From Burkholderiales bacterium (GTDB lineage: Bacteria; Pseudomonadota; Gammaproteobacteria; Burkholderiales; Burkholderiaceae_C): DNA of 64,000 nt. Shown here in pieces: positions 1-64,000 of the stretch (position 1 is its first letter; every line of letters starts with the position of its first letter). A program made the translations under genes and the position numbers. A model generated the notes under the pieces. The model saw only the letters and a list, made by a program, of their open reading frames with translations, had not been told where the DNA came from and searched no databases. The stretch lies in assembly GCA_028872015.1 (NCBI GenBank), contig JAGWLO010000008.1, forward strand, positions 1 to 64,000, written 5' to 3'.

Positions 1-13
1 TCAGGAGTACGCA

Positions 14-661
14 ATGCAAGGAACCTACAACGCCTTGGTGAACTACAAGGGGGCCGAGTTCTCGGCCAACGTGTCGTCCGGCGCCTCCATCATGGAGAAC
101 TCGGTCACCGAGCGCCGCATGACGGTGGCGCTGGGCGAGCACCGCACCGAGACCACCACCACCGAGTACCGGTTCGCGGGCGTCAAGCTGTTCGAGCGCA
201 GCAAGACGCGGCGCTGGCTGTCGCTGTATGCGGGGCCGGTGGCCGATGCGCAGGCCGACTCGGGCATGTGGATACCGTACCAGCCCAAGCAGGCCATCTA
301 CGGCTACGCCACCGACGGCGAGACCTGGGCCGCGTCGGGCCCGTTCAGCGGCTGCGATGTCGAGATCGGCACCCATGCCGGGCGCATCTATTTCGCGCAC
401 CTGTCGCGCGAGTCGGGCTCGAAGGCGGCCGAGAACTGGGACGCGGGCGTGATCGCCAATTCGCCCGACACGCAGGTGTGGCTGCGCGAGAAGGTGCCCC
501 TGGCCTCGGACCGGTTCTACGCCTCGAGCTACATCTTCGTGGCCTGGTCGGCCGGCGCGGTGGGGCCGCGCGGCGTGCAGGTGACGCGGCTGGACATCAA
601 GACCAAGAGCATGAGCGGCGACTCGGGCACGGTGTTCAACGTCGTCAAGCTTGTCGGCTGA
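14..661 (+). CDS. Uncharacterised protein at the head of a T6SS cargo cassette
   Basis: I do not recognise this 215-residue protein. The ATG at 14 has an AGGAG ribosome site at 3-7. No signal peptide or membrane segment is visible. The chain reads as a mostly beta, soluble protein with many aromatic residues in its second half and a conserved-looking GCDVEIGTHAG stretch near residue 113. Its stop lies about 40 bases before the next gene, and the third gene of the run encodes a DUF4123 VgrG chaperone. Effector, immunity and adaptor genes usually occupy such positions, so a T6SS cargo or accessory role is inferred from context only. It does not resemble Hcp in length or sequence. Confidence 0.7.
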   Translation: MQGTYNALVNYKGAEFSANVSSGASIMENSVTERRMTVALGEHRTETTTTEYRFAGVKLFERSKTRRWLSLYAGPVADAQADSGMWIPYQPKQAIYGYATDGETWAASGPFSGCDVEIGTHAGRIYFAHLSRESGSKAAENWDAGVIANSPDTQVWLREKVPLASDRFYASSYIFVAWSAGAVGPRGVQVTRLDIKTKSMSGDSGTVFNVVKLVG

Positions 662-698
662 GCGGCGCTTCGGGCCACCCTCGCAGCCGGACCCGCGC

Positions 699-1151
699 AT
701 GCCCGCATCGCCGTTCATCACCGTCGGCGTCGACCCCGAGGCGCTGCCGCCCGGGCCGCGGCCCGGGGTGGCGGACGACGTCGCATCGGCGCAGCTGCGC
801 CTGCTGGCACTGTCGCTGGCCGACGGGGCCGACCTGTCGCGGCTGGACGACCACCACGTCGCTGCCGGATTGGCGGCGGCCCGTGCCAGTGGCCGGCTGC
901 GCCTGGTCGCCCAGGAGCCGCCCACGCTGATGCGGCTGGCGTTCTCGCCCGCGGGCGGCGAGGTGCCGGGTGCCGCATCGGCCGCCGGTCCGCGGCGCGA
1001 AGCGGCCGTGGAGGCCGCTCCGCCGCCCGAGAGCACCTTCGCTGCCGATCTCGACGCCGAAGCCATGGCGGCTGCGCTGGTGCAGGCGGCACAGGACGGC
1101 GTGCCCTTCTGCGAGGAATGCGCCCGGGCCGCGGCCCGGGCCACCGCATGA
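699..1151 (+). CDS. Uncharacterised small T6SS cassette protein with a CEEC motif
   Basis: About 150 residues, no family recognised. The frame is open from a TTG at 651 that overlaps the preceding stop, but the ATG at 699 (MPASPFITVG) gives a more ordinary N-terminus and is preferred. The middle is Ala/Pro-rich and likely disordered. The C-terminus holds a CEEC cysteine pair (FCEECARAAA) that could bind metal or form a disulfide. Its stop overlaps the start of the DUF4123 gene by four bases (ATGA at 1148-1151), so the two are translationally coupled. It may be a partner of the chaperone or of the preceding protein; sequence alone does not decide. Confidence 0.6.
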   Translation: MPASPFITVGVDPEALPPGPRPGVADDVASAQLRLLALSLADGADLSRLDDHHVAAGLAAARASGRLRLVAQEPPTLMRLAFSPAGGEVPGAASAAGPRREAAVEAAPPPESTFAADLDAEAMAAALVQAAQDGVPFCEECARAAARATA

Positions 1152-1702
1152 CCGTCCACCCGCGCGAGCGGATCAAGCAGGTGCTGTGGCCCGAGGGTGC
1201 GGCCTCGCGGCCTGCCGTCTGGGCCATCCTCGACTGCGCCCGTGACCCCCGGGTCTATCGCGCGCTGCTGGCGTCGCGGCTCGACTTCCTGTGCCTGTAC
1301 AGCGGACGACTGCCCCGCCCGCTCGAGATGGTGGCGCCGCACCTCGTCGAGCTGCTGCCCGAGCACCGGCTCACGGCGACGCTGCTCGAAGAAGGCTGGG
1401 CACAGTGCTGGGGCGTGTTCCTGACGATCGACGACGCCGCCAACCTGCGGCACCACCTGCGCAAGCTGCTGACCGTGCGCGACCCCCAGGGCCGGCGCCT
1501 GCTGTTCCGGTTCTACGACCCGCGCGTGCTGCGTGCCTACCTGCCGACCTGCACGCCCGACGAGTGGCGGCAGTTCGTCGGGCCGATCACGGCCCTCTTC
1601 GTCGAGGCGCCCGCCGGTGACGGCCTGATCGAGTTCGCGCGCGATGGCCGCTGGCTGGGCTCGCCGCGCGCCGCCGATGGCGCCGCCGGGCTGCCGGCGT
1701 AA
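1148..1702 (+). CDS. DUF4123 family VgrG effector chaperone/adaptor
   Basis: 184 residues. The sequence matches the DUF4123 (Tap/TEC) family: an early AILDCARDPRVY segment, CLYSGRLP, a central WGVFL strand, a helix with LRHHLRKLL, then the hallmark RFYDPRVLRAYLPTCT and a QFVGPI segment. DUF4123 proteins load a cognate effector onto a VgrG tip. The ATG at 1148 overlaps the previous stop (ATGA). The gene closes a three-gene plus-strand cassette and converges on the sheath-fusion gene 21 bases away. The dedicated effector should be nearby; the two unknown genes just upstream are the best local candidates, though others could lie left of the window. Confidence 0.88.
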   Translation: MTVHPRERIKQVLWPEGAASRPAVWAILDCARDPRVYRALLASRLDFLCLYSGRLPRPLEMVAPHLVELLPEHRLTATLLEEGWAQCWGVFLTIDDAANLRHHLRKLLTVRDPQGRRLLFRFYDPRVLRAYLPTCTPDEWRQFVGPITALFVEAPAGDGLIEFARDGRWLGSPRAADGAAGLPA

Positions 1703-1723
1703 CGCGCACCCGTGCCCCGCGGC

Positions 1724-3103
1724 TCAGCCGCTCCGCGCGCCCAGCCCTGCCAGTGCCTGCGCCGGCGCAGCCACCGACTGCAGCCGCATCACGGTCACCG
1801 CATGGCGGTGGCGGTGGCTCAGCAACGGCATCAGGCCGGCGTCGAGCCAGGCCTGCGCGGCCTCGTCGCCCAGCCAGGTCTCGGCGCAGGGCTGCAAGAC
1901 CTGCTCGCCGTCCTGCGCAAAAGTGTAGGCGGGCAGGTCGCCGATCTCGCGCTCGTCGCCCGGCTCGAACGCCCAGCCCCGGGCGCTGAAGGCGCGACCG
2001 ATCAACAGCGCCACCGCCAGCCCCGGGTTGCCCCAGAGCAGAGTCTCGTGGGCGGGTGTGCCCACCATCTCTTCGAAGGAAAAGGCGGTGATCGGGTCGC
2101 TGCCCCGGCCATAGGGCCGGCGCAGCAGCACGCGCGGTGCGGCCAGGCCGATCCACGGCGCGGCCTCGCTGCGGCGCAGCGCCTGCCAGCCGGCCAGTGC
2201 CGGGTCGGTCGCTGCCGCGCCGGCCAGTGCCGGGTCCCCCGCTGCCAGCAGCGGGCCGCCGGCCTGCGCCGCGATCAGGCCCAGCGCCGCGAGCAGGCCG
2301 ATGTCGGTGTCGCCGGGGCCGAAGCGCAGCAGGCCCACCAGCGCCGACCAGCCCTGCCTGTCCGGCCCGTTGCGCCAGCGGTCGGCCAGCGCGCAGTGCA
2401 GGCCGGTCTGCGCCAGCCGGCCTTGTGCGGCCACCACATCGGCCAGCAGCTCGTCGCGCGTGACGTCGAACAAGTGCAGCTCGAGGTGCTCGTCGAGCTC
2501 CAGGCCCGAGACCAGCCACTGCACGCCGCGCCAGGCCGACTCGAGCGCCTGGAACGCCGGGTCGTGCAGCAGCTGCCGCATCGGCTCGGCGCTGGCCGCG
2601 TCGACGGCGGCGCGCAAGCCCTGCGCCTGGGGTGCGGGGTCGGCCGCGATGTGCGGCGCCACGATGCCGTGGATGAAAGCGTCGATGCCGGCGGCGGGCG
2701 CGGCGCGGCCGGCCGCCGCGGGCGCCGAGGCTGCGGGCTTGCCGAGCAGCGCACCGAGCAGATCGGTGCCCGCGGCCGCGGGCTCGGCGCGGGCCCGGCG
2801 CAGCGCATCGAACGGGCCGAAGCGCGCGTACAGCGCATCGGGGTGGAAGTCGTCGAGCTGCTCGAAGTGCAGGGCGCCGCCGGGCAGCACGAGGCGGGGC
2901 GCCAGTCGCTTCATCAGCGGATCGAGCCGATCCAGATCGACCCGGTGCGTGGGCCGCTCGGCCAGCGGCGGCCTGTCGGCGGCAGCCCGGCCGCTGAAGT
3001 CGCCCAGCACCAGCAGCCGCATCGGCCCGCGCGTGCGCGCCGACCGGTCCGAGCGGTCGACAGCAGGGCCGAGATCGAGCCTGAATTCCATGCGTGCGGG
3101 CAT
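1724..3103 (-). CDS. TssB-TssC-like fusion protein (T6SS sheath-related)
   Basis: 459 residues. Residues about 25-115 look like TssB: LLVLGDFSG at 30-38, a VDLDRLDPLMKRLAPRL segment and FEQLDDFHPDALYAR near 80-94. After an Ala/Pro linker, residues about 140-459 look like TssC: IDAFIHGIVAPHI, MRQLLHDPAFQALESAWRG near 175-193, and a FSFEEMVG segment near 350. Normal TssB and TssC are separate proteins of about 165 and 495 residues that form the contractile sheath. The start at 3103 has GGGGAGGG about eight bases upstream; an inner ATG lies at 3091. The gene runs opposite to the rest of the locus. It could cap or regulate the sheath, or be a variant subunit; the canonical pair is not in this window. 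Confidence 0.75.
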   Translation of the reverse strand: MPARMEFRLDLGPAVDRSDRSARTRGPMRLLVLGDFSGRAAADRPPLAERPTHRVDLDRLDPLMKRLAPRLVLPGGALHFEQLDDFHPDALYARFGPFDALRRARAEPAAAGTDLLGALLGKPAASAPAAAGRAAPAAGIDAFIHGIVAPHIAADPAPQAQGLRAAVDAASAEPMRQLLHDPAFQALESAWRGVQWLVSGLELDEHLELHLFDVTRDELLADVVAAQGRLAQTGLHCALADRWRNGPDRQGWSALVGLLRFGPGDTDIGLLAALGLIAAQAGGPLLAAGDPALAGAAATDPALAGWQALRRSEAAPWIGLAAPRVLLRRPYGRGSDPITAFSFEEMVGTPAHETLLWGNPGLAVALLIGRAFSARGWAFEPGDEREIGDLPAYTFAQDGEQVLQPCAETWLGDEAAQAWLDAGLMPLLSHRHRHAVTVMRLQSVAAPAQALAGLGARSG

Positions 3104-3172
3104 CGGGCCCTCCCCTGCCTGCGGCTTGCCGGCGCAGGTACTTTGCTTCAGAGTGAGGGTCTGTACAAGCCC

Positions 3173-4513
3173 ATGCATCGGCGATCCATGTCCGGCGAAC
3201 AGGTCCCGAACGTCACCGAGCTGCTTCACCAGGCCATGCAGGCCCATGCGGGCGGCCAGCTCGATAGCGCCGAGGGCCTGTACCGCCAGGCGCTGCACCA
3301 GGCACCGCAAGACCCCGACGCGCTGCACCTGTTTGGCGTGCTTGAAGCCCAGCGCGGTCGCCACAAGGCGGCGGCCGATCTCATCCGGCAGGCCATCGCC
3401 GTGCGGCCGATGGAGCCCATGTTCCACAACAACCTGGGCAACGTCTGGCTCGAACGCAGCTGCGTGGCCGACGCCGAGGCCTGCTACCGCCAGGCCCTGG
3501 CGCTGGCGCCGATGCGGCCCGACGTGCTCAACAACCTGGGCGTGCTGCTGAGCCTGACCGAGCGCCGCGAAGAGGGCGAGCAGCTGCTGCGCCGCGCCGC
3601 CGAGCTGGCGCCGCAGTTCGGCGATGCGCGGCAGAACCTGGCCAACCACCTGCTGCGCGGTGGCCGCGTCAACGAAGCGCTGCAGCAATGCCTGGAAGGG
3701 CTGCTGATCGCGCCGCGCAGCCGCACCCTGCGGCGGCTGCTGGGCATGCTCTACATCGCGCTCGGTCGCATCGACGAAGCGACGGCGCTGTACCGGGGCT
3801 GGCTCGAGCTCGAACCCGACAGCGTCGAGGCCCGGTTCCTGCTGTCGGCCTGCAGCGGCAGCGATGTGCCCGACCGCTGCCCCGACCGCTTCGTGACCGA
3901 GACCTTCGACGGCTTCGCCGACAGCTTCGACGCCAAGCTGCAGCAGCTGTCGTACAAGGCGCCCGAGCTGGTGGCGGCCGCCGCGGCACGTCATCTCGGG
4001 CCGCCCGGGGCGCGGTTGGCCGTCGTCGACGCGGGCTGCGGCACCGGCCTGTGCGGGCCGCTGCTGAAGCCCCATGCGAGGCACCTGGTCGGCGTCGACC
4101 TCTCGGCCCCGATGCTGAGCAAGGCCCGCGCACGTGAGGTCTACGACGAGCTGGTCGCGGGCGAACTGGTGTCGTTCCTGGCCGGCCGGCCCGCCTGCGC
4201 CGAGGCCCTGGTGTCGGCCGACACGCTGTGCTACTTCGGGCGGCTCGAGCCCTTCGCCGCGGCGGCCCGCACGGCGTTGCGAGACGGGGGGTTGCTGGTG
4301 TTCACGGTCGAGGCCCATGCCGACGGGCCGGGCGAACCCGACTACAGGCTGCAGCCGCACGGCCGCTATAGTCACCGCCGCTCCTACGTCGAAGCCGCCC
4401 TGCGCGGTGCAGGCCTGGCACCGGTGGAGGTGCAGCCCGCGGTGCTGCGTATGGAAGTCGAGAAGCCGGTCGACGGGTGGGTCGTCTGTGCCCGCGCAGG
4501 CGGGCCGGCCTGA
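3173..4513 (+). CDS. TPR-repeat class I SAM-dependent methyltransferase
   Basis: 446 residues from ATG 3173; an alternative ATG at 3188 removes five residues. Residues about 15-225 form a row of TPR-like helical pairs (EGLYRQALHQAPQDPDAL, NNLGNVWLERS, LNNLGVLLSL). The C-terminal half begins with FDGFADSFDAKL at 245-256 and has a Rossmann SAM-binding motif VDAGCGTGLCG at 285-295 and an LRDGGLLVFTVEA strand later, as in class I methyltransferases. The substrate is unknown. The gene is divergent from the sheath fusion, with 69 bases between, and lies 48 bases before vgrG. A role in modifying a T6SS part is possible but unproven; it could also be a bystander. Confidence 0.8.
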   Translation: MHRRSMSGEQVPNVTELLHQAMQAHAGGQLDSAEGLYRQALHQAPQDPDALHLFGVLEAQRGRHKAAADLIRQAIAVRPMEPMFHNNLGNVWLERSCVADAEACYRQALALAPMRPDVLNNLGVLLSLTERREEGEQLLRRAAELAPQFGDARQNLANHLLRGGRVNEALQQCLEGLLIAPRSRTLRRLLGMLYIALGRIDEATALYRGWLELEPDSVEARFLLSACSGSDVPDRCPDRFVTETFDGFADSFDAKLQQLSYKAPELVAAAAARHLGPPGARLAVVDAGCGTGLCGPLLKPHARHLVGVDLSAPMLSKARAREVYDELVAGELVSFLAGRPACAEALVSADTLCYFGRLEPFAAAARTALRDGGLLVFTVEAHADGPGEPDYRLQPHGRYSHRRSYVEAALRGAGLAPVEVQPAVLRMEVEKPVDGWVVCARAGGPA

Positions 4514-4561
4514 GCGCCGGCCGGCAGCCGCCGATTGCCGCGAGGACGCCCCCGAGGACCT

Positions 4562-6565
4562 ATGCCCGTCACTTCGTCCGTGCAGATGCAGCTCGTCACG
4601 AGCCCCGGCCAGCTGATGTTCCGGTCGATGTCGGGCCACGAGGAGGTGTCGCGCCTGTTCGAGTACCAGATCACCGCCGTGGCCGATACGGGCGACCTGC
4701 TGGCCGACGACTACCTGGGCAAGCCGATGGCGGTGTCGGTGGGCGGCGCGGACGACGCACCGCGCTGGTTCAACGGCATCGCCGCCTCGTTCGGGATCGA
4801 AGGCGGCGACGGGCGCTACTTCAGCTATCGCATCACCCTGCGACCCTGGTTGTGGCTGCTGACGCGCGCGGCCAATGTGCGCATCTTCCAGGCCCAGTCC
4901 ACGCCCGACATCGTGAAGGCCGTGATCCAGGCCTACCAGGGCGAAGTCGTCGACGAGCTCAGCGGCAGCTACGCGCCGCGCAACTATTGCGTGCAATACC
5001 GCGAGACGGACTTCAATTTCGTCAGCCGGCTGCTGGAAGAAGAGGGCATCTTCTACTTCTTCCGCCACAGCGCCGACAAGCACCAGCTCGTGCTGGCCGA
5101 CAAGGCCACCTCGAACGTACCCTTCCCGGGTTTCGAGACCATCGCCTTCAACCAGGGCGACAACAGCGTGGTCGATTTCGCCGGCATCAGCGAATGGCAG
5201 ATGCGCCACGAGATCCAGTCCGGCAAGACGACGCTGCGCGACTACAACTTCGAGACGCCGGCCACCGACCTGACCGCGCAGGTGGCCTCGCACCGCACCC
5301 ACGCCGAGGCCGCGCACGAGGTCTACGACTACCCGGGCCTGTACGGCGCCGCGGGCGACGGCAGCGCGCGCGCGGCCCTGCGCATGGAAGAGGCCGAGAG
5401 CCGCTTCGGCCGCTACACGGGCCAGGGCAACAGCACCGGCCTGGTGGCCGGCTGCAAGTTCACGCTCGACGGTCACCGGCGCAGCGACCAGAACACCGAC
5501 TACGTCGTGCTCGCCACCCAGATCGACATGAAGCTGGCGCCCTACGAATCGGGCGAGGGCGAGGAGACGCTGTTCCTGTGCCGCTTCACGGTCCAGCAGT
5601 ACACCGAACCTTTCAGGCCGGCCCGCATCACGCGCAAGCCCTCGGTGGCCGGCCCGCAGACCGCAGTGGTGGTGGGCGATATCGGTGAAGGCGACATCTC
5701 CACCGACGCGTACGCACGCGTCAAGGTGCAGTTCCACTGGGACCGGCTGGGCACGAAGGACGCCAACAGTTCGTGCTGGGTGCGCGTGGCCACGCCCTGG
5801 GCCGGCAACGGCTGGGGCATGGTCTCGCTGCCGCGCATCGGGCAGGAGGTGGTGGTCGACTTTCTCGAAGGCGACCCCGACCAGCCCCTGATCACCGGCC
5901 GTGTCTACAACGCCAGCCAGGTGCCCCCCTACGAGCTGCCCGCCAACGCCACCGTCAGCACCGTCAAGAGCCGCAGCAAGAAGGGCGGTGCCACCGAGTT
6001 CAACGAACTGCGCTTCCAGGACGACCCGGGCAACGAGCACCTGTTCATGCAGGCGCAGAAGGACAAGTTCGAGCTCGTGCGCAACACCGTCAACACCGAG
6101 ATCGGCAAGGACCAGCTGCTCACCGTCAAGGGCAAGCGCCTGGAGAAGATCGCCGACGAGGTGCACTTCAATGCCTCCAAGGACATGAAGCAGAAGGTCG
6201 GCGGCAAGCTCAGCCTCCAGGTCGGCCAGAACATGCTGATCGCCACCGACGGCCTGCACAGCCTGAAGGCGGCGCAGGACATCACCGCCAAGTCGGGCAC
6301 CAATTACTCCATCGATGCCGGCACCAACATCCACGTCAAGGGCGGCGTCAACGTCACCATCGAAGCCGGCGTGATGCTCACGCTGAAGGCGGGCGGCAAC
6401 TCGGTGGTCATCGGGCCGTCCGGGGTCTCGATCACGGGCTCGCCGCTGGTGATGATCAATTCGGGCGGCAGCGCCAGCGGTGCCAGCCCCGTGGCCCCCA
6501 CGGCCCCCGAAGCCCCCGACGATCCCGAAGCCTTCAAGGACCCCTTGGACGGCAAGCACCGCTGA
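4562..6565 (+). CDS. vgrG: VgrG (TssI) T6SS spike protein
   Basis: 667 residues. VgrG trimers form the puncturing spike on the Hcp tube and carry effectors outward. The N-terminal gp27-like part contains NYCVQYRETDFNFVSRLLEEEG near residues 141-162, the family signature. The gp5-like OB fold follows (RVKVQFHWDRLG, SCWVRVATPWAG, GWGMVSLPRIGQEVVVDF). Repetitive beta-helix and a DUF2345-like tail run from about 480 to 640 (IGKDQLLTVKGK, AGTNIHVKGGVNVTIEAG). It ends in a Pro/Ala tail with no obvious toxin domain, so it is probably structural. The ATG at 4562 follows a GAGGA at 4554-4558. The stop overlaps the next start (TGATG). Confidence 0.96.
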   Translation: MPVTSSVQMQLVTSPGQLMFRSMSGHEEVSRLFEYQITAVADTGDLLADDYLGKPMAVSVGGADDAPRWFNGIAASFGIEGGDGRYFSYRITLRPWLWLLTRAANVRIFQAQSTPDIVKAVIQAYQGEVVDELSGSYAPRNYCVQYRETDFNFVSRLLEEEGIFYFFRHSADKHQLVLADKATSNVPFPGFETIAFNQGDNSVVDFAGISEWQMRHEIQSGKTTLRDYNFETPATDLTAQVASHRTHAEAAHEVYDYPGLYGAAGDGSARAALRMEEAESRFGRYTGQGNSTGLVAGCKFTLDGHRRSDQNTDYVVLATQIDMKLAPYESGEGEETLFLCRFTVQQYTEPFRPARITRKPSVAGPQTAVVVGDIGEGDISTDAYARVKVQFHWDRLGTKDANSSCWVRVATPWAGNGWGMVSLPRIGQEVVVDFLEGDPDQPLITGRVYNASQVPPYELPANATVSTVKSRSKKGGATEFNELRFQDDPGNEHLFMQAQKDKFELVRNTVNTEIGKDQLLTVKGKRLEKIADEVHFNASKDMKQKVGGKLSLQVGQNMLIATDGLHSLKAAQDITAKSGTNYSIDAGTNIHVKGGVNVTIEAGVMLTLKAGGNSVVIGPSGVSITGSPLVMINSGGSASGASPVAPTAPEAPDDPEAFKDPLDGKHR

Positions 6566-8304
6566 TGCAGCCGCAGGACGACGAGGCCCTCGAGCAGGCG
6601 CACTGGAGCGCCTTCGTCGATGCCCTGGCGGCCCACCTGGCCGCGCAATGGCCGGCCATGCCCGAGCGCCTGGGCGAGCGCTACGCCGCCTTCGTCGAGC
6701 ACGCCGTGGCGCAGGCCGAGAAGCGGGGCCTGGGCGGCGCGGTGGCGGTGGCGCGCTACGTCAACCTGTGGTTCGTCTGGGGGCCGGCCTACCACGACAA
6801 GCCGGGCTTCGAGTGGGCGGCAGGCCTGCTGGCCGCGCCGCGCGAACGCGAGTGGAGCACGGTGCACCAGCTGGTCAGGCGCTCGATGGCCGAGCTGCAG
6901 CGGCTGCCCGGCACGCGCATCGAGCCGGCGGCGCTGGCGGCGTCCGACGAGCGCCTGATCGAGCGCTTCGGCGCGCTGGGCCGGCGCGGCGCGCTCCACC
7001 CGGCCGAGCCGCCGCTGCTGCCGCGCCGGGCCTGCGACCTCGAGGCCGCCGAGCTGCGCCTGCTCGAGCCCGCGGTGGCCGAACACTACGTGCTGAAAGG
7101 CGGGCAGGGCGCCGCCACCTGGCAGCGCGCGCCGATCGCGCTGCCGCCCCCGCTGCGTGTGGAGGCGGCCTCGCCGCTGCCACCGCTGCTGGCTGTGCTG
7201 TCGCACCCGCCGGGCCAACGGCCGCAAGCCCGGCTGCAGCTGCGCCTGCGCGCCCACGCCCAGTGCGATGGCAGCGTGCACCCGGCGGCGCGGTTCGCCG
7301 GCACCCACGGCCTGTGGGGCTGGGCCGGCCCCGAGACCCGCACCCTGAGCTGGCCGCTGACCGGCCTGGCCCGCGCCAGCCTGGCCGCCGGGCCCGGCAT
7401 GGCCATCGCCGAGGAAACCTCGCCCGACATCTTCCGCCTCGAGCTGCTCAGCTGCGGCCTGCGCGACGAGGGCGACGCCATCGGCCCGCAGCAGACCCTG
7501 GTCTGGGTCTGGCCGGCGGCGCAGTGGTGGCTCGAGCTCGAGCGCCAGCCGGCCGTGGCCCAGCCCGTGCTGGCCGGCCAGGCGCCGGCTCTGCGTGACA
7601 CCACGCAGGCGCGGGTCGAGTGCGACGCCCGGGCGCAGGACGCGCTGCCGCTGCGCCGCGCCTTCGAGCAAGGCCTGGATGCGGCCCGCGATGCGGCGCT
7701 GCAGGCCTTGCTGGCCGGCTGGAGCGCGGTGCCCGGACTGAGCGCACCGCGGCTCGACGGCGCGCTGGCGCTGCTCGTCGGCCGGGCAGCCTTCACCTGG
7801 GGCTGGTGCCTGGGCGCCGGCGGCCTGGACGGCCGCGCGCTGATGCGGCTGGTGGGCACGCTGGCGATGCAGGCGGTGCAGGCCGAGCTGGAGTTCGAAG
7901 GCGAGCTGGCCCTGGCCGGTGGCCGCGCCCGCGTGCAGTTGCGCTGCGTCGGCCAGGCGCCGTTGGCAGCCACCTTGCAGCGCGAGCAGGCCGAGCCCGC
8001 GCTGCTGCCGGTGCTGCAGCCGGCGCTGGTGCGGTTCAGCCTGCCCTTCACGGCCGGAATCACACCGCTGGCCACCGAGCATGGCGCGCTGCTGCAGGCG
8101 GCCGGCCCCTGCACCGGCGCGCTGGTGGGCGAGGCCGGCCTGCGGCCACGGACCTCGGGCGGCAGCGGCTTCGAGTGGTTCGCGGCGCTGCGCCTGGAGC
8201 CGGTGCTGCTGAGCCTGGCGCTGGTCGACCCGGTGCTGGGCGCGCGGCGCTTCACGCATGCGCTGTGGCCGGCGCGCACGCTCGTCGACTGGCGGCTGGC
8301 CTGA
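6565..8304 (+). CDS. Uncharacterised VgrG-linked protein, 579 residues
   Basis: No family recognised. The ATG at 6565 shares its A with the stop of vgrG, so the two are translationally coupled. The first 120 residues are helical, with a WFVWGPAYHDKPGFEW segment near 74-89. The rest is Ala/Leu/Arg-rich and looks like a multidomain beta protein with short blocks (RFAGTHGLWGW, GSGFEWFAALRLEPV). No signal peptide, membrane segment or nuclease, lipase or peptidase motif is evident. Its stop overlaps the start of the next gene (TGATG), making a vgrG-6565-8304 coupled set. It could be an assembly factor or a VgrG-dependent cargo; nothing in the sequence decides between these. Confidence 0.75.
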   Translation: MQPQDDEALEQAHWSAFVDALAAHLAAQWPAMPERLGERYAAFVEHAVAQAEKRGLGGAVAVARYVNLWFVWGPAYHDKPGFEWAAGLLAAPREREWSTVHQLVRRSMAELQRLPGTRIEPAALAASDERLIERFGALGRRGALHPAEPPLLPRRACDLEAAELRLLEPAVAEHYVLKGGQGAATWQRAPIALPPPLRVEAASPLPPLLAVLSHPPGQRPQARLQLRLRAHAQCDGSVHPAARFAGTHGLWGWAGPETRTLSWPLTGLARASLAAGPGMAIAEETSPDIFRLELLSCGLRDEGDAIGPQQTLVWVWPAAQWWLELERQPAVAQPVLAGQAPALRDTTQARVECDARAQDALPLRRAFEQGLDAARDAALQALLAGWSAVPGLSAPRLDGALALLVGRAAFTWGWCLGAGGLDGRALMRLVGTLAMQAVQAELEFEGELALAGGRARVQLRCVGQAPLAATLQREQAEPALLPVLQPALVRFSLPFTAGITPLATEHGALLQAAGPCTGALVGEAGLRPRTSGGSGFEWFAALRLEPVLLSLALVDPVLGARRFTHALWPARTLVDWRLA

Positions 8305-9098
8305 TGGAGCGGCTGCTCGTGCTGCGGCTGCAAAGCCTGGGTGTGGCGGCCGAGGCCTGGCTCAACGGCTTGCCCTTGGCGCGCACCGCGCCCGACGGCC
8401 CGGCGCTGACGCTGCCGATCCACGAATTCACGCTCGCCGGCGCCAACGAGCTGGCGCTGGTGATCGAGCCACCGCTGCCGCTGCAGACACCCGCGCCGCG
8501 GCCGTTGCTCAGCGATGGCCGCCGCGGCGCCAGCCTGCGCCTGCTGCTGCCGCGCATCGGCCAGGCCGCGCACCCGGAGAACGCGCGCACGCTGGCGCAG
8601 CTCGACTGGGCGCCGCTGGCCGACGCCGTGACCGAGCTGCCCTTCACGCTGCGCCAGACGGTGGAGCTGCCGATCGCCTTTCCGCGCTGGCGCTGGTTCG
8701 ATGCCCCGGTGGTGGAGACACCGCAGGCCCTGGTGGCGCCGGCGGCGGCCTATCTGCAGGCCCTGGCCCTGGGCCTGGCACGCGGCGACCCCGAGCCGCT
8801 GGTGCTGGCCGCGCGGCTGCGTCTGGAGGAGCAGGCGCTGGCCTACCAGCGCTCGCTGGCCGACGACGTGGGCCGCTTCCGGCTGCAGGTGCAGCAGTGG
8901 CATGCGCAGTCGCCGCTGCAGCCGGTGATGCCCAGCGCCGACAACCTGAAGCTGCATGCGGTGGCCGGCGGTCGACTGCTCGAATGCCTGAACGCCGCCG
9001 GCGAGCCGCTGCTGCAAAGTCCGCTGGGCGACGGCGGCCAGGCGCGCTGGCCGCTGCGCCTGGCGGTGATCGAAGGACGCTTCTATGTCCTGCGCTGA
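8304..9098 (+). CDS. Uncharacterised VgrG-linked protein, 264 residues
   Basis: No family recognised. The ATG at 8304 overlaps the preceding stop by one base, so it is coupled to the 579-residue gene. The N-terminal part reads as a beta-sandwich-like domain (AWLNGLPLAR, LPIHEFTLAGANELALVIEPP). The middle has a helical segment with LRLEEQALAYQRSLADDV, and the C-terminus carries a short beta unit (NLKLHAVAGGRLLECLNAAGEPL, ending in GRFYVLR). There is no export signal. Its place between vgrG and the FHA gene, and its coupling to the neighbour, suggest the two products act together within the secretion locus. No enzymatic role is visible. Confidence 0.72.
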   Translation: MERLLVLRLQSLGVAAEAWLNGLPLARTAPDGPALTLPIHEFTLAGANELALVIEPPLPLQTPAPRPLLSDGRRGASLRLLLPRIGQAAHPENARTLAQLDWAPLADAVTELPFTLRQTVELPIAFPRWRWFDAPVVETPQALVAPAAAYLQALALGLARGDPEPLVLAARLRLEEQALAYQRSLADDVGRFRLQVQQWHAQSPLQPVMPSADNLKLHAVAGGRLLECLNAAGEPLLQSPLGDGGQARWPLRLAVIEGRFYVLR

Positions 9099-9152
9099 GC
9101 GTGCCCGACCCGCGGCTATGCTGCAGTCCGTGGTGATCCCCGGAGTCCGGCC

Positions 9153-10787
9153 ATGATCCTGCTGAGGGTGCTCAGCTACAACGGTGCGCGCGTCGACGGG
9201 CCCTCGGCCCAGTTCGACGAACTCGGGGGCACCATCGGCCGTGCCGACACCAACCAGCTGGTGCTGCCCGACCCCGAGCGCACGATCTCGCGCGTGCATG
9301 CGCGGGTGGTGTTCCGCAACGGCGGCTACGGCGTGGTCGACAACGGCAGCAACCCGATCAGCGTCAACGGCATGGCGCTGGGCTCCGGCCGCGAGCAGGC
9401 GCTGAAGCCGGGCGACGAGATCCAGATCGGTGGCTACCTGCTGGCGGTCAGCGCGGCCGCCGCGCCTGCGGCCGGTGACGACCCCTTTGCCGATCTCTTC
9501 GGCGACGCGCCGGGCCTGGCCGTGCCCGCCGTGGCACCGGCCCCGGCGTGGGCGGTGCCGGCCGTGCCCATCACCCCGGTCTCGCCGGTGGCACCGCCCG
9601 CACCGCCCGCACGGCGCCCGGCGCCGCCGCCGGCCCTGAGCCCCGGCCATATCCCCGAAGACTGGGACCCGTTCGCGCCCGATCCCGTCGAGGCGCCGGC
9701 TGCCGGCCTGCCCGCCGACGCGCTGGCCGGCCTGCCGCAGGGCGGCGACGATTCGCTCGATCAGCTCTTCGGCCTGGGGCCCGCGCCGCTGCAGGGCGAC
9801 CCGCTCGGCGCGGCACCCGCGCAGGCGCTGCTGGCACCGCCCAACATGGCGGGCCACGCCGATGCGCTGCAGGCGCTGGGTCGCCAACCGGTGCTCGCAC
9901 CGGCCAGCCGCAGCGACCACGCCTCGGAGTTGAACACGCCCATGCCGCTGCCGCCGGCGGTGCGGCCACCGGCTGCGCAGCCGGCCCCGCCCCAGCCGCG
10001 CGGCGCGGTGTTCTCGTGGCAGGACCCACCCACCGGCGGCCAGGTCGTGACGCTGCCCGGCATCCACCGCGCCGCGCCGGACGTGCCGGCCGCGCCGCTG
10101 GCCACGGCCGCGCCGGCGCGACCGGCCCCCGCGGCGCCCGCGGTTCCCGTGACGTCGGCCGCGGCTGCCATGCCCGCCGCCGCCGATGCCGACGATCTTC
10201 TGGCCGCGCTCCTCGACGGCCTGGGCACGCCCGGGCTGCGCCTGGGCGGCCTCACGCCCGAGACCATGCATCTCGTGGGGCAGCTGCTGCGCGAATCGCT
10301 GCGCGGCGCGGTCGAGCTGCTGGTGGCCCGCGCGGCGCTCAAGCGCGAGATGCGGGCCGAGATGACCATGATCGCGGCGCGCGAGAACAACCCGCTGAAG
10401 TTCTCGCCCAGCGTCGAGGTGGCGCTGCAGCACCTGCTGGGCCCGCCTGCGCCCGGCTTCATGCCCGCCGCGCCCGCGGTGCGCGATGCCTTCGACGACC
10501 TGCGGGCCCACCAGCTGGGCGTGATGGCGGGCATGCGGGCCGCGCTCGAGGGCGTGCTGCAGCGCTTCGACCCGGCGCAGCTCGAGGCCAAGCTGACGCG
10601 CAAGTCGGCCATCGCCAGCCTCATCCCGGCCACGCGCAAGGCTCGGTTGTGGGAGCTTTTCCAGGAGCTGTTCTCGCAGCTGCAGACCGAGGCCCAGGAC
10701 GACTTCGACGAGCTGTTCGGCAAGGCCTTCCTGCGCGCCTACGAAGACCAGCTCGACCGCCTGCAGGGCGAGCCCGGGCCGCGCTAG
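9153..10787 (+). CDS. tagH: FHA-domain T6SS protein (Fha/TagH type)
   Basis: 544 residues. Residues about 20-95 form an FHA domain that binds phosphothreonine: GGTIGR with Arg30, then ISRVHARV with Ser46 and His49, and a DNGSNPISVNG loop. A Pro/Ala-rich linker of about 240 residues follows. The C-terminal domain (about 360-530) matches the conserved tail of T6SS FHA proteins: LLRESLRGAVELLVARAALKRE, then ENNPLKFSP. Such proteins are the readers of the PpkA/PppA switch and bind a phosphorylated partner to promote assembly. Kinase, phosphatase and a likely TssL ligand are all encoded nearby. The ATG at 9153 follows GGAG at 9142-9145. Confidence 0.92.
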   Translation: MILLRVLSYNGARVDGPSAQFDELGGTIGRADTNQLVLPDPERTISRVHARVVFRNGGYGVVDNGSNPISVNGMALGSGREQALKPGDEIQIGGYLLAVSAAAAPAAGDDPFADLFGDAPGLAVPAVAPAPAWAVPAVPITPVSPVAPPAPPARRPAPPPALSPGHIPEDWDPFAPDPVEAPAAGLPADALAGLPQGGDDSLDQLFGLGPAPLQGDPLGAAPAQALLAPPNMAGHADALQALGRQPVLAPASRSDHASELNTPMPLPPAVRPPAAQPAPPQPRGAVFSWQDPPTGGQVVTLPGIHRAAPDVPAAPLATAAPARPAPAAPAVPVTSAAAAMPAAADADDLLAALLDGLGTPGLRLGGLTPETMHLVGQLLRESLRGAVELLVARAALKREMRAEMTMIAARENNPLKFSPSVEVALQHLLGPPAPGFMPAAPAVRDAFDDLRAHQLGVMAGMRAALEGVLQRFDPAQLEAKLTRKSAIASLIPATRKARLWELFQELFSQLQTEAQDDFDELFGKAFLRAYEDQLDRLQGEPGPR

Positions 10788-10811
10788 CCCGCACCCGAGG
10801 AGGACACGGCC

Positions 10812-11573
10812 ATGCTGGCACTCGAGGTGGCATTGCTCTCCGACCGCGGTGGCCGCAAGACGAACGAGGACGCCTGCGGCCACTGGCACTCGCGGCAGCA
10901 CCTGTGCTGCGTGCTGGCCGACGGCGCCGGCGGCCACGGCGGTGGCGACGTCGCCTCGCGGCTGGCGGTGCAGGAGCTCATCGGCCGCTTCTCGGAGCAG
11001 CCCTCGTCCGACGCTGCCGGGCTGGACCGCCTGCTGCGCCAGACCAACGACAGCCTGATCAGCCAGCGCGTGCCCGGCACCGCGCGCCAGGACATGCACA
11101 GCACGGTGGTCTGCCTGGTGATCGACTTCGTGGCCCAGCGCGCGCACTGGGCCCATGCCGGCGACTCGCGCCTGTACTGGTTCCGCGGCGGCCGGCTGCT
11201 GCGCCGCACGCACGACCACAGCCTGGTGCAGGGCCTGGTGGACTCGGGCCTGCTGGCGGCCGACCAGCTGCGCACCCACCCCAAGCGCAGCGAGCTGCGC
11301 TCGGCCCTGGGCCTGGCGCCCGAGGTGCTGGAAGTGAGCGCGGTGGACGACAGCGATGCGGTGCTGCCGGGCGACGTGTTCCTGCTGTGCACCGACGGGC
11401 TGTGGGAATACCTGGACGACCCGGTGCTCGAGCGCACGCTGGGCGCGGCCGCGAACCCCGGGGCCTGGATCGGCGAGCTGGCCGCCGAGGTGCGTCGCGC
11501 GGCCAGCCACAAGGCCAGCCACGACAACTTCAGCGCGCTGACGGTCTGGACGCGCGCCGTGCCGGCCGGCTGA
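10812..11573 (+). CDS. pppA: PP2C-family Ser/Thr phosphatase of the T6SS (PppA type)
   Basis: 253 residues, the full size of a PP2C catalytic domain. The metal-binding and catalytic motifs are present in order: KTNEDA near 16-21, LADGAGGHGGGDVAS near 36-50 (DGAGGH in place of the commoner DGMGGH), HAGDSRLYW near 115, CTDGLWEYL near 195 and HDNFSALTVW near 238. In T6SS loci this enzyme removes phosphate from the threonine targets of PpkA and keeps secretion in check. It follows the FHA gene by 24 bases with GAGGAGG at 10798-10804, in the same operon as the kinase at 19106. A second PP2C lies at 43316, outside the T6SS locus. Confidence 0.92.
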   Translation: MLALEVALLSDRGGRKTNEDACGHWHSRQHLCCVLADGAGGHGGGDVASRLAVQELIGRFSEQPSSDAAGLDRLLRQTNDSLISQRVPGTARQDMHSTVVCLVIDFVAQRAHWAHAGDSRLYWFRGGRLLRRTHDHSLVQGLVDSGLLAADQLRTHPKRSELRSALGLAPEVLEVSAVDDSDAVLPGDVFLLCTDGLWEYLDDPVLERTLGAAANPGAWIGELAAEVRRAASHKASHDNFSALTVWTRAVPAG

Positions 11574-11608
11574 GCGCCGGGCTGCCAACACCACCGAAGG
11601 AGCCGACG

Positions 11609-11995
11609 ATGGGCATGCAGGTCTGCATGGGCGCGATGATGATGTGCACGCAGGGGGCCGCCCCCAGCAGCCTGATCCCGACGCCCAAGACCGTGATGAC
11701 CAGCAGCGTGCTGGCGGCCAACATCATGGACCACATCCCGATCGCCAACATCCCGCCGTTCGGCGTGTGCATGAGCCTGGCCAACCCGACCGTGGCGGCC
11801 GCGACAGCGGCCGCGCTGGGCGTGCTCACGCCGATGCCCTGCGTGCCGAACACGCCTGCGCCCTGGGCCCCCGGCTCGCCCACGGTGCTGGTCGCCGGCC
11901 AGCCGGCGCTGAACGACAGCTCCAAGCTCATGTGCACCTGGGCCGGGGTCATCAGCATCAACATGCCGGGGCAGGTGACGCACCAGATTCCCTGA
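11609..11995 (+). CDS. DUF4280 PAAR-like spike-tip protein
   Basis: 128 residues. It has the DUF4280 pattern: an opening MQVCMGAMMMCTQGAAPS, a central AANIMDHIPIANIPPFGVCMSLANPTV, PCVPNTPAPWAPGSP, and a closing LMCTWAGVISI. Six cysteines lie in these conserved blocks and could hold a metal ion, as in true PAAR domains. PAAR-like proteins sharpen the VgrG tip and can link effectors. Here there is no toxin extension, so this is a bare tip. The ATG at 11609 follows GAAGGAG at 11596-11602. It is the only PAAR-like gene in the window and probably pairs with the VgrG at 4562. Confidence 0.88.
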   Translation: MGMQVCMGAMMMCTQGAAPSSLIPTPKTVMTSSVLAANIMDHIPIANIPPFGVCMSLANPTVAAATAAALGVLTPMPCVPNTPAPWAPGSPTVLVAGQPALNDSSKLMCTWAGVISINMPGQVTHQIP

Positions 11996-12153
11996 GCGCA
12001 CGGCCGCGCTCTGGCCCACGCCCCATCCCGGGTGGTCCTGGGTGACGGGCCGGGCGCGGCCGTGTATCGTTGTTCACCGCGTTCCCGCAGGCGGCTGCGC
12101 CGGGCGCGGCCGCCCGCAAAGCCCGAACCCCACGCCTCCAACGCAGCCCTTCG

Positions 12154-13491
12154 ATGACTTGGCACAACAAGGTGATGTGGACGGAGGGCATGTTCCTCCA
12201 GCCGCAGCACTTCCAGCAGCAGGACCGCTTCGCTGCGCGCCAGCTCGACGGCCGCATCGCCGCCACCACCGGCTGGCCCTGGGGTTTCGTCTCGCTGCAG
12301 GTCGACGACGCCGCGCTGCTGCAGGGCCGGGTCATGGTCAGCGCCGCGCGGGGCGTGCTGCCCGACGGCGTCATCTTCTCGATCCCGGGCGACGACGCGG
12401 CGCCGGCGGCCTTCGAGGTGCCCGCCGACGCGCGTGACCAGCTCGTCGTGCTGGCGGTGCCGCAGTCGCGCGCCGGCGTGGCCGACAGCGACGTCGAGGC
12501 CGGCGAGGGCGCGATGCCGCCGCGCTTCCGCGTCGCCGATGTCGAGGTGGCCGACATCCACGCCAGCAGCCTGCGCGAGGCGCCGCTGCAGATCGGCCGC
12601 CTCAACCTGCGCCTGATGCTGGCGCGCGATGCCAACGAGGGCTACACCGTGCTGGGCGCGGTGCGCGTGGTCGAGCGCCGCGCCGACGGCCGGGTGGTGC
12701 TCGACAGCCAGTACGTGCCCCCGATGCTGCATGCGCCGGCGCAGCCCGTGCTCGACGGCTACGTGCGCGAAGTGCACGGCATGCTGCACCAGCGCGGCGA
12801 GGCGCTGGGCGGCCGGCTCGCCCAGCCGGGCCGCGCCGGCACGGGCGAGATCGTCGACTTCCTGCTGCTGCAGGTGATCAACCGCTTCGAGCCGCTGTTC
12901 GCCCACCTGCAGCGGCTGCCGGTGCTGCACCCCGAGCGCCTGTACGACCTGTGCCTGGGCCTGGCCGGCGAGCTCAGCACCTTCCGCGAGCAGCGCCGGC
13001 CGGTGCCCTATCCCGAGTACCGCCACGACGATCTGGCGGGCTGCTTCCGCGCCGTGATGGTCGACCTGCGGCAGTCGCTGTCGATGGTGCTGGAGCAGAC
13101 TGCGCTGCCGATCGACCTGCAAGAGCGCAAGCACGGCATCCGCGTGGCCATCGTCTCCGACGTCGAGCTGCTGCGCAACGCGATGTTCGTGCTGGCCGTG
13201 AATGCGCAGATGCCGGGCGAGGCGCTGCGCATGCGCTTTCCCACCCAGGTCAAGATCGGCCCGGCCGAGCGCATCCGCGATCTCGTCAGCCTGCAGCTGC
13301 CGGGCGTGGCGCTGCGCGCGCTGCCGGTGGCGCCGCGCCAGATCCCGTACCACGCGGGCTACACCTACTTCGAGCTCGAGACGCGCGGCAACGAGCTTTG
13401 GAAGCAGCTCGAGGCCTCGGGCGGCCTGGCGATGCACATCGCCGGCGAGTTCCCGGGGCTGGCGCTCGAGTTCTGGGCCATCCGCGCCTGA
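12154..13491 (+). CDS. tssK: TssK baseplate protein
   Basis: 445 residues, the usual TssK length. The N-terminus carries the family signature (VMWTEGMFLQPQHFQQQDRF, residues 7-26). The body has PERLYDLCLGLAGELSTF and ELLRNAMFVLAV segments, and the C-terminal domain has YFELETRGNELWKQL. TssK trimers join the phage-like baseplate to the TssL-TssM membrane complex. About 158 bases separate it from the DUF4280 gene, the largest gap in the operon, so a separate promoter is possible; no convincing box was found there. The ATG at 12154 leads directly into the signature. Confidence 0.97.
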   Translation: MTWHNKVMWTEGMFLQPQHFQQQDRFAARQLDGRIAATTGWPWGFVSLQVDDAALLQGRVMVSAARGVLPDGVIFSIPGDDAAPAAFEVPADARDQLVVLAVPQSRAGVADSDVEAGEGAMPPRFRVADVEVADIHASSLREAPLQIGRLNLRLMLARDANEGYTVLGAVRVVERRADGRVVLDSQYVPPMLHAPAQPVLDGYVREVHGMLHQRGEALGGRLAQPGRAGTGEIVDFLLLQVINRFEPLFAHLQRLPVLHPERLYDLCLGLAGELSTFREQRRPVPYPEYRHDDLAGCFRAVMVDLRQSLSMVLEQTALPIDLQERKHGIRVAIVSDVELLRNAMFVLAVNAQMPGEALRMRFPTQVKIGPAERIRDLVSLQLPGVALRALPVAPRQIPYHAGYTYFELETRGNELWKQLEASGGLAMHIAGEFPGLALEFWAIRA

Positions 13492-13524
13492 GCGCGCGCG
13501 GCCGATCAGCAGGAGCGCGCCGCG

Positions 13525-14838
13525 ATGAGCCAGAGCGATCCCCCGCCCGACCCGTTCGCGGCCTTCGAGTCCGACCGCACCGTCATCAAGCCCAGCGCCG
13601 GCCGGGCCGCGCGCCCGGGTGCGCCGGCCGCCGCGCCGGCACCCGGGCCCGAGACGCCACTGCCCGAGCTGCCCGGCCATGCCAGCCTCAACCCGCTGGT
13701 GCAGGCCGCCGCGCCGCTGCTGAGCGCGGCGCCGCGGCTGCGCGCCACGCTGCGCCACCCCAACCCGGCAGCGCTGCGCGCCACGCTCGTCGAATCGGTC
13801 CGGCGCTTCGAGGCCGCGGCACGTGCGCAGGGGCTGCCCAACGAGCAGGTGGTGGCGGCACGCTACATCCTGTGCACGCTGCTCGACGAGGCCGCCTCCA
13901 GCACGCCCTGGGGCGGCTCGGGCGCCTGGGCCGCGCAGAGCCTGCTCGTGCATTTCCACAACGAGGCCTGGGGCGGCGAGAAGGTCTTCCAGCTGCTCAC
14001 CCGCCTGGCCGAGAACCCGGCCCAGCACCGCAACCTGCTCGAGCTGGTGTACGCCGCGCTGGCCCTCGGTTTCGAGGGCCGCTACAAGGTGCTCGACAAC
14101 GGCCGCGCCCAGCTCGACAGCCTGCGCGAGCGGCTGGCGAACAAGCTGCGCGAGCTGGCCGGGCCGGTGGACCGCTCGCTGTCCACGCAGTGGCAGGGCG
14201 TGGCCGCGGCGCCGGCGCGCCTGGGCGACGGCGTGCCGCTGTGGGCGGTGGCGGCGGTGCTGGCGTTCGTGTTGATGGGCATCTTCCTGGTGCTGCGCCT
14301 GACGCTCAACGCCCAGACCGATGCCACCTTCGGCGCGCTGCAGGCGCTGGATGTGCCGGCCGCCCCCGCCGCGCCGGCCGCGGTGCCTGCGCTGCCCGCA
14401 CCGCCGCGCCTGGCCGTGCTGCTGAAGGACGACATCCGGGCCGGCGCCCTGGCGGTGAGCGACCTGCCCGATCGCTCGATCATCACCCTGCGCGGCGATG
14501 GCGTGTTCGATCCCGGCAGCGCCGACGTGGCCACGCGCGCGCTGCCGCTGTTCCAGCACATCGGCGCGGCGCTGGCACAGCTGCCGGGCACCATCGTGAT
14601 TGCCGGCTACACCGACAACCAGCCCATCCGCAGCCTGCGCTTCCCGTCCAACTGGCACCTGTCCAAGGCCCGCGCCGACAACGTGATGGCGCTGCTGGCC
14701 GGCGCCGTGCAGCCCGCCCGCATGAGCGCCGAAGGCCGCGCCGATGCCGACCCGGTGGCCGACAACGCCACGGCTGCGGGCCGGGCGAAGAACCGGCGCG
14801 TCGAGATCACGCTGCTCGTTGCGGCGCCCCAGCCATGA
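13525..14838 (+). CDS. tssL: TssL (DotU) with C-terminal OmpA-like domain
   Basis: 437 residues. Cytoplasmic DotU domain at about 50-220 (ILCTLLDEAA, TPWG, LVHFHNEAWGGEKVF, FEGRYK), one membrane helix at about 238-257, then a periplasmic OmpA/Pal-like peptidoglycan-binding domain at about 320-435 (IAGYTDNQPI, LSKARADNVMALL, AKNRRVEI). TssL anchors the complex in the inner membrane with TssM. The disordered N-terminus has SDRTVIKP with Thr19. An almost identical DDRTVIRP occurs in the kinase at 19106, and a phosphothreonine TssL-Fha contact is known in Agrobacterium, so Thr19 is a likely switch site. The stop overlaps the tssM start (ATGA). The built-in OmpA domain may matter if TssJ is absent. 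Confidence 0.96.
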   Translation: MSQSDPPPDPFAAFESDRTVIKPSAGRAARPGAPAAAPAPGPETPLPELPGHASLNPLVQAAAPLLSAAPRLRATLRHPNPAALRATLVESVRRFEAAARAQGLPNEQVVAARYILCTLLDEAASSTPWGGSGAWAAQSLLVHFHNEAWGGEKVFQLLTRLAENPAQHRNLLELVYAALALGFEGRYKVLDNGRAQLDSLRERLANKLRELAGPVDRSLSTQWQGVAAAPARLGDGVPLWAVAAVLAFVLMGIFLVLRLTLNAQTDATFGALQALDVPAAPAAPAAVPALPAPPRLAVLLKDDIRAGALAVSDLPDRSIITLRGDGVFDPGSADVATRALPLFQHIGAALAQLPGTIVIAGYTDNQPIRSLRFPSNWHLSKARADNVMALLAGAVQPARMSAEGRADADPVADNATAAGRAKNRRVEITLLVAAPQP

Positions 14839-17800
14839 AGCGATTCCTCCAATGGCTGCTCGGCCCGGCCGTGATCGGCACGCTGGGCCTGCTGGCGCTG
14901 TCGGCGCTGGTGTGGTGGGTGGGGCCGCTGGTGGCCATCGGCGCGGCGCGGCCGCTCGACGCGGTGTGGGCGCGGGTGCTGGTGCTGCTGCTGCTGTGGG
15001 CGGCCTGGATCGGGCGCCTGGCCTGGCAGGCCTGGCGCCGCCGCCGCACCAACACCGTCCTGCTGCAGGGCCTGGGCGCCGGCCCCTCGGCGGCGAGCCA
15101 GGAAGCACAGGTGCTGGCCGCCCGCTTCAACGAGGCCGTGCTGCGCCTGAAGGCGGTGCGCGGGCGCGGTTGGCCGGGTGCGCTGGGCGGCGGCCAGTAC
15201 CTGTACGAGCTGCCGTGGTACGTGTTCGTCGGCGCGCCGGGCTCGGGCAAGACCACGGCGCTGCGCAACGCCGGGTTGCAGTTCCTGCTGGGCGATGCGG
15301 CGGGCGCGGTGCAGGGCGTGGGCGGCACCCGCAACTGCGAGTGGTGGTTCACGCAGGACGCGGTGCTGATCGACACCGCGGGCCGCTACGCCACCCAGGA
15401 AAGCGACAAGGACGTCGACGCCAGCGCCTGGGACAACTTCCTCGCGCTGTTGCGGAAGACGCGGCCGCGGCAGCCCATCAACGGCGTGCTGCTCACCGTC
15501 AACATCCAGGACCTGCTGCAGCAGGGCGCGGCCGAGCGCCAGGCGCACGCGGCGCAGTTGCGCGCGCGGCTGCACGAGCTGGGCGCCAAGCTCGGCGTGC
15601 GTGCGCCGGTCTACGTGCTGGTGACCAAGGCCGACCTGATCGGTGGCTTCAACGAGAGCTTCGAGGCCCTGTCCAAGGAGGACCGCGACCAGGTCTGGGG
15701 CTTCACCTTCGCGCCCGACCGGCCGGCGGGCGAAGACCCGATCGCCGACTTCGGCGTGCTCTACCAGCAGCTGCAGCAGCGGCTGGTGCAGCAGCTGGTG
15801 GACCGGCTCGAGGGCGAGCGCGACGTGCTGCGGCGCAGTGCCATCTTCGCCTTCCCGCAGGAGTTCGCGGCGCTGCAGCCGCTGCTGGGCGATTTCCTCG
15901 CGCTCGTGTTTTCGGGCGGCGGCGGGCTCGAGCAGGCGCCGCGCGTGCGCGGCGTCTACTTCACCAGCGGCACGCAGGAAGGCTCGCCGATCGACCGCGT
16001 GATGGGCGCGCTGGGCCGCGCCTACGGCATCGACCCACGCGCCGCCGCCATCGCCCCCGGCCGTGGCAAGAGCTTCTTTCTGCACCGGCTGCTCAAGGAG
16101 GTGGTGTTCGCCGAACGCGGCCTGGGGGCCACCAACCCGGTGGCGGTGCGCCGACGCCGGCTGCTGCGCGCCGCGGCCCTGGGCGCGATGGCTTTGGCTT
16201 CGGTGGTGCTGATGGCGGGCTGGGCGATCAGCCGCGCGCGCAACCTCGACCAGGCCGCGCAGGTGGCGGCGCGGCTGCCGGCGCTGCGCCAGGCCGTGGC
16301 CGGCCTGCCGCCGCCCGCCAACGTGGACGTCGCGCCGCTGGCCCTGCCGCTGGCGCAGGTGCGCGACGCCGCGCAGGTGGCCGGCTTCGACATCGCGCAC
16401 CCGCCGCTGCTCAACGGCCTGGGCCTGTACCAGGGCGACAAGCTCGACGCCGCAGCGCAGATCGCCTACCAGCGCCTGCTGGCCAAGGCCCTGGTGCCGC
16501 GCGTGGCCAGTCGGCTCGAAGAGCGGCTGCGCGCGGCCAACGCGGGCAATCTCGAGAACGCCTACGAGGCACTCAAGGCCTACGTCATGCTGTACGAGCC
16601 GGCGCACTTCGATGCCCAGGCGCTGAAGGCCTGGATCTCGATCGACTGGGACGCCAATTACGCCAGCCTGGCCCCCGAGCAGCGCGCCCAGCTCGACGCC
16701 CACCTCGACGCGATGCTGGCGCTGGGCCCGCCCCACCCCACGGTGCCGCGCGACGACGCGCTGGTGGCCAGCGTGCGCGACATGCTGGCGGCGTACCCGC
16801 TCGAGTACCGCATCTACAGCCGCATCAAGCGCCAGTACCGCGCCGGCGAGCTGCCCGACTTCACGGTGGCCGGCGCCGCCGGCCCGAACGCGGCCCAGGT
16901 GTTCGAGCGCGCCAGCGGCAACCCGCTGACCCAGGGCATCCCGGGCCTGTTCACGCGCGAGGGCTACCGCAAGTACCTGCTGCCCGCGGTGCAGAAGACG
17001 ACACCGGTGCTGGCCAGCGAAGAGCCCTGGGTGCTGGGCCTGAAGCGCGACCCGGCACGGCTGCGTGATGCCACGCTGGGCAGCGCCGTCACCGACAAGG
17101 TGCGGCGCCTGTACTTCGAGGACTACATCAAGACCTGGGACGCCTACCTGGCCGACGTGCGGCTGGTGCGCCTGTCCGACCCGGCGCGCGCGCTGGCGGT
17201 GGCGCGCCTGCTGTCGGCGGTGGATTCGCCGCTCGTGAGCTACCTGCGCGGCGTGGCCGAGCAGACGCACCTGGTGCAGGCGCCCGGTGCCCTGGACAAG
17301 GCGCTGGGCGCGGCCAAGGCGAACGCAGCGCAGCTGGCCGGCGCCGCGCCCGTGGACGTCACCGGCGGCGGCCCGCTCGAGCGCATGGTGGACGACCACT
17401 TCGCCGGCATCCAGCGCCTGGTCACGGGTGACCCGCCGCCCATCAACGACACCGTCAAGCTGTTCGGCCAGCTGTACGCGCAGCTCGCGGCGGTGGACGC
17501 GGCCAAGAAGAGCCAGTCACCCCCGCCCCCGCCGGCCGCGGTGGAGCAGGTGAAGATCGCCGCCGCGCAGCAGCCGGCGGCCGTGCGCGCCATGCTGGAC
17601 CAGCTCTCCGCCGCGGCCGTGGGCCAGAGCCGCGGCGCCGAGCTGCAGGGCTTGAGCGCCGAGCTCAAGCCCATCACCGACATCTGCAACCGGTCCATCA
17701 CCGGGCGCTACCCGTTCGCCTCGGGCGCCAAGGCCGACGTGCTGCCCGAAGACTTCGGCCAGATGTTCGGCGCCGGCGGGCTGCTCGACGATTTCTTCCA

Positions 17801-18338
17801 GCGCCGGCTGGCGGCCCTGGTCGATGTCTCGGGGCGCAACTGGGTCTACAAGCCGCTCACCGACGGCACCCGGCCGGTGGCGCCGGCGGCGCTGGCCGAG
17901 TTCCAGCGCGCGCAGCGCATCCGCGACGTGTTCTTCCGCAACGGCGGCAAGGTGCCCGCACTTCGCTTCGAGCTGAAGCTGGCCGAGATCGACCCCAGCC
18001 TGAAGGAGCTGGACATCGATATCGACGGCCAGGTGCAGAAGCTCACCGCGGGCGGGCCGTCGATCACGGTCGCGTGGCCGAGCCAGCGCGTGGCCTCCAC
18101 CATCCGGCTGGGCACCGGCCTGGGCGCCGCCGGCCCGCAGGTGGTCACCGAGGGCCCGTGGGCGCTGTTCCGCCTGTTCGACCGCTTCCAGGTGCAGCCC
18201 TCGGCCGTGCCCGAGAAGTTCAGCGTCATCCTCAACCTCGACGGCAAGCGGGCGCGGCTCGAGGTGCTGGCGGCCAGCGTCTTCAACCCGTTCCAGATGC
18301 CCGAGATCAAGCAGTTCCGCTGCCCGGCGGCGCTGTGA
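14835..18338 (+). CDS. tssM: TssM (IcmF) inner-membrane T6SS protein
   Basis: 1167 residues, full length. Two N-terminal membrane helices lie at about 11-35 and 45-65, and a third at about 450. Between them is a cytoplasmic NTPase domain with a Walker A GAPGSGKT at 133-140 and an IDTAGRY Walker B-like strand at 179-185. Not all TssM proteins keep the Walker A; this one does. The large C-terminal periplasmic part ends with a beta-sandwich that normally contacts TssJ (WALFRLFDRFQVQPS). The ATG overlaps the tssL stop by four bases, and the stop overlaps the tagF start (GTGA). No tssJ lipoprotein gene is seen in the window. Confidence 0.97.
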   Translation: MKRFLQWLLGPAVIGTLGLLALSALVWWVGPLVAIGAARPLDAVWARVLVLLLLWAAWIGRLAWQAWRRRRTNTVLLQGLGAGPSAASQEAQVLAARFNEAVLRLKAVRGRGWPGALGGGQYLYELPWYVFVGAPGSGKTTALRNAGLQFLLGDAAGAVQGVGGTRNCEWWFTQDAVLIDTAGRYATQESDKDVDASAWDNFLALLRKTRPRQPINGVLLTVNIQDLLQQGAAERQAHAAQLRARLHELGAKLGVRAPVYVLVTKADLIGGFNESFEALSKEDRDQVWGFTFAPDRPAGEDPIADFGVLYQQLQQRLVQQLVDRLEGERDVLRRSAIFAFPQEFAALQPLLGDFLALVFSGGGGLEQAPRVRGVYFTSGTQEGSPIDRVMGALGRAYGIDPRAAAIAPGRGKSFFLHRLLKEVVFAERGLGATNPVAVRRRRLLRAAALGAMALASVVLMAGWAISRARNLDQAAQVAARLPALRQAVAGLPPPANVDVAPLALPLAQVRDAAQVAGFDIAHPPLLNGLGLYQGDKLDAAAQIAYQRLLAKALVPRVASRLEERLRAANAGNLENAYEALKAYVMLYEPAHFDAQALKAWISIDWDANYASLAPEQRAQLDAHLDAMLALGPPHPTVPRDDALVASVRDMLAAYPLEYRIYSRIKRQYRAGELPDFTVAGAAGPNAAQVFERASGNPLTQGIPGLFTREGYRKYLLPAVQKTTPVLASEEPWVLGLKRDPARLRDATLGSAVTDKVRRLYFEDYIKTWDAYLADVRLVRLSDPARALAVARLLSAVDSPLVSYLRGVAEQTHLVQAPGALDKALGAAKANAAQLAGAAPVDVTGGGPLERMVDDHFAGIQRLVTGDPPPINDTVKLFGQLYAQLAAVDAAKKSQSPPPPPAAVEQVKIAAAQQPAAVRAMLDQLSAAAVGQSRGAELQGLSAELKPITDICNRSITGRYPFASGAKADVLPEDFGQMFGAGGLLDDFFQRRLAALVDVSGRNWVYKPLTDGTRPVAPAALAEFQRAQRIRDVFFRNGGKVPALRFELKLAEIDPSLKELDIDIDGQVQKLTAGGPSITVAWPSQRVASTIRLGTGLGAAGPQVVTEGPWALFRLFDRFQVQPSAVPEKFSVILNLDGKRARLEVLAASVFNPFQMPEIKQFRCPAAL

Positions 18339-19048
18339 CGGCCGCCAGGGTCGCGCCGGGCTGGCACGGCAAGCTGCCGTCGCTGGGCGACTTCGCAGCG
18401 CGTCGGCTCGACAGCGACTTCATCGAGCCCTGGGACGGCTGGCTCGCCCGCGGCCTGCAGGCCCTGCGCGACGCCGCGCCCGAGGCCTGGCTGGCCGCCT
18501 ACCTGGGCTCGCCGAGCTGGCGCTTCGTGCTCATGCCCGGCGTGTTGCCGGGGACGGCCGGGCGCCAGGGCTGGGCCGGGGTGCTGATGCCCTCGGTCGA
18601 CCGCGTGGGGCGCTACTTTCCGCTCACGCTGGTGCTGCCCTTGGGCAGCGGGCCGGCGACGACGCAGCAGATGAGCGGCCTGTGGCCCTGGTTGGGCCGT
18701 CTCGACGAGCTGGCGCGCGATGCGCTGTACGAGGACTGGACCGCCGAGCAGCTGGAAGCGCAGCTGGCGCAGTTGGCGTTGCCCGAGCTGGGCGCGCCCG
18801 GTGTCGCCCGCAGCCCGCCTGCGGCGGCCGAGCGCGCCGGCGACCTGGCCGAGGTGGCGCCCGGCGCCGCGGCCGACCCCGCGGCCTGGATCGGCGCGGC
18901 GGCGCAATCGGCCTGGGCCGCGCAGGCGGTTGGCTGCGCGTACTGGCATGCCTGCCCGGATGCGGGGCCGTCGCGCCTGCTCGTCTCGCGCGGGCTGCCG
19001 GCCGCTGCCGCGATGGCGCAGCTGCTCGGCGCTGCGGCCACAATGTGA
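18335..19048 (+). CDS. tagF: TagF T6SS accessory protein
   Basis: 237 residues from a GTG at 18335 that overlaps the tssM stop (GTGA). The N-terminus has the TagF signature: GWHGKLPSLGDFAARRLDSDF, then WRFVLMPGVLPGT, GVLMPSVDRVGRYFPLTL and CAYWHACPD near the end. TagF is a post-translational repressor; in Pseudomonas aeruginosa it holds back assembly and acts alongside the threonine phosphorylation pathway, possibly by binding the FHA protein. Its position between tssM and the kinase, in one coupled unit, fits a regulatory role. Some TagF proteins are fused to PppA; here they are separate. Confidence 0.93.
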   Translation: MTAARVAPGWHGKLPSLGDFAARRLDSDFIEPWDGWLARGLQALRDAAPEAWLAAYLGSPSWRFVLMPGVLPGTAGRQGWAGVLMPSVDRVGRYFPLTLVLPLGSGPATTQQMSGLWPWLGRLDELARDALYEDWTAEQLEAQLAQLALPELGAPGVARSPPAAAERAGDLAEVAPGAAADPAAWIGAAAQSAWAAQAVGCAYWHACPDAGPSRLLVSRGLPAAAAMAQLLGAAATM

Positions 19049-19105
19049 GCGGCGCATGCCTGCGCCCACTGCCTGCTGCCCACGCCCACCGCACGCCCGC
19101 CGGCC

Positions 19106-21022
19106 ATGACCTCCGACGCCAACGAAGACGACCGCACGGTGATCCGGCCGCTCCGCGCCGACGAGGCGAAGACCCAGGCCGGCGGCCCGCCGCCGGCGCA
19201 CGACGCGATGGCCGGCAACCTGCCCGTGGGCACGCGGCTGGGGGAGTTCGAGATCACCGCCCTCATCGGCGAGGGCGGCTTCGGCATCGTCTACCTCGCG
19301 CACGATCACTCGCTGCAGCGCCGCGTGGCGCTGAAGGAGTACATGCCCTCGTCGCTGGCCGCGCGCGCCGGCGGCAGCCAGGTGCAGGTGAAGAGCGCGC
19401 GCCATCGCGACACCTTCGAAGCCGGGCTGAAGAGCTTCATCAACGAAGCCCGCCTGCTGGCCAGCTTCGATCACCCGTCGCTGGTCAAGGTGTACCGATT
19501 CTGGGAGGCCAACGGCACCGCCTACATGGTGATGCCCTTCCTGGAGGGCACGACCCTGAAGGACGTGCTCAAGGCCCTGGACCGCCGGCCCGACGAAGCC
19601 TGGCTGCGCAGCCTGCTGGGGCCCCTGACCGAGGCACTGCTGGTGATCCACGGCGCGCAGTGCTACCACCGCGACATCGCCCCCGACAACGTGATGCTGC
19701 TGCCCAGCGTCAACCGCTGGCTGCTGCTCGATTTCGGTGCCGCGCGACGCGTCATCGGCGACATGACGCAGGCGTTGACGGTGATCCTGAAGCCGGGCTA
19801 TGCGCCGGTGGAGCAGTACGCCGAGATCCCGGGCATGAAGCAGGGCGCGTGGACCGACGTCTACGCGCTGGCCGCGGTGGTGTACTTCGCGATCACCGGA
19901 CGCACGCCACCGCCCTCGGTGGGTCGGCTGCTGAACGACACCTACGTGCCGCTGGTGGAATGCGCGGCCGGGCGCTACAGCGCAGGCTTCCTGGCGGCGA
20001 TCGACCATGCGCTGGCCGTGCGGCCCGAGGCCCGCACCCAGAGCATCGGCGAACTGCGCCAGGCACTGGGGCTGGCCCACGTGACGTTCGACGTCTACAG
20101 CACGCAGCCGCTGCCGGTGGGCATCGAGTTGCCCGAACGCGCGCAGGGTCTGGCCGCCCCGCCGATCACGCCGACCGCCCTGCGGCCGCCGTTACCGGCC
20201 TCGCCCTCTTCCCCGCCCGTACCGCCGCCAGCCGCCGTGGCCGCGTCGATGCTTGCGCAGGAGGGTCCGGTGCCGCGTGCGGCGAGTCCCGCGGCCGCCA
20301 GGGGCGCCGGCGCCTTGGTCGGCGCCGGGGCCGCGGCGGTGCTGCTGGGTGCGCTCGGCTTCGGCGCCTACAAGCTGCTCGCACCCGCGCCGCGTCCGCC
20401 GGCCCCCGCGGTGGCGGCCGCGCCGCCGCTGACGTCGGCGCCTGCTGCCCCGACGGCTGAACCCGCACCCGCACCCACGCCCGCACCCGCAACGCCCCCC
20501 GCCGCCTTCGACGTCGGCCACGAATTCGAGCGTGTGCTGGAAGGGCAGGCCAGCGGCTACAACGTGCAGCTGCGTACCAACCGCCAGAGCTACCGCATCG
20601 GCAAGGACGAGCTGCGATTCAGCGTGCTGGCGGCCCGCGCCGGCTACCTGTATGTCTTCGTCTACGGCGCGGACAAGACGCTCACGCAGCTCTACCCGAA
20701 CGCGAACTCGGGCCCGGTGCGCGTGGTGCCGGGGCAGATGCTGACGCTGCCGCGCGGGTCACAGGAGTACTGGTTGGCCGCCGACCCGCCGGGGCCCGAG
20801 GAAGTGCTGGTGATGGTCTCGCCGCTGAAGCGCGACCTGGGCGCGCTGCACCCGCGCCAGGAAGGCTTCGTCACCGTCTATCCCACCGGCGCCGCGGCTG
20901 CGGCGCAGGCCAGCGTGGGCGGGGCGGCGCCGGCGCTGGCCGGGCGCGTCGTCTGCCCCGCCAGCGGTGCCTGCGACGCCAGCTACGGGGCGGCGCTGGC
21001 CAAGGTCGAGATCGTCCGGTGA
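19106..21022 (+). CDS. ppkA: PpkA-type Ser/Thr kinase with C-terminal DUF4384-like domain
   Basis: 638 residues. Kinase domain about 45-340: glycine loop GEGGFG 55-60, VALKEYMP with Lys77, catalytic loop HRDIAPDN at 188-195 (Ala in place of the usual Lys after HRDI), and DFGAAR at 209-214. A Pro/Ala linker leads to one membrane helix at about 398-418. The extracytoplasmic end (about 470-600: FSVLAARAGYLYVFVYGAD, LTLPRG, EEVLVMVS) looks like DUF4384. PpkA-type kinases start T6SS assembly by phosphorylating a threonine read by the FHA protein. The N-terminus holds DDRTVIRP (Thr11), the same motif as in TssL, a likely autophosphorylation or docking site. Its stop overlaps greB (GTGA). Confidence 0.93.
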   Translation: MTSDANEDDRTVIRPLRADEAKTQAGGPPPAHDAMAGNLPVGTRLGEFEITALIGEGGFGIVYLAHDHSLQRRVALKEYMPSSLAARAGGSQVQVKSARHRDTFEAGLKSFINEARLLASFDHPSLVKVYRFWEANGTAYMVMPFLEGTTLKDVLKALDRRPDEAWLRSLLGPLTEALLVIHGAQCYHRDIAPDNVMLLPSVNRWLLLDFGAARRVIGDMTQALTVILKPGYAPVEQYAEIPGMKQGAWTDVYALAAVVYFAITGRTPPPSVGRLLNDTYVPLVECAAGRYSAGFLAAIDHALAVRPEARTQSIGELRQALGLAHVTFDVYSTQPLPVGIELPERAQGLAAPPITPTALRPPLPASPSSPPVPPPAAVAASMLAQEGPVPRAASPAAARGAGALVGAGAAAVLLGALGFGAYKLLAPAPRPPAPAVAAAPPLTSAPAAPTAEPAPAPTPAPATPPAAFDVGHEFERVLEGQASGYNVQLRTNRQSYRIGKDELRFSVLAARAGYLYVFVYGADKTLTQLYPNANSGPVRVVPGQMLTLPRGSQEYWLAADPPGPEEVLVMVSPLKRDLGALHPRQEGFVTVYPTGAAAAAQASVGGAAPALAGRVVCPASGACDASYGAALAKVEIVR

Positions 21023-21606
21023 ACAAGGCTTTCGTGAAGGAGGCCTCGGACGGTGAAGGCGAGGGCGACGATGAGGTGCCCGGCCTGCCGCCCTTGCCCG
21101 CCGGCAGCCGCAACTACCTCACGCCGGCCGGCTGGCGGCGCCTGCGCGCCGAGCTGATGACGCTGCTGGACGTGGAGCGGCCGAAGATGGTCGAGACCGT
21201 CTCCTGGGCGGCCAAGAACGGCGACCGCAGCGAGAACGGCGACTACCTGTACGGCAAGAAGCGCCTGCGCGAGATCGACCGCCGCATCCGCTTCCTGACC
21301 CAGCGCCTGGACATCGCCGAGGTGGCCGATCCGTCGCTGCACCACGGCAGCGACCAGGTGTACTTCGGGGCCACGGTCACCTACGCCACGGCGCGCGGCG
21401 AACGCACGATCACGATCAAGGGCATCGACGAGGCCGACAGCCTGCAGGGCGAGGTGAGCTGGATCGCCCCGGTCGCGCGCGCGCTGCTGAAGGCCCGCGT
21501 GGGCGACGAGGTGTCGCTGGTGACGCCGCAGGGCCTGGAGACGCTCGAGATCCTGCGCGTGCACTACCCGGCCGAGCCCGACCGCGGCCCCGACGCCGCG
21601 GCCTGA
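21019..21606 (+). CDS. greB: Transcription elongation factor GreB
   Basis: 195 residues. GreB enters the RNA polymerase secondary channel and helps it cleave backtracked transcripts. The coiled-coil domain starts at NYLTPAGWRRLRAEL near 33 and holds the NGDRSENGDYLYGKKRLREIDRR segment with the acidic tip residues (D, E of GDRSENGDY). The C-terminal FKBP-like domain follows (VYFGATVTYA, EADSLQGEVSW). The GTG start at 21019 overlaps the stop of the T6SS kinase gene by four bases. The N-terminus MNKAFVKE is typical for betaproteobacterial GreB, so this start is preferred. The housekeeping gene is thus coupled to the end of the secretion operon. Confidence 0.95.
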   Translation: MNKAFVKEASDGEGEGDDEVPGLPPLPAGSRNYLTPAGWRRLRAELMTLLDVERPKMVETVSWAAKNGDRSENGDYLYGKKRLREIDRRIRFLTQRLDIAEVADPSLHHGSDQVYFGATVTYATARGERTITIKGIDEADSLQGEVSWIAPVARALLKARVGDEVSLVTPQGLETLEILRVHYPAEPDRGPDAAA

Positions 21607-21636
21607 GCGCCGACCCCGGGCGGGTCGCGGCTCAGG
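21602..21636. terminator. Hairpin between convergent greB and spoT
   Basis: CCTGAGC (21602-21608) pairs with GCTCAGG (21630-21636), with a second inner stem CGACCC (21611-21616) and GGGTCG (21622-21627). The stem overlaps both stop codons. No T-tract follows on either strand, so this may be a weak bidirectional terminator or only an mRNA-end hairpin. Confidence 0.4.
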
Positions 21637-23923
21637 TCAGCCGGTGGCGCGACACCCGCAGCACCACCGGCGAGCGGCGCAGCGCCCGCAGCACCTCGGC
21701 GTAGTGCACGCGGTCGCGCACGCTGACCAGCAGTCGCAGCTCGCTCGTCTCTTCCACCGCCTCGGGGTCCATGTCGAGATGCGTGATGTCGGCCTCGGAC
21801 AGGCTGATCGCCGAGGCCACCTGCGCCAGCACGCCCTTGCCGTTGCGCACCAGCACCGACAGGCTGGTCTCGAAGGTGCGGGTCAGCTCGTCGGCCCATT
21901 CGACCTGCATCCAGCGCTCGCTGTCGCGTTCGAACCGGCGCTTGCCGGTGGGGCAATCGGCGGTGTGAACGAGCAGCCCCTCGCCGCGGCCGAGGTAGCC
22001 CACGATCGCGTCGCCCGGGATCGGCCGGCAGCACGGCGCGAGCTGGATCGAGGCGCCCTCGCTGCCGTCGACGAAGACCACGCCCTGCGTCGGCGTGCTG
22101 TCGTCGTGGGCGTAGCGGCCGAGCGTGAGCGTGACCGCATCGGGCTTGATGCCGCGCTCGCCCATCAGCTGCGCCAGCCGCTTGGCCACGATGGTGGCGA
22201 TCTTGCGGCCCAGGCCGATGTCGACCATCAGCTCGCTGCGGTTGCGGTTGCCGCTCCAGCGCGTGAGCTGCTGCCACAGCGCCGCGGCCGTGGCGTCGGC
22301 GGGGTCGGAGGAGGGTGTCTGCAGGCCTTCGGCGCGCAGCGCCTGCGTGAGCAGCCGCTCGCCCAGGGCGCGCGACTCGTCGCTCTCCATCGTCTTGAGG
22401 TGATGGCGGATCTTGGAGCGCGCGCGCCCCGTGCGCACCATGCTCAGCCAGGCCGGGTTGGGGCGCGCGCCGGGCGCGGTGATGATCTCGACCACGTCGC
22501 CGCTCTTGAGCTCGGTGCGCAGCGCCACCGGCTCGCCGTTGACCTTGGCCGCCACCATGTGCTGGCCCACGTCGGAATGGATGGCGTAGGCGAAGTCCAC
22601 CGGCGTGGCGCCTCGCGGCAGGGCCAGGATCTTGCTGCGCGGCGTGAACACGTAGACCGCGTCGGGGTGCAGGTCGATCTTGACGTGCTCCAGGAACTCG
22701 GCCGAGTCTCGTGTCTCGTCCTGGATGTCGAGCAGGCTTTGCAGCCAAATCGCCGACAGGCGCTGCGCATCGGCGGCCGGGTTGCCCTTGTCGCCGGCCC
22801 GGTCCTTGTAGATCCAGTGCGCGGCGATGCCCTTCTCGGCCACCGCGTGCATGGCCTCGGTGCGCATCTGGAACTCGACCGGCGTGCCCAGCGGGCTGAC
22901 CAGCGTCGTGTGCAGGCTCTGGTAGCCGTTGGCCTTGGGGATGGCGATGTAGTCCTTGAAGCGGCCCGGCACCGGCTTGTACAGCTGGTGCAGCACGCCC
23001 AGGGCGAGGTAGCAGTCGGTGAGCGTGGGCACGACGACGCGGAAGCCGAAGATGTCGCTCACCTGGGCGAAGCCGGCGTGCTTCTCGCGCATCTTCTGGT
23101 AGATGGAGTAGATGGTCTTTTCTCGCCCGCTCACCTCGACCTTGATCTTGTGCCGCGCGAAGGCGCGCTCCACGTCTTGCTGGACGCGCTCGACGATGTC
23201 GCGCCGGTGGCCGCGCGCGCGCTGCACCGCCTTGGCCAGCGCGCCGAAGCGCCAGGGGCACAGCAGCTCGAAGCAGCGCTCCTGGAGCTCGCGGTAGATC
23301 TGGTTCAGGCCCAGCCGGTGCGCGATCGGGGCGTAGATCTCGAGCGTCTCGCGCGCGATGCGCTGGCGCTTGTCGCTCGCCATCGCCTGCATCGTGCGCA
23401 TGTTGTGCAGCCGGTCGGCGAGCTTGATCAGGATCACGCGCACGTCGCGCGCCATCGCCAGCAGCATCTTGCGGAACGACTCGGCCTGGCTCTCCTCGCG
23501 CGTGCTGAAGTGCAGCCGGTCGAGCTTGGTCAGGCCGTCGACGAGTTCGGCCGTGGGCACGCCGAACTTCTCGATCAACTCGGTCTTGGTGACGCCCTGG
23601 TCCTCGATCGTGTCGTGCAGCAGCGCGGCCATGATGGCCTGGCCGTCGAGCCGCCAGTCGGCGCACACGCCGGCCACCGCGATCGGGTGCGTGATGTAGG
23701 GCTCGCCGCTGGTGCGGAACTGGCCCAGGTGGGCGGCGTCGCTGAATCTGTAGGCCTCGCGCACCAGCTTCAGGTCGGCCTTGCCCAGGTAGGACAGCTT
23801 GTCGGTCAGTTCGGCGAACGAAGAGATCTCGGGCGGCGCCGGCGTCTCGCGCAGCATGGGCGCGCGCTGCAGCCCCTGCAGCGCCGAGGGCAGCAGGTCG
23901 GCGGCGAACGAACGCAGGCTCAT
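21632..23923 (-). CDS. spoT: Bifunctional (p)ppGpp synthetase/hydrolase (SpoT/Rel)
   Basis: 763 residues. The N-terminal HD hydrolase is intact (PYITHPIAVAGV near 77, ALLHDTIEDQG near 99), so it can degrade (p)ppGpp. The synthetase domain follows (FGFRVVVPTLTDCYLALG, FKDYIAIPKANGYQSLHTTLV near 320), then TGS (VYVFTPRSKILALPRGATPVDFAYAIHSDVG), a conserved zinc-finger-like helix region with CCRPIPGD near 617, and a C-terminal ACT/RRM domain (LLVSVRDRVHYAEVLRAL). This enzyme sets the stringent-response alarmone level. It is the last gene of the gmk-rpoZ-spoT run; a hairpin lies between it and rpoZ. It converges on greB. Confidence 0.96.
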   Translation of the reverse strand: MSLRSFAADLLPSALQGLQRAPMLRETPAPPEISSFAELTDKLSYLGKADLKLVREAYRFSDAAHLGQFRTSGEPYITHPIAVAGVCADWRLDGQAIMAALLHDTIEDQGVTKTELIEKFGVPTAELVDGLTKLDRLHFSTREESQAESFRKMLLAMARDVRVILIKLADRLHNMRTMQAMASDKRQRIARETLEIYAPIAHRLGLNQIYRELQERCFELLCPWRFGALAKAVQRARGHRRDIVERVQQDVERAFARHKIKVEVSGREKTIYSIYQKMREKHAGFAQVSDIFGFRVVVPTLTDCYLALGVLHQLYKPVPGRFKDYIAIPKANGYQSLHTTLVSPLGTPVEFQMRTEAMHAVAEKGIAAHWIYKDRAGDKGNPAADAQRLSAIWLQSLLDIQDETRDSAEFLEHVKIDLHPDAVYVFTPRSKILALPRGATPVDFAYAIHSDVGQHMVAAKVNGEPVALRTELKSGDVVEIITAPGARPNPAWLSMVRTGRARSKIRHHLKTMESDESRALGERLLTQALRAEGLQTPSSDPADATAAALWQQLTRWSGNRNRSELMVDIGLGRKIATIVAKRLAQLMGERGIKPDAVTLTLGRYAHDDSTPTQGVVFVDGSEGASIQLAPCCRPIPGDAIVGYLGRGEGLLVHTADCPTGKRRFERDSERWMQVEWADELTRTFETSLSVLVRNGKGVLAQVASAISLSEADITHLDMDPEAVEETSELRLLVSVRDRVHYAEVLRALRRSPVVLRVSRHRLT

Positions 23924-23992
23924 GGGGTGAATTTAGCGCGGTTCGCGCGCCGCTCCGGTGCGCGGGGCGAATCGGCTGCACCGCCGACGCCC

Positions 23993-24034
23993 AAAAGCGC
24001 GCGGGCGCCCGGCCGCATCGACCGGGCGCCCGCG
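23993..24034 (-). terminator. Rho-independent terminator or attenuator after rpoZ
   Basis: A perfect 12-bp stem (24001-24012 with 24022-24033, extended by one pair) encloses a nine-base loop. Read on the minus strand it is followed within three bases by TTTT (23994-23997). It sits between rpoZ and spoT, so it may reduce read-through into spoT. Confidence 0.65.
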
Positions 24035-24056
24035 GGCGCTGGGGTTCAAGGCAGGG

Positions 24057-24260
24057 TCAGATCGGCACCTTGCGCAGCATCTCCAGGCCGATCTCGCCGG
24101 CGGCGATCTCGCGCAGGGCGGTCACGCCAGGCTTGTTCTTGGTCTCGATCTTCGGTGCGTGGCCCTGGCTGAGCATGCGCGCGCGGTAGGTGGCGGCCAG
24201 CACGAGCTGGAAGCGGTTGGGAATCTTGACGAGGCAGTCTTCGACGGTGATGCGGGCCAT
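24057..24260 (-). CDS. rpoZ: RNA polymerase omega subunit
   Basis: 67 residues, the betaproteobacterial omega length. The sequence begins [28 protein letters not shown] in the family pattern, and continues with [16 protein letters not shown]. Omega binds the beta-prime subunit and helps fold and stabilise RNA polymerase; in proteobacteria it is also part of the (p)ppGpp binding site. The gene follows gmk by 28 bases and precedes spoT by 133 bases, linking it to alarmone metabolism. It lies 0.7 kb from the left end of the island at 24957. Confidence 0.96.
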
Positions 24261-24288
24261 GGGTGCCTTCGTGAGCGGGAGCGTGGAG

Positions 24289-24909
24289 TCAGATCAGGCC
24301 GAGTGCAGCGAACACCTGCGATCGGTTGCGCGCCTGGGCGGCGTACTTCAGGCGCTGCGAGTGAACGACCGTCTTGAGGTCGAAGAGCGCCGTCTCGAAC
24401 AAGCTGTTGATGATAACAAAGTCGAAGTGCCGGGCCTGGGCCACCTCGTGGCGGCCGTTGGCCAGGCGGGTGGCGATGACCTCGGGGTGGTCTTCGCCGC
24501 GCCGGTTCAGGCGCTGCGCCAGTTCGTCCCAGCTCGGCGGCAGGATGAAGATCAGCACCGCGTGCGGGAACAGGCGCTTGATCTGCAGCGCGCCCTGCCA
24601 GTCGATCTCGAGCACCACGTCGTCGCCGTGCGCCAGCCGCTCCTCGATCGCCTTGCGGCTGGTGCCGTACAGGTGGCCATGGACTTCGGCATGTTCGAAG
24701 AACTCGTGCCGTCCGATCATGACGCGAAACTCGGGTTCGTCGATGAACCAGTACTCGCGCCCGTGAACCTCCTGCCCGCGCGGCGCGCGCGTGGTGTGCG
24801 AGACCGAAACCGCGAGCCGCGAGTCGAGCTCGAGCAGCGCCTTCACGAGGCTGGACTTGCCGGTGCCGCTGGGCGCGGCGACGCAGAACAGGTTGCCGGG
24901 GGTTTCCAT
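24289..24909 (-). CDS. gmk: Guanylate kinase
   Basis: 206 residues from ATG 24909, which has GGAG about nine bases upstream; a GTG at 24924 would add five residues. It converts GMP and ATP to GDP and ADP. The P-loop is APSGTGKS at 12-19, followed by [19 protein letters not shown] in the GMP-binding region, then [12 protein letters not shown], and a C-terminal FDFVIIN strand. In most proteobacteria yicC lies directly upstream of gmk. Here a 16.4-kb element sits between them, with its left repeat 48 bases before the ATG, so the native upstream region has been replaced by island DNA. Confidence 0.96.
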
Positions 24910-24956
24910 CGCGGGATTCTCCACGAACGAGGCTTTCCGCGGACCGGGCGCGGATT

Positions 24957-24978
24957 ACTCGATGTTCTGCACCTGCTC
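24957..24978. other. attL: left copy of the 22-bp attachment repeat
   Basis: Identical over 22 bases to 41340-41361. On the minus strand it spells the codons for EQVQNIE, the YicC C-terminus, and runs into a TAA stop at 24955-24957. It is therefore the original end of yicC left behind next to gmk. Confidence 0.9.
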
Positions 24979-25034
24979 AGGGAGATCGGGCGGGAAGGCG
25001 CATGGATGCTGGATTTCCGGGATCGCGGTCGCTG

Positions 25035-25056
25035 GCGGGTACACGTGTGGGTACAT
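25035..25056 (+). repeat. Left pair of putative integrase arm sites
   Basis: GGGTACAC (25037-25044) and GGGTACAT (25049-25056) are spaced 12 bases start to start. The same pair with the same spacing occurs near the right end at 41210-41229. Both are followed by a GAAAT run. The 24979-25145 end segment holds nothing else that I can name. Confidence 0.6.
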
Positions 25057-25145
25057 AAGAAATCGGGGCTGGAGCAGATGTCGGCTCCGTACAACAGACT
25101 GTGCCATGAGATCGGTCCCGGCTGCTGGCTGACGGGCGCCGCGCA

Positions 25146-25832
25146 TCACGTATCGCCCCTGACTGTCGGCGCAACCAGCGGGGGCAGGCAGTCGGCGAAG
25201 CGCGGCTGAATCTTGCTCATGCGCTTGGCCAGGGTCTCGTCCCCCGACAGGATAGCCAGGAGCATGCCAGCCATCGTGTAGAGCCCGTTGGAGCTGCGCA
25301 CTACGTTGGCGAGCAGCTCGACTGGGTAGCCCGTCAGGCCTCGCTGGATGGCGTGGATGCCGCCGTGCACGAAGGAGTGCAGGGCCGGTGCGTTCACGTC
25401 TTTGACGTGGGTGAGCATCTCGACTGCGCCGAGCGGCGCCTTGCCGACGATCTCGTCAAGCATCGTCTTGGCCATCGGCAGCTTGGCGGCGGCCTTCTCT
25501 GCAGCGGCATCGAGTGGGGCGACCAGGCGGTCGATCTGTTCATCGGTTGCGGCGTAAAGCAGCCACGCGGCTCGCGTCAGAGCCTCATGTTGCAGCCGCA
25601 TCATGCTGATGCCTGCCGTGGGCAGAGGTTGAGCCAACAAGGTCCGCAGTGCTACGCCATGTTCCATCGAGGTCTGCGCAGCCGACAGGGTGACGAGCGT
25701 CCGCGTCGAGTCGTCGTGCAGTCGGAGCTCCTCGCCGCCCAGCATGCGGTTCAGCTCGCGCGCCAGATCGCCCGAGCGATCCAACAAGCGCCCCAGATCA
25801 CCGAACGTCGCTGTCATCGCTTCTCGCGTCAC
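25146..25832 (-). CDS. Uncharacterised helical island protein
   Basis: 228 residues from a GTG at 25832 that overlaps the preceding stop (GTGA); an ATG at 25817 would give 223 residues. No family recognised with certainty. The protein is almost wholly helical, with HDDSTRTLVTLSAAQ near 40, MMRLQHEALTRAAWLLYAA near 75-93, and SFVHGGIHAIQRG near 150. The histidines of LQHEAL and FVHGGIH recall a small all-helical binding or catalytic fold but no known motif is complete. It is the last gene of a four-gene minus-strand run (29254 to 25146) that includes two nuclease-like proteins, and is the island gene nearest gmk. Confidence 0.8.
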   Translation of the reverse strand: MTREAMTATFGDLGRLLDRSGDLARELNRMLGGEELRLHDDSTRTLVTLSAAQTSMEHGVALRTLLAQPLPTAGISMMRLQHEALTRAAWLLYAATDEQIDRLVAPLDAAAEKAAAKLPMAKTMLDEIVGKAPLGAVEMLTHVKDVNAPALHSFVHGGIHAIQRGLTGYPVELLANVVRSSNGLYTMAGMLLAILSGDETLAKRMSKIQPRFADCLPPLVAPTVRGDT

Positions 25833-26929
25833 ACGCGCAGGGCCTGGACCGGCGCCTTCAGCGCAGCCTCCAGCCGCACCATCGCGTTGAGCATGCGGTC
25901 TTGCAGGTCCGCCCAATCCTGCTCCGGCGTCTTCCAGCCACCCGGCAGGTCCGCGCAAATGCGGCATCCGATGCGATTGGGCAGTTCCTGCCAGTCCAGC
26001 GGCCCCCCGAATGCCTGTTCGATCTCGCTCTTCCGATCGTGCAATGCGCGGAACGCCGCCTTGTTGCGCTGATCGCTCTCCTTGCCCATGCTGATGTAGC
26101 ACTCGACCCTGGCGCGGTCTTCGGTCAGCGATGCATTCAGCCCGAAGCCACTTCGGCCGATGCCCGCCGAAATCCAGTGATCGGAGGACGTGCTGCGGTT
26201 CGAGTACAGCGCCGTCTTACCCCGAGAACGATCGATGTACTGCGCCCAGAAGCGCCTGAAGATCTCTTGGCGGGCCGTGCGGACCTTCTTGATCTCCTGT
26301 GCCTGGGCGCGCACCTTGATCTCGTAGTCCGCCGCCTCAGGCAGCGGGATGATCTGCGCCGCATCGATCAGCAGTTCGTCGCCCATACGGTAGGGCTTGA
26401 GCCGCACGCAGGTCAGGTCGATCCCGTGCCGGTTCAGCCAGATCACCGAGGTCGTCAGCTCGGTCGAGAAGTCGGCCGACACCAAGACGATGCGCACCTC
26501 GTCGGTCAGCTCGGCTTCCTCGGCAGAGTCGAGCTCCAGAAACTCGAGGATCTCGCGCCGCGCCGCCACCTCGGCGTCAGCCGTCGCCAGCATCCTGGCA
26601 TACGCGGCAATGGCCTGGTCCAGCGTCATGCTGGAGACCATCGCGGCATACCGGATGGCCTGCAGCTCCATGTGGCCGCCGTCTTCGGTCCGCTTTATCT
26701 CGACCACCACCAGCCGAGCCTGCTTGTCCAGGCAGAGCAGGTCGATGCGGCGATTGCTCTCCTCCCAGTCCCCGAACTCCTCAGCGATGACCATCATGTC
26801 GTCGCTGATGACCGAGATGTCCGCCTTCAGCAATCGTTGCAGGTCCTTCCGCTCGAGAAGCCGCTCCTCGATGAACGAGGTCTGCTTGACCGGCTCCAGC
26901 CTGTCCTTCGTGACGCGGTACAAAGGCAT
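25829..26929 (-). CDS. PD-(D/E)XK nuclease-like protein with DUF4268 domain
   Basis: 366 residues. Residues about 55-95 carry a nuclease-type core: RRIDLLCLDKQARLVVVEIKR, with Asp63, Glu77 and Lys79 in the D...ExK arrangement, and MELQAIRY with Gln90. The C-terminal part (about 220-350) matches DUF4268 (RRFWAQYIDR, GLNASLTEDRARVECYI, WQELPNRIGCRI). Such proteins are common beside restriction-like helicases on islands and are thought to act on DNA; the exact role is unknown. The ATG at 26929 follows GGGAG about eight bases upstream. It overlaps the next gene by four bases and follows the helicase remnant by 13 bases, so they likely form one operon. Confidence 0.85.
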   Translation of the reverse strand: MPLYRVTKDRLEPVKQTSFIEERLLERKDLQRLLKADISVISDDMMVIAEEFGDWEESNRRIDLLCLDKQARLVVVEIKRTEDGGHMELQAIRYAAMVSSMTLDQAIAAYARMLATADAEVAARREILEFLELDSAEEAELTDEVRIVLVSADFSTELTTSVIWLNRHGIDLTCVRLKPYRMGDELLIDAAQIIPLPEAADYEIKVRAQAQEIKKVRTARQEIFRRFWAQYIDRSRGKTALYSNRSTSSDHWISAGIGRSGFGLNASLTEDRARVECYISMGKESDQRNKAAFRALHDRKSEIEQAFGGPLDWQELPNRIGCRICADLPGGWKTPEQDWADLQDRMLNAMVRLEAALKAPVQALRV

Positions 26930-26942
26930 GGCGGCGCTCCCT

Positions 26943-27776
26943 TCAAGCCTTACGCGCCGCCGGCACCACCTGGTAGCGCAGGAAGTCCGTCAGCCGCCTG
27001 GACTCCACGATCTCGTTGTGGGGCACCAGCAGGTATTTCCAAGGCTTCGAGCCGACGCTGGCCGCGTGGTCGGACGCATGCGCACACCAACGCGCTGCCG
27101 CGGCGGCCTTGGCCTGCACCTCCTGCGTGTTCACGTCGCCTCGGGCCTTGGTCTCCACCATGTAGATGGTCGTGTCGGACTCGGCCACGAAGTCGGGGAT
27201 GTACTCGGGCTGCTCGGTGCCCAGCTTGTAGTAGATCTGGAACTGCCCCTTCGCCGGCTTCAGCCACTTCAGTGCATCTCGCTCGAGGATGATCGCGAAG
27301 CGCCGCTCGGTGTCGGAATCGAACTTCTGCAGCGGGTAGGAGCAGATCACGATGTCGCTGCGCGCGGCGTCCGTGATCCGATCGAAGGGATTCGTTGTCC
27401 CGTCCTTCACGGCCTGACGGAACGGCTTTGCCTCCAGGATGACCGCCGGCAGGCCGAACTTGTCCGCCAGCTCCTGGTGCCACTGCTTTCGAAGGTTGGC
27501 CGGCGTGATGATCAGCAGCCGGCGCTTGCGCTCTGCCCAGCGCTGCGCGATGAGCAGCCCGGCCTCGATCGTCTTTCCCAGGCCCACCTCATCGGCCAGG
27601 ATGGCACCCTTGGACAATGGGTTGCTGGTGGCAAACAGTGCGGCGTCGATCTGATGTGGGTTCAGGTCGACCTGCGCATCCAGCAACGCGCCCGCCATCC
27701 GATCCATGGAATCGGCCGGCCCACGCAAGGTGAGCTTGTGAGCGAAGTAGGCGAGTTGCTGGGGGCTGTAGACCAT
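26943..27776 (-). pseudogene. Chimeric remnant: SNF2-helicase N-terminus fused to PD-ExK restriction C-terminus
   Basis: 277 residues in one open frame. Residues 1 to about 146 match the start of a SNF2-type helicase: MVYSPQQLAYFAHKLTLR, Walker A DEVGLGKT at 62-69, LLIITPANLRKQWHQEL, VICSY. From about 147 (PLQKFDSDTERRF) the sequence changes to the C-terminal end of a type III restriction-like helicase, ending with a PD-ExK nuclease core: YIPDF (Asp195) and VETK (Glu208, Lys210). Helicase motifs II to VI are absent. A deletion joining two neighbouring genes of about 900 residues each is the simplest cause. The ATPase part cannot work as a helicase; the nuclease part might survive. The frame is intact, so a working product is not excluded. 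Confidence 0.75.
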
Positions 27777-27805
27777 GTAGAACGTGAAGGTGACCGTGGG
27801 CTGGA

Positions 27806-29254
27806 CTATCCGCCACGCAGGAGATTGCGGGCAATGGTGTAGCAGTGAAGGGCCACCGGCAGGAACTCGATCGTCATGCCCTCCAGTTCGGCTTTCGTCG
27901 TCACCGTTCGGGTGGTGACAAGCGGCGCCCGCGCGAGGCGATGCCGGGCCGCGATCTCGCGCAGGCCGCGCAGCTCGTTCAGGACCTGCGGCGTGCGGTC
28001 AGACCACTTGATCTCCACGGCAAACCGCGGTTTCTGGGTGCGGGGGTCAAGCGACACGATGTCGACCTCCATGTCTTGCCGTCCGGCCTTCCAGCGTGCG
28101 TAGTGCAGCGATCGGCTGACGTCGGTGCTGTGCAGCCACTGGCTCCATACCGCCGTCTCGGCCAACTGGCCCATGGCGTCGTCTTCGGCGGAGACCATGC
28201 CGAACAGCGCTGCTCGGATCGATGGGTTGGTCAGGTACACCTTGAAGGTGCGGGCGCGCTGTAGGCGCAGCGCGTTGTCGTCGATGCGGTGGACGCGCCG
28301 GATGAGGTAGGCCGCCTCCAGGTACTCCAGGTAGTCGTTCAGCTTGGCCTTGGTGATGGCCGAGTGCTGGCTGAGCGCTTCCAGGCTAACTTCGTTGCCC
28401 GTGTTGAAGGCCAGCACGTTGAAGAAGCGGTTGAGCTCCTGGGTGTCGCCGATGCCATACAGGCTTGGCAGGTCCTTGAGCAGTACCTTGTCAACGATGT
28501 CCTGCCGCAGAAAGCGCGCCGGATTGGCGCGCACCACCGGGTTCATCACGGCCTCCGGGAAGCCGCCGTAGTTCAGGTAGTTGATGAACTCCGTGTTCAG
28601 CGTGTCGATGTCGTTCGTCAGGTACGTGGGCGCGCCAGTGGCGGACGGCTCGCTGTCTCGGATGAGCGCGTCTTCCTGCTGCGCGAAAAGCAGGTACTCA
28701 GCGAAGGTCAGGGGTGGCAGCACAAACTCTGTGAAGCGGCCTGCGCCCGACTCGCGGCTCTTCATGCGAAGTGCGGCAGCCGCCGAGCCGCTGGCCACGA
28801 AGCGGATGTGCGGGTAGCTGTCGACCAGGGACTTGAGGTGAACCTCCCAGTCCTTCAGGTACTGCACCTCGTCGAACAGCACCCAGAGAGGCTTGCCCGC
28901 CGGGTGCCGGTGCAGGTCGGTAAACATCTGCACCAGGCTTTCGAGCGAACGGCCCGAGTACAGGGGCGTGTCGATCGAGAGGAACAGCACCTGCGTGCCG
29001 GTGACGCCGTCTTGCAGCAGCCGGGCGATGAGGTGCTTGAGCATGACGGTCTTGCCGACTCGCCGTGGGCCGATCAGCACCACGGCCCGTCGGACCGCCG
29101 CCTCGCGCACCAGGCGCGAGAACTGCCTGAAGTAGGCCCGCCGCGGCCAGGACTCCTCTTCGGGGTCGATGCCGTGGCCCGCCTTCCACCAAGGGTTGTC
29201 CAGGGCCAGCCGTCGCTGGACCTCGTGGGGCGGAATCTGGAGGCTGGTTGCCAT
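27806..29254 (-). CDS. AAA ATPase with C-terminal DUF4143 nuclease-like domain
   Basis: 482 residues. The N-terminal ATPase has Walker A GPRRVGKT at 62-69 and Walker B LWVLFDEVQYL with Asp128 and Glu129. The central region is typical of this family (RESGAGRFTEFVLPPLTFAEYLLF, YLNYGGFPEAVM, LLKDLPSLYGI). A winged-helix segment follows (LEALSQHSAITKAKLNDYLEYLEAAYLI). The DUF4143 end carries a PD-(D/E)XK-like core: MEVDIVSLD then RFAVEIKWSD near 415. These ATPases are widespread on mobile DNA, and their function is poorly known; a role in nucleic-acid binding or defence is inferred. It heads the minus-strand run, with a 242-base AT-richer gap upstream. Confidence 0.85.
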   Translation of the reverse strand: MATSLQIPPHEVQRRLALDNPWWKAGHGIDPEEESWPRRAYFRQFSRLVREAAVRRAVVLIGPRRVGKTVMLKHLIARLLQDGVTGTQVLFLSIDTPLYSGRSLESLVQMFTDLHRHPAGKPLWVLFDEVQYLKDWEVHLKSLVDSYPHIRFVASGSAAAALRMKSRESGAGRFTEFVLPPLTFAEYLLFAQQEDALIRDSEPSATGAPTYLTNDIDTLNTEFINYLNYGGFPEAVMNPVVRANPARFLRQDIVDKVLLKDLPSLYGIGDTQELNRFFNVLAFNTGNEVSLEALSQHSAITKAKLNDYLEYLEAAYLIRRVHRIDDNALRLQRARTFKVYLTNPSIRAALFGMVSAEDDAMGQLAETAVWSQWLHSTDVSRSLHYARWKAGRQDMEVDIVSLDPRTQKPRFAVEIKWSDRTPQVLNELRGLREIAARHRLARAPLVTTRTVTTKAELEGMTIEFLPVALHCYTIARNLLRGG

Positions 29255-29291
29255 TGGCGTCGCGGACCAGGGCTAAGTTGTCAAGTTAAGC

Positions 29292-29441
29292 ATTGTATTC
29301 GTAGCTTAGTGCTACCGGTGGCGCTTTTCGATGTCGGGACAAGGACTTAGCTTGTCTCTGAACCGGTGCTCAGCCCCGCCCGGCCAGAGCTTGCTACATG
29401 CCAAGCGTAGAAACGTCGCTTTGGCGGGCGCTTCTACGCTT
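29292..29441 (-). promoter_or_regulatory. Candidate regulatory region upstream of the AAA/DUF4143 gene
   Basis: The 242-base gap 29255-29496 is AT-richer than its surroundings. It holds a minus-strand TACAAT (-10-like) at 29292-29297, a short palindrome GTAGC-N5-GCTAC at 29301-29315, and a perfect 10-bp inverted repeat AAGCGTAGAA/TTCTACGCTT at 29403-29412 and 29432-29441. No good -35 box was found. The repeat has no T-tract, so an operator is more likely than a terminator. Confidence 0.35.
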
Positions 29442-29496
29442 CAGATGCAGTAGGAGCGCGCGTACCGAGGGCGTCGAGCCCCCAGGCTAAACCGTC

Positions 29497-30018
29497 TCAG
29501 GGCTTGAACAAGAACGTCGAAGCCGCGTGCTTGGACAGCAGGTCGAAGATCGACAACGTCTTCACGCCAAGCACGGCCGCGGCATTGGGCAGCGGCACCC
29601 GGCGCTTCGCGTTGGCATCCGCCTTTTCCTGGGTGACGACGGTGCACTTGTGCACCTTCGCGACCGCGACGATGAAGGGGTCGGCGTTCTTGCTTGCGGC
29701 GAACTCGCTAATGGCTGCCGGCGAGTAGCGCCCGCCATTCGAAGCCCACTGCATGAGCGTGCCGTATTGGCGCATCACGGCGGCATCGGCGGCGTCCGGC
29801 AGAAAGAAGCCCGCGGGCTGCTGCTCGGCCCATGTCCTTGCCGGGTCGCCTTTCCGGCCGGCGACCAGCTCCGAGCGAACTTTGTCAACGCTGAACACCA
29901 GGCCTGCCGCGTGTGCTGCCACCAGCCAATGCCAGAACCCGCCGCAGAACTCGAAGCGGTAGTGCAGATTCTTCGCTTGCACGAAGACGTTGGCGTCGAT
30001 GAGGTAGCTGTCAGTCAC
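29497..30018 (-). CDS. PIN-like DUF4411 toxin
   Basis: 173 residues. The N-terminus SYLIDANVF places Asp8 as the first acidic residue of a PIN-type RNase site; further acidic residues come in VDKVRSEL, KNADPFIVAVA and the NAKRR-containing tail. This matches the DUF4411 group of PIN-like proteins. The start overlaps the end of the ImmA/IrrE-type gene by eight bases (30011-30018). The pairing of a COG2856 (XRE plus ImmA/IrrE peptidase) gene with a DUF4411 gene is a known predicted toxin-antitoxin arrangement. The product would cleave RNA when free of its partner. Regulation is probably by the XRE partner at an upstream site. Confidence 0.85.
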   Translation of the reverse strand: MTDSYLIDANVFVQAKNLHYRFEFCGGFWHWLVAAHAAGLVFSVDKVRSELVAGRKGDPARTWAEQQPAGFFLPDAADAAVMRQYGTLMQWASNGGRYSPAAISEFAASKNADPFIVAVAKVHKCTVVTQEKADANAKRRVPLPNAAAVLGVKTLSIFDLLSKHAASTFLFKP

Positions 30019-31135
30019 GGTCAGCCAGCCTCTTGCCGAGTTCCATCACCGTCTCGGGCCGGACGGCCAGCAGGCCTGCCGCTTCCCGCAGCAGCGTCTC
30101 GCCCGAAAGCGCACTTCGCACCAGCGCCAAGGTGAGGCGCTTACTGTTGCGGGCCGGAATGGTCCGGTACGCGCTGCCGCCACCCCCTTCGCGAGCTGGC
30201 TGATGCGTTACCGACGCGATGGCCTCGTAGGCGTCCGCGTCAATGAGGTCGAAGTCCAGGGCGCGACGGGCGATCACGAGCTTGGAAACGCGGAACAGCC
30301 GCGCGATCCGGCCGAGATCGGCCTGCACCCGCCATTGCGCAAGAAATTCCTGCTTCGGCACCAGCACTTCGGCCGCCACCTGGTTGCAAACGCGCTCGAC
30401 GCCTTTGGCCGCCCGCGTGGCCAGATCGGAAACGCCACTCTCGCCCAGCCACACGTGAGCCAGCTCGTGTACCAGCGTAAAGACACTGGCCACGACGGCG
30501 TCGCGCCCGTTGATGAAGACCACCGGCGCCAGCGAATCGACGATGGCGAAGCCGCGGAACTCCTTCACCGACAAGGGGCGGCGGGTGTTCGACTTCACGA
30601 TGCCGCTCTTCATCACAAGCACGCCTGCGGCCTCGGCGCGGTCGGCCACGGCGGTGAAGTACTCGTCCGTAGAGCGGGCCGTTGCGCGCACCTGGGGCGT
30701 GAGGCCCAGTACCTCGGTTATGTCGCGCGCGATGGTGTCGTGCTTGCGCGAGGCCGCGTCGTTGAATCGGCCGACGAACGGCAAGGGTGTGGCCCCCAGT
30801 TCGATCAGCCGGTCGCGGTACCACTGCTGCTTGCGCGAGACGTCGTCCCAGACCTCGAGGAAGTCCCGGCTCAGCGGCGCGGGGTCGAGCGTCTGGCGCA
30901 GGTCCGGGATCTGAGGGCGCTGGATGGTGGGTGGCGCAGGCAGGAAGAGTAGCCCGAAGGGCACCCCGGTGAGCTTCGCCAGCTTCTCGGCCTGCGGTGG
31001 CGTCAGTTCACCACGGACGACCCGTTCGCGGTCTCCCTCGCGCTTCACCATGGCGCGCGCCAGCGACTCCAGGCTTTCGCCAGCCTGGTCTGCCGCCCAG
31101 CGCAGCACGTCTGGGGAAAGGGAGAGGGCCTCCAT
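30011..31135 (-). CDS. XRE-like HTH and ImmA/IrrE metallopeptidase (COG2856), predicted antitoxin
   Basis: 374 residues. Residues about 8-60 form an XRE-like helix-turn-helix (LRWAADQAGESLESLARAM, LTPPQAEKLAKLTGVPFGLLFL). The middle contains the zinc metallopeptidase motif HELAH at 223-227, followed by the family's FNQ-like segment (VERVCNQVAAEVLVPKQEFL near 250-265). A further helical C-terminal region ends at the stop. It is the upstream partner of the DUF4411 toxin and overlaps it by eight bases. ImmA/IrrE proteins can also cleave phage-type repressors, so a regulator role on the island is a second possibility. Confidence 0.87.
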   Translation of the reverse strand: MEALSLSPDVLRWAADQAGESLESLARAMVKREGDRERVVRGELTPPQAEKLAKLTGVPFGLLFLPAPPTIQRPQIPDLRQTLDPAPLSRDFLEVWDDVSRKQQWYRDRLIELGATPLPFVGRFNDAASRKHDTIARDITEVLGLTPQVRATARSTDEYFTAVADRAEAAGVLVMKSGIVKSNTRRPLSVKEFRGFAIVDSLAPVVFINGRDAVVASVFTLVHELAHVWLGESGVSDLATRAAKGVERVCNQVAAEVLVPKQEFLAQWRVQADLGRIARLFRVSKLVIARRALDFDLIDADAYEAIASVTHQPAREGGGGSAYRTIPARNSKRLTLALVRSALSGETLLREAAGLLAVRPETVMELGKRLADRD

Positions 31136-31243
31136 GAACGGCAGTCTATCGAACGGGCCCGGTGTCGACGCATCGGACCGGATTACAGGCCGTCACGCTG
31201 GTCGCGTGCCGGTAAGCTGCGACGGACGCTCGTGCCCGGCCCG

Positions 31244-31783
31244 CTACTTCACGCGCCGCAGTGTCGGCCAATTGGGTGTCGGCGCCGGCGCCGCCGCTGC
31301 CTGCCGTACTGCCTCGATCAGCGCGCGGTCAGTCGCACGTTTGGCGAGGCGCCGCACCAGCCACCGCATCGAAACCGCCCCGGGCGCACCGATCAACGTG
31401 GCCGCGACCACGGCAAGAGGGACCACACCGCCGACCACCGCAAACGCCGCGATCCCGCCCACCACGGCCAGCACCGCGGCCATCACCTCGCACCGCCGCC
31501 ACAGCAGCGGCGGGTCGCTGCGCAGGTAGTTCACCGACTCGCCAGTCTGCAGGTTGTGCAGCGCCACCAGCTCGCGGCCCATCAGCAGCGCCAGCACGCG
31601 GTGGCCGCGCCGTGCAGGCATCACTGTGGTGTGGACGAGAAACTTGAACTCCGGGCCCTGGTCGGCGGTGATCCAAAGCTCGCGGCGTTCGCGGGCAGGA
31701 TATTGCTCGCACCAGCGACGCGGCACGTTGATGAAGCGCTGGACCTCGGCCACCTGGCCGCAGACCCATCGGAAGTCGCGCAT
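31244..31783 (-). CDS. Hypothetical membrane protein
   Basis: 179 residues, family not recognised. The ATG at 31783 has GAGGAG eight bases upstream, a strong site. Residues 1-90 are soluble (FRWVCGQVAEVQRFINVPRR, a basic WCEQYPARERRELW segment). Residues about 95-138 form two adjacent membrane helices (VMAAVLAVVGGIAAFAVVGG, VVPLAVVAATLIGAPG). The last 35 residues are basic and Ala/Pro-rich. It stands alone between the toxin-antitoxin pair and the long untranslated stretch at 31784-33010. Its role on the island is unknown. Confidence 0.75.
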   Translation of the reverse strand: MRDFRWVCGQVAEVQRFINVPRRWCEQYPARERRELWITADQGPEFKFLVHTTVMPARRGHRVLALLMGRELVALHNLQTGESVNYLRSDPPLLWRRCEVMAAVLAVVGGIAAFAVVGGVVPLAVVAATLIGAPGAVSMRWLVRRLAKRATDRALIEAVRQAAAAPAPTPNWPTLRRVK

Positions 31784-33010
31784 GGCGGGCTCCTCGTGTT
31801 GGACGGGTCACGGTGGCATGGCGAAGGGCTGCATCAACCCCATCAGGCCAGGGCCGGAATCGGGTCCGCGCGGCTGTTGTGACACCCGAAGTTCACTCGG
31901 GTGATCGCCGGCAGTCACTCGGATGACACCGATTCGGCGTTTTCGGGGCAGTTTTCTGCAGTAACAGCCGGGTGTCACTGCAGTCGAACTTCGTGGGGTC
32001 GAACAGGTCTGAATTTGGCGGTCCGAACGCAGGCTCGGTGAGCCGCCGTGACCAGTTCATCCGAACCAGAGGCCAAGCCCCCGCATGTCAACCCCTGGCG
32101 TCGCACCGTCGCCGACGCCGAGCTGGACATAGAGCCGCCTCACCTGGCACATCAACGCCCACGCAAGCGCACGCTTTCGGCGGCGCTTGGTGATGGCAGT
32201 GCCCGCAGGGCCGTTGACGCTGCCGACGCGCCCGGTGTCCACTGCAGGCTCCCGAAGGGCTCCTGGCCCTTGCTCATCGCGAGCGAACAGGCGTCGCAGT
32301 CGTTACCTGCCCTTGAAGCCCTGGTCCTTGAACCGGGCGTGCCGCAGGCCCTGAGCCTGCGGTCCCGAGGAAACCATTCGCGGAGCTGATGTCCGCGGCC
32401 TGCCGGCGTCGATCGCCGGGCGCTCCTGAAGCGCGCCGCTGACTGAGCCATGGGGCGCTGACACCTGATGCCTTGCGCCCGTGCCCGCCATCCATTCGAG
32501 CTTCTGCCGTGCCTTGGGGTTTTGCCCTTGGGCCGGCGCAGTGCCTGGTCGCCCTGGCCCCGTTGGGGGTCGCGGCCGGCGCTGGTTGCTCGTGCCCCTG
32601 ACTCCGCCCCGGCATTTCGGTAAGGGGTGGCTCCAGCAGGTGGATGGTGACGCGAAAGCTATAGACCTGATCCATCGCAGCCAGCCAGGCCCGACCTGGC
32701 TGACGGCAGCGCCATGCCCCTGGAGGCTGGCGTTGCCACCCGCTCGCGCGTCGCGGAAACCCGTGCGTGGGCCGGATCAACCCCGTTCCCATTTTGAAGA
32801 CCGACCGAGCTGGCGCCGTCGCCTGAACAGGCGGCGGCGCCGGCGAACCCGGAGTAGGCGCAGCAGGCCGGGGCCTGCCTGCCGCGCGACATCACCAGGC
32901 CATGCCAGGCCGGCGCGACGGAATCCGCGCCGGCCGGCTGCACTGCGATTCCACCTTCAACCCGGTGCGCGCCTTTCGGGAGGGCGCGGGCCACTGTTCA
33001 CGGAGGGCGT
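31784..33010. other. 1.2-kb stretch without a convincing gene
   Basis: All open frames here are short, lack good ribosome sites and have composition unlike the neighbours. The stretch holds a perfect 10-bp inverted pair GTGACACCCG/CGGGTGTCAC (31879-31888, 31969-31978) with related half-sites between, a perfect 8-bp hairpin CCGCAGGC/GCCTGCGG (32342-32349, 32355-32362), and a strong GGAGG site at 33002-33006 for the recombinase gene. It could hold recombination sites for that enzyme, a non-coding RNA, or gene debris. Confidence 0.55.
31879..31978. repeat. Inverted-repeat cluster upstream of the second recombinase
   Basis: GTGACACCCG at 31879-31888 and its exact reverse complement at 31969-31978 flank two CACTCGG[G/A]TGA units at 31894-31904 and 31917-31927. 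The first of these also pairs with the outer repeat (ACCCGA 31884-31889 with TCGGGT 31897-31902). This looks like a multi-site protein-binding region. Confidence 0.45.
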
Positions 33011-34207
33011 ATGCCTTCGCAACCCAACCGTCTGTTGATCCCTTCTTTCCCTTCATCCACCCCCCGCCCGCTGCCTCTGGGCGGCAAGGCCACGCCGAAG
33101 GCGCTGCGTCCGCGCGAGTGGACCGGCTTGTCCAACGACGAGATCCTGTCGCGCTTCGTGCCCGGCAAGGCCAGCCCGCACACCGTGCTTGAGGTGCTGC
33201 TGAAGCTGCACAACATGGAGCACACAGCGCGCGCCAAGAGCGTGTCGTTCAAGACGCGGTACGAGCGGGCCAACTTCCTGCGCCATTTCTTCCGCGAGCT
33301 GGAAGGTCGTGGCGGCTTCAAGAAGGCGCCCGACCCGCGCAACCTGGGCCAGCGCCACATCCAGGCCGCCGTTGACCTGTGGCGCAAGGACGGGCTGAAG
33401 CCGTCCACGATCCAGACCTACCTCAGCTTCCTGCGCGGCCTGGCCGGCTGGCTGGGCAAGCCGGGCTTCATCCGGCGGCCGGCGTATTACGGGCTCGAGC
33501 TGGCCGAGTACCAGCGCAGCGGCATCAACGAGCGCGACAAGAGCTGGTCGGCGCAGGGCGTGGATGTCGATGGCCTGATCGACAAGGTGGCCGCCTTCGA
33601 CCCCTACGTGGGCGGCATGCTGCGGCTGATCCGCGCCTTCGGCCTGCGCAAGCGCGAGGCGATCATGTTCCGGCCCAACGAGTGCGTGGTGAACTTCGCC
33701 GACACCGGGCTGCCGCTGGCACAGAAGCAGGGCGAGGAGTACGTGTGGATCCGCCAGGGCGCCAAGGGCGGCCGGCCGCGCTTCGTGCCGATGAACACAC
33801 CACGCCGCCGGCAGGCCGTGGCCAGCGCGCAGCGGATTGCCTTCTGGGACAGCCATGCCCACACGGGCGACCCTGACCGCGACCTGAAGCAGAACATGGT
33901 CCGCTTCGGCTACGTGCTTCGGAAGTTCGGCATCACGTCGCGCGGCCTGGGCATCACGGCCCACGGCCTGAGGCACGAGGCGCTGATCGAGGAGTACATC
34001 GCCATCACCGGCCAGGAGCCGCCGCTGCGCGGCGGTGGGGAAGGGCTGACGCGGGAGCAGGAGGATGCGGCGCGGTTGGCGGTGAGCCGTCTGGCGGGCC
34101 ACAACCGGGGGAGGGCGTCGGCAGCCTATCTGGGCGCCGTGCTGCACAAGAAGAACGGCGGGCAGAAGGGCGGCGGCAGCGCGGCGGATGCCGACCCTGC
34201 GGCCTGA
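33011..34207 (+). CDS. Second tyrosine recombinase (integrase-domain protein)
   Basis: 398 residues. The N-terminal half has a SAM-like core-binding region (TRYERANFLRHFFRELEGR, PSTIQTYLSFLRGLAGWL). The C-terminal catalytic domain keeps a full residue set: Arg213 in GLRKRE, His318 and Arg321 in AHGLRHE, His364 in LAGHNR, and Tyr373 in SAAYLGAV. An active DNA strand exchange enzyme is therefore likely. It is not related closely to the P4-type integrase at 39885 and is the only island gene on the plus strand. The ATG at 33011 follows GGAGG at 33002-33006. It converges on the NERD gene. Its target site is unknown; the 1.2-kb repeat-bearing stretch upstream is the first place to look. Confidence 0.85.
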   Translation: MPSQPNRLLIPSFPSSTPRPLPLGGKATPKALRPREWTGLSNDEILSRFVPGKASPHTVLEVLLKLHNMEHTARAKSVSFKTRYERANFLRHFFRELEGRGGFKKAPDPRNLGQRHIQAAVDLWRKDGLKPSTIQTYLSFLRGLAGWLGKPGFIRRPAYYGLELAEYQRSGINERDKSWSAQGVDVDGLIDKVAAFDPYVGGMLRLIRAFGLRKREAIMFRPNECVVNFADTGLPLAQKQGEEYVWIRQGAKGGRPRFVPMNTPRRRQAVASAQRIAFWDSHAHTGDPDRDLKQNMVRFGYVLRKFGITSRGLGITAHGLRHEALIEEYIAITGQEPPLRGGGEGLTREQEDAARLAVSRLAGHNRGRASAAYLGAVLHKKNGGQKGGGSAADADPAA

Positions 34208-34246
34208 TGCAGCACAGCGGCCGGTGACTGGGCCGGTCGCTGGCCT

Positions 34247-35170
34247 TCAGCTCGCCTTGGGCTCCTTTGCGTACAGCGGTGTCACGGTGCGGCACCGCTG
34301 TTCGACCTGGTGCGCGATGCGCTGAACATCCTGGGCTGTCAGCGCTTGCGTGCCGCGTGACTTCAGCAGGCCGGCCAGCTCCTTGCCGCTGAACACCCGA
34401 ACCCTGCCGCGTCCGGTGCGCTCCACGAACCAGCCAGGCAGTGCGATGACGGGCAGCACCGATACCGGCGATCCGACCGCACTCGTCAGCCACTTGGCTA
34501 GCCAGGCGGCTTGGCGGTCGGCCTGCTCCAGCGGTTCCTTGGTCGTCCGGGTCGGAAACCTGAGGGTGCCGCCGTCGTAGATCACCGTGGCGTCGGCCTT
34601 GCCGCGGCCCTGGTTCGGCTTCGTGAAGCCCTTGGTCTCGATGGCAAAGACACCTTCGGCGGCAACAACGACATGGTCGATGTTGAACTGATCCGCCGGC
34701 AGGTCGTGGAAGGTGGCGGCCCCTTGGCGCATCAGTTGATCGAGCTCCTGGCCGACCGCCACTTCGGCGTCGTAGCCCGCCTTCAGGTGGTCGAGCCGGG
34801 TGCCGGCTCTCAGCAGCTTGCGCAGCATGAAGGCGATGAAGGCGATCGCCGCCCCGGCGTAGACCGGCGCCAGGTGCGCTGTTTGCGGCATGCCGCGCAG
34901 ATGGCTCTGCGCGAGGAAGAGCGCCAACGCCAGCAGCGGCACCACCATCAACAGCACGAGGTCCCAGGTCAGATCGTTGTGGGCCTCGTCGAGCTGTTCA
35001 CGCAGCGAGTGGCCTGGGCCGCGCAGCAGCGCGATGCCGATGGGAGAGCGGCGGTTCTGTCGCGCCTTCGCCTTCCTGCGGATCAGGACGAAGAGGGCCG
35101 CGGCAGGCCCGGCGAAGCAGGCGGCGAGGACGCCCAGGACGATGGCAATCTGGTTGGTGACCTCTCCCAT
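34247..35170 (-). CDS. Membrane-anchored NERD-domain (nuclease-related) protein
   Basis: 307 residues from ATG 35170. Three membrane helices lie at about 8-30, 70-88 and 101-119. The soluble part carries a NERD domain: AGYDAEVAVGQELDQL near 131, then FNIDHVVVAAEGVFAIETKGF at 162-182 with Asp165, Glu178 and Lys180 in a PD-(D/E)XK-like layout. NERD proteins are thought to act on nucleic acids and are common on plasmids and islands. The C-terminal part (VLPVIALPGWFVERTGRGRVRVF) has no clear motif. The gene follows hipA by 25 bases on the same strand, so it may be transcribed with hipBA. Confidence 0.85.
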   Translation of the reverse strand: MGEVTNQIAIVLGVLAACFAGPAAALFVLIRRKAKARQNRRSPIGIALLRGPGHSLREQLDEAHNDLTWDLVLLMVVPLLALALFLAQSHLRGMPQTAHLAPVYAGAAIAFIAFMLRKLLRAGTRLDHLKAGYDAEVAVGQELDQLMRQGAATFHDLPADQFNIDHVVVAAEGVFAIETKGFTKPNQGRGKADATVIYDGGTLRFPTRTTKEPLEQADRQAAWLAKWLTSAVGSPVSVLPVIALPGWFVERTGRGRVRVFSGKELAGLLKSRGTQALTAQDVQRIAHQVEQRCRTVTPLYAKEPKAS

Positions 35171-35195
35171 GGATACGTCTTCCCTGCGCTTGCCT

Positions 35196-36452
35196 TCAGG
35201 CGGCCAGGCGCACTGCCAGCTTCTTGGTGGTGGACGATACAAAGCGCTCGAGCCGCTCGGCCAGCGTGCGTGCCGATGGCGTGAGTGCCGGCGCGATCTC
35301 GCGCGTGGCTTGGTCGATGGCGGCTGGCACGCGGTCGGCCATGTCGCGCGCCTGCTGCGCAAGGAAGCGCGGTTGCATGCCGAGCTGACTGGCCATGAGC
35401 GCCAGGTGCTCGGCGCCCATCTCGCCCGGCCTGACCTCGCCGCCGATCGCGAAGGCGAACTCGGGCGACAGGCCCGGGTACAGCCGCGTGCACATCAGGT
35501 CGTAGAACGGTGTCAGCGTCACGCCCTGGCCGGGCGCGCTGTAGATCGACAAGTTCTTGGCATGGCTGTCGTTGTTGCCGACGTACAGGTTGAAAAGCAC
35601 CCAGCGCACCAGGTGGCGCAGGTCGACGGCGGGCTGCGCGCTGTAGCGGCGGATCAGTTCGGCGCAGGCGGCCAGCCCCGGGCCGCCTTCCTTCTCGTAC
35701 TTGCGGTCCGACACCGTGCCGGCCAGTTGGCACAGGTCGTACTGCACCAGCCGGGCCAGCGTGCCATCGGGCCGGAGCTTGCGGTCGAAGCGTCGCACGA
35801 CGCAGGCTTCGGTGTGCGGTTCGTAGAAGACCGCGGCGGTCGGCAGGCCAGCCAAAGCCGCGGCCCGCATCACGATGGTCTCGTTCGCGGCCGAGTGCCA
35901 CACCTTGGCCAGGCGGCGGATGTTGGGCTTGAGGATGTGGGTCGATGGCGAAGTGCCCTTGGGCAGCCGCGGCACGCCGTCGTCGAAGATCGCCAGGCTG
36001 GTCTTGTCCTGGGCCCCGGCCAGGGAGATGCGCGCGCCTTGCTCGTGGATGTCGATCGCAGAGGCCGACCGCTTGGCCAGGATCGCGGCGATGGCCTCCC
36101 AGGTCGTGGCTTCGTAGCGGGGCGGTTCCGGCGTCTGCCCGGGCGCCACCAGCACGAAGGCCCCCGCGGTGTCGCCTGCTACCTCCAGCAGTAGCGAGAA
36201 GAGCGTGGAGGCCTTGCGCTGGGCGGCCAGGTAGTCGCGCAGTTCCCCCTCGGGCAGCAGGTTCTCGAAGAAGGCCTGCACCTCGGGGCTGGCCTGGCGG
36301 CCGGCCCGCAGCGGGATGGCCGACAGCGACATGCGCTGGCCGTCCAACCAGCCGGGCGCGTACTCGAAGGCCAGCGGCGCGCTGTCGTGCACGGCACCGA
36401 CGAGTTCGTTCCCGTAGTACACGTCCAGCCGTTCAGGCCGTGGCTGTATCAC
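35196..36452 (-). CDS. hipA: HipA-type toxin kinase
   Basis: 418 residues from GTG 36452. In Escherichia coli HipA phosphorylates glutamyl-tRNA synthetase and triggers dormancy. This protein has the N-terminal HipA module (FFENLLPEGELRDYLAAQ near 61-78), the glycine loop ISLAGAQDK at 142-150, THILKP with Lys175, the catalytic GNNDSHAKN at 292-300 (Asp295) and the metal-binding PFYDLM with Asp318. All key residues are present, so it is probably active. It lies seven bases after hipB on the same strand. The NERD gene follows 25 bases later. Confidence 0.93.
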   Translation of the reverse strand: MIQPRPERLDVYYGNELVGAVHDSAPLAFEYAPGWLDGQRMSLSAIPLRAGRQASPEVQAFFENLLPEGELRDYLAAQRKASTLFSLLLEVAGDTAGAFVLVAPGQTPEPPRYEATTWEAIAAILAKRSASAIDIHEQGARISLAGAQDKTSLAIFDDGVPRLPKGTSPSTHILKPNIRRLAKVWHSAANETIVMRAAALAGLPTAAVFYEPHTEACVVRRFDRKLRPDGTLARLVQYDLCQLAGTVSDRKYEKEGGPGLAACAELIRRYSAQPAVDLRHLVRWVLFNLYVGNNDSHAKNLSIYSAPGQGVTLTPFYDLMCTRLYPGLSPEFAFAIGGEVRPGEMGAEHLALMASQLGMQPRFLAQQARDMADRVPAAIDQATREIAPALTPSARTLAERLERFVSSTTKKLAVRLAA

Positions 36453-36459
36453 GTGGCCC

Positions 36460-36744
36460 TTACAGCGAAGAGGTAGACCGCGAGGCCTTGGTGCGCACCA
36501 CCACCTCCAGGCCCAGCAGGTCCATCAGGTCCAGCACCTTCTGCAACTGCACCGTCGGCTTGCCGTTCTCCAGGTCCACGATGAAGCGGTTGCCGGTGTT
36601 GCCCAGGCCTGCCAGGTCGAGCTGCTTCAGGGCCAGCCGCTTGCGCTGCTCGCGGATGACGGCGCCCAGCTCGACGGAGGAGCGGATGGGCGTCTCTGCA
36701 TGAGTGGAGTGACCGATCGGTAAGTCTTGGGCCGAGGGCGGCAT
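36460..36744 (-). CDS. hipB: HipB-type antitoxin
   Basis: 94 residues. An XRE helix-turn-helix spans about 25-85: LGAVIREQRKRLALKQLDLAGL, then FIVDLENGKPTVQLQKVLDLMDLLGLEV. HipB binds HipA and represses its own operon. Its stop is seven bases before the hipA GTG. Three near-palindromic 14-bp sites lie over the promoter and the first codons at exact 50-bp steps, and are the likely HipB operators. The ATG at 36744 is preferred; the first operator (36710-36723) is inside the coding region at about codons 8-12. Confidence 0.92.
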   Translation of the reverse strand: MPPSAQDLPIGHSTHAETPIRSSVELGAVIREQRKRLALKQLDLAGLGNTGNRFIVDLENGKPTVQLQKVLDLMDLLGLEVVVRTKASRSTSSL

Positions 36745-36823
36745 GGCAGGTGGTCGAAGTTACCTTTCGGTCATTTTCGGTGTCGACCTGCTGTAGGTCA
36801 AGCGGAAAGTGACTGAGCGGTAA
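36710..36823. promoter_or_regulatory. Three-site operator array for hipBA
   Basis: TGACCGATCGGTAA at 36710-36723, TTACCTTTCGGTCA (the same motif inverted) at 36760-36773, and TGACTGAGCGGTAA at 36810-36823. Starts are exactly 50 bp apart and orientation alternates. A palindrome GACCT-N5-AGGTC lies midway between the second and third sites (36785-36799). Confidence 0.7.
36773..36801 (-). promoter_or_regulatory. hipBA promoter
   Basis: On the minus strand: TTGACC (-35, at 36796-36801), a 17-base spacer, GAAAAT (-10, at 36773-36778). The middle operator begins at the -10 and covers the start point; the third operator lies just upstream of the -35. Confidence 0.6.
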
Positions 36824-36849
36824 TCCGTGGTCTGGACTTCACAGGCGCG

Positions 36850-39237
36850 TCAGTCGTCCGGATCGAAGAGGCCCGACGCCGATGGGACCACCCGATACCC
36901 CATGGCTTGGTAACCGCGCTGGCGACGTTCCCACATCCGAAGCAGGGCGGGATGCCCCTCGTCGACGAAGTCGACGATTCGGACGCTGCTCTTGCTGGCG
37001 TGCTCCCGGTGCAGGCGGCCGGCGTACTGCGCAAGCGTGCCCTTCCAGGAGATGGGCATCGCCAGCACCAGGGTATCCAGTGGCGCATGGTCGAAGCCTT
37101 CGCCGACCAGCTTACCCGTCGAGAGCAGCACCCGCGGAGCATCGGCAGGCAGCGCTTCCAGTTCCTGAAGCAGCGTGGCCCGCTGCTTCGCCGACATCCG
37201 GCCGTGCAGCACGAGCAGCGGTGACACCCGCGTGCCCAGCGCCTGGCGCAGGGCGTCGAGGTGCTCCGTCCGCTCGGTCAGGACCAAGACCTTGGCTCCA
37301 GCGGTGAATGCAGCCGTCACCTCGTCAGCCACCAGGGCAGTGCGCGCGGTATCCGAGGCGATGACCTGGAACACCTGCTGGATCGGCGCATCGTCGCCTG
37401 CTGCCACGCACGCGCTCAGGTATCGCGGGACGATCTCCAAGGTCTGCGGCGCCCCTGCAGGTTTCTCCGCGGTGTGACGCGTCGGGCCGCACTGCATGAA
37501 GATGATGGGCTGCCGGCCATCGCGGCGGATCGGCGTGGCCGTCAGCCCGAGGACGTACTTCGCCTTGGCTCGCTTCAGGATCGCCTCGAAGGAGAACGCC
37601 GAGAGATGGTGGCACTCGTCCACCACGATGTGCCCATAGTCCTCGACCAGCGCGTTGACCTCGCCCTGGCGGCACAGCGACTGCATCAAGGCGATGTCGA
37701 TGTGTCCGGTGGGCTTTGATTTGCCGCCGCCGATCGCGCCGATGTTGGGTCGGCCCTGACTTGCGTCGCAGCCCTCAGCCAGGAAGGTCTGCAGCCGCTC
37801 GCGCCACTGCCGCAACAGCTCGGCCCGGTGGACCAGGATCAAGGTGTTCACGCCCCGTGCGGCGATCAGCGCTGCTGCGGTCACCGTCTTGCCGAAGGCG
37901 GTCGGCGCGCACAGGACGCCCGTGTCGTGAGCCAGCATGGCGTCGACCGTCTGCTGCTGGTCGGGCCGGAGCGCACCGCGAAACTCCACCTGGAGCGCCG
38001 TCCCGGCCGATCGCTCGTCCTGCAGCTCGGGCCGGATGCCGTTCTCGCGCAGCAAGGTGAGCGCTGCTTCGAGGCATCCGCGTGGCAGGGCAATGTGTTG
38101 GGGAAAGTTCTCTGCACAGCCGATGACCCGGGGCTCGTCCCACACCGGAAGGCGCATGGCCTGCGCCTTGTAGAACTCAGGGTTCTGGAACGCGGCAAGG
38201 CGGATCAGCCGGTTGGCCAGGGGTTGTGGCAACGCGGCCTTCTCGAAGTACACCAGGTTGGCCAGCGTGATCTTCAGTGAGACCGGCATCGGACCAGGCA
38301 AGCGGCTGGACGCTGGCTCCTGCCGACGCCACGGCGTGGCCTGGTCCTCGCTGTCGATGAAGGTCACGTCGAGCGGATGGCTGCCACCGGTGGCGCGCAG
38401 GATCGTGGGCTCTATGTCTGCTGGCCGCATCTTTGGAAGGCCGGCCAGGAAGGCCCACTGGTCGTCGTAGGGCTGCAAGTCACGGTCGACGAAGACGCTG
38501 CCTCCGCGTTCGCGGGGCGCCTTCTGCAGCGGCAAGGCGATGAGGTTGCCGAAGCCTCCCTTCGGCATCGTGTCCTGGTTCGGAAACAGCCGGTCGTAGG
38601 AGATGAGCTTCAGCTGGCGGGTGCGGGCACAGGTGTGGCTGATGAGGGCGGTGCCCAGCCGGCGGGCATCGCGTGCAGACACTCGGCTGACGAAGAAGAT
38701 CCAGGCATGTGCCCCATTGCCTGAGCGGGAGACTTCGAGTGCGGCCGGCACGCCCAGCGCATCGCAGGAGTCGGCGAAGGCGCGGGCATCCGCGCGCCAC
38801 TCGGCGTCGTCGAAGTCGACGGCCAGGAAGTGGCAGGTGTCATCGGTCAGGAGCGGATACACCCCTACGGTGTGCCGGCCGGCGAGGTGGTCGAAGACCG
38901 TCTGGCCCGTGACCGGGATCAACGCGCGGTGCTCGCAGTCGCCGCACTTGACTCGCGGCTTCTCGCAGACGCCGGCCCGCCACTCGTTCGCGCATGCTGG
39001 TGAGTAGCCCGACTTGCCGGACTTGCTCTCCCAGCGGATCGGGTACACGTCTTCCCGACCGCGGAACAGGCCGGCGAACAGCTTCACCTTCTCGTCGGTT
39101 CCGAGCCGTGCGAGCCGTTCGGTGGTCGTCGCGGGATCTCGCGGCTGCCATGCGATGCCGTGCTCGGCGAGCAATTCGCGCAGCCGGCGGTTCTCAGCCA
39201 AGAGCCGGTTCAGCTCCTCGCGCTCGTCGCTGGTCAT
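36850..39237 (-). CDS. AEP-TOTE primase fused to a DEAD/DEAH helicase
   Basis: 795 residues. A short coiled coil (EELNRLLAENRRLRELL) leads to a putative zinc site (Cys82, Cys91, Cys98, Cys101). The archaeo-eukaryotic primase core follows: FLAVDFDD with Asp141 and Asp143, SGNGAHAW with His177, ISYDRLFPNQD near 212-222, then PKGGFGNLIALP. From about 420 a superfamily 2 helicase appears: Walker A APTAFGKT at 444-451, VVDECHHLS with DECH at 540-543, GLTATPIRRDG, and a C-terminal RecA fold with VLSTGKLVGEGFDHAP-like and YAGRLHREH motifs. The primase type is that of the TOTE conflict systems. It stands as a single gene between hipBA and the ParDE pair, with all motifs intact. Confidence 0.88.
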   Translation of the reverse strand: MTSDEREELNRLLAENRRLRELLAEHGIAWQPRDPATTTERLARLGTDEKVKLFAGLFRGREDVYPIRWESKSGKSGYSPACANEWRAGVCEKPRVKCGDCEHRALIPVTGQTVFDHLAGRHTVGVYPLLTDDTCHFLAVDFDDAEWRADARAFADSCDALGVPAALEVSRSGNGAHAWIFFVSRVSARDARRLGTALISHTCARTRQLKLISYDRLFPNQDTMPKGGFGNLIALPLQKAPRERGGSVFVDRDLQPYDDQWAFLAGLPKMRPADIEPTILRATGGSHPLDVTFIDSEDQATPWRRQEPASSRLPGPMPVSLKITLANLVYFEKAALPQPLANRLIRLAAFQNPEFYKAQAMRLPVWDEPRVIGCAENFPQHIALPRGCLEAALTLLRENGIRPELQDERSAGTALQVEFRGALRPDQQQTVDAMLAHDTGVLCAPTAFGKTVTAAALIAARGVNTLILVHRAELLRQWRERLQTFLAEGCDASQGRPNIGAIGGGKSKPTGHIDIALMQSLCRQGEVNALVEDYGHIVVDECHHLSAFSFEAILKRAKAKYVLGLTATPIRRDGRQPIIFMQCGPTRHTAEKPAGAPQTLEIVPRYLSACVAAGDDAPIQQVFQVIASDTARTALVADEVTAAFTAGAKVLVLTERTEHLDALRQALGTRVSPLLVLHGRMSAKQRATLLQELEALPADAPRVLLSTGKLVGEGFDHAPLDTLVLAMPISWKGTLAQYAGRLHREHASKSSVRIVDFVDEGHPALLRMWERRQRGYQAMGYRVVPSASGLFDPDD

Positions 39238-39285
39238 CGGGCGCCTTGCATCGACCGCAGGATCGGGCGGCCACGGAGCGAGTCT

Positions 39286-39603
39286 TCAGTCGGCATCCTG
39301 GAGGATCGCGATGATGTCTTGTCGGTCACCAACAAGGCGAACGACATCAAGATGATCGGCTGCCTCGAAGTAGAGCCACTGCATCGGGAAGCCAGCGACT
39401 CGCCAGGATCGCAAACCTGGGATGTCGCACAACTGGCCCAGCCGGGGAGAACCCATGGAGGGCAAGCGTTCGACCGGCTTGAGCGCAGCGATGGCGGCGT
39501 CGAACATCCGCTCGCCCAGGGCCAGTCCACCTTCTTGGGCGTAGTAGCGCGCCGCCTCGACCAGATCTGCTTCGGCGCGGGGCCGAAGGTGAGCGGGCTT
39601 CAA
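39286..39603 (-). CDS. parE: ParE/RelE-family toxin
   Basis: 105 residues from a TTG at 39603 that overlaps the antitoxin stop (TTGA). The fold matches the ParE/RelE family: ADLVEAARYYAQEGG in the first helices, a central FDAAIAALKPVERLPSMGSPR, then strands SWRVAGFPMQWLYFEAADHLDVVRLVGDRQD. ParE members poison DNA gyrase and RelE members cut mRNA on the ribosome; the adjacent ParD-like antitoxin favours ParE, but the two cannot be separated by sequence alone. A TTG start may keep toxin yield below antitoxin yield. The gene ends 48 bases before the primase-helicase start. Confidence 0.85.
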   Translation of the reverse strand: MKPAHLRPRAEADLVEAARYYAQEGGLALGERMFDAAIAALKPVERLPSMGSPRLGQLCDIPGLRSWRVAGFPMQWLYFEAADHLDVVRLVGDRQDIIAILQDAD

Positions 39604-39851
39604 CGCAGGTCGCCCAAGGCCTGCTTCTTCAGCTGCGCCGTACGCTTCGGTGTCAGCGCACGGCAGGGGCCTGAGCTCAGCCCTTCTTCGATCAGTTCGC
39701 GCAACCGCTTCTTGGCCTGTTCTTCCTGGTCACGACGGATCAGCTCACGCAGATACTCGCTGGTGTTGCCGTATTGACCGGACCGTACCCGCTGGTCGAC
39801 GTATTCGCGCAAGGCCTCGGGCAGGGCAAAGCTCATCGTGTTGCTGCTCAT
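39600..39851 (-). CDS. parD: ParD-family antitoxin
   Basis: 83 residues from ATG 39851; ATGs at 39860 and a longer frame to 39878 are alternatives. The N-terminus is a ribbon-helix-helix DNA-binding unit (MSFALPEALREYVDQRV, YGNTSEYLRELIRRDQ), which is the ParD hallmark. The C-terminal tail is charged and would wrap around the toxin. It precedes the toxin with a four-base overlap. The pair lies between the integrase, whose stop is only about 30 bases upstream, and the primase-helicase gene. Autorepression is expected, but no clear operator was found in the short gap. Confidence 0.88.
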   Translation of the reverse strand: MSSNTMSFALPEALREYVDQRVRSGQYGNTSEYLRELIRRDQEEQAKKRLRELIEEGLSSGPCRALTPKRTAQLKKQALGDLR

Positions 39852-39884
39852 GGCGTACATGATCCTGTCGACTATCAATAGTTG

Positions 39885-41165
39885 TCAAGCTTCCTCGGCT
39901 GTCGGTGCCTGCTGGCGCGCTGCCGCCGATTGCTTTGTCGGCGGCTGTTGACGTTCCAGCTTCAGCAGCAACTGCCCCCACGCCTCCAGCGCCCGCCGCC
40001 GCTCCTCGAAGTAGTCGTGCCGGTTGTAGACACCTTCCACACCCTTGAGCCTGTGGTTCAGGCAGCGTTCGGCCACGTGCGGCTCCACGCCCAGGGCAGC
40101 CAGGTGGGTGCGGGCGGTGCGGCGGAAGTCGTGCACGGTGAAGTGGGGCAGGCCGTGCTTCACCTTGCCCATCGCCACGCCCAGGGTCGACTCGCAGACG
40201 TGCGGCAACATCCGGGTTTGGAGCTTGCGCGCCGGCAGCACGTACGGGGCGTTGCAGGCCAGCTCCTTCAGCTTCTGCAGCCACTCGACCGCCATGGTCG
40301 GCAGCGGGATGTCCAGCGGTTGGCCGGTCTTGGTGCGGATGCCGGGCAGATGCCACACCGGCGGGTCGGCCTCCAGCTCGAACTCTTCCCAGCGTGCTGC
40401 GATCAGCTCGCCCTTGCGCACGGCCAGCAGCAACAGCAGCTTCACCGTCAGTTCGTTCTGCACGCTGAAGCCCTTGGCCTGGCGCATGGCCTCGAAGAGC
40501 GTCACCAGTTCTTCGCGTGACAGGGCGCGCTCGCGAGCCAGTTCCTTGCCGCCTGCGTCCGCCAGGTCGAAGGCTGCTGCCGGGTTGAAGCGCACCAGGT
40601 GGCGCTTGATGGCGTAGTCGAACATGCGCCGCACCCAGCGCAGCACGTCGTTGGCGATGGTCGGCGCGCCGCGCTTCACGACAGCGCGCAGCATCGCGTC
40701 GATGTGCCTTGGCTCCACCGCATCCAGGGCCAGCTTGCCCAGGTGCGGCTTGATGTCCTTCTCGATGCGACTGCGCACGATGTTCGGGTGCTTCCAGCGG
40801 CCGTTGATCATGCGCTCGAAGTACTCGTCGGCGAGTTGGCCGACGGTCGTGACGCTGCGCGCGGCCTCCATGCGGGCCAGGGCCGTGGACTTGCGCTCCT
40901 GCTTCTCGCCGGCCACGTCGTGGCCGAGGGCGATCATGGCGCGGAGTTCCTTGGCCGACTGGCGGGCTGCGGCCAGCGGCAGGTCGGTGTAGCTGCCCAG
41001 GTTCATCACGCGCGACTTGCCGGCGAAGCGGTAGCGCAGCCGCCAGTGCGGCGCCGTGCGGTCGGGCCGCCAGGACAGCAGCAGTCCGTCGCCATCGGTG
41101 CGCCCCTCGAAGCGCTCACCGGCCTTGATCCAGGCCCGGATCGCGACGTCGGTCAGCTTGCCCAT
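39885..41165 (-). CDS. int: P4-type tyrosine integrase of the island
   Basis: 426 residues. The N-terminus has the DUF4102/arm-binding region (HWRLRYRFAGKSRVMNLGSYTDLPLAAAR near 40-68) of P4-like integrases. The core-binding and catalytic domains follow with Arg250 in LAVRKGEL, His345 and Arg348 in HDFRRT, His371 in CLNH and the nucleophile Tyr380 in VYNRHDY. All catalytic residues are present. The gene lies beside the right attachment repeat, 175 bases away, as is usual for such elements. It targets the 3' end of yicC, judging by the repeats. Its promoter overlaps GGGTACAC motifs, so autoregulation is likely. Confidence 0.95.
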   Translation of the reverse strand: MGKLTDVAIRAWIKAGERFEGRTDGDGLLLSWRPDRTAPHWRLRYRFAGKSRVMNLGSYTDLPLAAARQSAKELRAMIALGHDVAGEKQERKSTALARMEAARSVTTVGQLADEYFERMINGRWKHPNIVRSRIEKDIKPHLGKLALDAVEPRHIDAMLRAVVKRGAPTIANDVLRWVRRMFDYAIKRHLVRFNPAAAFDLADAGGKELARERALSREELVTLFEAMRQAKGFSVQNELTVKLLLLLAVRKGELIAARWEEFELEADPPVWHLPGIRTKTGQPLDIPLPTMAVEWLQKLKELACNAPYVLPARKLQTRMLPHVCESTLGVAMGKVKHGLPHFTVHDFRRTARTHLAALGVEPHVAERCLNHRLKGVEGVYNRHDYFEERRRALEAWGQLLLKLERQQPPTKQSAAARQQAPTAEEA

Positions 41166-41179
41166 CGTCCACCCCGCGT

Positions 41180-41229
41180 GTGTACCCGGAAAGGGCCCCG
41201 GACCGTTCCGGGTACACGCTCGGGTACAC
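41180..41229. repeat. Right-end integrase arm sites and inverted repeat
   Basis: GTGTACCCGGAA (41180-41191) and TTCCGGGTACAC (41206-41217) form a perfect 12-bp inverted repeat. A further CGGGTACAC lies at 41221-41229, giving GGGTACAC units at 41210 and 41222, 12 bases apart, as at the left end (25037, 25049). Confidence 0.65.
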
Positions 41230-41233
41230 GGAA

Positions 41234-41262
41234 ATTCTGGGATGGGGTGGGCCGCTGTTCAA
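41234..41262 (-). promoter_or_regulatory. Integrase promoter
   Basis: Minus strand: TTGAAC (-35, 41257-41262), 17-base spacer, CAGAAT (-10, 41234-41239). Transcription would start near 41227, inside the GGGTACAC arm sites, and run about 60 bases to the integrase ATG at 41165. Confidence 0.5.
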
Positions 41263-41337
41263 CCTCCTGAAACGCTAAGCCCGCGTAAACGCTGGACTTT
41301 CCGGCCGCTTGGCGGTGTCAAGAGACCCCGTGAAACC

Positions 41338-42228
41338 TCACTCGATGTTCTGCACCTGCTCCCGCATCTGCTCGATCGCCACCTTCATCTCCACGGAGAT
41401 CGTGGTCAGCTCCAGCGCTGCGCTCTTGCTGCCCAGCGTGTTGGCCTCGCGCTGCAGTTCCTGGATCAGGAATTCGAGCCGTTTGCCGAGTTCGCCGCCG
41501 GTGGTCAGCAGGCGTTCGATCTCGTCCAGGTGCGAGGCCAGTCGCGACAGCTCTTCGGCCACGTCGATGCGCAGGGCGAAGGTCGCGGCCTCGCCCATGG
41601 CGCGCTCGTGCAGCGATTGCGCCGGCACGCTGGCCGCGGCCTGCACGCTGGCCAGGGCCTCGTTCCAGCGCTCCAGGAAGCGCGCCTGCTGGCGTTGCAC
41701 CACGGCAGGCACTAGCGGCGCGGCCTGGGCCGCCAGCTCGCGCAGCCGGGCCACGCGGCCCAGCAGCATCGCCACCAGGCGCGCGCCTTCGCGGGCACGC
41801 GCTTCGCGCAGGCCGTCGATGCAGTCCCGGGCGGCACGCAGCGCCGGCTCGTCCAGCGCCGCCGCCGCGCTGCCGCCGCGGCACCAGTGCAGCACCTCGT
41901 CGACGCTGAGCGAGCGCGCCTGGGGCAGCCAGCCCTGCACCGCGGCCTGCTGGTGCGCCAGCCGATTGAGCTGCTCGGGCGTGGGCGCGGGCAGTGCGGT
42001 TTCGGCCTCGCGCGCGGTGGTCAGCCGCAGCTCGATCTTGCCGCGCCTGAATCCGGCCGTGAGCAGCTCGCGCAAGGCCGGCTCGAGCGAGCGCAGCTCG
42101 TCGGGCAGGCGCAGCACCAGATCGAGAAAACGGCCGTTGACCGAGCGTGCCTCCACCGTCACGGCCGGGGCCTGCGCGCTGCCTTCCGAGGCGGCTTGCG
42201 CGTAACCCGTCATGCTATAAACAGCCAT
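41338..42228 (-). CDS. yicC: YicC family endoribonuclease
   Basis: 296 residues, the full family length. The N-terminus VYSMTGYAQAA and the C-terminal DUF1732 part (AEELSRLASHLDEIERLL, GKRLEFLIQELQREANTLGSKSA, TTISVEMKVAIEQMREQVQNIE) are typical. YicC proteins are RNases that act on small RNAs in enterobacteria. The integrative element has entered at the last codons; it restores the reading frame fully, so the protein is unchanged. Upstream the gene is divergent from the kinase at 42261 with only 32 bases between them. It is separated from its usual neighbour gmk by 16.4 kb. Confidence 0.95.
   Translation of the reverse strand: MAVYSMTGYAQAASEGSAQAPAVTVEARSVNGRFLDLVLRLPDELRSLEPALRELLTAGFRRGKIELRLTTAREAETALPAPTPEQLNRLAHQQAAVQGWLPQARSLSVDEVLHWCRGGSAAAALDEPALRAARDCIDGLREARAREGARLVAMLLGRVARLRELAAQAAPLVPAVVQRQQARFLERWNEALASVQAAASVPAQSLHERAMGEAATFALRIDVAEELSRLASHLDEIERLLTTGGELGKRLEFLIQELQREANTLGSKSAALELTTISVEMKVAIEQMREQVQNIE
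41340..41361. other. attR: right copy of the 22-bp attachment repeat
   Basis: Identical to 24957-24978. It encodes the last seven YicC residues (EQVQNIE) plus the first base of the stop. The two bases past the repeat (41338-41339) come from the element and complete a TGA in place of the original TAA. Confidence 0.9.
42195..42221 (+). promoter_or_regulatory. Candidate promoter for the kinase-phosphatase pair
   Basis: TATAAA at 42216-42221 stands out in this GC-rich sequence; a CTTGCG at 42195-42200 lies 15 bases before it. Both are inside the first codons of the divergent yicC gene. The spacing is short, so this is tentative. Confidence 0.35.
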
Positions 42229-42260
42229 CGCGTACGCGCCCTCCGCAGCCCCGGTCGATT

Positions 42261-43229
42261 ATGTCAAAGCCCAAGCCCGCGCCGCTGCCTTCGGGCACCG
42301 TCGTGGGTGGCTATTCGATCGTCAAGAAGCTGGCCGCCGGTGGCTTCGGCGTGGTCTACCTGGCCGAGGGTGAAAAGCAGCAGCTGGTCGCCATCAAGGA
42401 GTACCTGCCTGCCAGCCTGGCCGAGCGCTCGCCCGGCGAGCTGACGCCGCGCGTCAAGCCCGACAAGCAGCCGTTGTACCGGCTCGGGCTGAAAAGCTTC
42501 TTCGAAGAAGGGCGCTCGCTGGCCCAGATCAGCCACCCGAGCGTGGTCTCGGTGCTGAACTTCTTCCGCGAGAACGAGACCGTCTACATGGTGATGAACT
42601 ACCTGCAGGGCGACACGCTGCAGGATTTCATCGTCACCGCGCGCGATCTCAAGCGCGACAAGGTGTTCCGCGAGAGCACCATCCGCAGCCTGTTCGACGA
42701 GATCCTGCGCGGCCTGCGCATCGTGCACCAGCACAAGATGCTGCACCTGGACATCAAGCCGGCCAACATCTTCGTCACCAACGAGAACAAGGCCGTGATG
42801 CTCGACTTCGGCGCCGCGCGCGAGGTGCTGAGCAAGGAGGGCAACTTCATCCGCCCGATGTACACGCCGGGCTTCGCCGCGCCCGAGATGTACCGCCGCG
42901 ACGGCACCCTGGGCCCCTGGACCGACATCTACGCCATCGGCGCCTGCATCTATGCCTGCATGCAGGGCTACCCGCCGAACGACGCGCCGCAGCGGCTCGA
43001 GAAGGACCGGCTCGCGCTGAGCCTGTCGCGGCTGCGCAATGTCTACTCGGACAACCTGATCGAGGTCACCGAGTGGTGCATGTCGCTCGACCCGCTCAGC
43101 CGCCCGCAAAGCGTGTTCGCGCTGCAGAAGGAGCTCTCGCGCGAGACCGAGCGCCGCTACACCAAGCTTAGCTTCGGCGAGCGCCTGAAGCTGCAGCTCG
43201 AGACCATGAAGACCGGCGCCAAAGCGTGA
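42261..43229 (+). CDS. Ser/Thr protein kinase, non-RD type
   Basis: 322 residues, essentially one kinase domain without a membrane helix. Glycine loop AAGGFG at 25-30, VAIKEYLP with Lys46, catalytic loop HLDIKPAN at 162-169 (Leu in place of the usual Arg, so non-RD), DFGAAR at 182-187 and FAAPEMY after it. The KEY-LP segment and the following SLAER match the T6SS kinase at 19106 (KEYMPSSLAAR), so the two are paralogues of one subfamily. The PP2C gene 86 bases downstream is the likely partner phosphatase. The pair sits between yicC and rph; its substrate is unknown. No FHA gene accompanies it. Confidence 0.92.
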   Translation: MSKPKPAPLPSGTVVGGYSIVKKLAAGGFGVVYLAEGEKQQLVAIKEYLPASLAERSPGELTPRVKPDKQPLYRLGLKSFFEEGRSLAQISHPSVVSVLNFFRENETVYMVMNYLQGDTLQDFIVTARDLKRDKVFRESTIRSLFDEILRGLRIVHQHKMLHLDIKPANIFVTNENKAVMLDFGAAREVLSKEGNFIRPMYTPGFAAPEMYRRDGTLGPWTDIYAIGACIYACMQGYPPNDAPQRLEKDRLALSLSRLRNVYSDNLIEVTEWCMSLDPLSRPQSVFALQKELSRETERRYTKLSFGERLKLQLETMKTGAKA

Positions 43230-43315
43230 ACGCCCGCGCCCGGTTCACTGGCGTCCTCCTGAGGGGACCGCTCGCGCCCGCGGGGCGGCCTGGCGGGTGC
43301 TAGGGCGGGGCGCAG

Positions 43316-44239
43316 ATGCAGTTCTCCGTCTACCAGCTCAGCCGCAAGGGCGGCCGCCAGAAGAACGAAGACCGGATGGGCTATTGCTACACCCGGGACG
43401 CCGGGCTGTTCGCCCTGGCCGACGGCATGGGTGGTCACCCCGAGGGCGAGGTGGCGTCGCAGCTGGCGCTGGCCACGCTGGCGGCGATGTTCCAGCGCGA
43501 GGCGCGGCCCAAGCTGGCCGACCCGCTGCGCTTCCTGCACGAGGCCATCGTCGCCGGTCATCACCAGTTGCTGCGCTACGCCACCGAGCGCGCGCTGATC
43601 GACACCCCGCGCACCACCCTGGTCGCCTGCCTGATCCAGGGCAACACCGCGTACTGGGCCCACTGCGGCGACTCGCGCCTGTACCTGGTGCGCGGCGACA
43701 AGCTGGTGGCGCGCACGCGCGACCACAGCTACTCCGAGCTGCAGGACACGCTGTCGCAGGTGGTGCCGATGAATGGCCGCGTCAACCGCAACGTGCTGTT
43801 CACCTGCCTGGGCAGCCCGGGCAAGCCGGTGGTCGATACCGCGGGGCCGCTGGTGGTGCGGCCGGGCGACCGCGTGATGCTGTGCTCCGATGGTCTGTGG
43901 GGCAGCCTCAGCGACGCCGTGATCACCGAGATCCTGGCCCACCACCCGATCTCCGACGCCGTGCCCGAGCTGGTCGAGCGCGCCTTGCGCACCGCCGGCC
44001 ACACCAGCGACAACGTCACCGTGCTGGCCGTCGAGTGGGAGGCGGCCGAGGACGCCGACAACGCCAGCGCCGTGTCCACCCAGGCCCTGGGCGACGAGGT
44101 CTTCGCCTCGACCATCCAGGCCAGCCTGGCCGGCGACGGCAGCGCCGACGAGCTCGACGAGGCCGAGATCGAGCGGTCCATCCGCGAGATCAACGAGGCC
44201 ATCCAGCGCAGCAGCAAGAAGGGCCCCCAAGCTCGCTGA
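43316..44239 (+). CDS. PP2C-family Ser/Thr phosphatase
   Basis: 307 residues. PP2C motifs in order: RQKNEDRMG near 14-22, LADGMGGHPEGEVAS near 34-48, HCGDSRLYLV near 116, RDHSYSEL, CSDGLWGSL near 192 and SDNVTVLAVEW near 231. The catalytic domain ends at about 240; a further acidic tail of 65 residues (DELDEAEIERSIREINEA) follows. It probably reverses the action of the kinase upstream. The last codons and stop (GPQAR then TGA) lie inside an intergenic-type repeat whose second copy follows at once, so the tail may have been altered by repeat insertion. The gene lacks a clear strong ribosome site (AGGGCGGGG upstream). Confidence 0.92.
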   Translation: MQFSVYQLSRKGGRQKNEDRMGYCYTRDAGLFALADGMGGHPEGEVASQLALATLAAMFQREARPKLADPLRFLHEAIVAGHHQLLRYATERALIDTPRTTLVACLIQGNTAYWAHCGDSRLYLVRGDKLVARTRDHSYSELQDTLSQVVPMNGRVNRNVLFTCLGSPGKPVVDTAGPLVVRPGDRVMLCSDGLWGSLSDAVITEILAHHPISDAVPELVERALRTAGHTSDNVTVLAVEWEAAEDADNASAVSTQALGDEVFASTIQASLAGDGSADELDEAEIERSIREINEAIQRSSKKGPQAR

Positions 44240-44327
44240 CTGAGGCCCCCAAGCTCGCTGGCGCTCGCTGCCCCCCGAGGGGGATGCTCCGCCGACGGCC
44301 CGGCAAAGCCGGTTCCGTGGCGGGCCG
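44223..44327. repeat. REP-like intergenic element with hairpins
   Basis: GCCCCCAAGCTCGCTG occurs at 44223-44238 and again at 44245-44260. It is followed by C-run/G-run hairpin sequence (44271-44283), a CCGGC-AAA-GCCGG hairpin (44300-44312) and an outer pair CGGCCCG/CGGGCCG (44296-44302, 44321-44327). From memory such elements are common between genes in related Burkholderiales. The first copy forms the end of the phosphatase gene. Confidence 0.6.
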
Positions 44328-44360
44328 CTTGATCTCAACACTCCACGACGGGACTCTTCC

Positions 44361-45101
44361 ATGCCTTACGAACGATCTGGCGGCCGCGCGGCCGATGCGC
44401 TGCGCGCCGTGACCCTCACGCGCGGCTACACGCGCCATGCCGAAGGCTCGGTGCTGGTCTGCTTCGGCGACACCCAGGTGTTGTGCACCGCCTCGGTCGA
44501 AGAGAAGGTGCCGCCCTTCAAGCGCGGCAGCGGCCAGGGCTGGCTCACGGCCGAGTACGGCATGCTGCCGCGCGCCACCCACACCCGCAGCGACCGCGAG
44601 GCGGCCAAGGGCAAGCAGAGCGGCCGCACGCAGGAGATCCAGCGGCTGATCGGCCGCAGCCTGCGCAGCGTGTTCGACCTGGCGGCGCTGGGCGAGCGCA
44701 CCATCGCGCTGGACTGCGACGTGCTGCAGGCCGATGGCGGCACGCGCACGGCGGCCATCACCGGTGCCTTCGTCGCCGCGCACGATGCGGTGAGCTGGCT
44801 CATCGCGCAGGGCAGGCTGGGGGTCAGCCCGATCCGCGACTTCGTCGCCGCGGTCTCGGTCGGCGTGGTGCAGGGCACGCCGCTGCTCGACCTGGAATAC
44901 ATCGAAGACTCGGCCTGCGACACGGACATGAACGTGGTGATGACGGGCCGCGGCGGCTTCGTCGAAGTCCAGGGCACGGCCGAAGGCGCTCCCTTCACGC
45001 GCGCCGAGATGGACCGCCTGCTGGCGCTGGCCGACCAGGGCATCCGCGAGCTCGGCGCGGCGCAGCGGCGGGCGCTGGGCCTGGCGCCCGAGCCGGCGTG
45101 A
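44361..45101 (+). CDS. rph: Ribonuclease PH
   Basis: 246 residues, full length. RNase PH trims the 3' ends of tRNA precursors with phosphate. The family pattern is clear: [21 protein letters not shown] at the start, [33 protein letters not shown] near 63-95 (phosphate and RNA contacts), [21 protein letters not shown] near 112-132, and [19 protein letters not shown] near 178. The start at 44361 follows an AT-richer gap after the REP-like element. Its stop overlaps the rdgB start by one base, so the two are coupled. Rph-rdgB-hemW is a common betaproteobacterial order. Confidence 0.97.
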
Positions 45102-45727
45102 TGCGGCTGGTGCTGGCGTCTAACAACGCCAGGAAGCTGAGCGAACTGCAGGCCCTGCTGGCCGACCTGCCGGTCGAGCTCGTGGCGCAGAGCCGGCTCG
45201 GCATCGCCGAGGCCGACGAGCCGCACGCCACGTTCATCGAGAACGCGTTGGCGAAGGCGCGCCATGCCGCCGCGGCGGCCGACGGCGCCGCCATCGCCGA
45301 CGACTCGGGCCTGTGCGTGGACGCGCTGGACGGCGCGCCGGGCGTGATCTCGGCGCATTACGCCGGCGCGGTGGCGGCGCAGCCCGATCGCGAGGCGCAG
45401 CGCCGCGCGCAGGACACCGCCAACAACGCGCGCCTGCTGCAGGCCCTGCACGGCGTGGCCGACCGCCGCGCGCACTTCATCAGCACCCTGGTGGCCGTGC
45501 GCCGCGCGCAGGACCCCGAGCCGCTGGTGGCGGTGGGCCGCTGGCCGGGCGAGATCCTGGTGGCGCCGCGCGGCGGGCAGGGCTTCGGCTACGACCCGCT
45601 GGTGTTCATCCCCGGCCTGGGCTGCACGGTGGCCGAGCTGGACGCGGCGACGAAGAACGCGCACAGCCACCGCGCCCGCGCGATGGCGCAAATGAAGGCG
45701 CTGCTGCGCGAGGTCTGGCGGCTGTGA
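45101..45727 (+). CDS. rdgB: RdgB/HAM1 inosine/xanthosine triphosphate pyrophosphatase
   Basis: 208 residues. It hydrolyses ITP, XTP and dITP and so keeps damaged purines out of nucleic acids. Signature parts: LVLASNNARKLSEL at 3-16 (substrate loop), ATFIENALAKAR near 44, AIADDSGLCVDAL near 65 with the catalytic acidic pair, PGVISAHYAG, and GQGFGYDPLVFIP near 161 with AHSHRARAMAQM near the end. The ATG at 45101 shares a base with the rph stop, and the stop overlaps the hemW GTG (GTGA). Length and all motifs are normal. Confidence 0.96.
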   Translation: MRLVLASNNARKLSELQALLADLPVELVAQSRLGIAEADEPHATFIENALAKARHAAAAADGAAIADDSGLCVDALDGAPGVISAHYAGAVAAQPDREAQRRAQDTANNARLLQALHGVADRRAHFISTLVAVRRAQDPEPLVAVGRWPGEILVAPRGGQGFGYDPLVFIPGLGCTVAELDAATKNAHSHRARAMAQMKALLREVWRL

Positions 45728-46929
45728 GCGAGACGGTCGAGCATTACCTGCGGCCCGGCACGCTGCAGCTGGCGGCGCTGCCGCCGCTGGCGCTGTACGT
45801 GCACCTGCCCTGGTGCCTGAAGAAGTGCCCGTACTGCGATTTCAACTCGCACGAAGCGCGTGGCGCAGTGCCCGAGCAGGAGTACCTCGACGCGCTGTGC
45901 GCCGACCTCGAAGCCGCGCTGCCGCTGGTCTGGGGCCGCCGCATCGTCAGCGTCTTCATCGGCGGCGGCACCCCCAGCCTGTTCTCGCCCGCCGGCATCG
46001 ACCGCCTGATCGCCGACCTCCGTGCCCGGCTGCCCCTGGAGCCCGGCCTCGAGATCACGCTCGAAGCCAACCCCGGCACCTTCGAGCGCGAGCGCTTCAA
46101 GGCCTTCCGCGCCGCCGGCGTGACGCGGCTGTCGATCGGGGTGCAGAGCTTCGACGATGCAGCCCTGCAGCGCATCGGCCGCGTCCACGACGCGGCGCAG
46201 GCGCGCGCGGCGGTGGCCGAGGCGCGCGAAGCCTTCGACACCTTCAACATCGATCTCATGTACGCGCTGCCGGGCCAGAGCCTGGCGCAACTGCAGGCCG
46301 ATCTGGACACGGCGCTCGCCTTCGAGCCGCCGCACCTGTCGGTCTACCATCTGACGGTCGAGCCGAACACGGCCTTCGCCGTGCGCCCGCCGGCGCTGCC
46401 CGACGACGACAGCGCCAGCGACATGCTCGACCTGATCACCGAGCGCACCGCGGCGGCGGGCCTGGCGCGCTACGAGGTCTCGGCCTTCGCGCGGCCGGGG
46501 CATCGGTGTGCCCACAACCTGAACTACTGGGAGTTCGGCGACTACCTGGGGCTGGGGGCCGGCGCGCACGGCAAGCTGAGCTTTCCGCACCGCGTGCTGC
46601 GCCAGGTGCGCTGGCGCGAGCCGGCCGCCTACATGCTGCACGCGCGGGCCGGCAACGCGGTGTCGAACGCGCACGAGGTGTCGCGGCGCGATCTGCCGTT
46701 CGAGTTCATGCTGGGCGCGCTGCGGCTGCGCGAAGGCTTCGCGCAGGCGCGGTTCGCCGAGCGCACCGGCCTGCCGCATTCGGCCATCGCGGCCACCCTC
46801 GACGAGGCCGAGCGCCGCGGCCTCGTCCTGCGCGATGCGCTGACCGTGCGACCCACGGCGCGCGGCTTCGACTTCCTGTCGGACCTGCAGGCCTTGTTCC
46901 TGCCGGAAGGGCCAGGCGCGGCGGCCTAG
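45724..46929 (+). CDS. hemW: HemW radical-SAM heme chaperone
   Basis: 401 residues from GTG 45724, which overlaps the rdgB stop. The radical-SAM cluster motif is CLKKCPYCDF near 31-40: CxxxCxxC without the fourth cysteine that marks HemN, so this is HemW, a heme-binding chaperone rather than coproporphyrinogen oxidase. IGGGTPSLFS near 79 and LSIGVQSFDDAALQRIGRVH near 137 are typical. The C-terminal HemN_C-like winged helix follows (RRDLPFEFMLGALRLREGF). It closes the rph-rdgB-hemW run and converges on cheB with 24 bases between. Confidence 0.94.
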   Translation: MSETVEHYLRPGTLQLAALPPLALYVHLPWCLKKCPYCDFNSHEARGAVPEQEYLDALCADLEAALPLVWGRRIVSVFIGGGTPSLFSPAGIDRLIADLRARLPLEPGLEITLEANPGTFERERFKAFRAAGVTRLSIGVQSFDDAALQRIGRVHDAAQARAAVAEAREAFDTFNIDLMYALPGQSLAQLQADLDTALAFEPPHLSVYHLTVEPNTAFAVRPPALPDDDSASDMLDLITERTAAAGLARYEVSAFARPGHRCAHNLNYWEFGDYLGLGAGAHGKLSFPHRVLRQVRWREPAAYMLHARAGNAVSNAHEVSRRDLPFEFMLGALRLREGFAQARFAERTGLPHSAIAATLDEAERRGLVLRDALTVRPTARGFDFLSDLQALFLPEGPGAAA

Positions 46930-46953
46930 CCCGGGCTGGATGCGGTCGACGCG

Positions 46954-48051
46954 CTACACGCGCGAAGTCGTCGCGCCGGCGTGGGTGCGCAGCCATTCGA
47001 TCAGCCGTGGCGCGATCCGCGCCAGTGGCAGCACCTCGTGCGCCGCGCCGTGGGCGATGGCCTCGCGCGGCATGCCGAAGACGACGCAGCTGGCCTCGTC
47101 CTGGGCCACGTTCCAGCTGCCGGCCTCGCGCATGGCGCGCATCGCCTTCGCGCCGTCGGCGCCCATGCCGGTGAGCATCACGCCCAGCGCGTTGCGGCCG
47201 ACCACGCGCGCGGCGCTGTCGAAGAGCACCTCCACGCTGGGCTTGTGACGGTTCACGGCCTCGCCGTCGCGCACCCGGGCGACGTAGTTGGCGCCCGAGC
47301 GCTCCACCGACAGGTGCAGCCCGCCGGGCGCGATGTAGGCGTGGCCGGGCAGCACGCGCTCGCCGTCGCGGGCCTCGGCCACGCGGATGCGGCACAGGCC
47401 GTCCAGTCGCGCCGCGTAGCTCTTGGTGAAGCCGGGCGGCATGTGCTGCGTGATCATCACCGCCGGGCTGTCGGCCGGCAGGTCGGCCAGCAGCTCTCGC
47501 GTGGCTTCGGTGCCCCCGGTGGAGGCCCCGATGAAGATGATCTTCTCGGTCGACAGCTGGCCCAGGGATGCAGGCGGCGGCGCCTTGGCGGCCGAGCCGG
47601 CCGCATCCGCCGCCCCGGCCACCGGTGCCGCCGCGAGCCGGTGCACGCGTGCCTGGGCGGCGGTGCGGATCTTGTCGGTGATGTCGTCGCCAAGCTGGCG
47701 CAGGCCGTCGGCGACGCCGATCTTGGGCTTGGCGACGAAGTCCACCGCGCCCAGCTCCAGTGCCTTCAACGTGACGTCGGCACCGCGCTCGGTGAGGGTG
47801 CTGACCATCACCACCGGCATCGGTCGCAGGCGCATCAGCCGGGCCAGGAAGTCGATGCCGTCCATGCGCGGCATCTCGATGTCCAGCGTGATGACGTCGG
47901 GGTCGAGATTGCGGATCATCTCGCGCGCCACCAGTGGGTCGCTGGCCGCGCCCACGCAGCACATGTCGCTCTGGCGGTCGATGATCTGCGCCAGCAGCCC
48001 GCGCACCAGCGCCGAGTCGTCCACCACCACCACGCGTATCTTGCCGCTCAT
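46954..48051 (-). CDS. cheB: Chemotaxis methylesterase/deamidase CheB
   Basis: 365 residues. The receiver domain (about 1-125) has the acidic pair Asp11-Asp12 and the phosphorylation site Asp57 in ITLDIEMP. After a linker the methylesterase domain shows [11 protein letters not shown] near 176-186 (catalytic Ser), [17 protein letters not shown] near 208 (His) and [13 protein letters not shown] near 300 (Asp). It removes methyl groups from chemoreceptors when phosphorylated. It follows cheD by 23 bases on the minus strand; cheR lies further upstream, giving the order cheR-cheD-cheB. No cheA or cheW is in the window. Confidence 0.97.
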
Positions 48052-48074
48052 GAAGCCGGGTCCAGTTTCGGCGG

Positions 48075-48743
48075 CTAGAACAGATCCACCGAGCCGCCGG
48101 CGGCCACCGCCGGCACGGCACGCGCCGCCGCGGCGCGCTCTTGCGCCACCAGGGCGTCGGTGTTGGTCGTGGCCAGTCGCTTGACCATCGCCTTGCCGCT
48201 GGCGGGCAGGAAACAGACCTTGCGCGGGCAGGTGTCGAGCACGTCCTTGCTGACCACCGGTATGCGCTCGGTGCGCAGGTAGTCGAGCACGAATTCGGTG
48301 TTCTGCTGGCCGACGTTGATGCTGCTCATGCCGCGGATCACCGCGCCGCCGCCGAAGACCTTGGCCTCCATCGTGGCGCGCGTGGCGCCCCGCTTGACCA
48401 TCTCGCCGATCAGCAGGTCCATCGCGAAGCTGCCATACCTTCCCGTGTCACGGCCGCTGTCGGTGCCGCCGCCGGCATCCGGCAGCAGGAAATGGTTCAT
48501 GCCGCCGACGCGCCGCTCGCGGTCCCACAGGCAGGCGGCGATGCACGAGCCCAGCGTGGTGAGCAGCAGGATGTTCTCGTCGTGGACGAAGAATTCGCCC
48601 GGCAGGATCTTGACCGCGTCGTTGCGGAAATGCGCATCGTAGAAGAAGAACGAAGCCTCGCCCGGCTTGCGCGCGCGCGCCCGCAGCTGCGCCAGGCGGC
48701 TGATCGGTGCGGTGGCAGGCGGGGGGACGACGGCGCTCGACAT
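48075..48743 (-). CDS. cheD: Chemoreceptor glutamine deamidase CheD
   Basis: 222 residues. CheD deamidates glutamines of chemoreceptors. The catalytic cysteine is Cys67 in [13 protein letters not shown] and the histidine is His84 in [10 protein letters not shown], followed by a [18 protein letters not shown] segment and [25 protein letters not shown] near 135-160. The N-terminal 30 residues are an extra tail. The C-terminus is extended by about 25 Ala-rich residues. The gene lies between cheR and cheB on the minus strand, 65 bases after the cheR stop. It is complete, with all known active-site residues. Confidence 0.95.
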
Positions 48744-48808
48744 GGCGGGGGTGCGAAGACGTTATCGGCCCGGCAGCGGGGGGCTTGAGCGGGCCGGGGC
48801 CGGGCGGC

Positions 48809-49669
48809 CTACACCCGTTCGTAGACCGTCTTGCCGCGCAGCCGGAAGAGATCCCGCGATTCGGTGAAATTCTCCGAGTGCCCGACGTAGAGCAGGCCGC
48901 CCGGCTTCATCGCCGCATGCGTGCGCTCCAGCACGCGGCGCTGGGTCGGTGCGTCGAAGTAGATCATCACGTTGCGGCAGAACACGAGGTCGAAGGGTTC
49001 GCCCAGGCTGGCCCAGTTCGGGCTCATCAGATTGAAGACGCGGAACTCGATCAGCCGCGCCAGCTCGGGCCGCACGCGGATGAAGCCGCCGTTGCCGCCG
49101 GTGCCGCGCAAAAAATGGCGCTTCAGCCGCTCGGCGCTGAGGCCGCGCGCATCGGCGGCATACACGCCGCGCTCGGCGCTGGCCAGCACCTTGGTGTCGA
49201 TGTCGCTGCACACCAGCCGCACCGGCGGTGCCGGCCCCAGCGCCTCCAGCGCGGTCATCGCCAGCGAATACGGCTCCTCGCCGGTGGAGGCCGCGTTGCA
49301 CCACAGGCGCACCGGTTTCCCGCCCGCCGCCGTGCGGGCGCGCAGATCGTCGCCCAGGGCGAGGAAGTGGTGCTCCTCGCGGAAGAAGGCGGTCAGGTTG
49401 GTGGTGAGGCAGTTGACGAACTCCTGCCACTCGGCGTCGGCAGCCGGGCCGCCGCGGCCCTCGAGCCAGGCCAGGTAGCCGGAGAACGTGGCGTGCCGGG
49501 TCTCGCGCAGGCGGCGCGACAGGCGGCTGTACACCATGGCGTGCTTGCCGGCGTGCAGGCTGATGCCGGCGCGCTGGTGGATGAGCGCGCGCACCCGCTC
49601 GAAGTCGCCGTCGGTGAACTCGAACTCGGGCTCGTTGACGGCCGTGGGCAGGGTGGCGCAAGTCGTCAT
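48809..49669 (-). CDS. cheR: Chemotaxis methyltransferase CheR
   Basis: 286 residues from ATG 49669; the frame is open to 49729, but the upstream part has poor character. CheR adds methyl groups from S-adenosylmethionine to chemoreceptor glutamates. The N-terminal helical domain (FERVRALIHQRAGISLHAGKHAMVYSRLSRRLR) is followed by the SAM-binding domain: LWCNAASTGEEPYSLAM near 116, VCSDIDTKVLASAERGVY near 147, FNLMSPNWASLGEPFDLVFCRNVMIYF near 215-241. It heads the cheR-cheD-cheB run. The 154 bases to the divergent cyclase gene at 49824 probably hold the promoters of both. Confidence 0.95.
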   Translation of the reverse strand: MTTCATLPTAVNEPEFEFTDGDFERVRALIHQRAGISLHAGKHAMVYSRLSRRLRETRHATFSGYLAWLEGRGGPAADAEWQEFVNCLTTNLTAFFREEHHFLALGDDLRARTAAGGKPVRLWCNAASTGEEPYSLAMTALEALGPAPPVRLVCSDIDTKVLASAERGVYAADARGLSAERLKRHFLRGTGGNGGFIRVRPELARLIEFRVFNLMSPNWASLGEPFDLVFCRNVMIYFDAPTQRRVLERTHAAMKPGGLLYVGHSENFTESRDLFRLRGKTVYERV

Positions 49670-49823
49670 GGCAGGGTGGTTGGGGCGCTCGGCCGGTTCG
49701 CAGCCCCGCAGTGTGCGCAGCCGGGCCACCCGTCAGTGCCCGGAATTGGCCACGCGTGGGGGCGCATATCAGCGCTGGCCGCGAGGGGGGCGCTGCTAGA
49801 CTGCCCCGGACTCGAAGCCTGCC

Positions 49824-50540
49824 TTGAACCAGTTCGCCACCCTGCCGCCGCCACAGGCGCTCCGACTGGAGCAGGCCCGGCAGTTGCTGGCCCATTCGGG
49901 GCTGCACGCGCCGGTCGATGGCGACGGTGTCGCCGGGCTGCAGGCGCTGATCGATGCCCTGGTGGAGCTGTCCAGCCGAGATGCACTCACCGGCCTGGCC
50001 AACCGCCGCGCCTTCGACCTGGCGCTGCTGCGCGAGATCGACCGCGTGGCCCGCAGCGGCGAGCCGGCGCTGCTGCTGGCGCTGGACATCGACCACTTCA
50101 AGCGCATCAACGACCTGCGTGGCCACCAGGCCGGCGACCAGGTGCTGAAGTCCGTGGCCGCGGCCCTGCTGGACAGCGTGCGGCCGATGGACCTGGTGGC
50201 GCGCATCGGCGGCGAAGAGTTCGCCATCATCCTGCCCAACTGCCCCAACAGCTTCGGCCAGACCGTGGCCGAGCGGGTGCGGCGGCGCATCGAGGGCCTG
50301 TCGGTGGACGTGGGGCAGGGCCCGCCGATCGTGCTGACGGCCAGCGTGGGCGGCGCCTTCGCGCCGCAGTGGGTGCGCTCGACGCCGGCCCTGTGGCTCG
50401 AGCGCGCCGATCAGCAGCTGTACCTGGCCAAGGGCCAGGGCCGCAATCTCGTGCGCCTGGAGCCCAGCGCCGTGTCCGTGGTCAGCAACGAAGAGCGCCG
50501 GGCGCTCTTCGAGACCTCGCAGTTTCAGGATCTCGAATGA
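49824..50540 (+). CDS. Diguanylate cyclase (GGDEF) without membrane domain
   Basis: 238 residues from a TTG at 49824. The GGDEF domain spans about 50-220: RDALTGLANRRAFD near 52, ALDIDHFKRINDLRGHQAGDQVL near 86-108, and the active site GGEEF at 129-133. An RPMD inhibitory-site motif (RxxD) lies exactly five residues before GGEEF (120-123), so product feedback is likely. The N-terminal 50 residues form a helical tail with no sensor domain. It makes c-di-GMP. Its stop overlaps the FlhG-like gene start (ATGA), tying c-di-GMP to the flagellar/chemotaxis context. A TAGACT box at 49796-49801 may be the -10. Confidence 0.9.
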   Translation: MNQFATLPPPQALRLEQARQLLAHSGLHAPVDGDGVAGLQALIDALVELSSRDALTGLANRRAFDLALLREIDRVARSGEPALLLALDIDHFKRINDLRGHQAGDQVLKSVAAALLDSVRPMDLVARIGGEEFAIILPNCPNSFGQTVAERVRRRIEGLSVDVGQGPPIVLTASVGGAFAPQWVRSTPALWLERADQQLYLAKGQGRNLVRLEPSAVSVVSNEERRALFETSQFQDLE

Positions 50541-51316
50541 CGGAATCGAAGGCACAGGCGGTCACGTCCCGGATCATCGCGGTGACCAGTGGCAAGGGCG
50601 GCGTGGGCAAGACCTTCGTCGCCGCCAACCTGGCCGCGGCGCTGGCGCGCGGTGGTCGCAAGGTGCTGGTGCTGGATGCCGACCTGGGGCTGGCCAATCT
50701 CGACGTGGTGCTGAACCTGTACCCGAAGATCACGCTGCACGATGTGTTCACCGGCAAGCACACGCTGGCCGAGGCCATCCTGCCCGCGCCGGGCGGTTTC
50801 GAGGTACTGCTGGCGGGCTCGGGCATGGTCGAGTATTCGCGCATGACGCCCGAGCTGCGCGAGCAGCTGCAGGCCGTCATCGCCGAAGTCGCGCCCCGCT
50901 TCGACCATGTGCTGCTGGACACCGGTGCCGGCATCTCCGACGTGGTGCTCTACACCGTGTCGCTGGCCGGTGCGCTGCTGCTGGTGGTGACGCCCGAACC
51001 CACCTCGCTGACCGACGCCTACGCCACCATCAAGGTGCTGGCCACCACGCAGGGCCGGCGCCAGGTGGGCCTGGTCGTGAACCAGACGCGCCAGCCGGGC
51101 GAGGGCCGCAGCGTGCGCCAGCAGCTGCAGCAGGTGGTGGACCGCTATGTCAACCCCACGCTGACGAGCCCGGTGCGCATCGATCTGCTGGGCGAGGTGC
51201 CGCTGGACGGGGCGGTGCGCGAGAGCGTGCAGCGCCGCCAGCTGCTGCTGAACCTGCTGCCGGGCGCGCCTGCGGCCATCGGCATCGTCGGCGTCGCGAC
51301 GCGGCTGCTGGCGTGA
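50537..51316 (+). CDS. flhG: MinD/ParA-like ATPase, FlhG/YlxH type
   Basis: 259 residues. Deviant Walker A GKGGVGKT at 19-26, switch region VLVLDADLGLANLDVVLNL near 43-61, and a DHVLLDTGAGIS Walker B-like strand near 125. The sequence lacks the N-terminal DQA motif used by true FlhG to act on FlhF, so it is better called FlhG-like. FlhG proteins control flagellar number. The neighbours (cheB, cheD, cheR, a diguanylate cyclase) support a flagellar or motility link. The ATG overlaps the cyclase stop and its own stop overlaps the haemoglobin gene start (GTGA). Confidence 0.85.
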   Translation: MTESKAQAVTSRIIAVTSGKGGVGKTFVAANLAAALARGGRKVLVLDADLGLANLDVVLNLYPKITLHDVFTGKHTLAEAILPAPGGFEVLLAGSGMVEYSRMTPELREQLQAVIAEVAPRFDHVLLDTGAGISDVVLYTVSLAGALLLVVTPEPTSLTDAYATIKVLATTQGRRQVGLVVNQTRQPGEGRSVRQQLQQVVDRYVNPTLTSPVRIDLLGEVPLDGAVRESVQRRQLLLNLLPGAPAAIGIVGVATRLLA

Positions 51317-51738
51317 GCGGCCCGGCCGGGCAGGGCGGCGCCGAGCCGACCCCGTTTCAGCGCCTGGGCGGCGAGGCCGGCCTGCGCGCGCTGGTCGACC
51401 GCTTCTACGACCTGATGGATCTCGAGCCCTCGTACGCCCGGCTGCGCGCGCTGCACCCGCAAGCGTTGGAGGGCTCGCGCGACAAGCTGTTCTGGTTTCT
51501 CTGCGGCTGGCTGGGCGGCCCCGACCACTACCAGCAGCGCTTCGGCCATCCCATGCTGCGCGCCCGCCACCTGCCGTACGCCATCGGCCGCGTCGAGCGC
51601 GACCTGTGGCTGGCCTGCATGACCCAGGCCCTGCACGAGTGCCAGGTCGCCCCGGCGCTGGCGCAGCGCCTGGCCGAATCGTTCCACGGCACCGCCGACT
51701 GGATGCGCAACCGGCGCACCGAGGGCGAGGCTGGCTGA
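51313..51738 (+). CDS. glbO: Group II truncated haemoglobin
   Basis: 141 residues from GTG 51313, overlapping the previous stop. Fold signature: RLGGEAGLRALVDRFYDLMD with Tyr32 at the distal side, FLCGWLGGPDHYQQRFGHPMLRARH with the proximal haem-binding His86, and RDLWLACMTQAL with Trp99, the hallmark group II tryptophan. Such globins bind oxygen, nitric oxide or sulfide. The first 14 residues are a flexible lead. It is the third gene of a coupled trio with the cyclase and FlhG-like ATPase, so an oxygen or NO input to motility is a reasonable guess but not shown by sequence. Confidence 0.93.
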   Translation: MSGPAGQGGAEPTPFQRLGGEAGLRALVDRFYDLMDLEPSYARLRALHPQALEGSRDKLFWFLCGWLGGPDHYQQRFGHPMLRARHLPYAIGRVERDLWLACMTQALHECQVAPALAQRLAESFHGTADWMRNRRTEGEAG

Positions 51739-51756
51739 TCCGGGCCGACCCTGCCT

Positions 51757-52434
51757 TCAGCCGCCGCTGTCGCTGGCGCCGCCGCGGCCCGCCAGCAGCA
51801 CGATCAAGGCCCCGGCCCCGCCCAGCGGCGCGCTGGCCTGCGTGAAGGCGATCACGGCCTCGCTCTGGCCCAGCCAGCGCTGCACCTTGCCCTTGAGCAC
51901 GGGTTGCCGTCCCGGCGAGCCGTGCCCCTTGCCGTGAACCACGCGCAGGCAACGCTGGCCGCGCAGTGCCGCGCCCCGCACGAACGCGGCCAGGCTCTCG
52001 CGGGCTTCTTCCCGGCGCAGGCCGTGCAGGTCGAGCTCGGCCTGGATCGACCAGTGCCCGCGCCGCAGCCGCGTGACCACGTCGGTGCCCACGCCGGCGC
52101 GGCGGAAGCTCAGGCCATCGTCGGTGAGCAGCAGCGATTCGATGTCCACCTCGTCGGACATCGCCTCGGCCAGCGCGGCCTGCTCGTCCAGCTCACGCTG
52201 GCGGGGCAGCGGCGCCGGCCGTGGCCGCGCGGGCAGCGCCAGCCCGTGCGGCGGCAGCGGCGTCACCGCGCCCACGGCGTCGGCGAACTGGCGCTGGCGC
52301 CGCTGGGCTTCGGCGCGGGCGGCGCGCTGCCGCGCCGCCTGTTCGGCCGCTTCGCGCTCGCGCTGGCGCAGCGCGTCGCGCAGCGCGGCAAGCGCGGCCA
52401 GCCCGGACGGACGCGGTGGCCTGCGGGCCTTCAT
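51757..52434 (-). CDS. Smr-domain endonuclease-like protein
   Basis: 225 residues. The N-terminal 90 residues are a charged, Arg/Gln-rich helix ([25 protein letters not shown]). The Smr domain spans about 125-215: [21 protein letters not shown] and [14 protein letters not shown] with the conserved LDLHG and HGKG motifs. Smr domains of this stand-alone kind can nick DNA or RNA. The start ATG overlaps the radC stop by four bases (TCAT read on the plus strand), so the two are coupled. It converges on the haemoglobin gene with 18 bases between. Confidence 0.9.
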
Positions 52435-53102
52435 CCGAGCAGCCCGCGCTCGGCCATCGAGACCACCTGGCCCTGGCCGACGACGATGTGGTCCAGCACC
52501 CGCACGTCCACCAGCTGCAGCGCGGCCTTCAGTGCCTGGGTCAGGAACTCGTCGGCGCGCGAGGGCTCGGCCACCCCCGAGGGATGGTTGTGCGCCAGCA
52601 CCACCGCGCCGGCGTTCAGCGCCAGCGCGCGCCTGACCACCTCGCGCGGGTGCACGCTGGTCTGCGTCAACGTGCCCTGGAACAGCTCTTCCAGCCGCAG
52701 CAGCCGGTGCTGGCTGTCGAGAAACAGGACCGCGAACACCTCGCGCTCGTGCCGGCCCAGCTGCAGCGCCAGGTAGTCCTTGACGCGGCCCGGATGGTCG
52801 AACACCGGCGCGGCCTGCAGCTGCTGCGCCAGCGCCCGGCGCGCCATCTCCACCACCGCCAGCAGCTCGGCCCGCTTGGCCGGGCCCAGGCCCTTGATCG
52901 CCGCCAGCCGCCCGGGCGGGGCGCTCAGCAGGCCGGCAAAGCCGCCGCACTCGTCCAGCACCTGGGCCGCCAGCGCGAACACGCCGTGGCCGCGGTAGCC
53001 GGTGCGCAGCAGCAAGGCCAGCAGCTCGCCGTCGGCCAGCGCCGCGGCGCCGCGGGCCAGCAGCTTCTCGCGCGGGCGCTGCTCGGGCGGCAGGTCCTTC
53101 AT
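52431..53102 (-). CDS. radC: RadC family JAMM/MPN protein
   Basis: 223 residues. A helix-hairpin-helix part is at about 45-75 ([23 protein letters not shown]), and the JAMM metal-site domain follows ([14 protein letters not shown] near 121, [22 protein letters not shown] near 150-172, then [11 protein letters not shown]). The HxHPSG and following Asp form the metal site. Despite the name, RadC's role in repair is doubtful; it may be a peptidase-like or regulatory enzyme. It starts at ATG 53102, 75 bases from the divergent isomerase gene, and is coupled to the Smr gene. Confidence 0.92.
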
Positions 53103-53177
53103 GGGCTCCCCGTAGAATCTGCGGCAGTCTATGCGACCCCTGCGCACCCCCTCGACCCCCTTCTGCAGACCCCTCCC

Positions 53178-53629
53178 GTGGACCCCAGCGCCAACCTCGT
53201 CCGGGCCGGCTCGTTCCTGACGCTGCACTACCGGCTGTCGGGGCCGGACGGGGCCGACGTGGTCAACACCTTCGACGCCCAGCCGGCCACGTTGTCGCTG
53301 GGCACGGGCCAGCTGGCGCCGGCGATCGAGGCGCACCTGATCGGCCTGCCCGAAGGGGCGCACCACACCTTCGAGCTGCCTGCCGGCGCCGCCTTCGGCC
53401 AGCGCAGCCCCGAGCTGCTGCAGCGCGTGAAGCTCAGCCTGCTGCGCGAGCTGGGCGAACCCGATGCCGAGTACGCGGTGGGCGACGTGGTCGAGTTCCC
53501 CACGCCCGACGGCGGCGGCACCTACGCCGGCGTGGTGCGCGAGCGGGGCGAAGGCTGGCTGCTGTTCGATTTCAACCATCCGCTGGCGGGCCGCCCGGTG
53601 CGCTTCGAAGTCCAGCTGCTGGGGGTGCT

Positions 53630-53633
<4 letters not shown>
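53178..53633 (+). CDS. slpA: FKBP-type peptidyl-prolyl isomerase, SlpA type
   Basis: 151 residues from GTG 53178. The small FKBP domain is interrupted by an insert-in-flap (about 70-125) as in SlyD/SlpA proteins: [43 protein letters not shown], then [19 protein letters not shown], and [18 protein letters not shown] at the end. It lacks the His-rich tail of SlyD, so SlpA fits better. The stop overlaps the ispH start (GTGA), the usual slpA-ispH arrangement in proteobacteria. A TAGAAT box at 53113-53118 may be its -10. Confidence 0.92.
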
Positions 53634-55997
<2,364 letters not shown>

Positions 55998-56083
55998 CCG
56001 GGTGATCCGCTAGAATCACGGGCTGCGTATGCGGCGCGACCCTGCTGCAAACGCGCTGCGTCCCCCGGGGCGCAGCCGACCCA

Positions 56084-56175
56084 GGAAAGGTGGCAGAGTG
56101 GTCGAATGCGCCGGACTCGAAATCCGGTGTACGGTTTCTACCGTACCGAGGGTTCGAATCCCTCCCTTTCCGCCA
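56084..56175 (+). tRNA. serU: tRNA-Ser(CGA)
   Basis: 92 bases including an encoded CCA (56173-56175). Acceptor stem GGAAAGG (56084-56090) pairs with CCTTTCC (56165-56171). Anticodon stem CCGGA/TCCGG encloses loop CTCGAAA with anticodon CGA at 56118-56120. A long variable arm (GTACGGTTTCTACCGTAC) and a GAGGG-TTCGAAT-CCCTC T-arm mark it as a class II serine tRNA. A TAGAAT box at 56011-56016 may be its -10. Confidence 0.97.
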
Positions 56176-56347
56176 AGTGCTTGTCGCGCACGTACCGAGT
56201 AGCACAAAAGTGACGGCGGGTGCGCAGGGCTGACCATGTCAGCGGGGGCTCGTTGCTACCCGGTCCTACCCAGCAGACGTCGGTTTCGCGCTGTCTCCGG
56301 CGCATCGCGCCGCAAAGACTGAATATCGAAACGAGAGCGCCGACTGC

Positions 56348-56611
56348 ATGCGCTCTGGCGCCAGCCCGGCCTTCAGGTCACTGCGTGAATCACGACCGGT
56401 CTCGATCGTCGACGTGCTGGAGCAAGCCGGGCTGGTCGCCACCGAGAAGGTCAGGCGGGTACGCAACTGCCGGCGCGGGCAGGGCGCGCTGGACGAGGAG
56501 TGGTCCTGGCTCGAGCGCTACCGCCGCATGTGGACGGCGCGCTTCGATGCGCCGGGCAAGGTGGTCGAGGAACTGAAACGCAAGGAGACAGACGATGGTC
56601 GAAAGCAGTGA
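56348..56611 (+). pseudogene. Truncated ArsR-family regulator
   Basis: 87 residues. Residues about 19-87 match the C-terminal half of ArsR regulators of the kind found beside SRPBCC genes: VDVLEQAGLVATEKVRRVRNC, then WSWLERYRRMWTARFDA. The N-terminal wing and most of the recognition helix are missing or scrambled (the HTH should precede VDVLEQAGLV, where only SRESRPVSI-like residues occur). It lies 172 bases from the tRNA-Ser gene, with no other gene between, so the missing part was probably lost at the junction. It overlaps the SRPBCC gene by 17 bases. DNA binding is unlikely. Confidence 0.7.
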
Positions 56612-57086
56612 GCCCACCGGCGCGAAGCATTCCACCTCGGCGGAGCGCAAGTCCGACCTCGAAGTGATCGTCAGGCGCAGCTTCGACGCGCCCGCGCGCT
56701 TGGTGTTCGAGGCTTGGACTCGGCCCGAGCTGTTCAGGCCGTGGTGGGTGCCGAAGTCATCCGGTCTCACGCTGTTGTCCCTGGACCAGGACGTACGCGT
56801 GGGCGGCGCCTACCGCCTTGTGTTCGACCTCGGCGACTCGAAGACGATGACCTTCTTCGGCACGTACATCGAGGTGACACCGCCGTCACGCCTGTCTTGG
56901 ACGAACGAGGAAAGCGACGACGGTGCCGTGACCACGGTGACGTTCGAGGAGCAGGACGGCCAGACGCACCTGACGTTCTCCGAGCGCTACCGGACGAAGG
57001 AAGCGCTCGACCGCAACATCGGGAGCACCGAGGGGCTGCCCGAACAGTTCGCGCAGCTGGATGCGCTGCTTTCCACGCTCGTCTGA
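56595..57086 (+). CDS. SRPBCC/AHSA1-like domain protein
   Basis: 163 residues. It has the AHSA1 family pattern: IVRRSFDAPARLVFEAWTRPELFRPWWVPK near 25-54, VGGAYRLVFDLGD, FFGTYIEVTPPSRLSWTNEE, a TTVTFEEQDGQTHLTFSERY strand pair and a C-terminal helix LPEQFAQLDALL. The fold binds hydrophobic ligands; many members sit in an ArsR-SRPBCC pair, as here, but the ArsR gene is truncated. The ATG at 56595 follows GGAGA at 56584-56588. It is inside the small islet between tRNA-Ser and its partial copy. Confidence 0.9.
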   Translation: MVESSEPTGAKHSTSAERKSDLEVIVRRSFDAPARLVFEAWTRPELFRPWWVPKSSGLTLLSLDQDVRVGGAYRLVFDLGDSKTMTFFGTYIEVTPPSRLSWTNEESDDGAVTTVTFEEQDGQTHLTFSERYRTKEALDRNIGSTEGLPEQFAQLDALLSTLV

Positions 57087-57258
57087 CAGCGATCGCTTCC
57101 TTCGAGGCGTCCCTTTGGCGGCGTGTCCCAGTCGCCGCTGTCGATGATCGGACGCTCCTCGCCGGCAGTGAGGTTCGACCGTTCGCCTACTGCCTACGCC
57201 TGAGTTCACACCCGGGCCCCTGAAGTCGCCGGGTGCCGGCTCAGGCTCCGAAAGCCGA

Positions 57259-58059
57259 TCAGGCCGGGGCGTACAACACGTTGATGCGCGCGACATACTT
57301 GGCCACCGGGCCGAGCACTTGGGCGCCGATGTGCAGCACCGACCCGGGGCCGAAGCCGTGGCGGAAGAACAGGGCACTGCCTTTGGACGGCGTCACGTCG
57401 TACACGCTGCCATCGGGTCGGAACAGCCGTGTCTGCCCGCCGCGGACACCGTCCTCGGGACCGTTGAGGTAGACGAGCATGGTCAGGCACGAGCGCACGG
57501 TCGGCCACTGCACCATCGTGCGACGGTCGTCGCTCAGCCCGAAGCCGGGCCAGTCGCCGTCGGTGTGCCGGTTGAAGATGTCGCCGTCATCGTAGCGGTA
57601 CATGTTCAGCCTCCGGCTCAGCCGCGGGTGCAAGCGCCAGCCGTCGATCTGCGCTGGCAGCAGGTGCTGCATGCGCTCGAACATCGGCTCGAGCAGCCCG
57701 GCGTCGGCGACCCAGTGCACTGACTTGTTCATCCGCATGCCCGGTGGCGTCTGGATGCCCGGCGCCTCGTCGTGGTAACCGAAGCGTTCGCTCGCCTCGA
57801 CGATCGCGTCGGCCTCGTCGGCATGAAGCAGGCCACGGATCTCGAACGCCAGCAGGCCGCCGAGATCGATCTCATGCCGCGTGGGCACCGGCGCGCCGTC
57901 GCGGCGCAGGACGAGCCGCGGCGCCTCCGTCGCGAAGGCGTGGATCGGGGTGTCGGGCACCACGCCGCCCATCGGCAAGGATCCTGGCAGCCGGGCGACC
58001 ACGCTGGCGGGCGGCCATGCGGACTCGGTCGTCGAGCTGTCGAGGGCGGGAGCGTGCAT
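57259..58059 (-). CDS. 2OG-Fe(II) oxygenase, prolyl 4-hydroxylase type
   Basis: 266 residues from ATG 58059; an inner ATG at 57972 would remove 29. The iron site is His165 and Asp167 in FNRHTDGD, with a distal His243 in VLHIGAQV, and YVARINVLY contains the residue that binds 2-oxoglutarate. SCLTMLVYLNGPEDGVRGGQTRLFRPDG in the middle is the usual double-stranded beta-helix core. It hydroxylates an unknown substrate. It lies in the islet, convergent with the SRPBCC gene, with a 172-base gap that holds nothing recognised. Its start is 113 bases from the tRNA-like remnant. Confidence 0.85.
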   Translation of the reverse strand: MHAPALDSSTTESAWPPASVVARLPGSLPMGGVVPDTPIHAFATEAPRLVLRRDGAPVPTRHEIDLGGLLAFEIRGLLHADEADAIVEASERFGYHDEAPGIQTPPGMRMNKSVHWVADAGLLEPMFERMQHLLPAQIDGWRLHPRLSRRLNMYRYDDGDIFNRHTDGDWPGFGLSDDRRTMVQWPTVRSCLTMLVYLNGPEDGVRGGQTRLFRPDGSVYDVTPSKGSALFFRHGFGPGSVLHIGAQVLGPVAKYVARINVLYAPA

Positions 58060-58171
58060 CGGAGCCGCGGTGGATCAGGGAGCTTCAAATGGTAGCGCAG
58101 CGCCAGGGGCCGGCTTGCCGATGTGCCCGATGGGCAAGGGCAGCCGCGCGAACGCTCCACGGGTCGATTTG

Positions 58172-58207
58172 CCGTACCGTGGGTTCGAAACCCTGCCTTT
58201 TCCGCCA
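58172..58207 (+). repeat. Degenerate copy of a tRNA-Ser 3' end
   Basis: CCGTACCG, GGGTTCGAA, CCCT and CCGCCA occur here in the order seen in the tRNA-Ser at 56142-56175. About four positions differ and one base is inserted; the T-stem is imperfect. It marks the right edge of a possible islet inserted at the tRNA gene. Confidence 0.65.
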
Positions 58208-58248
58208 GCGCCAGGCCCCCCCGGCGGGGAACACCCGAGCCGAGCGGC

Positions 58249-58878
58249 TCAGGCATCCAGCCACGCCCGCTGCGTGCCCAGGTTCAGCGACCAGCTGCCG
58301 TGCAGGTTCCAGACTTCGGAGCGGTAGACGGCCGGTCGCTCTTGCGCGTCGCCCGGCGGCGGGTCGGCCAGGCCTCGGGCGGCGGCGGCGTCGAGCTTGT
58401 GGGCGACGAGCCGGGCGCAGTGGTGCAATGCTTCCAGATCCCGGGTGTCGATGTCGGGCCGCGGCGCGGTGCTGAAGCAGCACAGGGTGCCGAAGATGCG
58501 GCCGTTGCCGAGCACGACGGGCGTGCCCAGGTGGGCGCCGATGCGAAACGGCATCGGCGGCAGGTCGACGCCGGGGTCGAGTGCGGCCACGTCGCGCACC
58601 AGCTCGGGCAGTCGGCCGTCGACCACGCGCTGGCAGAACGACAGTTCCAGGTCGTGGCCGGTGCCGGGCTCGACCGGCAGCGCGCCGGGGGCGCGGTCGA
58701 CGAATCGGAAGACGCGCTGCCCGCCGGTGAATTCGGCCACGAAGACGACGTCCAGCGCCAGCCGCTCGCGCAGCGCATGCAGCACGGACTCGACGACGCC
58801 GTCGGCCGTGGCGTCGGCGGCCAGCAGTTGCGACACCGCGGCGTGCAGGTCCTGGTGGTCACGGGTGGGAGTCGGCAT
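58249..58878 (-). CDS. GAF-domain protein
   Basis: 209 residues from ATG 58878, with AGGAGGAG upstream, a strong ribosome site. The GAF domain spans about 12-165: LAADATADGVVESVLHALRERLALDVVFVAEF, ELSFCQRVVDGRLPELVRDVAAL near 76, GAHLGTPVVLGNGRIFGTLCCFS near 114, and LEALHHCARLVAHKL. No output domain is attached. The last 40 residues include a WNLHGSWSLNLGTQRAW tail. GAF domains sense small molecules or redox state; the ligand is unknown. It lies at the right edge of the islet and is divergent from the small membrane protein at 58950. Confidence 0.88.
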   Translation of the reverse strand: MPTPTRDHQDLHAAVSQLLAADATADGVVESVLHALRERLALDVVFVAEFTGGQRVFRFVDRAPGALPVEPGTGHDLELSFCQRVVDGRLPELVRDVAALDPGVDLPPMPFRIGAHLGTPVVLGNGRIFGTLCCFSTAPRPDIDTRDLEALHHCARLVAHKLDAAAARGLADPPPGDAQERPAVYRSEVWNLHGSWSLNLGTQRAWLDA

Positions 58879-58949
58879 GCTGTTTCTCCTCCTGCCACGC
58901 ATCGTAGCGGCGTACCGGCCATGGCGTGCGCCGCCGCGATAATGCGTCG

Positions 58950-59165
58950 ATGACCGCGTTCTACTGGGTGATGGCCGTGCTGATCGTGGGCACTTTCGTG
59001 CCGTCGGCGCTGTACCTGCTGCTGTACCTGGTTACCGGCGAGGACGGCTCGATGCGGCGCGCGCGCGCGCTGTGGAGCTTCACGCGCGTGCTGACGTTGT
59101 TCGGCGTGAACCTGCTCATCTGGGGCCACGTCGTCGTCGGCTTGTGGCGCATCTGGTTCCGTTGA
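58950..59165 (+). CDS. Small two-helix membrane protein
   Basis: 71 residues. Two membrane helices are at about 4-28 (YWVMAVLIVGTFVPSALYLLL) and 46-67 (VLTLFGVNLLIWGHVVVGLW) with a charged loop GEDGSMRRARA between. No family recognised beyond a small membrane protein. The ATG at 58950 is 71 bases from the divergent GAF gene. No clear ribosome site is seen. The stop at 59163-59165 precedes a gap of about 190 bases before the lipoprotein gene. Confidence 0.7.
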   Translation: MTAFYWVMAVLIVGTFVPSALYLLLYLVTGEDGSMRRARALWSFTRVLTLFGVNLLIWGHVVVGLWRIWFR

Positions 59166-59357
59166 TCCCGCGCTGAGCCGGCGGCGCGGCGTCAGTCGTA
59201 GCTCGGGTTCATGGCCTGCCCACCGCCGGCCGGTGCCCGGCGCGCCGGCTCGAGCGTGGTCGCAGCGGCTGCTTCCAGGCAAGCACTGCAGCCCGAGCGC
59301 GGCCGGGTACCGCGGCACAATCCGGGCGTGCTGCTTCCATCATCCCGGCTCCGTGCC

Positions 59358-60296
59358 ATGCCCCGCCGCAGCGGCCGGCCGGCGCTGTGTCTGGCGCTCT
59401 CGCTGGCGCTGGCGGCCGGCGGTTGCGCCACCCGGGCCGCCGACGTGGCGCCCGCGCCCACCAACCCAGCCGAGTTCCTGGCCTGGGACTGCTCGCACAT
59501 CGACGACGAGCTCGATCGCGTGCAGCTGCATGCGGTGGACGTGGCCTATGCCGTCGACCAGCGCGCGGCCACCAACATCGTCGCCCTGGGCGTGGGCCTG
59601 TCGGTGTTCTGGCCGGCACTGGTGGCCATGCGGCCGGCGGGCCTGGACGCGGCCGAGCTGGCGCGGCTGAAGGGGCGCTTCGAGGCCCTGCATGCGGCGG
59701 CGCGCAGCAAGGGCTGCCCGCCCGCTGCCGACCGGCTCAGTGCGGCGCACGCCGCCGCACTGCCGCTGACCGTGGGCGACCGGCTGGTCTACGAAGACCG
59801 GCCGGGCCCGCACCGCGCCGCCGGCCAATGGGTGCTGCGGCTGACCGCCATCCACCGCGGCGAGCTCGACTACCGCGTGCTGGCGCCGCGCTCGCAGGCC
59901 GACGCGCCCGACCCGACCTGGCGCCAGGATCTGGTGGGCAACGTGCTGGCAGCGCCGCCGGGGGCGCTGCAATGGCCGCACCTGCTGCGCAGCGATCTGA
60001 AGCTGGGGGCGATCGTCGGCGGCGATCTCGGCGTCGCCGGCGATCCCTTCACGCACGCGCGCCTGCTGGGGCAGGTCGTGGCCGTGGGGCCGCAGGACGT
60101 GGCGGGGCGCCACTTCGACGCCGCCGTGGTCGAGCTGTTCGGCGACGCCCCCAGCGGCAATGCCAGCACCCGGGTCGAGGGCGCGATCGTGGTCGACCGC
60201 GTCAACGGCGTTCTGCTGCGGCTGGACCTGCGCAGCGCGAACCCGAGCTTTTCGCTGCAGCGGCGGCTGGTGCGGGTGGAGTCCGCCGGCGGCTGA
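59358..60296 (+). CDS. Putative lipoprotein of unknown function
   Basis: 312 residues from ATG 59358; the frame is open from 59211. The N-terminus MPRRSGRPALCLALSLALAAGGC has a lipobox with the likely lipidated Cys23. After it, an N-terminal helical part (FLAWDCSHIDDELDRVQLHA, then a hydrophobic IVALGVGLSVFWPALVAM stretch) leads to a mainly beta domain (LTVGDRLVYEDRPGP, GELDYRVLAPRS, HFDAAVVELFGD). No known domain is recognised. It is followed by a 125-base gap with a tandem GTCCGGGCC repeat (60317-60334), then the Spy-like gene. Confidence 0.75.
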   Translation: MPRRSGRPALCLALSLALAAGGCATRAADVAPAPTNPAEFLAWDCSHIDDELDRVQLHAVDVAYAVDQRAATNIVALGVGLSVFWPALVAMRPAGLDAAELARLKGRFEALHAAARSKGCPPAADRLSAAHAAALPLTVGDRLVYEDRPGPHRAAGQWVLRLTAIHRGELDYRVLAPRSQADAPDPTWRQDLVGNVLAAPPGALQWPHLLRSDLKLGAIVGGDLGVAGDPFTHARLLGQVVAVGPQDVAGRHFDAAVVELFGDAPSGNASTRVEGAIVVDRVNGVLLRLDLRSANPSFSLQRRLVRVESAGG

Positions 60297-60421
60297 GCCG
60301 CCCCGGCAGCCCCGGCCGTCCGGGCCGTCCGGGCCACACAGAACTTTACGCCCTGCCCACAGCGGCGACATGCGGCCGGCCGAGCATCCGGATCACTGTC
60401 ACTGCCGGATCAGGAACCGTG

Positions 60422-60955
60422 ATGAACAGCTCGATCGCCACCGCCCGGGGCCCGCGTGCCCACCCCTACCGTCTGCTGCTGGCCACGGCGCTGGTGGCCC
60501 TGGCCGCCGGCCTCGGCCTGCCCCGGCTGGCCCAGGCGGCCGCCTGGCACCACGGCGGGCCCGACGCCATGGGCCCCGGCATGATGATGATGGGTCCGCG
60601 CCTGCTCGACCGCGTGAACGCCACGCCGGCCCAGCGCGACCAGATCAAGCAGATCATGGAGGCCGCGCGCAAGGATCTGCAGCCGCTGCACGAGCAGGCG
60701 CGCCGCCTGCACGAGCAGGGCATGGCCCTGTTCACGCAGCCCACCATCGATGCCAACGCCGCCGAGGCGCTGCGCCAGCAGGCGCAGGCACTGCACGACC
60801 AGGCCAGCCGCCGGATGCTGCAGGCCATGGTGGATGCGGGCAACGTGCTCACGCCGCAGCAGCGCCAGCTGATGGCCACGCAAATGCAGCAGCGCCAAGC
60901 CCTGATGCACCAGCAGCGCGCCGAGCGCGCGGCACTGGACGGCGCGAAGCCGTGA
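60422..60955 (+). CDS. Spy/CpxP-like periplasmic protein
   Basis: 177 residues with a signal peptide (cleavage near AQA at 37-39). The mature start is His/Met-rich (AWHHGG, MGPGMMMMG), then helices carry two LTxxQ-type motifs: NATPAQRDQIKQIM near 66 and LTPQQRQLM near 143. Spy/CpxP family proteins buffer envelope stress; the Met/His-rich start may bind copper or zinc. The family is typically controlled by a CpxR-type regulator, and an OmpR-type regulator and a histidine kinase follow immediately downstream, so they probably form a regulatory unit. Confidence 0.85.
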   Translation: MNSSIATARGPRAHPYRLLLATALVALAAGLGLPRLAQAAAWHHGGPDAMGPGMMMMGPRLLDRVNATPAQRDQIKQIMEAARKDLQPLHEQARRLHEQGMALFTQPTIDANAAEALRQQAQALHDQASRRMLQAMVDAGNVLTPQQRQLMATQMQQRQALMHQQRAERAALDGAKP

Positions 60956-61070
60956 CCGGCGTGGGGCCGGGTCGGCGCTATGCTGTGCCTGCCCGTCGGG
61001 CCGGCATCGCGCTGCCGGCCCCTGTCGCCCCGGCGCGCAGCCGGGGTCTTTCTGCGAGTACCTTGCCGCG

Positions 61071-61775
61071 ATGAACCGCCTGCTGCTGATCGACGACGAC
61101 CTGCGCCTGACCGACATGGTCAGCGGCTACCTGCGCCAGAACGGCTTCGAGGTCGATGCCGCCGGCTCGCTGGCCGCCGGCCGCGAGCAGCTCAAGCAGG
61201 GCCTGTTCGACGCCCTGGTGCTGGACCTGATGCTGCCCGACGGCGACGGCCTGGACTTCACGCGCGAGCTGCGCAGCCAGGCCCGCACGCGCCGCCTGCC
61301 GCTGCTGATGCTGACCGCGCGCGGCGAGCCGCTGGACCGCATCGTGGGCCTGGAGATCGGCGCCGACGACTACCTGCCCAAGCCCTTCGAGCCACGCGAG
61401 CTGCTGGCGCGCGTGAAGGCCTTGCTGCGCCGCGCCGCGCCCGACGGCGGCGACGACGAGGTGCTGGTCTTCGGCCGCCTCGAGGTCGACCTGGGCGCGC
61501 GCCAGGCGCGGCTCGACGGTCAGCCCTGCGACCTCACCAGCCACCAGTTCGAGCTGCTCACGGTGCTGGCCAAGAGCCCGGGCCGGGTGCTCTCGCGCGA
61601 CCAGATCATGGACTCGCTGAAGGGCCATCCGCTGGAGGCCTTCGACCGCAGCATCGACGTCCACATCTCGCGCATCCGCTCGGTGATCGAGGACGACCCG
61701 AAGGCGCCCAAGCGCGTGCTCACGGTGCGCGGCGCGGGCTACGTGTTCGCCAAGAAGCAGGACGCCCACGAGTAG
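61071..61775 (+). CDS. OmpR-family response regulator, CpxR-like
   Basis: 234 residues. Receiver domain about 1-120 with acidic Asp8-Asp10, phosphorylation site Asp52 in LVLDLMLPD and Lys104 in ADDYLPKPFEP. DNA-binding winged helix about 135-230: LTSHQFELLTVLAKSPGRVLSRDQIMDSL, HISRIRSVIEDDPKAPKRVLTVRGAGYVF. It follows the Spy-like gene by 115 bases and precedes the kinase gene by only six. The arrangement resembles CpxP-CpxR-CpxA, with the accessory protein gene first. Its DNA target was not found in the upstream gap. Confidence 0.95.
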   Translation: MNRLLLIDDDLRLTDMVSGYLRQNGFEVDAAGSLAAGREQLKQGLFDALVLDLMLPDGDGLDFTRELRSQARTRRLPLLMLTARGEPLDRIVGLEIGADDYLPKPFEPRELLARVKALLRRAAPDGGDDEVLVFGRLEVDLGARQARLDGQPCDLTSHQFELLTVLAKSPGRVLSRDQIMDSLKGHPLEAFDRSIDVHISRIRSVIEDDPKAPKRVLTVRGAGYVFAKKQDAHE

Positions 61776-61781
61776 CCGCGG

Positions 61782-63167
61782 ATGCGCTCGCTCTACCTGC
61801 GCATCTACCTCACCGTCGTCGCCGTGCTGGCGCTGTTCGCGCTGGTCTCGGGCTGGCTGCTGCAGCACCACCTGACGCAGGAATCGGTGCGGATGGAGGC
61901 CGCCATCCACGAGCGCATCGTGGCCTGGGGCGAGCTGCTCGAGCGCGCCATGCCGCCGGCCGACGCACCGCGCGACGAGCAGCGCGCGGTGCTGCAGGAG
62001 TGGTCGCAGCGGCTGCGCGTGCCGATGGCGCTGGACGACGCGCAGGGCCGGCGCCTGGCCGTCTCGCCGTCCTTCGTGCGCCGCGAGCTCGGGCCGCGGG
62101 CGCTGCTGACGCGGGTGCAGGACATCGCCTTCGCCGACGGCCGCACGCTGCACGTGCTGCGCGGCGTGCCCCACCCGATGCCGGGTCGCGGCCCCGGCGC
62201 GCTCGGCCCCTGGCCCGACGGGCTGGGCCTGGCGCTGCTGCTGCTGGCGCTGTTCGTGGCGGTGGCGGCGGGGGCGTGGCCGGTGGTGCGGCACCTCACG
62301 CGCCGGCTCGAGGCGCTCAAGCGCGGCGTCGAGGCCTTCGGCGCCGGCGCGCTGAGCCAGCGCGTGGCCGAGGAGGGACGCGACGAGGTCGCGGCGCTGG
62401 GGGCCAGCTTCAACCGTGCCGCGGCGCGCATCGAGGCGCTGCTGCGCTCGCACCAGAGCCTGCTGGCCAACGCCAGCCACGAGCTGCGCTCGCCGCTCGC
62501 ACGGCTGAAGATGGCGGTGGCGATGATCGACGGCGCCGCCCCGCCGCAGCGGCTGGCCCTGCGGCGCGAGATCGACACCGATATCGCCGAGCTCGACGCC
62601 CTGGTCGAGGAGGTGCTGCTGGCGAGCCGGCTCGACGGCGCGACCGCGCCGATCGACGACAGCCATCCCGTGAACCTGCTGGGCGTGGCCGCGGAAGAGG
62701 CCTCGCGCGTGGGGGCGGCCGCGCTGGGCGACGACGTGCAGGTGCCGGGCGAAGAGCGGCTGGTGCGCCGCGCCCTGCGCAACCTGCTCGAGAACGCGCG
62801 CCGCTACGGCGGCGACGAGGTCGAGATCGAGGTTCGCGCCCAGGGCGCGCTGGCCGAGGTGTCGGTGCGCGACCGCGGCCCGGGCGTGCCGGAGGCGCAC
62901 CGCGAGCGCATCTTCGAGGCCTTCTTCCGCCTGCCCGGCCATGCCGAGCGCGAGGGCGGCGTGGGGCTGGGCCTGTCGCTGGTGCGGCAGATCGCCGAGC
63001 GCCACGGCGGTAGCGTGCGTTGCGAGCCGCGCGCCGGCGGCGGCAGCTGCTTCGTGCTGCGCCTGCCGCTGCGGGCCGGTGCTGCCGCCGGCCCCGGGCC
63101 GAGGGCCGGGACCGGGGCTACGGCAGCGCCGGGTGGTGCGGCTGGCGCCGCAGCCATGCGAACATGA
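61782..63167 (+). CDS. Histidine kinase, CpxA-like
   Basis: 461 residues. Membrane helices at about 5-27 and 147-169 flank a 120-residue periplasmic sensor. HAMP at about 170-220 is followed by the HisKA box ANASHELRSPLARLK with His233, then the ATP-binding domain: LRNLLENARRYG (N box), VRDRGPGVPEAHRERIFEAFFRL (G1/F boxes) and GGVGLGLSLVRQIAERHGG (G2). The C-terminal 45 residues are Pro/Ala/Gly-rich and the last 50 bases run over the 3' end of the convergent MATE gene. It is the likely partner of the regulator just upstream. Confidence 0.94.
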   Translation: MRSLYLRIYLTVVAVLALFALVSGWLLQHHLTQESVRMEAAIHERIVAWGELLERAMPPADAPRDEQRAVLQEWSQRLRVPMALDDAQGRRLAVSPSFVRRELGPRALLTRVQDIAFADGRTLHVLRGVPHPMPGRGPGALGPWPDGLGLALLLLALFVAVAAGAWPVVRHLTRRLEALKRGVEAFGAGALSQRVAEEGRDEVAALGASFNRAAARIEALLRSHQSLLANASHELRSPLARLKMAVAMIDGAAPPQRLALRREIDTDIAELDALVEEVLLASRLDGATAPIDDSHPVNLLGVAAEEASRVGAAALGDDVQVPGEERLVRRALRNLLENARRYGGDEVEIEVRAQGALAEVSVRDRGPGVPEAHRERIFEAFFRLPGHAEREGGVGLGLSLVRQIAERHGGSVRCEPRAGGGSCFVLRLPLRAGAAAGPGPRAGTGATAAPGGAAGAAAMRT

Positions 63168-64000
63168 AGCCGCTGAGCGCCAGTGCCGCCAGCACCAGCC
63201 CGGCGGTGGCGGCGAACCAGAAGCCGCCGGCACCCTGCAGCGCCGGCGCCACGCCGCCGGGCACGTCGAAGGCCAGCAGCCAGCCGCCGCCCAGGCCCAC
63301 GCCCCACATCGCGCCGACGTAGATCAGCATCGGCACGAGCGCGATCTTGTGGGCCCGCAGCACGTAGGCGGCGATGGTCTGCGCCGCATCGGCGACGTGG
63401 AACACGGCCACCCAGGCCACCAGCGGCAGCGCCGCCGCGATGACCGCGCCGTCCGACGAGTACAGGCCCAGCAGCGGCCGCCGTGCCGTGTACACGGCGC
63501 TGCCCATCAGCGCGGCCAGCGCGCAGCCCAGCACGAGGCCGTGCCAGCCGGTGCGGCGCGCATCCTGCGGCCGCCCGGCGCCCAGGCTCTGCGCCACCAG
63601 CGTGCTGGTGGCGCTGGCCACGGCCAGCGGCATCATGAACAGGATCGAGACGATGTTGGCGGCGAGCTGGTGCCCGGCCACGGCGGTGGTGCCGATGCGG
63701 GCGATGAAGACCGCCATCAGCGCGAAGCCGCTCACCTCCACCAGGATGCCGGCGCCCATCGGCAGGCCCAGCCGCAGTTGCGCCCGCAGTGCCGCAGCGT
63801 CGGGGCGCAGCGGCTCGTGGCGGAAGAGGGCGAACGGGGCGTAGAACGGGTCGCGCCGCAGCAGCGCCAGCGCCGCCACGGCCTGCGCCCACATCGCGAT
63901 GCAGGTGGCCAGGCCGCAGCCGAAGACGCCCAGCGCCGGCAGCCCCAGGCCGCCGGCACCGAACACCAGCAGCCCGGTCAGCGGCAGCTTCAGCGCCAGG
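63118..64000 (-). CDS. MATE-family efflux transporter (partial, cut by the window end)
   Basis: The C-terminal 294 residues are visible; the start lies beyond 64000. At least seven membrane helices can be followed, e.g. MFGAGGLGLPALGVFGCGLAT, LGLPMGAGILVEVSGFALMAVF, ANIVSILFMMPLAVASATSTLVAQSLGAGRPQDA. The ATSTLVAQSLGAG stretch is the MATE signature seen in the second half of NorM-type transporters. It exports drugs or cationic compounds with sodium or protons. The stop at 63118-63120 lies within the 3' end of the kinase gene. Confidence 0.9.
   Translation of the reverse strand, partial: LALKLPLTGLLVFGAGGLGLPALGVFGCGLATCIAMWAQAVAALALLRRDPFYAPFALFRHEPLRPDAAALRAQLRLGLPMGAGILVEVSGFALMAVFIARIGTTAVAGHQLAANIVSILFMMPLAVASATSTLVAQSLGAGRPQDARRTGWHGLVLGCALAALMGSAVYTARRPLLGLYSSDGAVIAAALPLVAWVAVFHVADAAQTIAAYVLRAHKIALVPMLIYVGAMWGVGLGGGWLLAFDVPGGVAPALQGAGGFWFAATAGLVLAALALSGFMFAWLRRQPHHPALP

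Follow-up and report, generated by a model that had tools for sequence, protein, structure and literature searches.

The targets of the kinase PpkA and the generality of TssL phosphorylation in type VI secretion systems (T6SS) are unsettled, and the reported targets differ between species. The locus described here raises the question of why TssL and PpkA carry almost the same threonine-containing peptide, and what this peptide may be for. The window, i.e. the whole stretch of DNA that was analysed, comprises 64,000 nt of a Burkholderiales bacterium (GCA_028872015.1, contig JAGWLO010000008.1, positions 1 to 64,000) and contains the following features:

9153 to 10787, forward strand: fha/tagH, with the FHA domain at residues 27-93 and T6SS_FHA_C at 367-533 (Pfam PF00498, PF20232; NCBIfam TIGR03354 over cut-off)
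10812 to 11573, forward strand: pppA, PP2C-type phosphatase (Pfam PF13672)
13525 to 14838, forward strand: tssL, long form (DotU and OmpA), 437 aa (Pfam PF09850, PF00691; NCBIfam TIGR03350 over cut-off)
13573 to 13593, forward strand: TssL motif DRTVIKP, residues 17-23, with the Thr19 codon at 13579-13581 (six-frame scan, ORF translation)
14835 to 18338, forward strand: tssM, membrane partner of TssL (NCBIfam TIGR03348 over cut-off)
18335 to 19048, forward strand: tagF (Pfam PF09867; NCBIfam TIGR03373 over cut-off)
19106 to 21022, forward strand: ppkA, Ser/Thr kinase with C-terminal DUF4384, 638 aa (Pfam PF00069, PF14326)
19130 to 19150, forward strand: PpkA motif DRTVIRP, residues 9-15, with the Thr11 codon at 19136-19138 (six-frame scan, ORF translation)

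TssL scored 158.5 bits against TIGR03350 (cut-off 139.8) and combines DotU with an OmpA-like peptidoglycan-binding domain. The predicted kinase shows in its sequence a Pkinase domain (49-269) with the HRD motif at 188 and the DFG motif at 209, a hydrophobic stretch from residue 400 and DUF4384 at 495-573. Kinase, PP2C phosphatase and FHA protein are encoded together with T6SS core genes, the operon partners being FHA/TagH, PppA, TssK, TssM and TagF; the Pfam and NCBIfam matches bear out an earlier note on this DNA, which had placed an FHA reader, a phosphatase and TagF in the operon. The same note had pointed to the near-identity of the two peptides, which the ORFs and the scan of all six frames confirm: the pattern [DE].TV[ILV].P has just two matches in the window, the TssL and PpkA copies. 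Both had been assigned to disordered N-termini. This stands for TssL, the protein covered by the structure prediction, where residues 1-5 and 15-53 have pLDDT < 50 and Thr19 lies in a tail, predicted to be unstructured, ahead of the DotU domain that begins at residue 57.

The occurrence of the motif in other TssL tails was scored as T-phi-phi-x-P, or T-Q-phi-x-P in Pseudomonas, before the DotU domain; this pattern was tuned on the data, having been widened after viewing, with the T-Q form added later. TssL was found with a DotU-only profile, an earlier TssL profile having picked OmpA paralogues in several loci. The motif is present in 99 of 112 sampled loci that have an FHA gene close by: in 30/38 of the family, order and window loci and 17/19 of the class-level loci whose fetched flanks include FHA, and in 52/55 of the named FHA-flanked loci (44 without the T-Q form). 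FHA-linked TssL proteins lacking it number 8/38, 2/19 (L139, L140) and 3/55 (L171, L182, L188) in the respective sets. In 22/80 named loci the fetched stretch held no TssL, and these were left out of the TssL counts; three duplicates (L177, L202 and L228, of L137, L040 and L068) were likewise removed from counts, while the shuffle expectations still include them. Among TssL proteins from genomes without T6SS_FHA_C, the motif was found in 2/25, both weak, and 1.6% of shuffled TssL tails carry it. Across the first set of 121 loci (120 sampled plus the window), matches to [DEQGNSH].T[VIFL][IVLM][KRMIVQ]P per 100,000 residues amount to 122.6 in TssL, 35.0 in PpkA and 28.6 in FHA, in contrast to 1.6 for TssM and 0.76 for unannotated ORFs. 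Chance as the origin of the shared motif is rejected by the shuffles and by these lower rates in other proteins. One motif-like N-terminus, in locus L066, is RpoA by eye and was set aside as a coincidence.

The acceptor slot itself is highly selective. Scored without conditioning on Thr, it holds T in 120 and S in 1 of 125 TssL tails (123 and 1 of 128 with duplicates), even though Thr is no more frequent than Ser in these tails. The Thr19 and Pro23 columns are invariant in 25/25 sequences of alignment A2, which does not give a frequency because A2 (25 of 26 listed sequences, L136 being left out) was drawn mostly from motif-bearing loci; alignment A3 used 16 of 21 sequences. In loci L095 and L096 the Thr is replaced by N, FHA is present and the best PpkA-like match has 36% identity; this is what joint loss of Thr and kinase would look like, but the two genomes come from a single genus, in which divergent kinases exist, so it counts as a lead. 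Simultaneous loss of the TssL and PpkA motifs in the same-genus genome G292 was considered and dropped, because its PpkA relative in L234 (77% identity) keeps DRTVV and the G292 TssL may stem from a different T6SS lineage.

In the case of PpkA, [DE].T-phi-phi-x-P lies beside the kinase domain in 30/89 unique kinases, with about 0.4 expected, and is absent from the other 59/89; a looser form occurs in 69/89 flanks vs 5.5 expected. The slot holds T in 34 and S in 0 of 37. The motif is N-terminal in relatives of the window, whereas in 9/12 Pseudomonas loci with a kinase match it sits close behind the kinase domain, on its C-terminal side, and some kinase tails bear tandem copies (4 to 6 in eight loci, DKTRI-type). 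The earlier proposal was to fall if the threonines lacked conservation in orthologues, and the motif came through this check: most FHA-linked TssL have it, as do many, not most, PpkA, with nearly always Thr and not Ser. As far as sequence can tell, the peptide shared by TssL and PpkA is a widely conserved threonine tag and no local coincidence.

The p-values of the motif shuffle and of the Ser/Thr composition tests overstate certainty, because related sequences are not independent. On the TssL tree (FastTree) FHA presence changes just 6 times, and in the 6 independent pairs the motif goes in the same direction in 2.4 on average and in the opposite direction in 0 (median p 0.5), so that the association of motif and FHA, tested on this tree, is not significant beyond phylogeny and may reflect common descent. 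This would suit the view that the tail motif goes back to the ancestor of one TssL clade and persists by inheritance and drift, with a chance likeness in PpkA. Such a view is contradicted by the shuffle expectations, by conservation inside otherwise variable tails and by the two different positions in PpkA; it is largely excluded already, and we regard it as highly improbable.

The TssL tail contains another conserved element:

13549 to 13557, forward strand: second TssL tail motif DPF, residues 9-11 (invariant in alignment A2)

DPF occurs in 87/179 TssL tails vs 3.4 expected, and in 62 of these its D precedes the Thr by exactly 10 residues; it also occurs in 88/128 FHA linkers vs 12.6 expected. 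Downstream of the threonine motif, G stands at +7 in 111/122 and P or A at +6 in 116/122 TssL tails. All this could be taken to mean that tail motif and DPF form a phosphorylation-independent docking peptide, e.g. for the baseplate or another partner. However, the preference for Thr over Ser in TssL (120 to 1) and PpkA (34 to 0), as well as the recurrence in the kinase, point to phosphothreonine and make this a rather improbable explanation.

A third, non-homologous protein of the pathway has both a reader domain and a threonine of its own:

9240 to 9290, forward strand: FHA R30 (9240-9242) and S46 (9288-9290), expected phosphothreonine contacts (columns invariant in 21/21 FHA domains)
10365 to 10367, forward strand: FHA Thr405 in EMTMIAARENNPLKFS, conserved acceptor-like Thr (Thr in 133/133 FHA proteins with NNPLK)

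The window FHA domain thus keeps the Arg and Ser expected to contact phosphothreonine, and R30 and S46 agree in numbering with the positions that were mutated in Agrobacterium Fha in the work reported in PMC3953482. With duplicates removed, the T6SS_FHA_C threonine is found in 130/130 FHA proteins with NNPLK, with Ile at +2 in 118; its T-x-I context is similar to the TssL/PpkA motif, and pT+3 varies (V, Q, R, A). It is probably the known PpkA target, the correspondence of Thr405 with Thr362, Thr438 and Thr640 being one of position and context only. The predicted FHA model is weak around Thr405, so that exposure is not readable from it. In 14 Pseudomonas loci this Thr is followed by 134-136 residues, which fits Thr362 of Fha1 if that protein is 497 aa long; in 8 of the 14 it stands in T-M-I-R-P context. 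Single-sequence PDB searches gave no match for either the FHA domain or the C-terminal domain. A TVIRP copy in the FHA linker was rejected as a general feature: T-phi-phi-x-P occurs in 21/138 linkers vs 9.9 expected (from 128 shuffled), about 17 of the 21 in a T-phi-I-x-P context of the G[DE] type, and neither this context nor a TVIRP copy was found in the window linker.

The conserved motif is likely a shared PpkA acceptor in TssL, PpkA and FHA that is read by the FHA domain. We hold with moderate confidence that D-x-T-phi-phi-x-P serves as a T6SS acceptor motif in a reversible cycle: PpkA would phosphorylate the Thr in the disordered TssL tail, the Thr in its own tail and, in the FHA protein, the similar T-x-I site; the R30/S46 pocket would dock on the phosphothreonines and in this way recruit the FHA scaffold both to the kinase and to the complex of TssL with TssM, with an expected effect on assembly; and PppA would reverse the phosphorylation and docking. 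What the sequences establish is that the motif exists, is conserved, favours Thr and recurs at different places in three pathway proteins that are not homologous, and that the FHA domain has its expected binding residues; phosphorylation, docking and the effect on assembly are the predicted part. As for the autophosphorylation or competition suggested earlier, we infer that Thr19 and Thr11 may both be phosphorylated, that FHA may bind either, and that the two may compete for one pocket.

The position pT+3 is the main determinant of FHA selectivity. In the TssL motif it varies, being mostly K, M or R, which to our knowledge are not typical of FHA ligands, and the shared part, acidic at -2 and hydrophobic at +1 and +2, may therefore mainly reflect kinase recognition. 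Accordingly, the motif might be a PpkA substrate consensus only, with FHA reading neither TssL nor PpkA and the kinase-tail copy serving self-regulating autophosphorylation. For Serratia, Fha is stated to have been demonstrated to be the only target of PpkA (PMC6082577), and according to a review the residue at which PpkA autophosphorylates is a conserved serine (PMC10482370). Yet Agrobacterium Fha binds phospho-TssL and the R30A/S46A variant loses this binding (PMC3953482), both residues are kept in the window, and the tandem copies in kinase tails resemble docking arrays, so we consider a substrate-only role unlikely. The preferred reading of an acceptor that is also read by FHA could tentatively be extended: it is possible, with less confidence than the cycle itself, that T6SS assembly starts from a multivalent network of phospho-motifs, in which kinase activity makes kinase, scaffold and membrane complex condense at a single place. 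The disordered PpkA tail would then be an autophosphorylated FHA docking array (one copy here, 4 to 6 elsewhere), each TssL subunit would contribute one site, and the FHA scaffold would add its own sites and DPF stickers shared with TssL. If true, the motif would be a pathway-wide sequence code across Proteobacteria and not a rhizobial peculiarity. The presence of the motif in TssL, PpkA and FHA offers one testable rule, naming TssL Thr19, PpkA Thr11 and FHA Thr405; if phosphorylated by the kinase and read by FHA, as is probably the case, it would be a common address label for the type VI secretion on-switch.

Among solved structures, the best profile matches to the window FHA domain are the actinobacterial FHA proteins GarA and OdhI. 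There, a Thr of the N-terminal tail, phosphorylated by the partner kinase, controls the FHA domain; in both, the tail site belongs to the FHA protein itself, and what is regulated is metabolism rather than a secretion machine. The PpkA-Fha-PppA systems of Pseudomonas aeruginosa (Fha1 Thr362) and Serratia (Fha Thr438) have the same gene set as the window, and the literature passages on them drawn upon here do not describe TssL or PpkA tail sites.

The earlier statement that a phosphothreonine near the N-terminus of Agrobacterium TssL recruits Fha proved correct: Thr14 is phosphorylated in a PpkA-dependent manner and Fha binds DLPpTVVEI (PMC3953482). The likeness extends to kinase, FHA reader with R30/S46, and a Thr in the TssL tail with hydrophobic residues at +1 and +2. 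However, the Agrobacterium site has D at -3, P at -1 and E at +3, and lacks P at +4; DLPTVVE is not matched by DRTVIKP beyond T-V and a second hydrophobic residue. The relevant passages of PMC3953482 mention no PpkA copy and report the site as conserved in the analysed Agrobacterium and Rhizobium species, not in distant TssL, and for this reason the window motif is related to, and not simply, the Agrobacterium site.

Meanwhile, in the TssW-PpkA-Fha system of Acidovorax citrulli, which shares PpkA and Fha with the window, PpkA and Fha interact more strongly when the kinase is active, and TssL foci depend on this activity: with a kinase-dead PpkA, binding to Fha is reduced and the foci are lost, whereas Fha T640A leaves Fha foci unaffected (PMC12607579). 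T640A alone abolishes T6SS killing, so T640 is essential there whatever the TssL and PpkA sites do. The sites tested in the relevant sections of that paper are those of Fha (T640, S391); its kinase-dead and T640A results would follow if phosphosites in PpkA itself contributed to Fha recruitment, and the motif described here may explain why, in A. citrulli, PpkA and Fha bind more strongly when PpkA is catalytically active.

The pattern [DE].TV[ILV].P has two matches only in the six frames of the 64 kb window, one in TssL (DRTVIKP, residues 17-23, Thr19) and one in the Ser/Thr kinase PpkA (DRTVIRP, residues 9-15, Thr11), which confirms the nearly identical peptides described in an earlier note. 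The FHA reader, phosphatase and TagF assigned there to the same operon are likewise present, the gene order being fha, pppA, DUF4280 gene, tssK, tssL, tssM, tagF, ppkA, greB.

9153-10787, plus strand: fha, with DPF at 9480-9488 and 9666-9674
10812-11573, plus strand: pppA, phosphatase
11609-11995: PAAR-like DUF4280 gene between pppA and tssK (Pfam match; IglG model under cut-off)
12154-13491: tssK
13525-14838, plus strand: tssL, with DPF at 13549-13557
14835-18338, plus strand: tssM
18335-19048, plus strand: tagF
19106-21022, plus strand: ppkA

The window TssL is of the long form, with DotU (residues 57-259) and OmpA domains, and, of the named loci aligned, two Rubrivivax records (L199, 73%; L203, 77%) come closest to it, so the source is probably a member of the Burkholderiales with kinship to Rubrivivax. 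Disorder had been claimed for the N-termini of both TssL and PpkA; the structure model predicts it for the TssL tail. In PpkA the kinase domain carries both the HRD and the DFG motif; a hydrophobic stretch follows at residue 400, and the C-terminal part, presumably periplasmic, is a DUF4384 domain (20588-20824) that may act as a sensor. The FHA domain is well modelled, and GarA/OdhI were matched by profile search. Upstream of fha, we take by eye a stretch of the minus-strand ORF 1724-6559 to be sheath-like and the plus-strand ORF 4535-6565 to be VgrG-like.

Scans located TssL in 50 of 200 order, 64 of 200 family and 64 of 274 class genomes. The first set of 121 loci comprised the window and the surroundings, up to 19.8 kb each, of 60 family, 40 order and 20 class matches, which were drawn from the best-scoring ones with a few skipped. 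The second set consisted of the 80 best loci obtained when named genomes were searched with the C-terminal domain of FHA, and was thus selected by FHA independently of the TssL motif. Of the 201 loci, 179 had a TssL detected by a DotU-only profile (121/121 and 58/80, respectively), or 176 without three named duplicates of first-set loci.

The motif, a threonine followed by two hydrophobic residues (phi), any residue and proline, was sought as T[VILFM][VILFM].P within the 90 residues preceding DotU; the motif patterns were adjusted on the data in which they were counted. Where FHA lay in the fetched stretch, the motif was present in 30/38 family, order and window loci and in 17/19 class loci; named loci gave 44/55, or 52/55 with T-Q permitted at +1, as in Pseudomonas. 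Pooled over all FHA-near loci, T-Q form included, this amounts to 99/112, and the rate is 18/39 with FHA neither near nor shown absent, 2/25 where the genome showed no T6SS_FHA_C gene and 1.6% in shuffled tails. An earlier count gave 60/75 with any of the three pathway genes in the stretch against 7/46 without, and all seven of the latter genomes carry an FHA_C gene elsewhere. The consensus of 122 tails reads D at -2 (87), R at -1 (87), V/I/F/L at +1, I at +2 (78), K/M/R at +3, P at +4 and G at +7 (111). Aligning 25 long TssL, mostly chosen from motif-bearing loci, shows D9, P10, F11, T19 and P23 to be invariant and most of the tail from residue 27 to DotU to be variable and gapped.

Several TssL keep the frame and lose the threonine. 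In L095 (genome G188) and L096 (G151) it is Asn (DFNLLKPTPGG); FHA is present in these genomes and a close PpkA was not found in them. In L031, L092 and L066 it is gone despite a nearby FHA (GFVPPNPGG, GGIVRPTPG).

Among 90 kinases whose domain is complete (89 of them unique), the strict form [DE].T-phi-phi-x-P occurs in the N-terminal 90 residues of 17 and in the 60 residues past the domain of 13, so that the conservation of the threonine, evident in most FHA-near TssL, extends in its strict form to only 30/90 PpkA (∼0.4 expected from shuffles; two matches in the kinase domains themselves). The site is N-terminal in the window's relatives (DDDRTVIRP), and the strict form is found in five of the six closest PpkA read (73-78% identity), the sixth having DRTVV without Pro; in 9/12 Pseudomonas loci with a kinase hit, matches to [DE].T[VLI][VLI]xP start ten to seventeen residues past the domain. 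A looser form ([DE].T, then hydrophobic or R/Q/K, then hydrophobic) is found in 69/90 kinases (5.5 expected), with four to six copies, e.g. DKTRIAP, in L038, L143, L146, L147, L161, L190, L215 and L225. Beside the kinase domain, the tails of these eight kinases thus bear repeated DxT[RQK][FVIL] units, possibly multivalent FHA docking sites.

In the FHA protein, the C-terminal domain has a Thr in 133/133 proteins with the NNPLK anchor (130/130 with duplicates removed; 5 of 138 lacking the anchor were set aside). Position +2 is Ile in 121 of the 133 and position -2 is D/E in 78; many class and named loci show the Thr within TTIQP or TMIRP. Fourteen Pseudomonas loci have 134-136 residues C-terminal of this Thr, and P. 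aeruginosa Fha1 is, we assume, 497 residues long, hence 135 past Thr362. Since the distances agree and Thr362 is conserved in Teredinibacter (PMC2699552), this alignment column is likely the known phosphosite. Some 17 FHA linkers, betaproteobacterial by eye, carry T-phi-I-x-P as well, set in a G[DE] context; the window linker has no such copy.

The residue ahead of phi-phi-x-P was also counted with Thr not required (-2 being D/E/Q/G/N in TssL and D/E in PpkA). It was T in 120, N in 2 and S, A and P in one each of the TssL tails (duplicates removed), and T in 34 and A, V and P in one each of the PpkA flanks. Ser exceeds Thr in TssL tails (7.7% over 5.8%) and about equals it in PpkA flanks; the same slot in FHA linkers is unselective (T 10/38). 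Because FHA domains are phosphothreonine-specific (PMC3953482), such a preference fits better with an FHA-read or Thr-specific kinase site than with a plain docking peptide. The best reading, and a reasonably probable one, is that TssL, PpkA and the FHA protein share an acceptor motif of PpkA which FHA reads. Its main rival, a kinase consensus unread by FHA, seems rather unlikely and stands because pT+3 differs among the three proteins.

The association of motif and FHA, to which the sample holds exceptions, could reflect common descent: a FastTree phylogeny of TssL shows six changes in FHA presence, and of the six independent pairs a mean of 2.4 favoured the association and 0 opposed it (median p 0.5). 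The case therefore rests on conservation within variable tails, the selectivity for Thr and the motif's return in three proteins unrelated to one another.

DPF, perhaps a site for a shared partner or a sticker, occurs in 87/179 TssL tails (3.4 expected), its D exactly ten residues ahead of the Thr in 62, and in 88/128 FHA linkers (12.6 expected); DPF[ASGE] was counted once each in TssK and TagF and not at all in TssM and PppA.

In the literature searched, with preprints and most subscription papers outside its scope, the sole match to RTVIRP, RTVIKP, DRTVIR or TVIRPMPGG concerns hepatobiliary cancer, and the motif is unreported in the titles and abstract openings of the matches listed on linear motifs, a PpkA consensus, conservation of a threonine in TssL and autophosphorylation of PpkA in connection with FHA. 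Fha Thr438 of Serratia is termed the sole target (PMC6082577), which counts against generality; Vibrio alginolyticus TssL is also named as a PpkA target (PMC5995506, PMC10482370). According to PMC12607579, on Acidovorax citrulli, kinase-dead PpkA binds Fha less, PpkA catalysis is required for TssL foci, and foci still form with Fha T640A, yet this mutation abolishes killing. Autophosphorylated PpkA sites that dock FHA would explain the weaker binding, and TssL phosphorylation the need of catalysis for foci. The recruitment of Fha by a TssL phosphothreonine in Agrobacterium, cited in the earlier note, is borne out by PMC3953482: phosphorylation of Thr14 depends on PpkA, and Fha binds the peptide DLPpTVVEI phospho-dependently via R30/S46. 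That paper describes the site as not conserved in distant TssL and still suggests that TssL may be a wider target; R30 and S46, numbered like the residues mutated in Agrobacterium Fha, are both retained in the window FHA domain.
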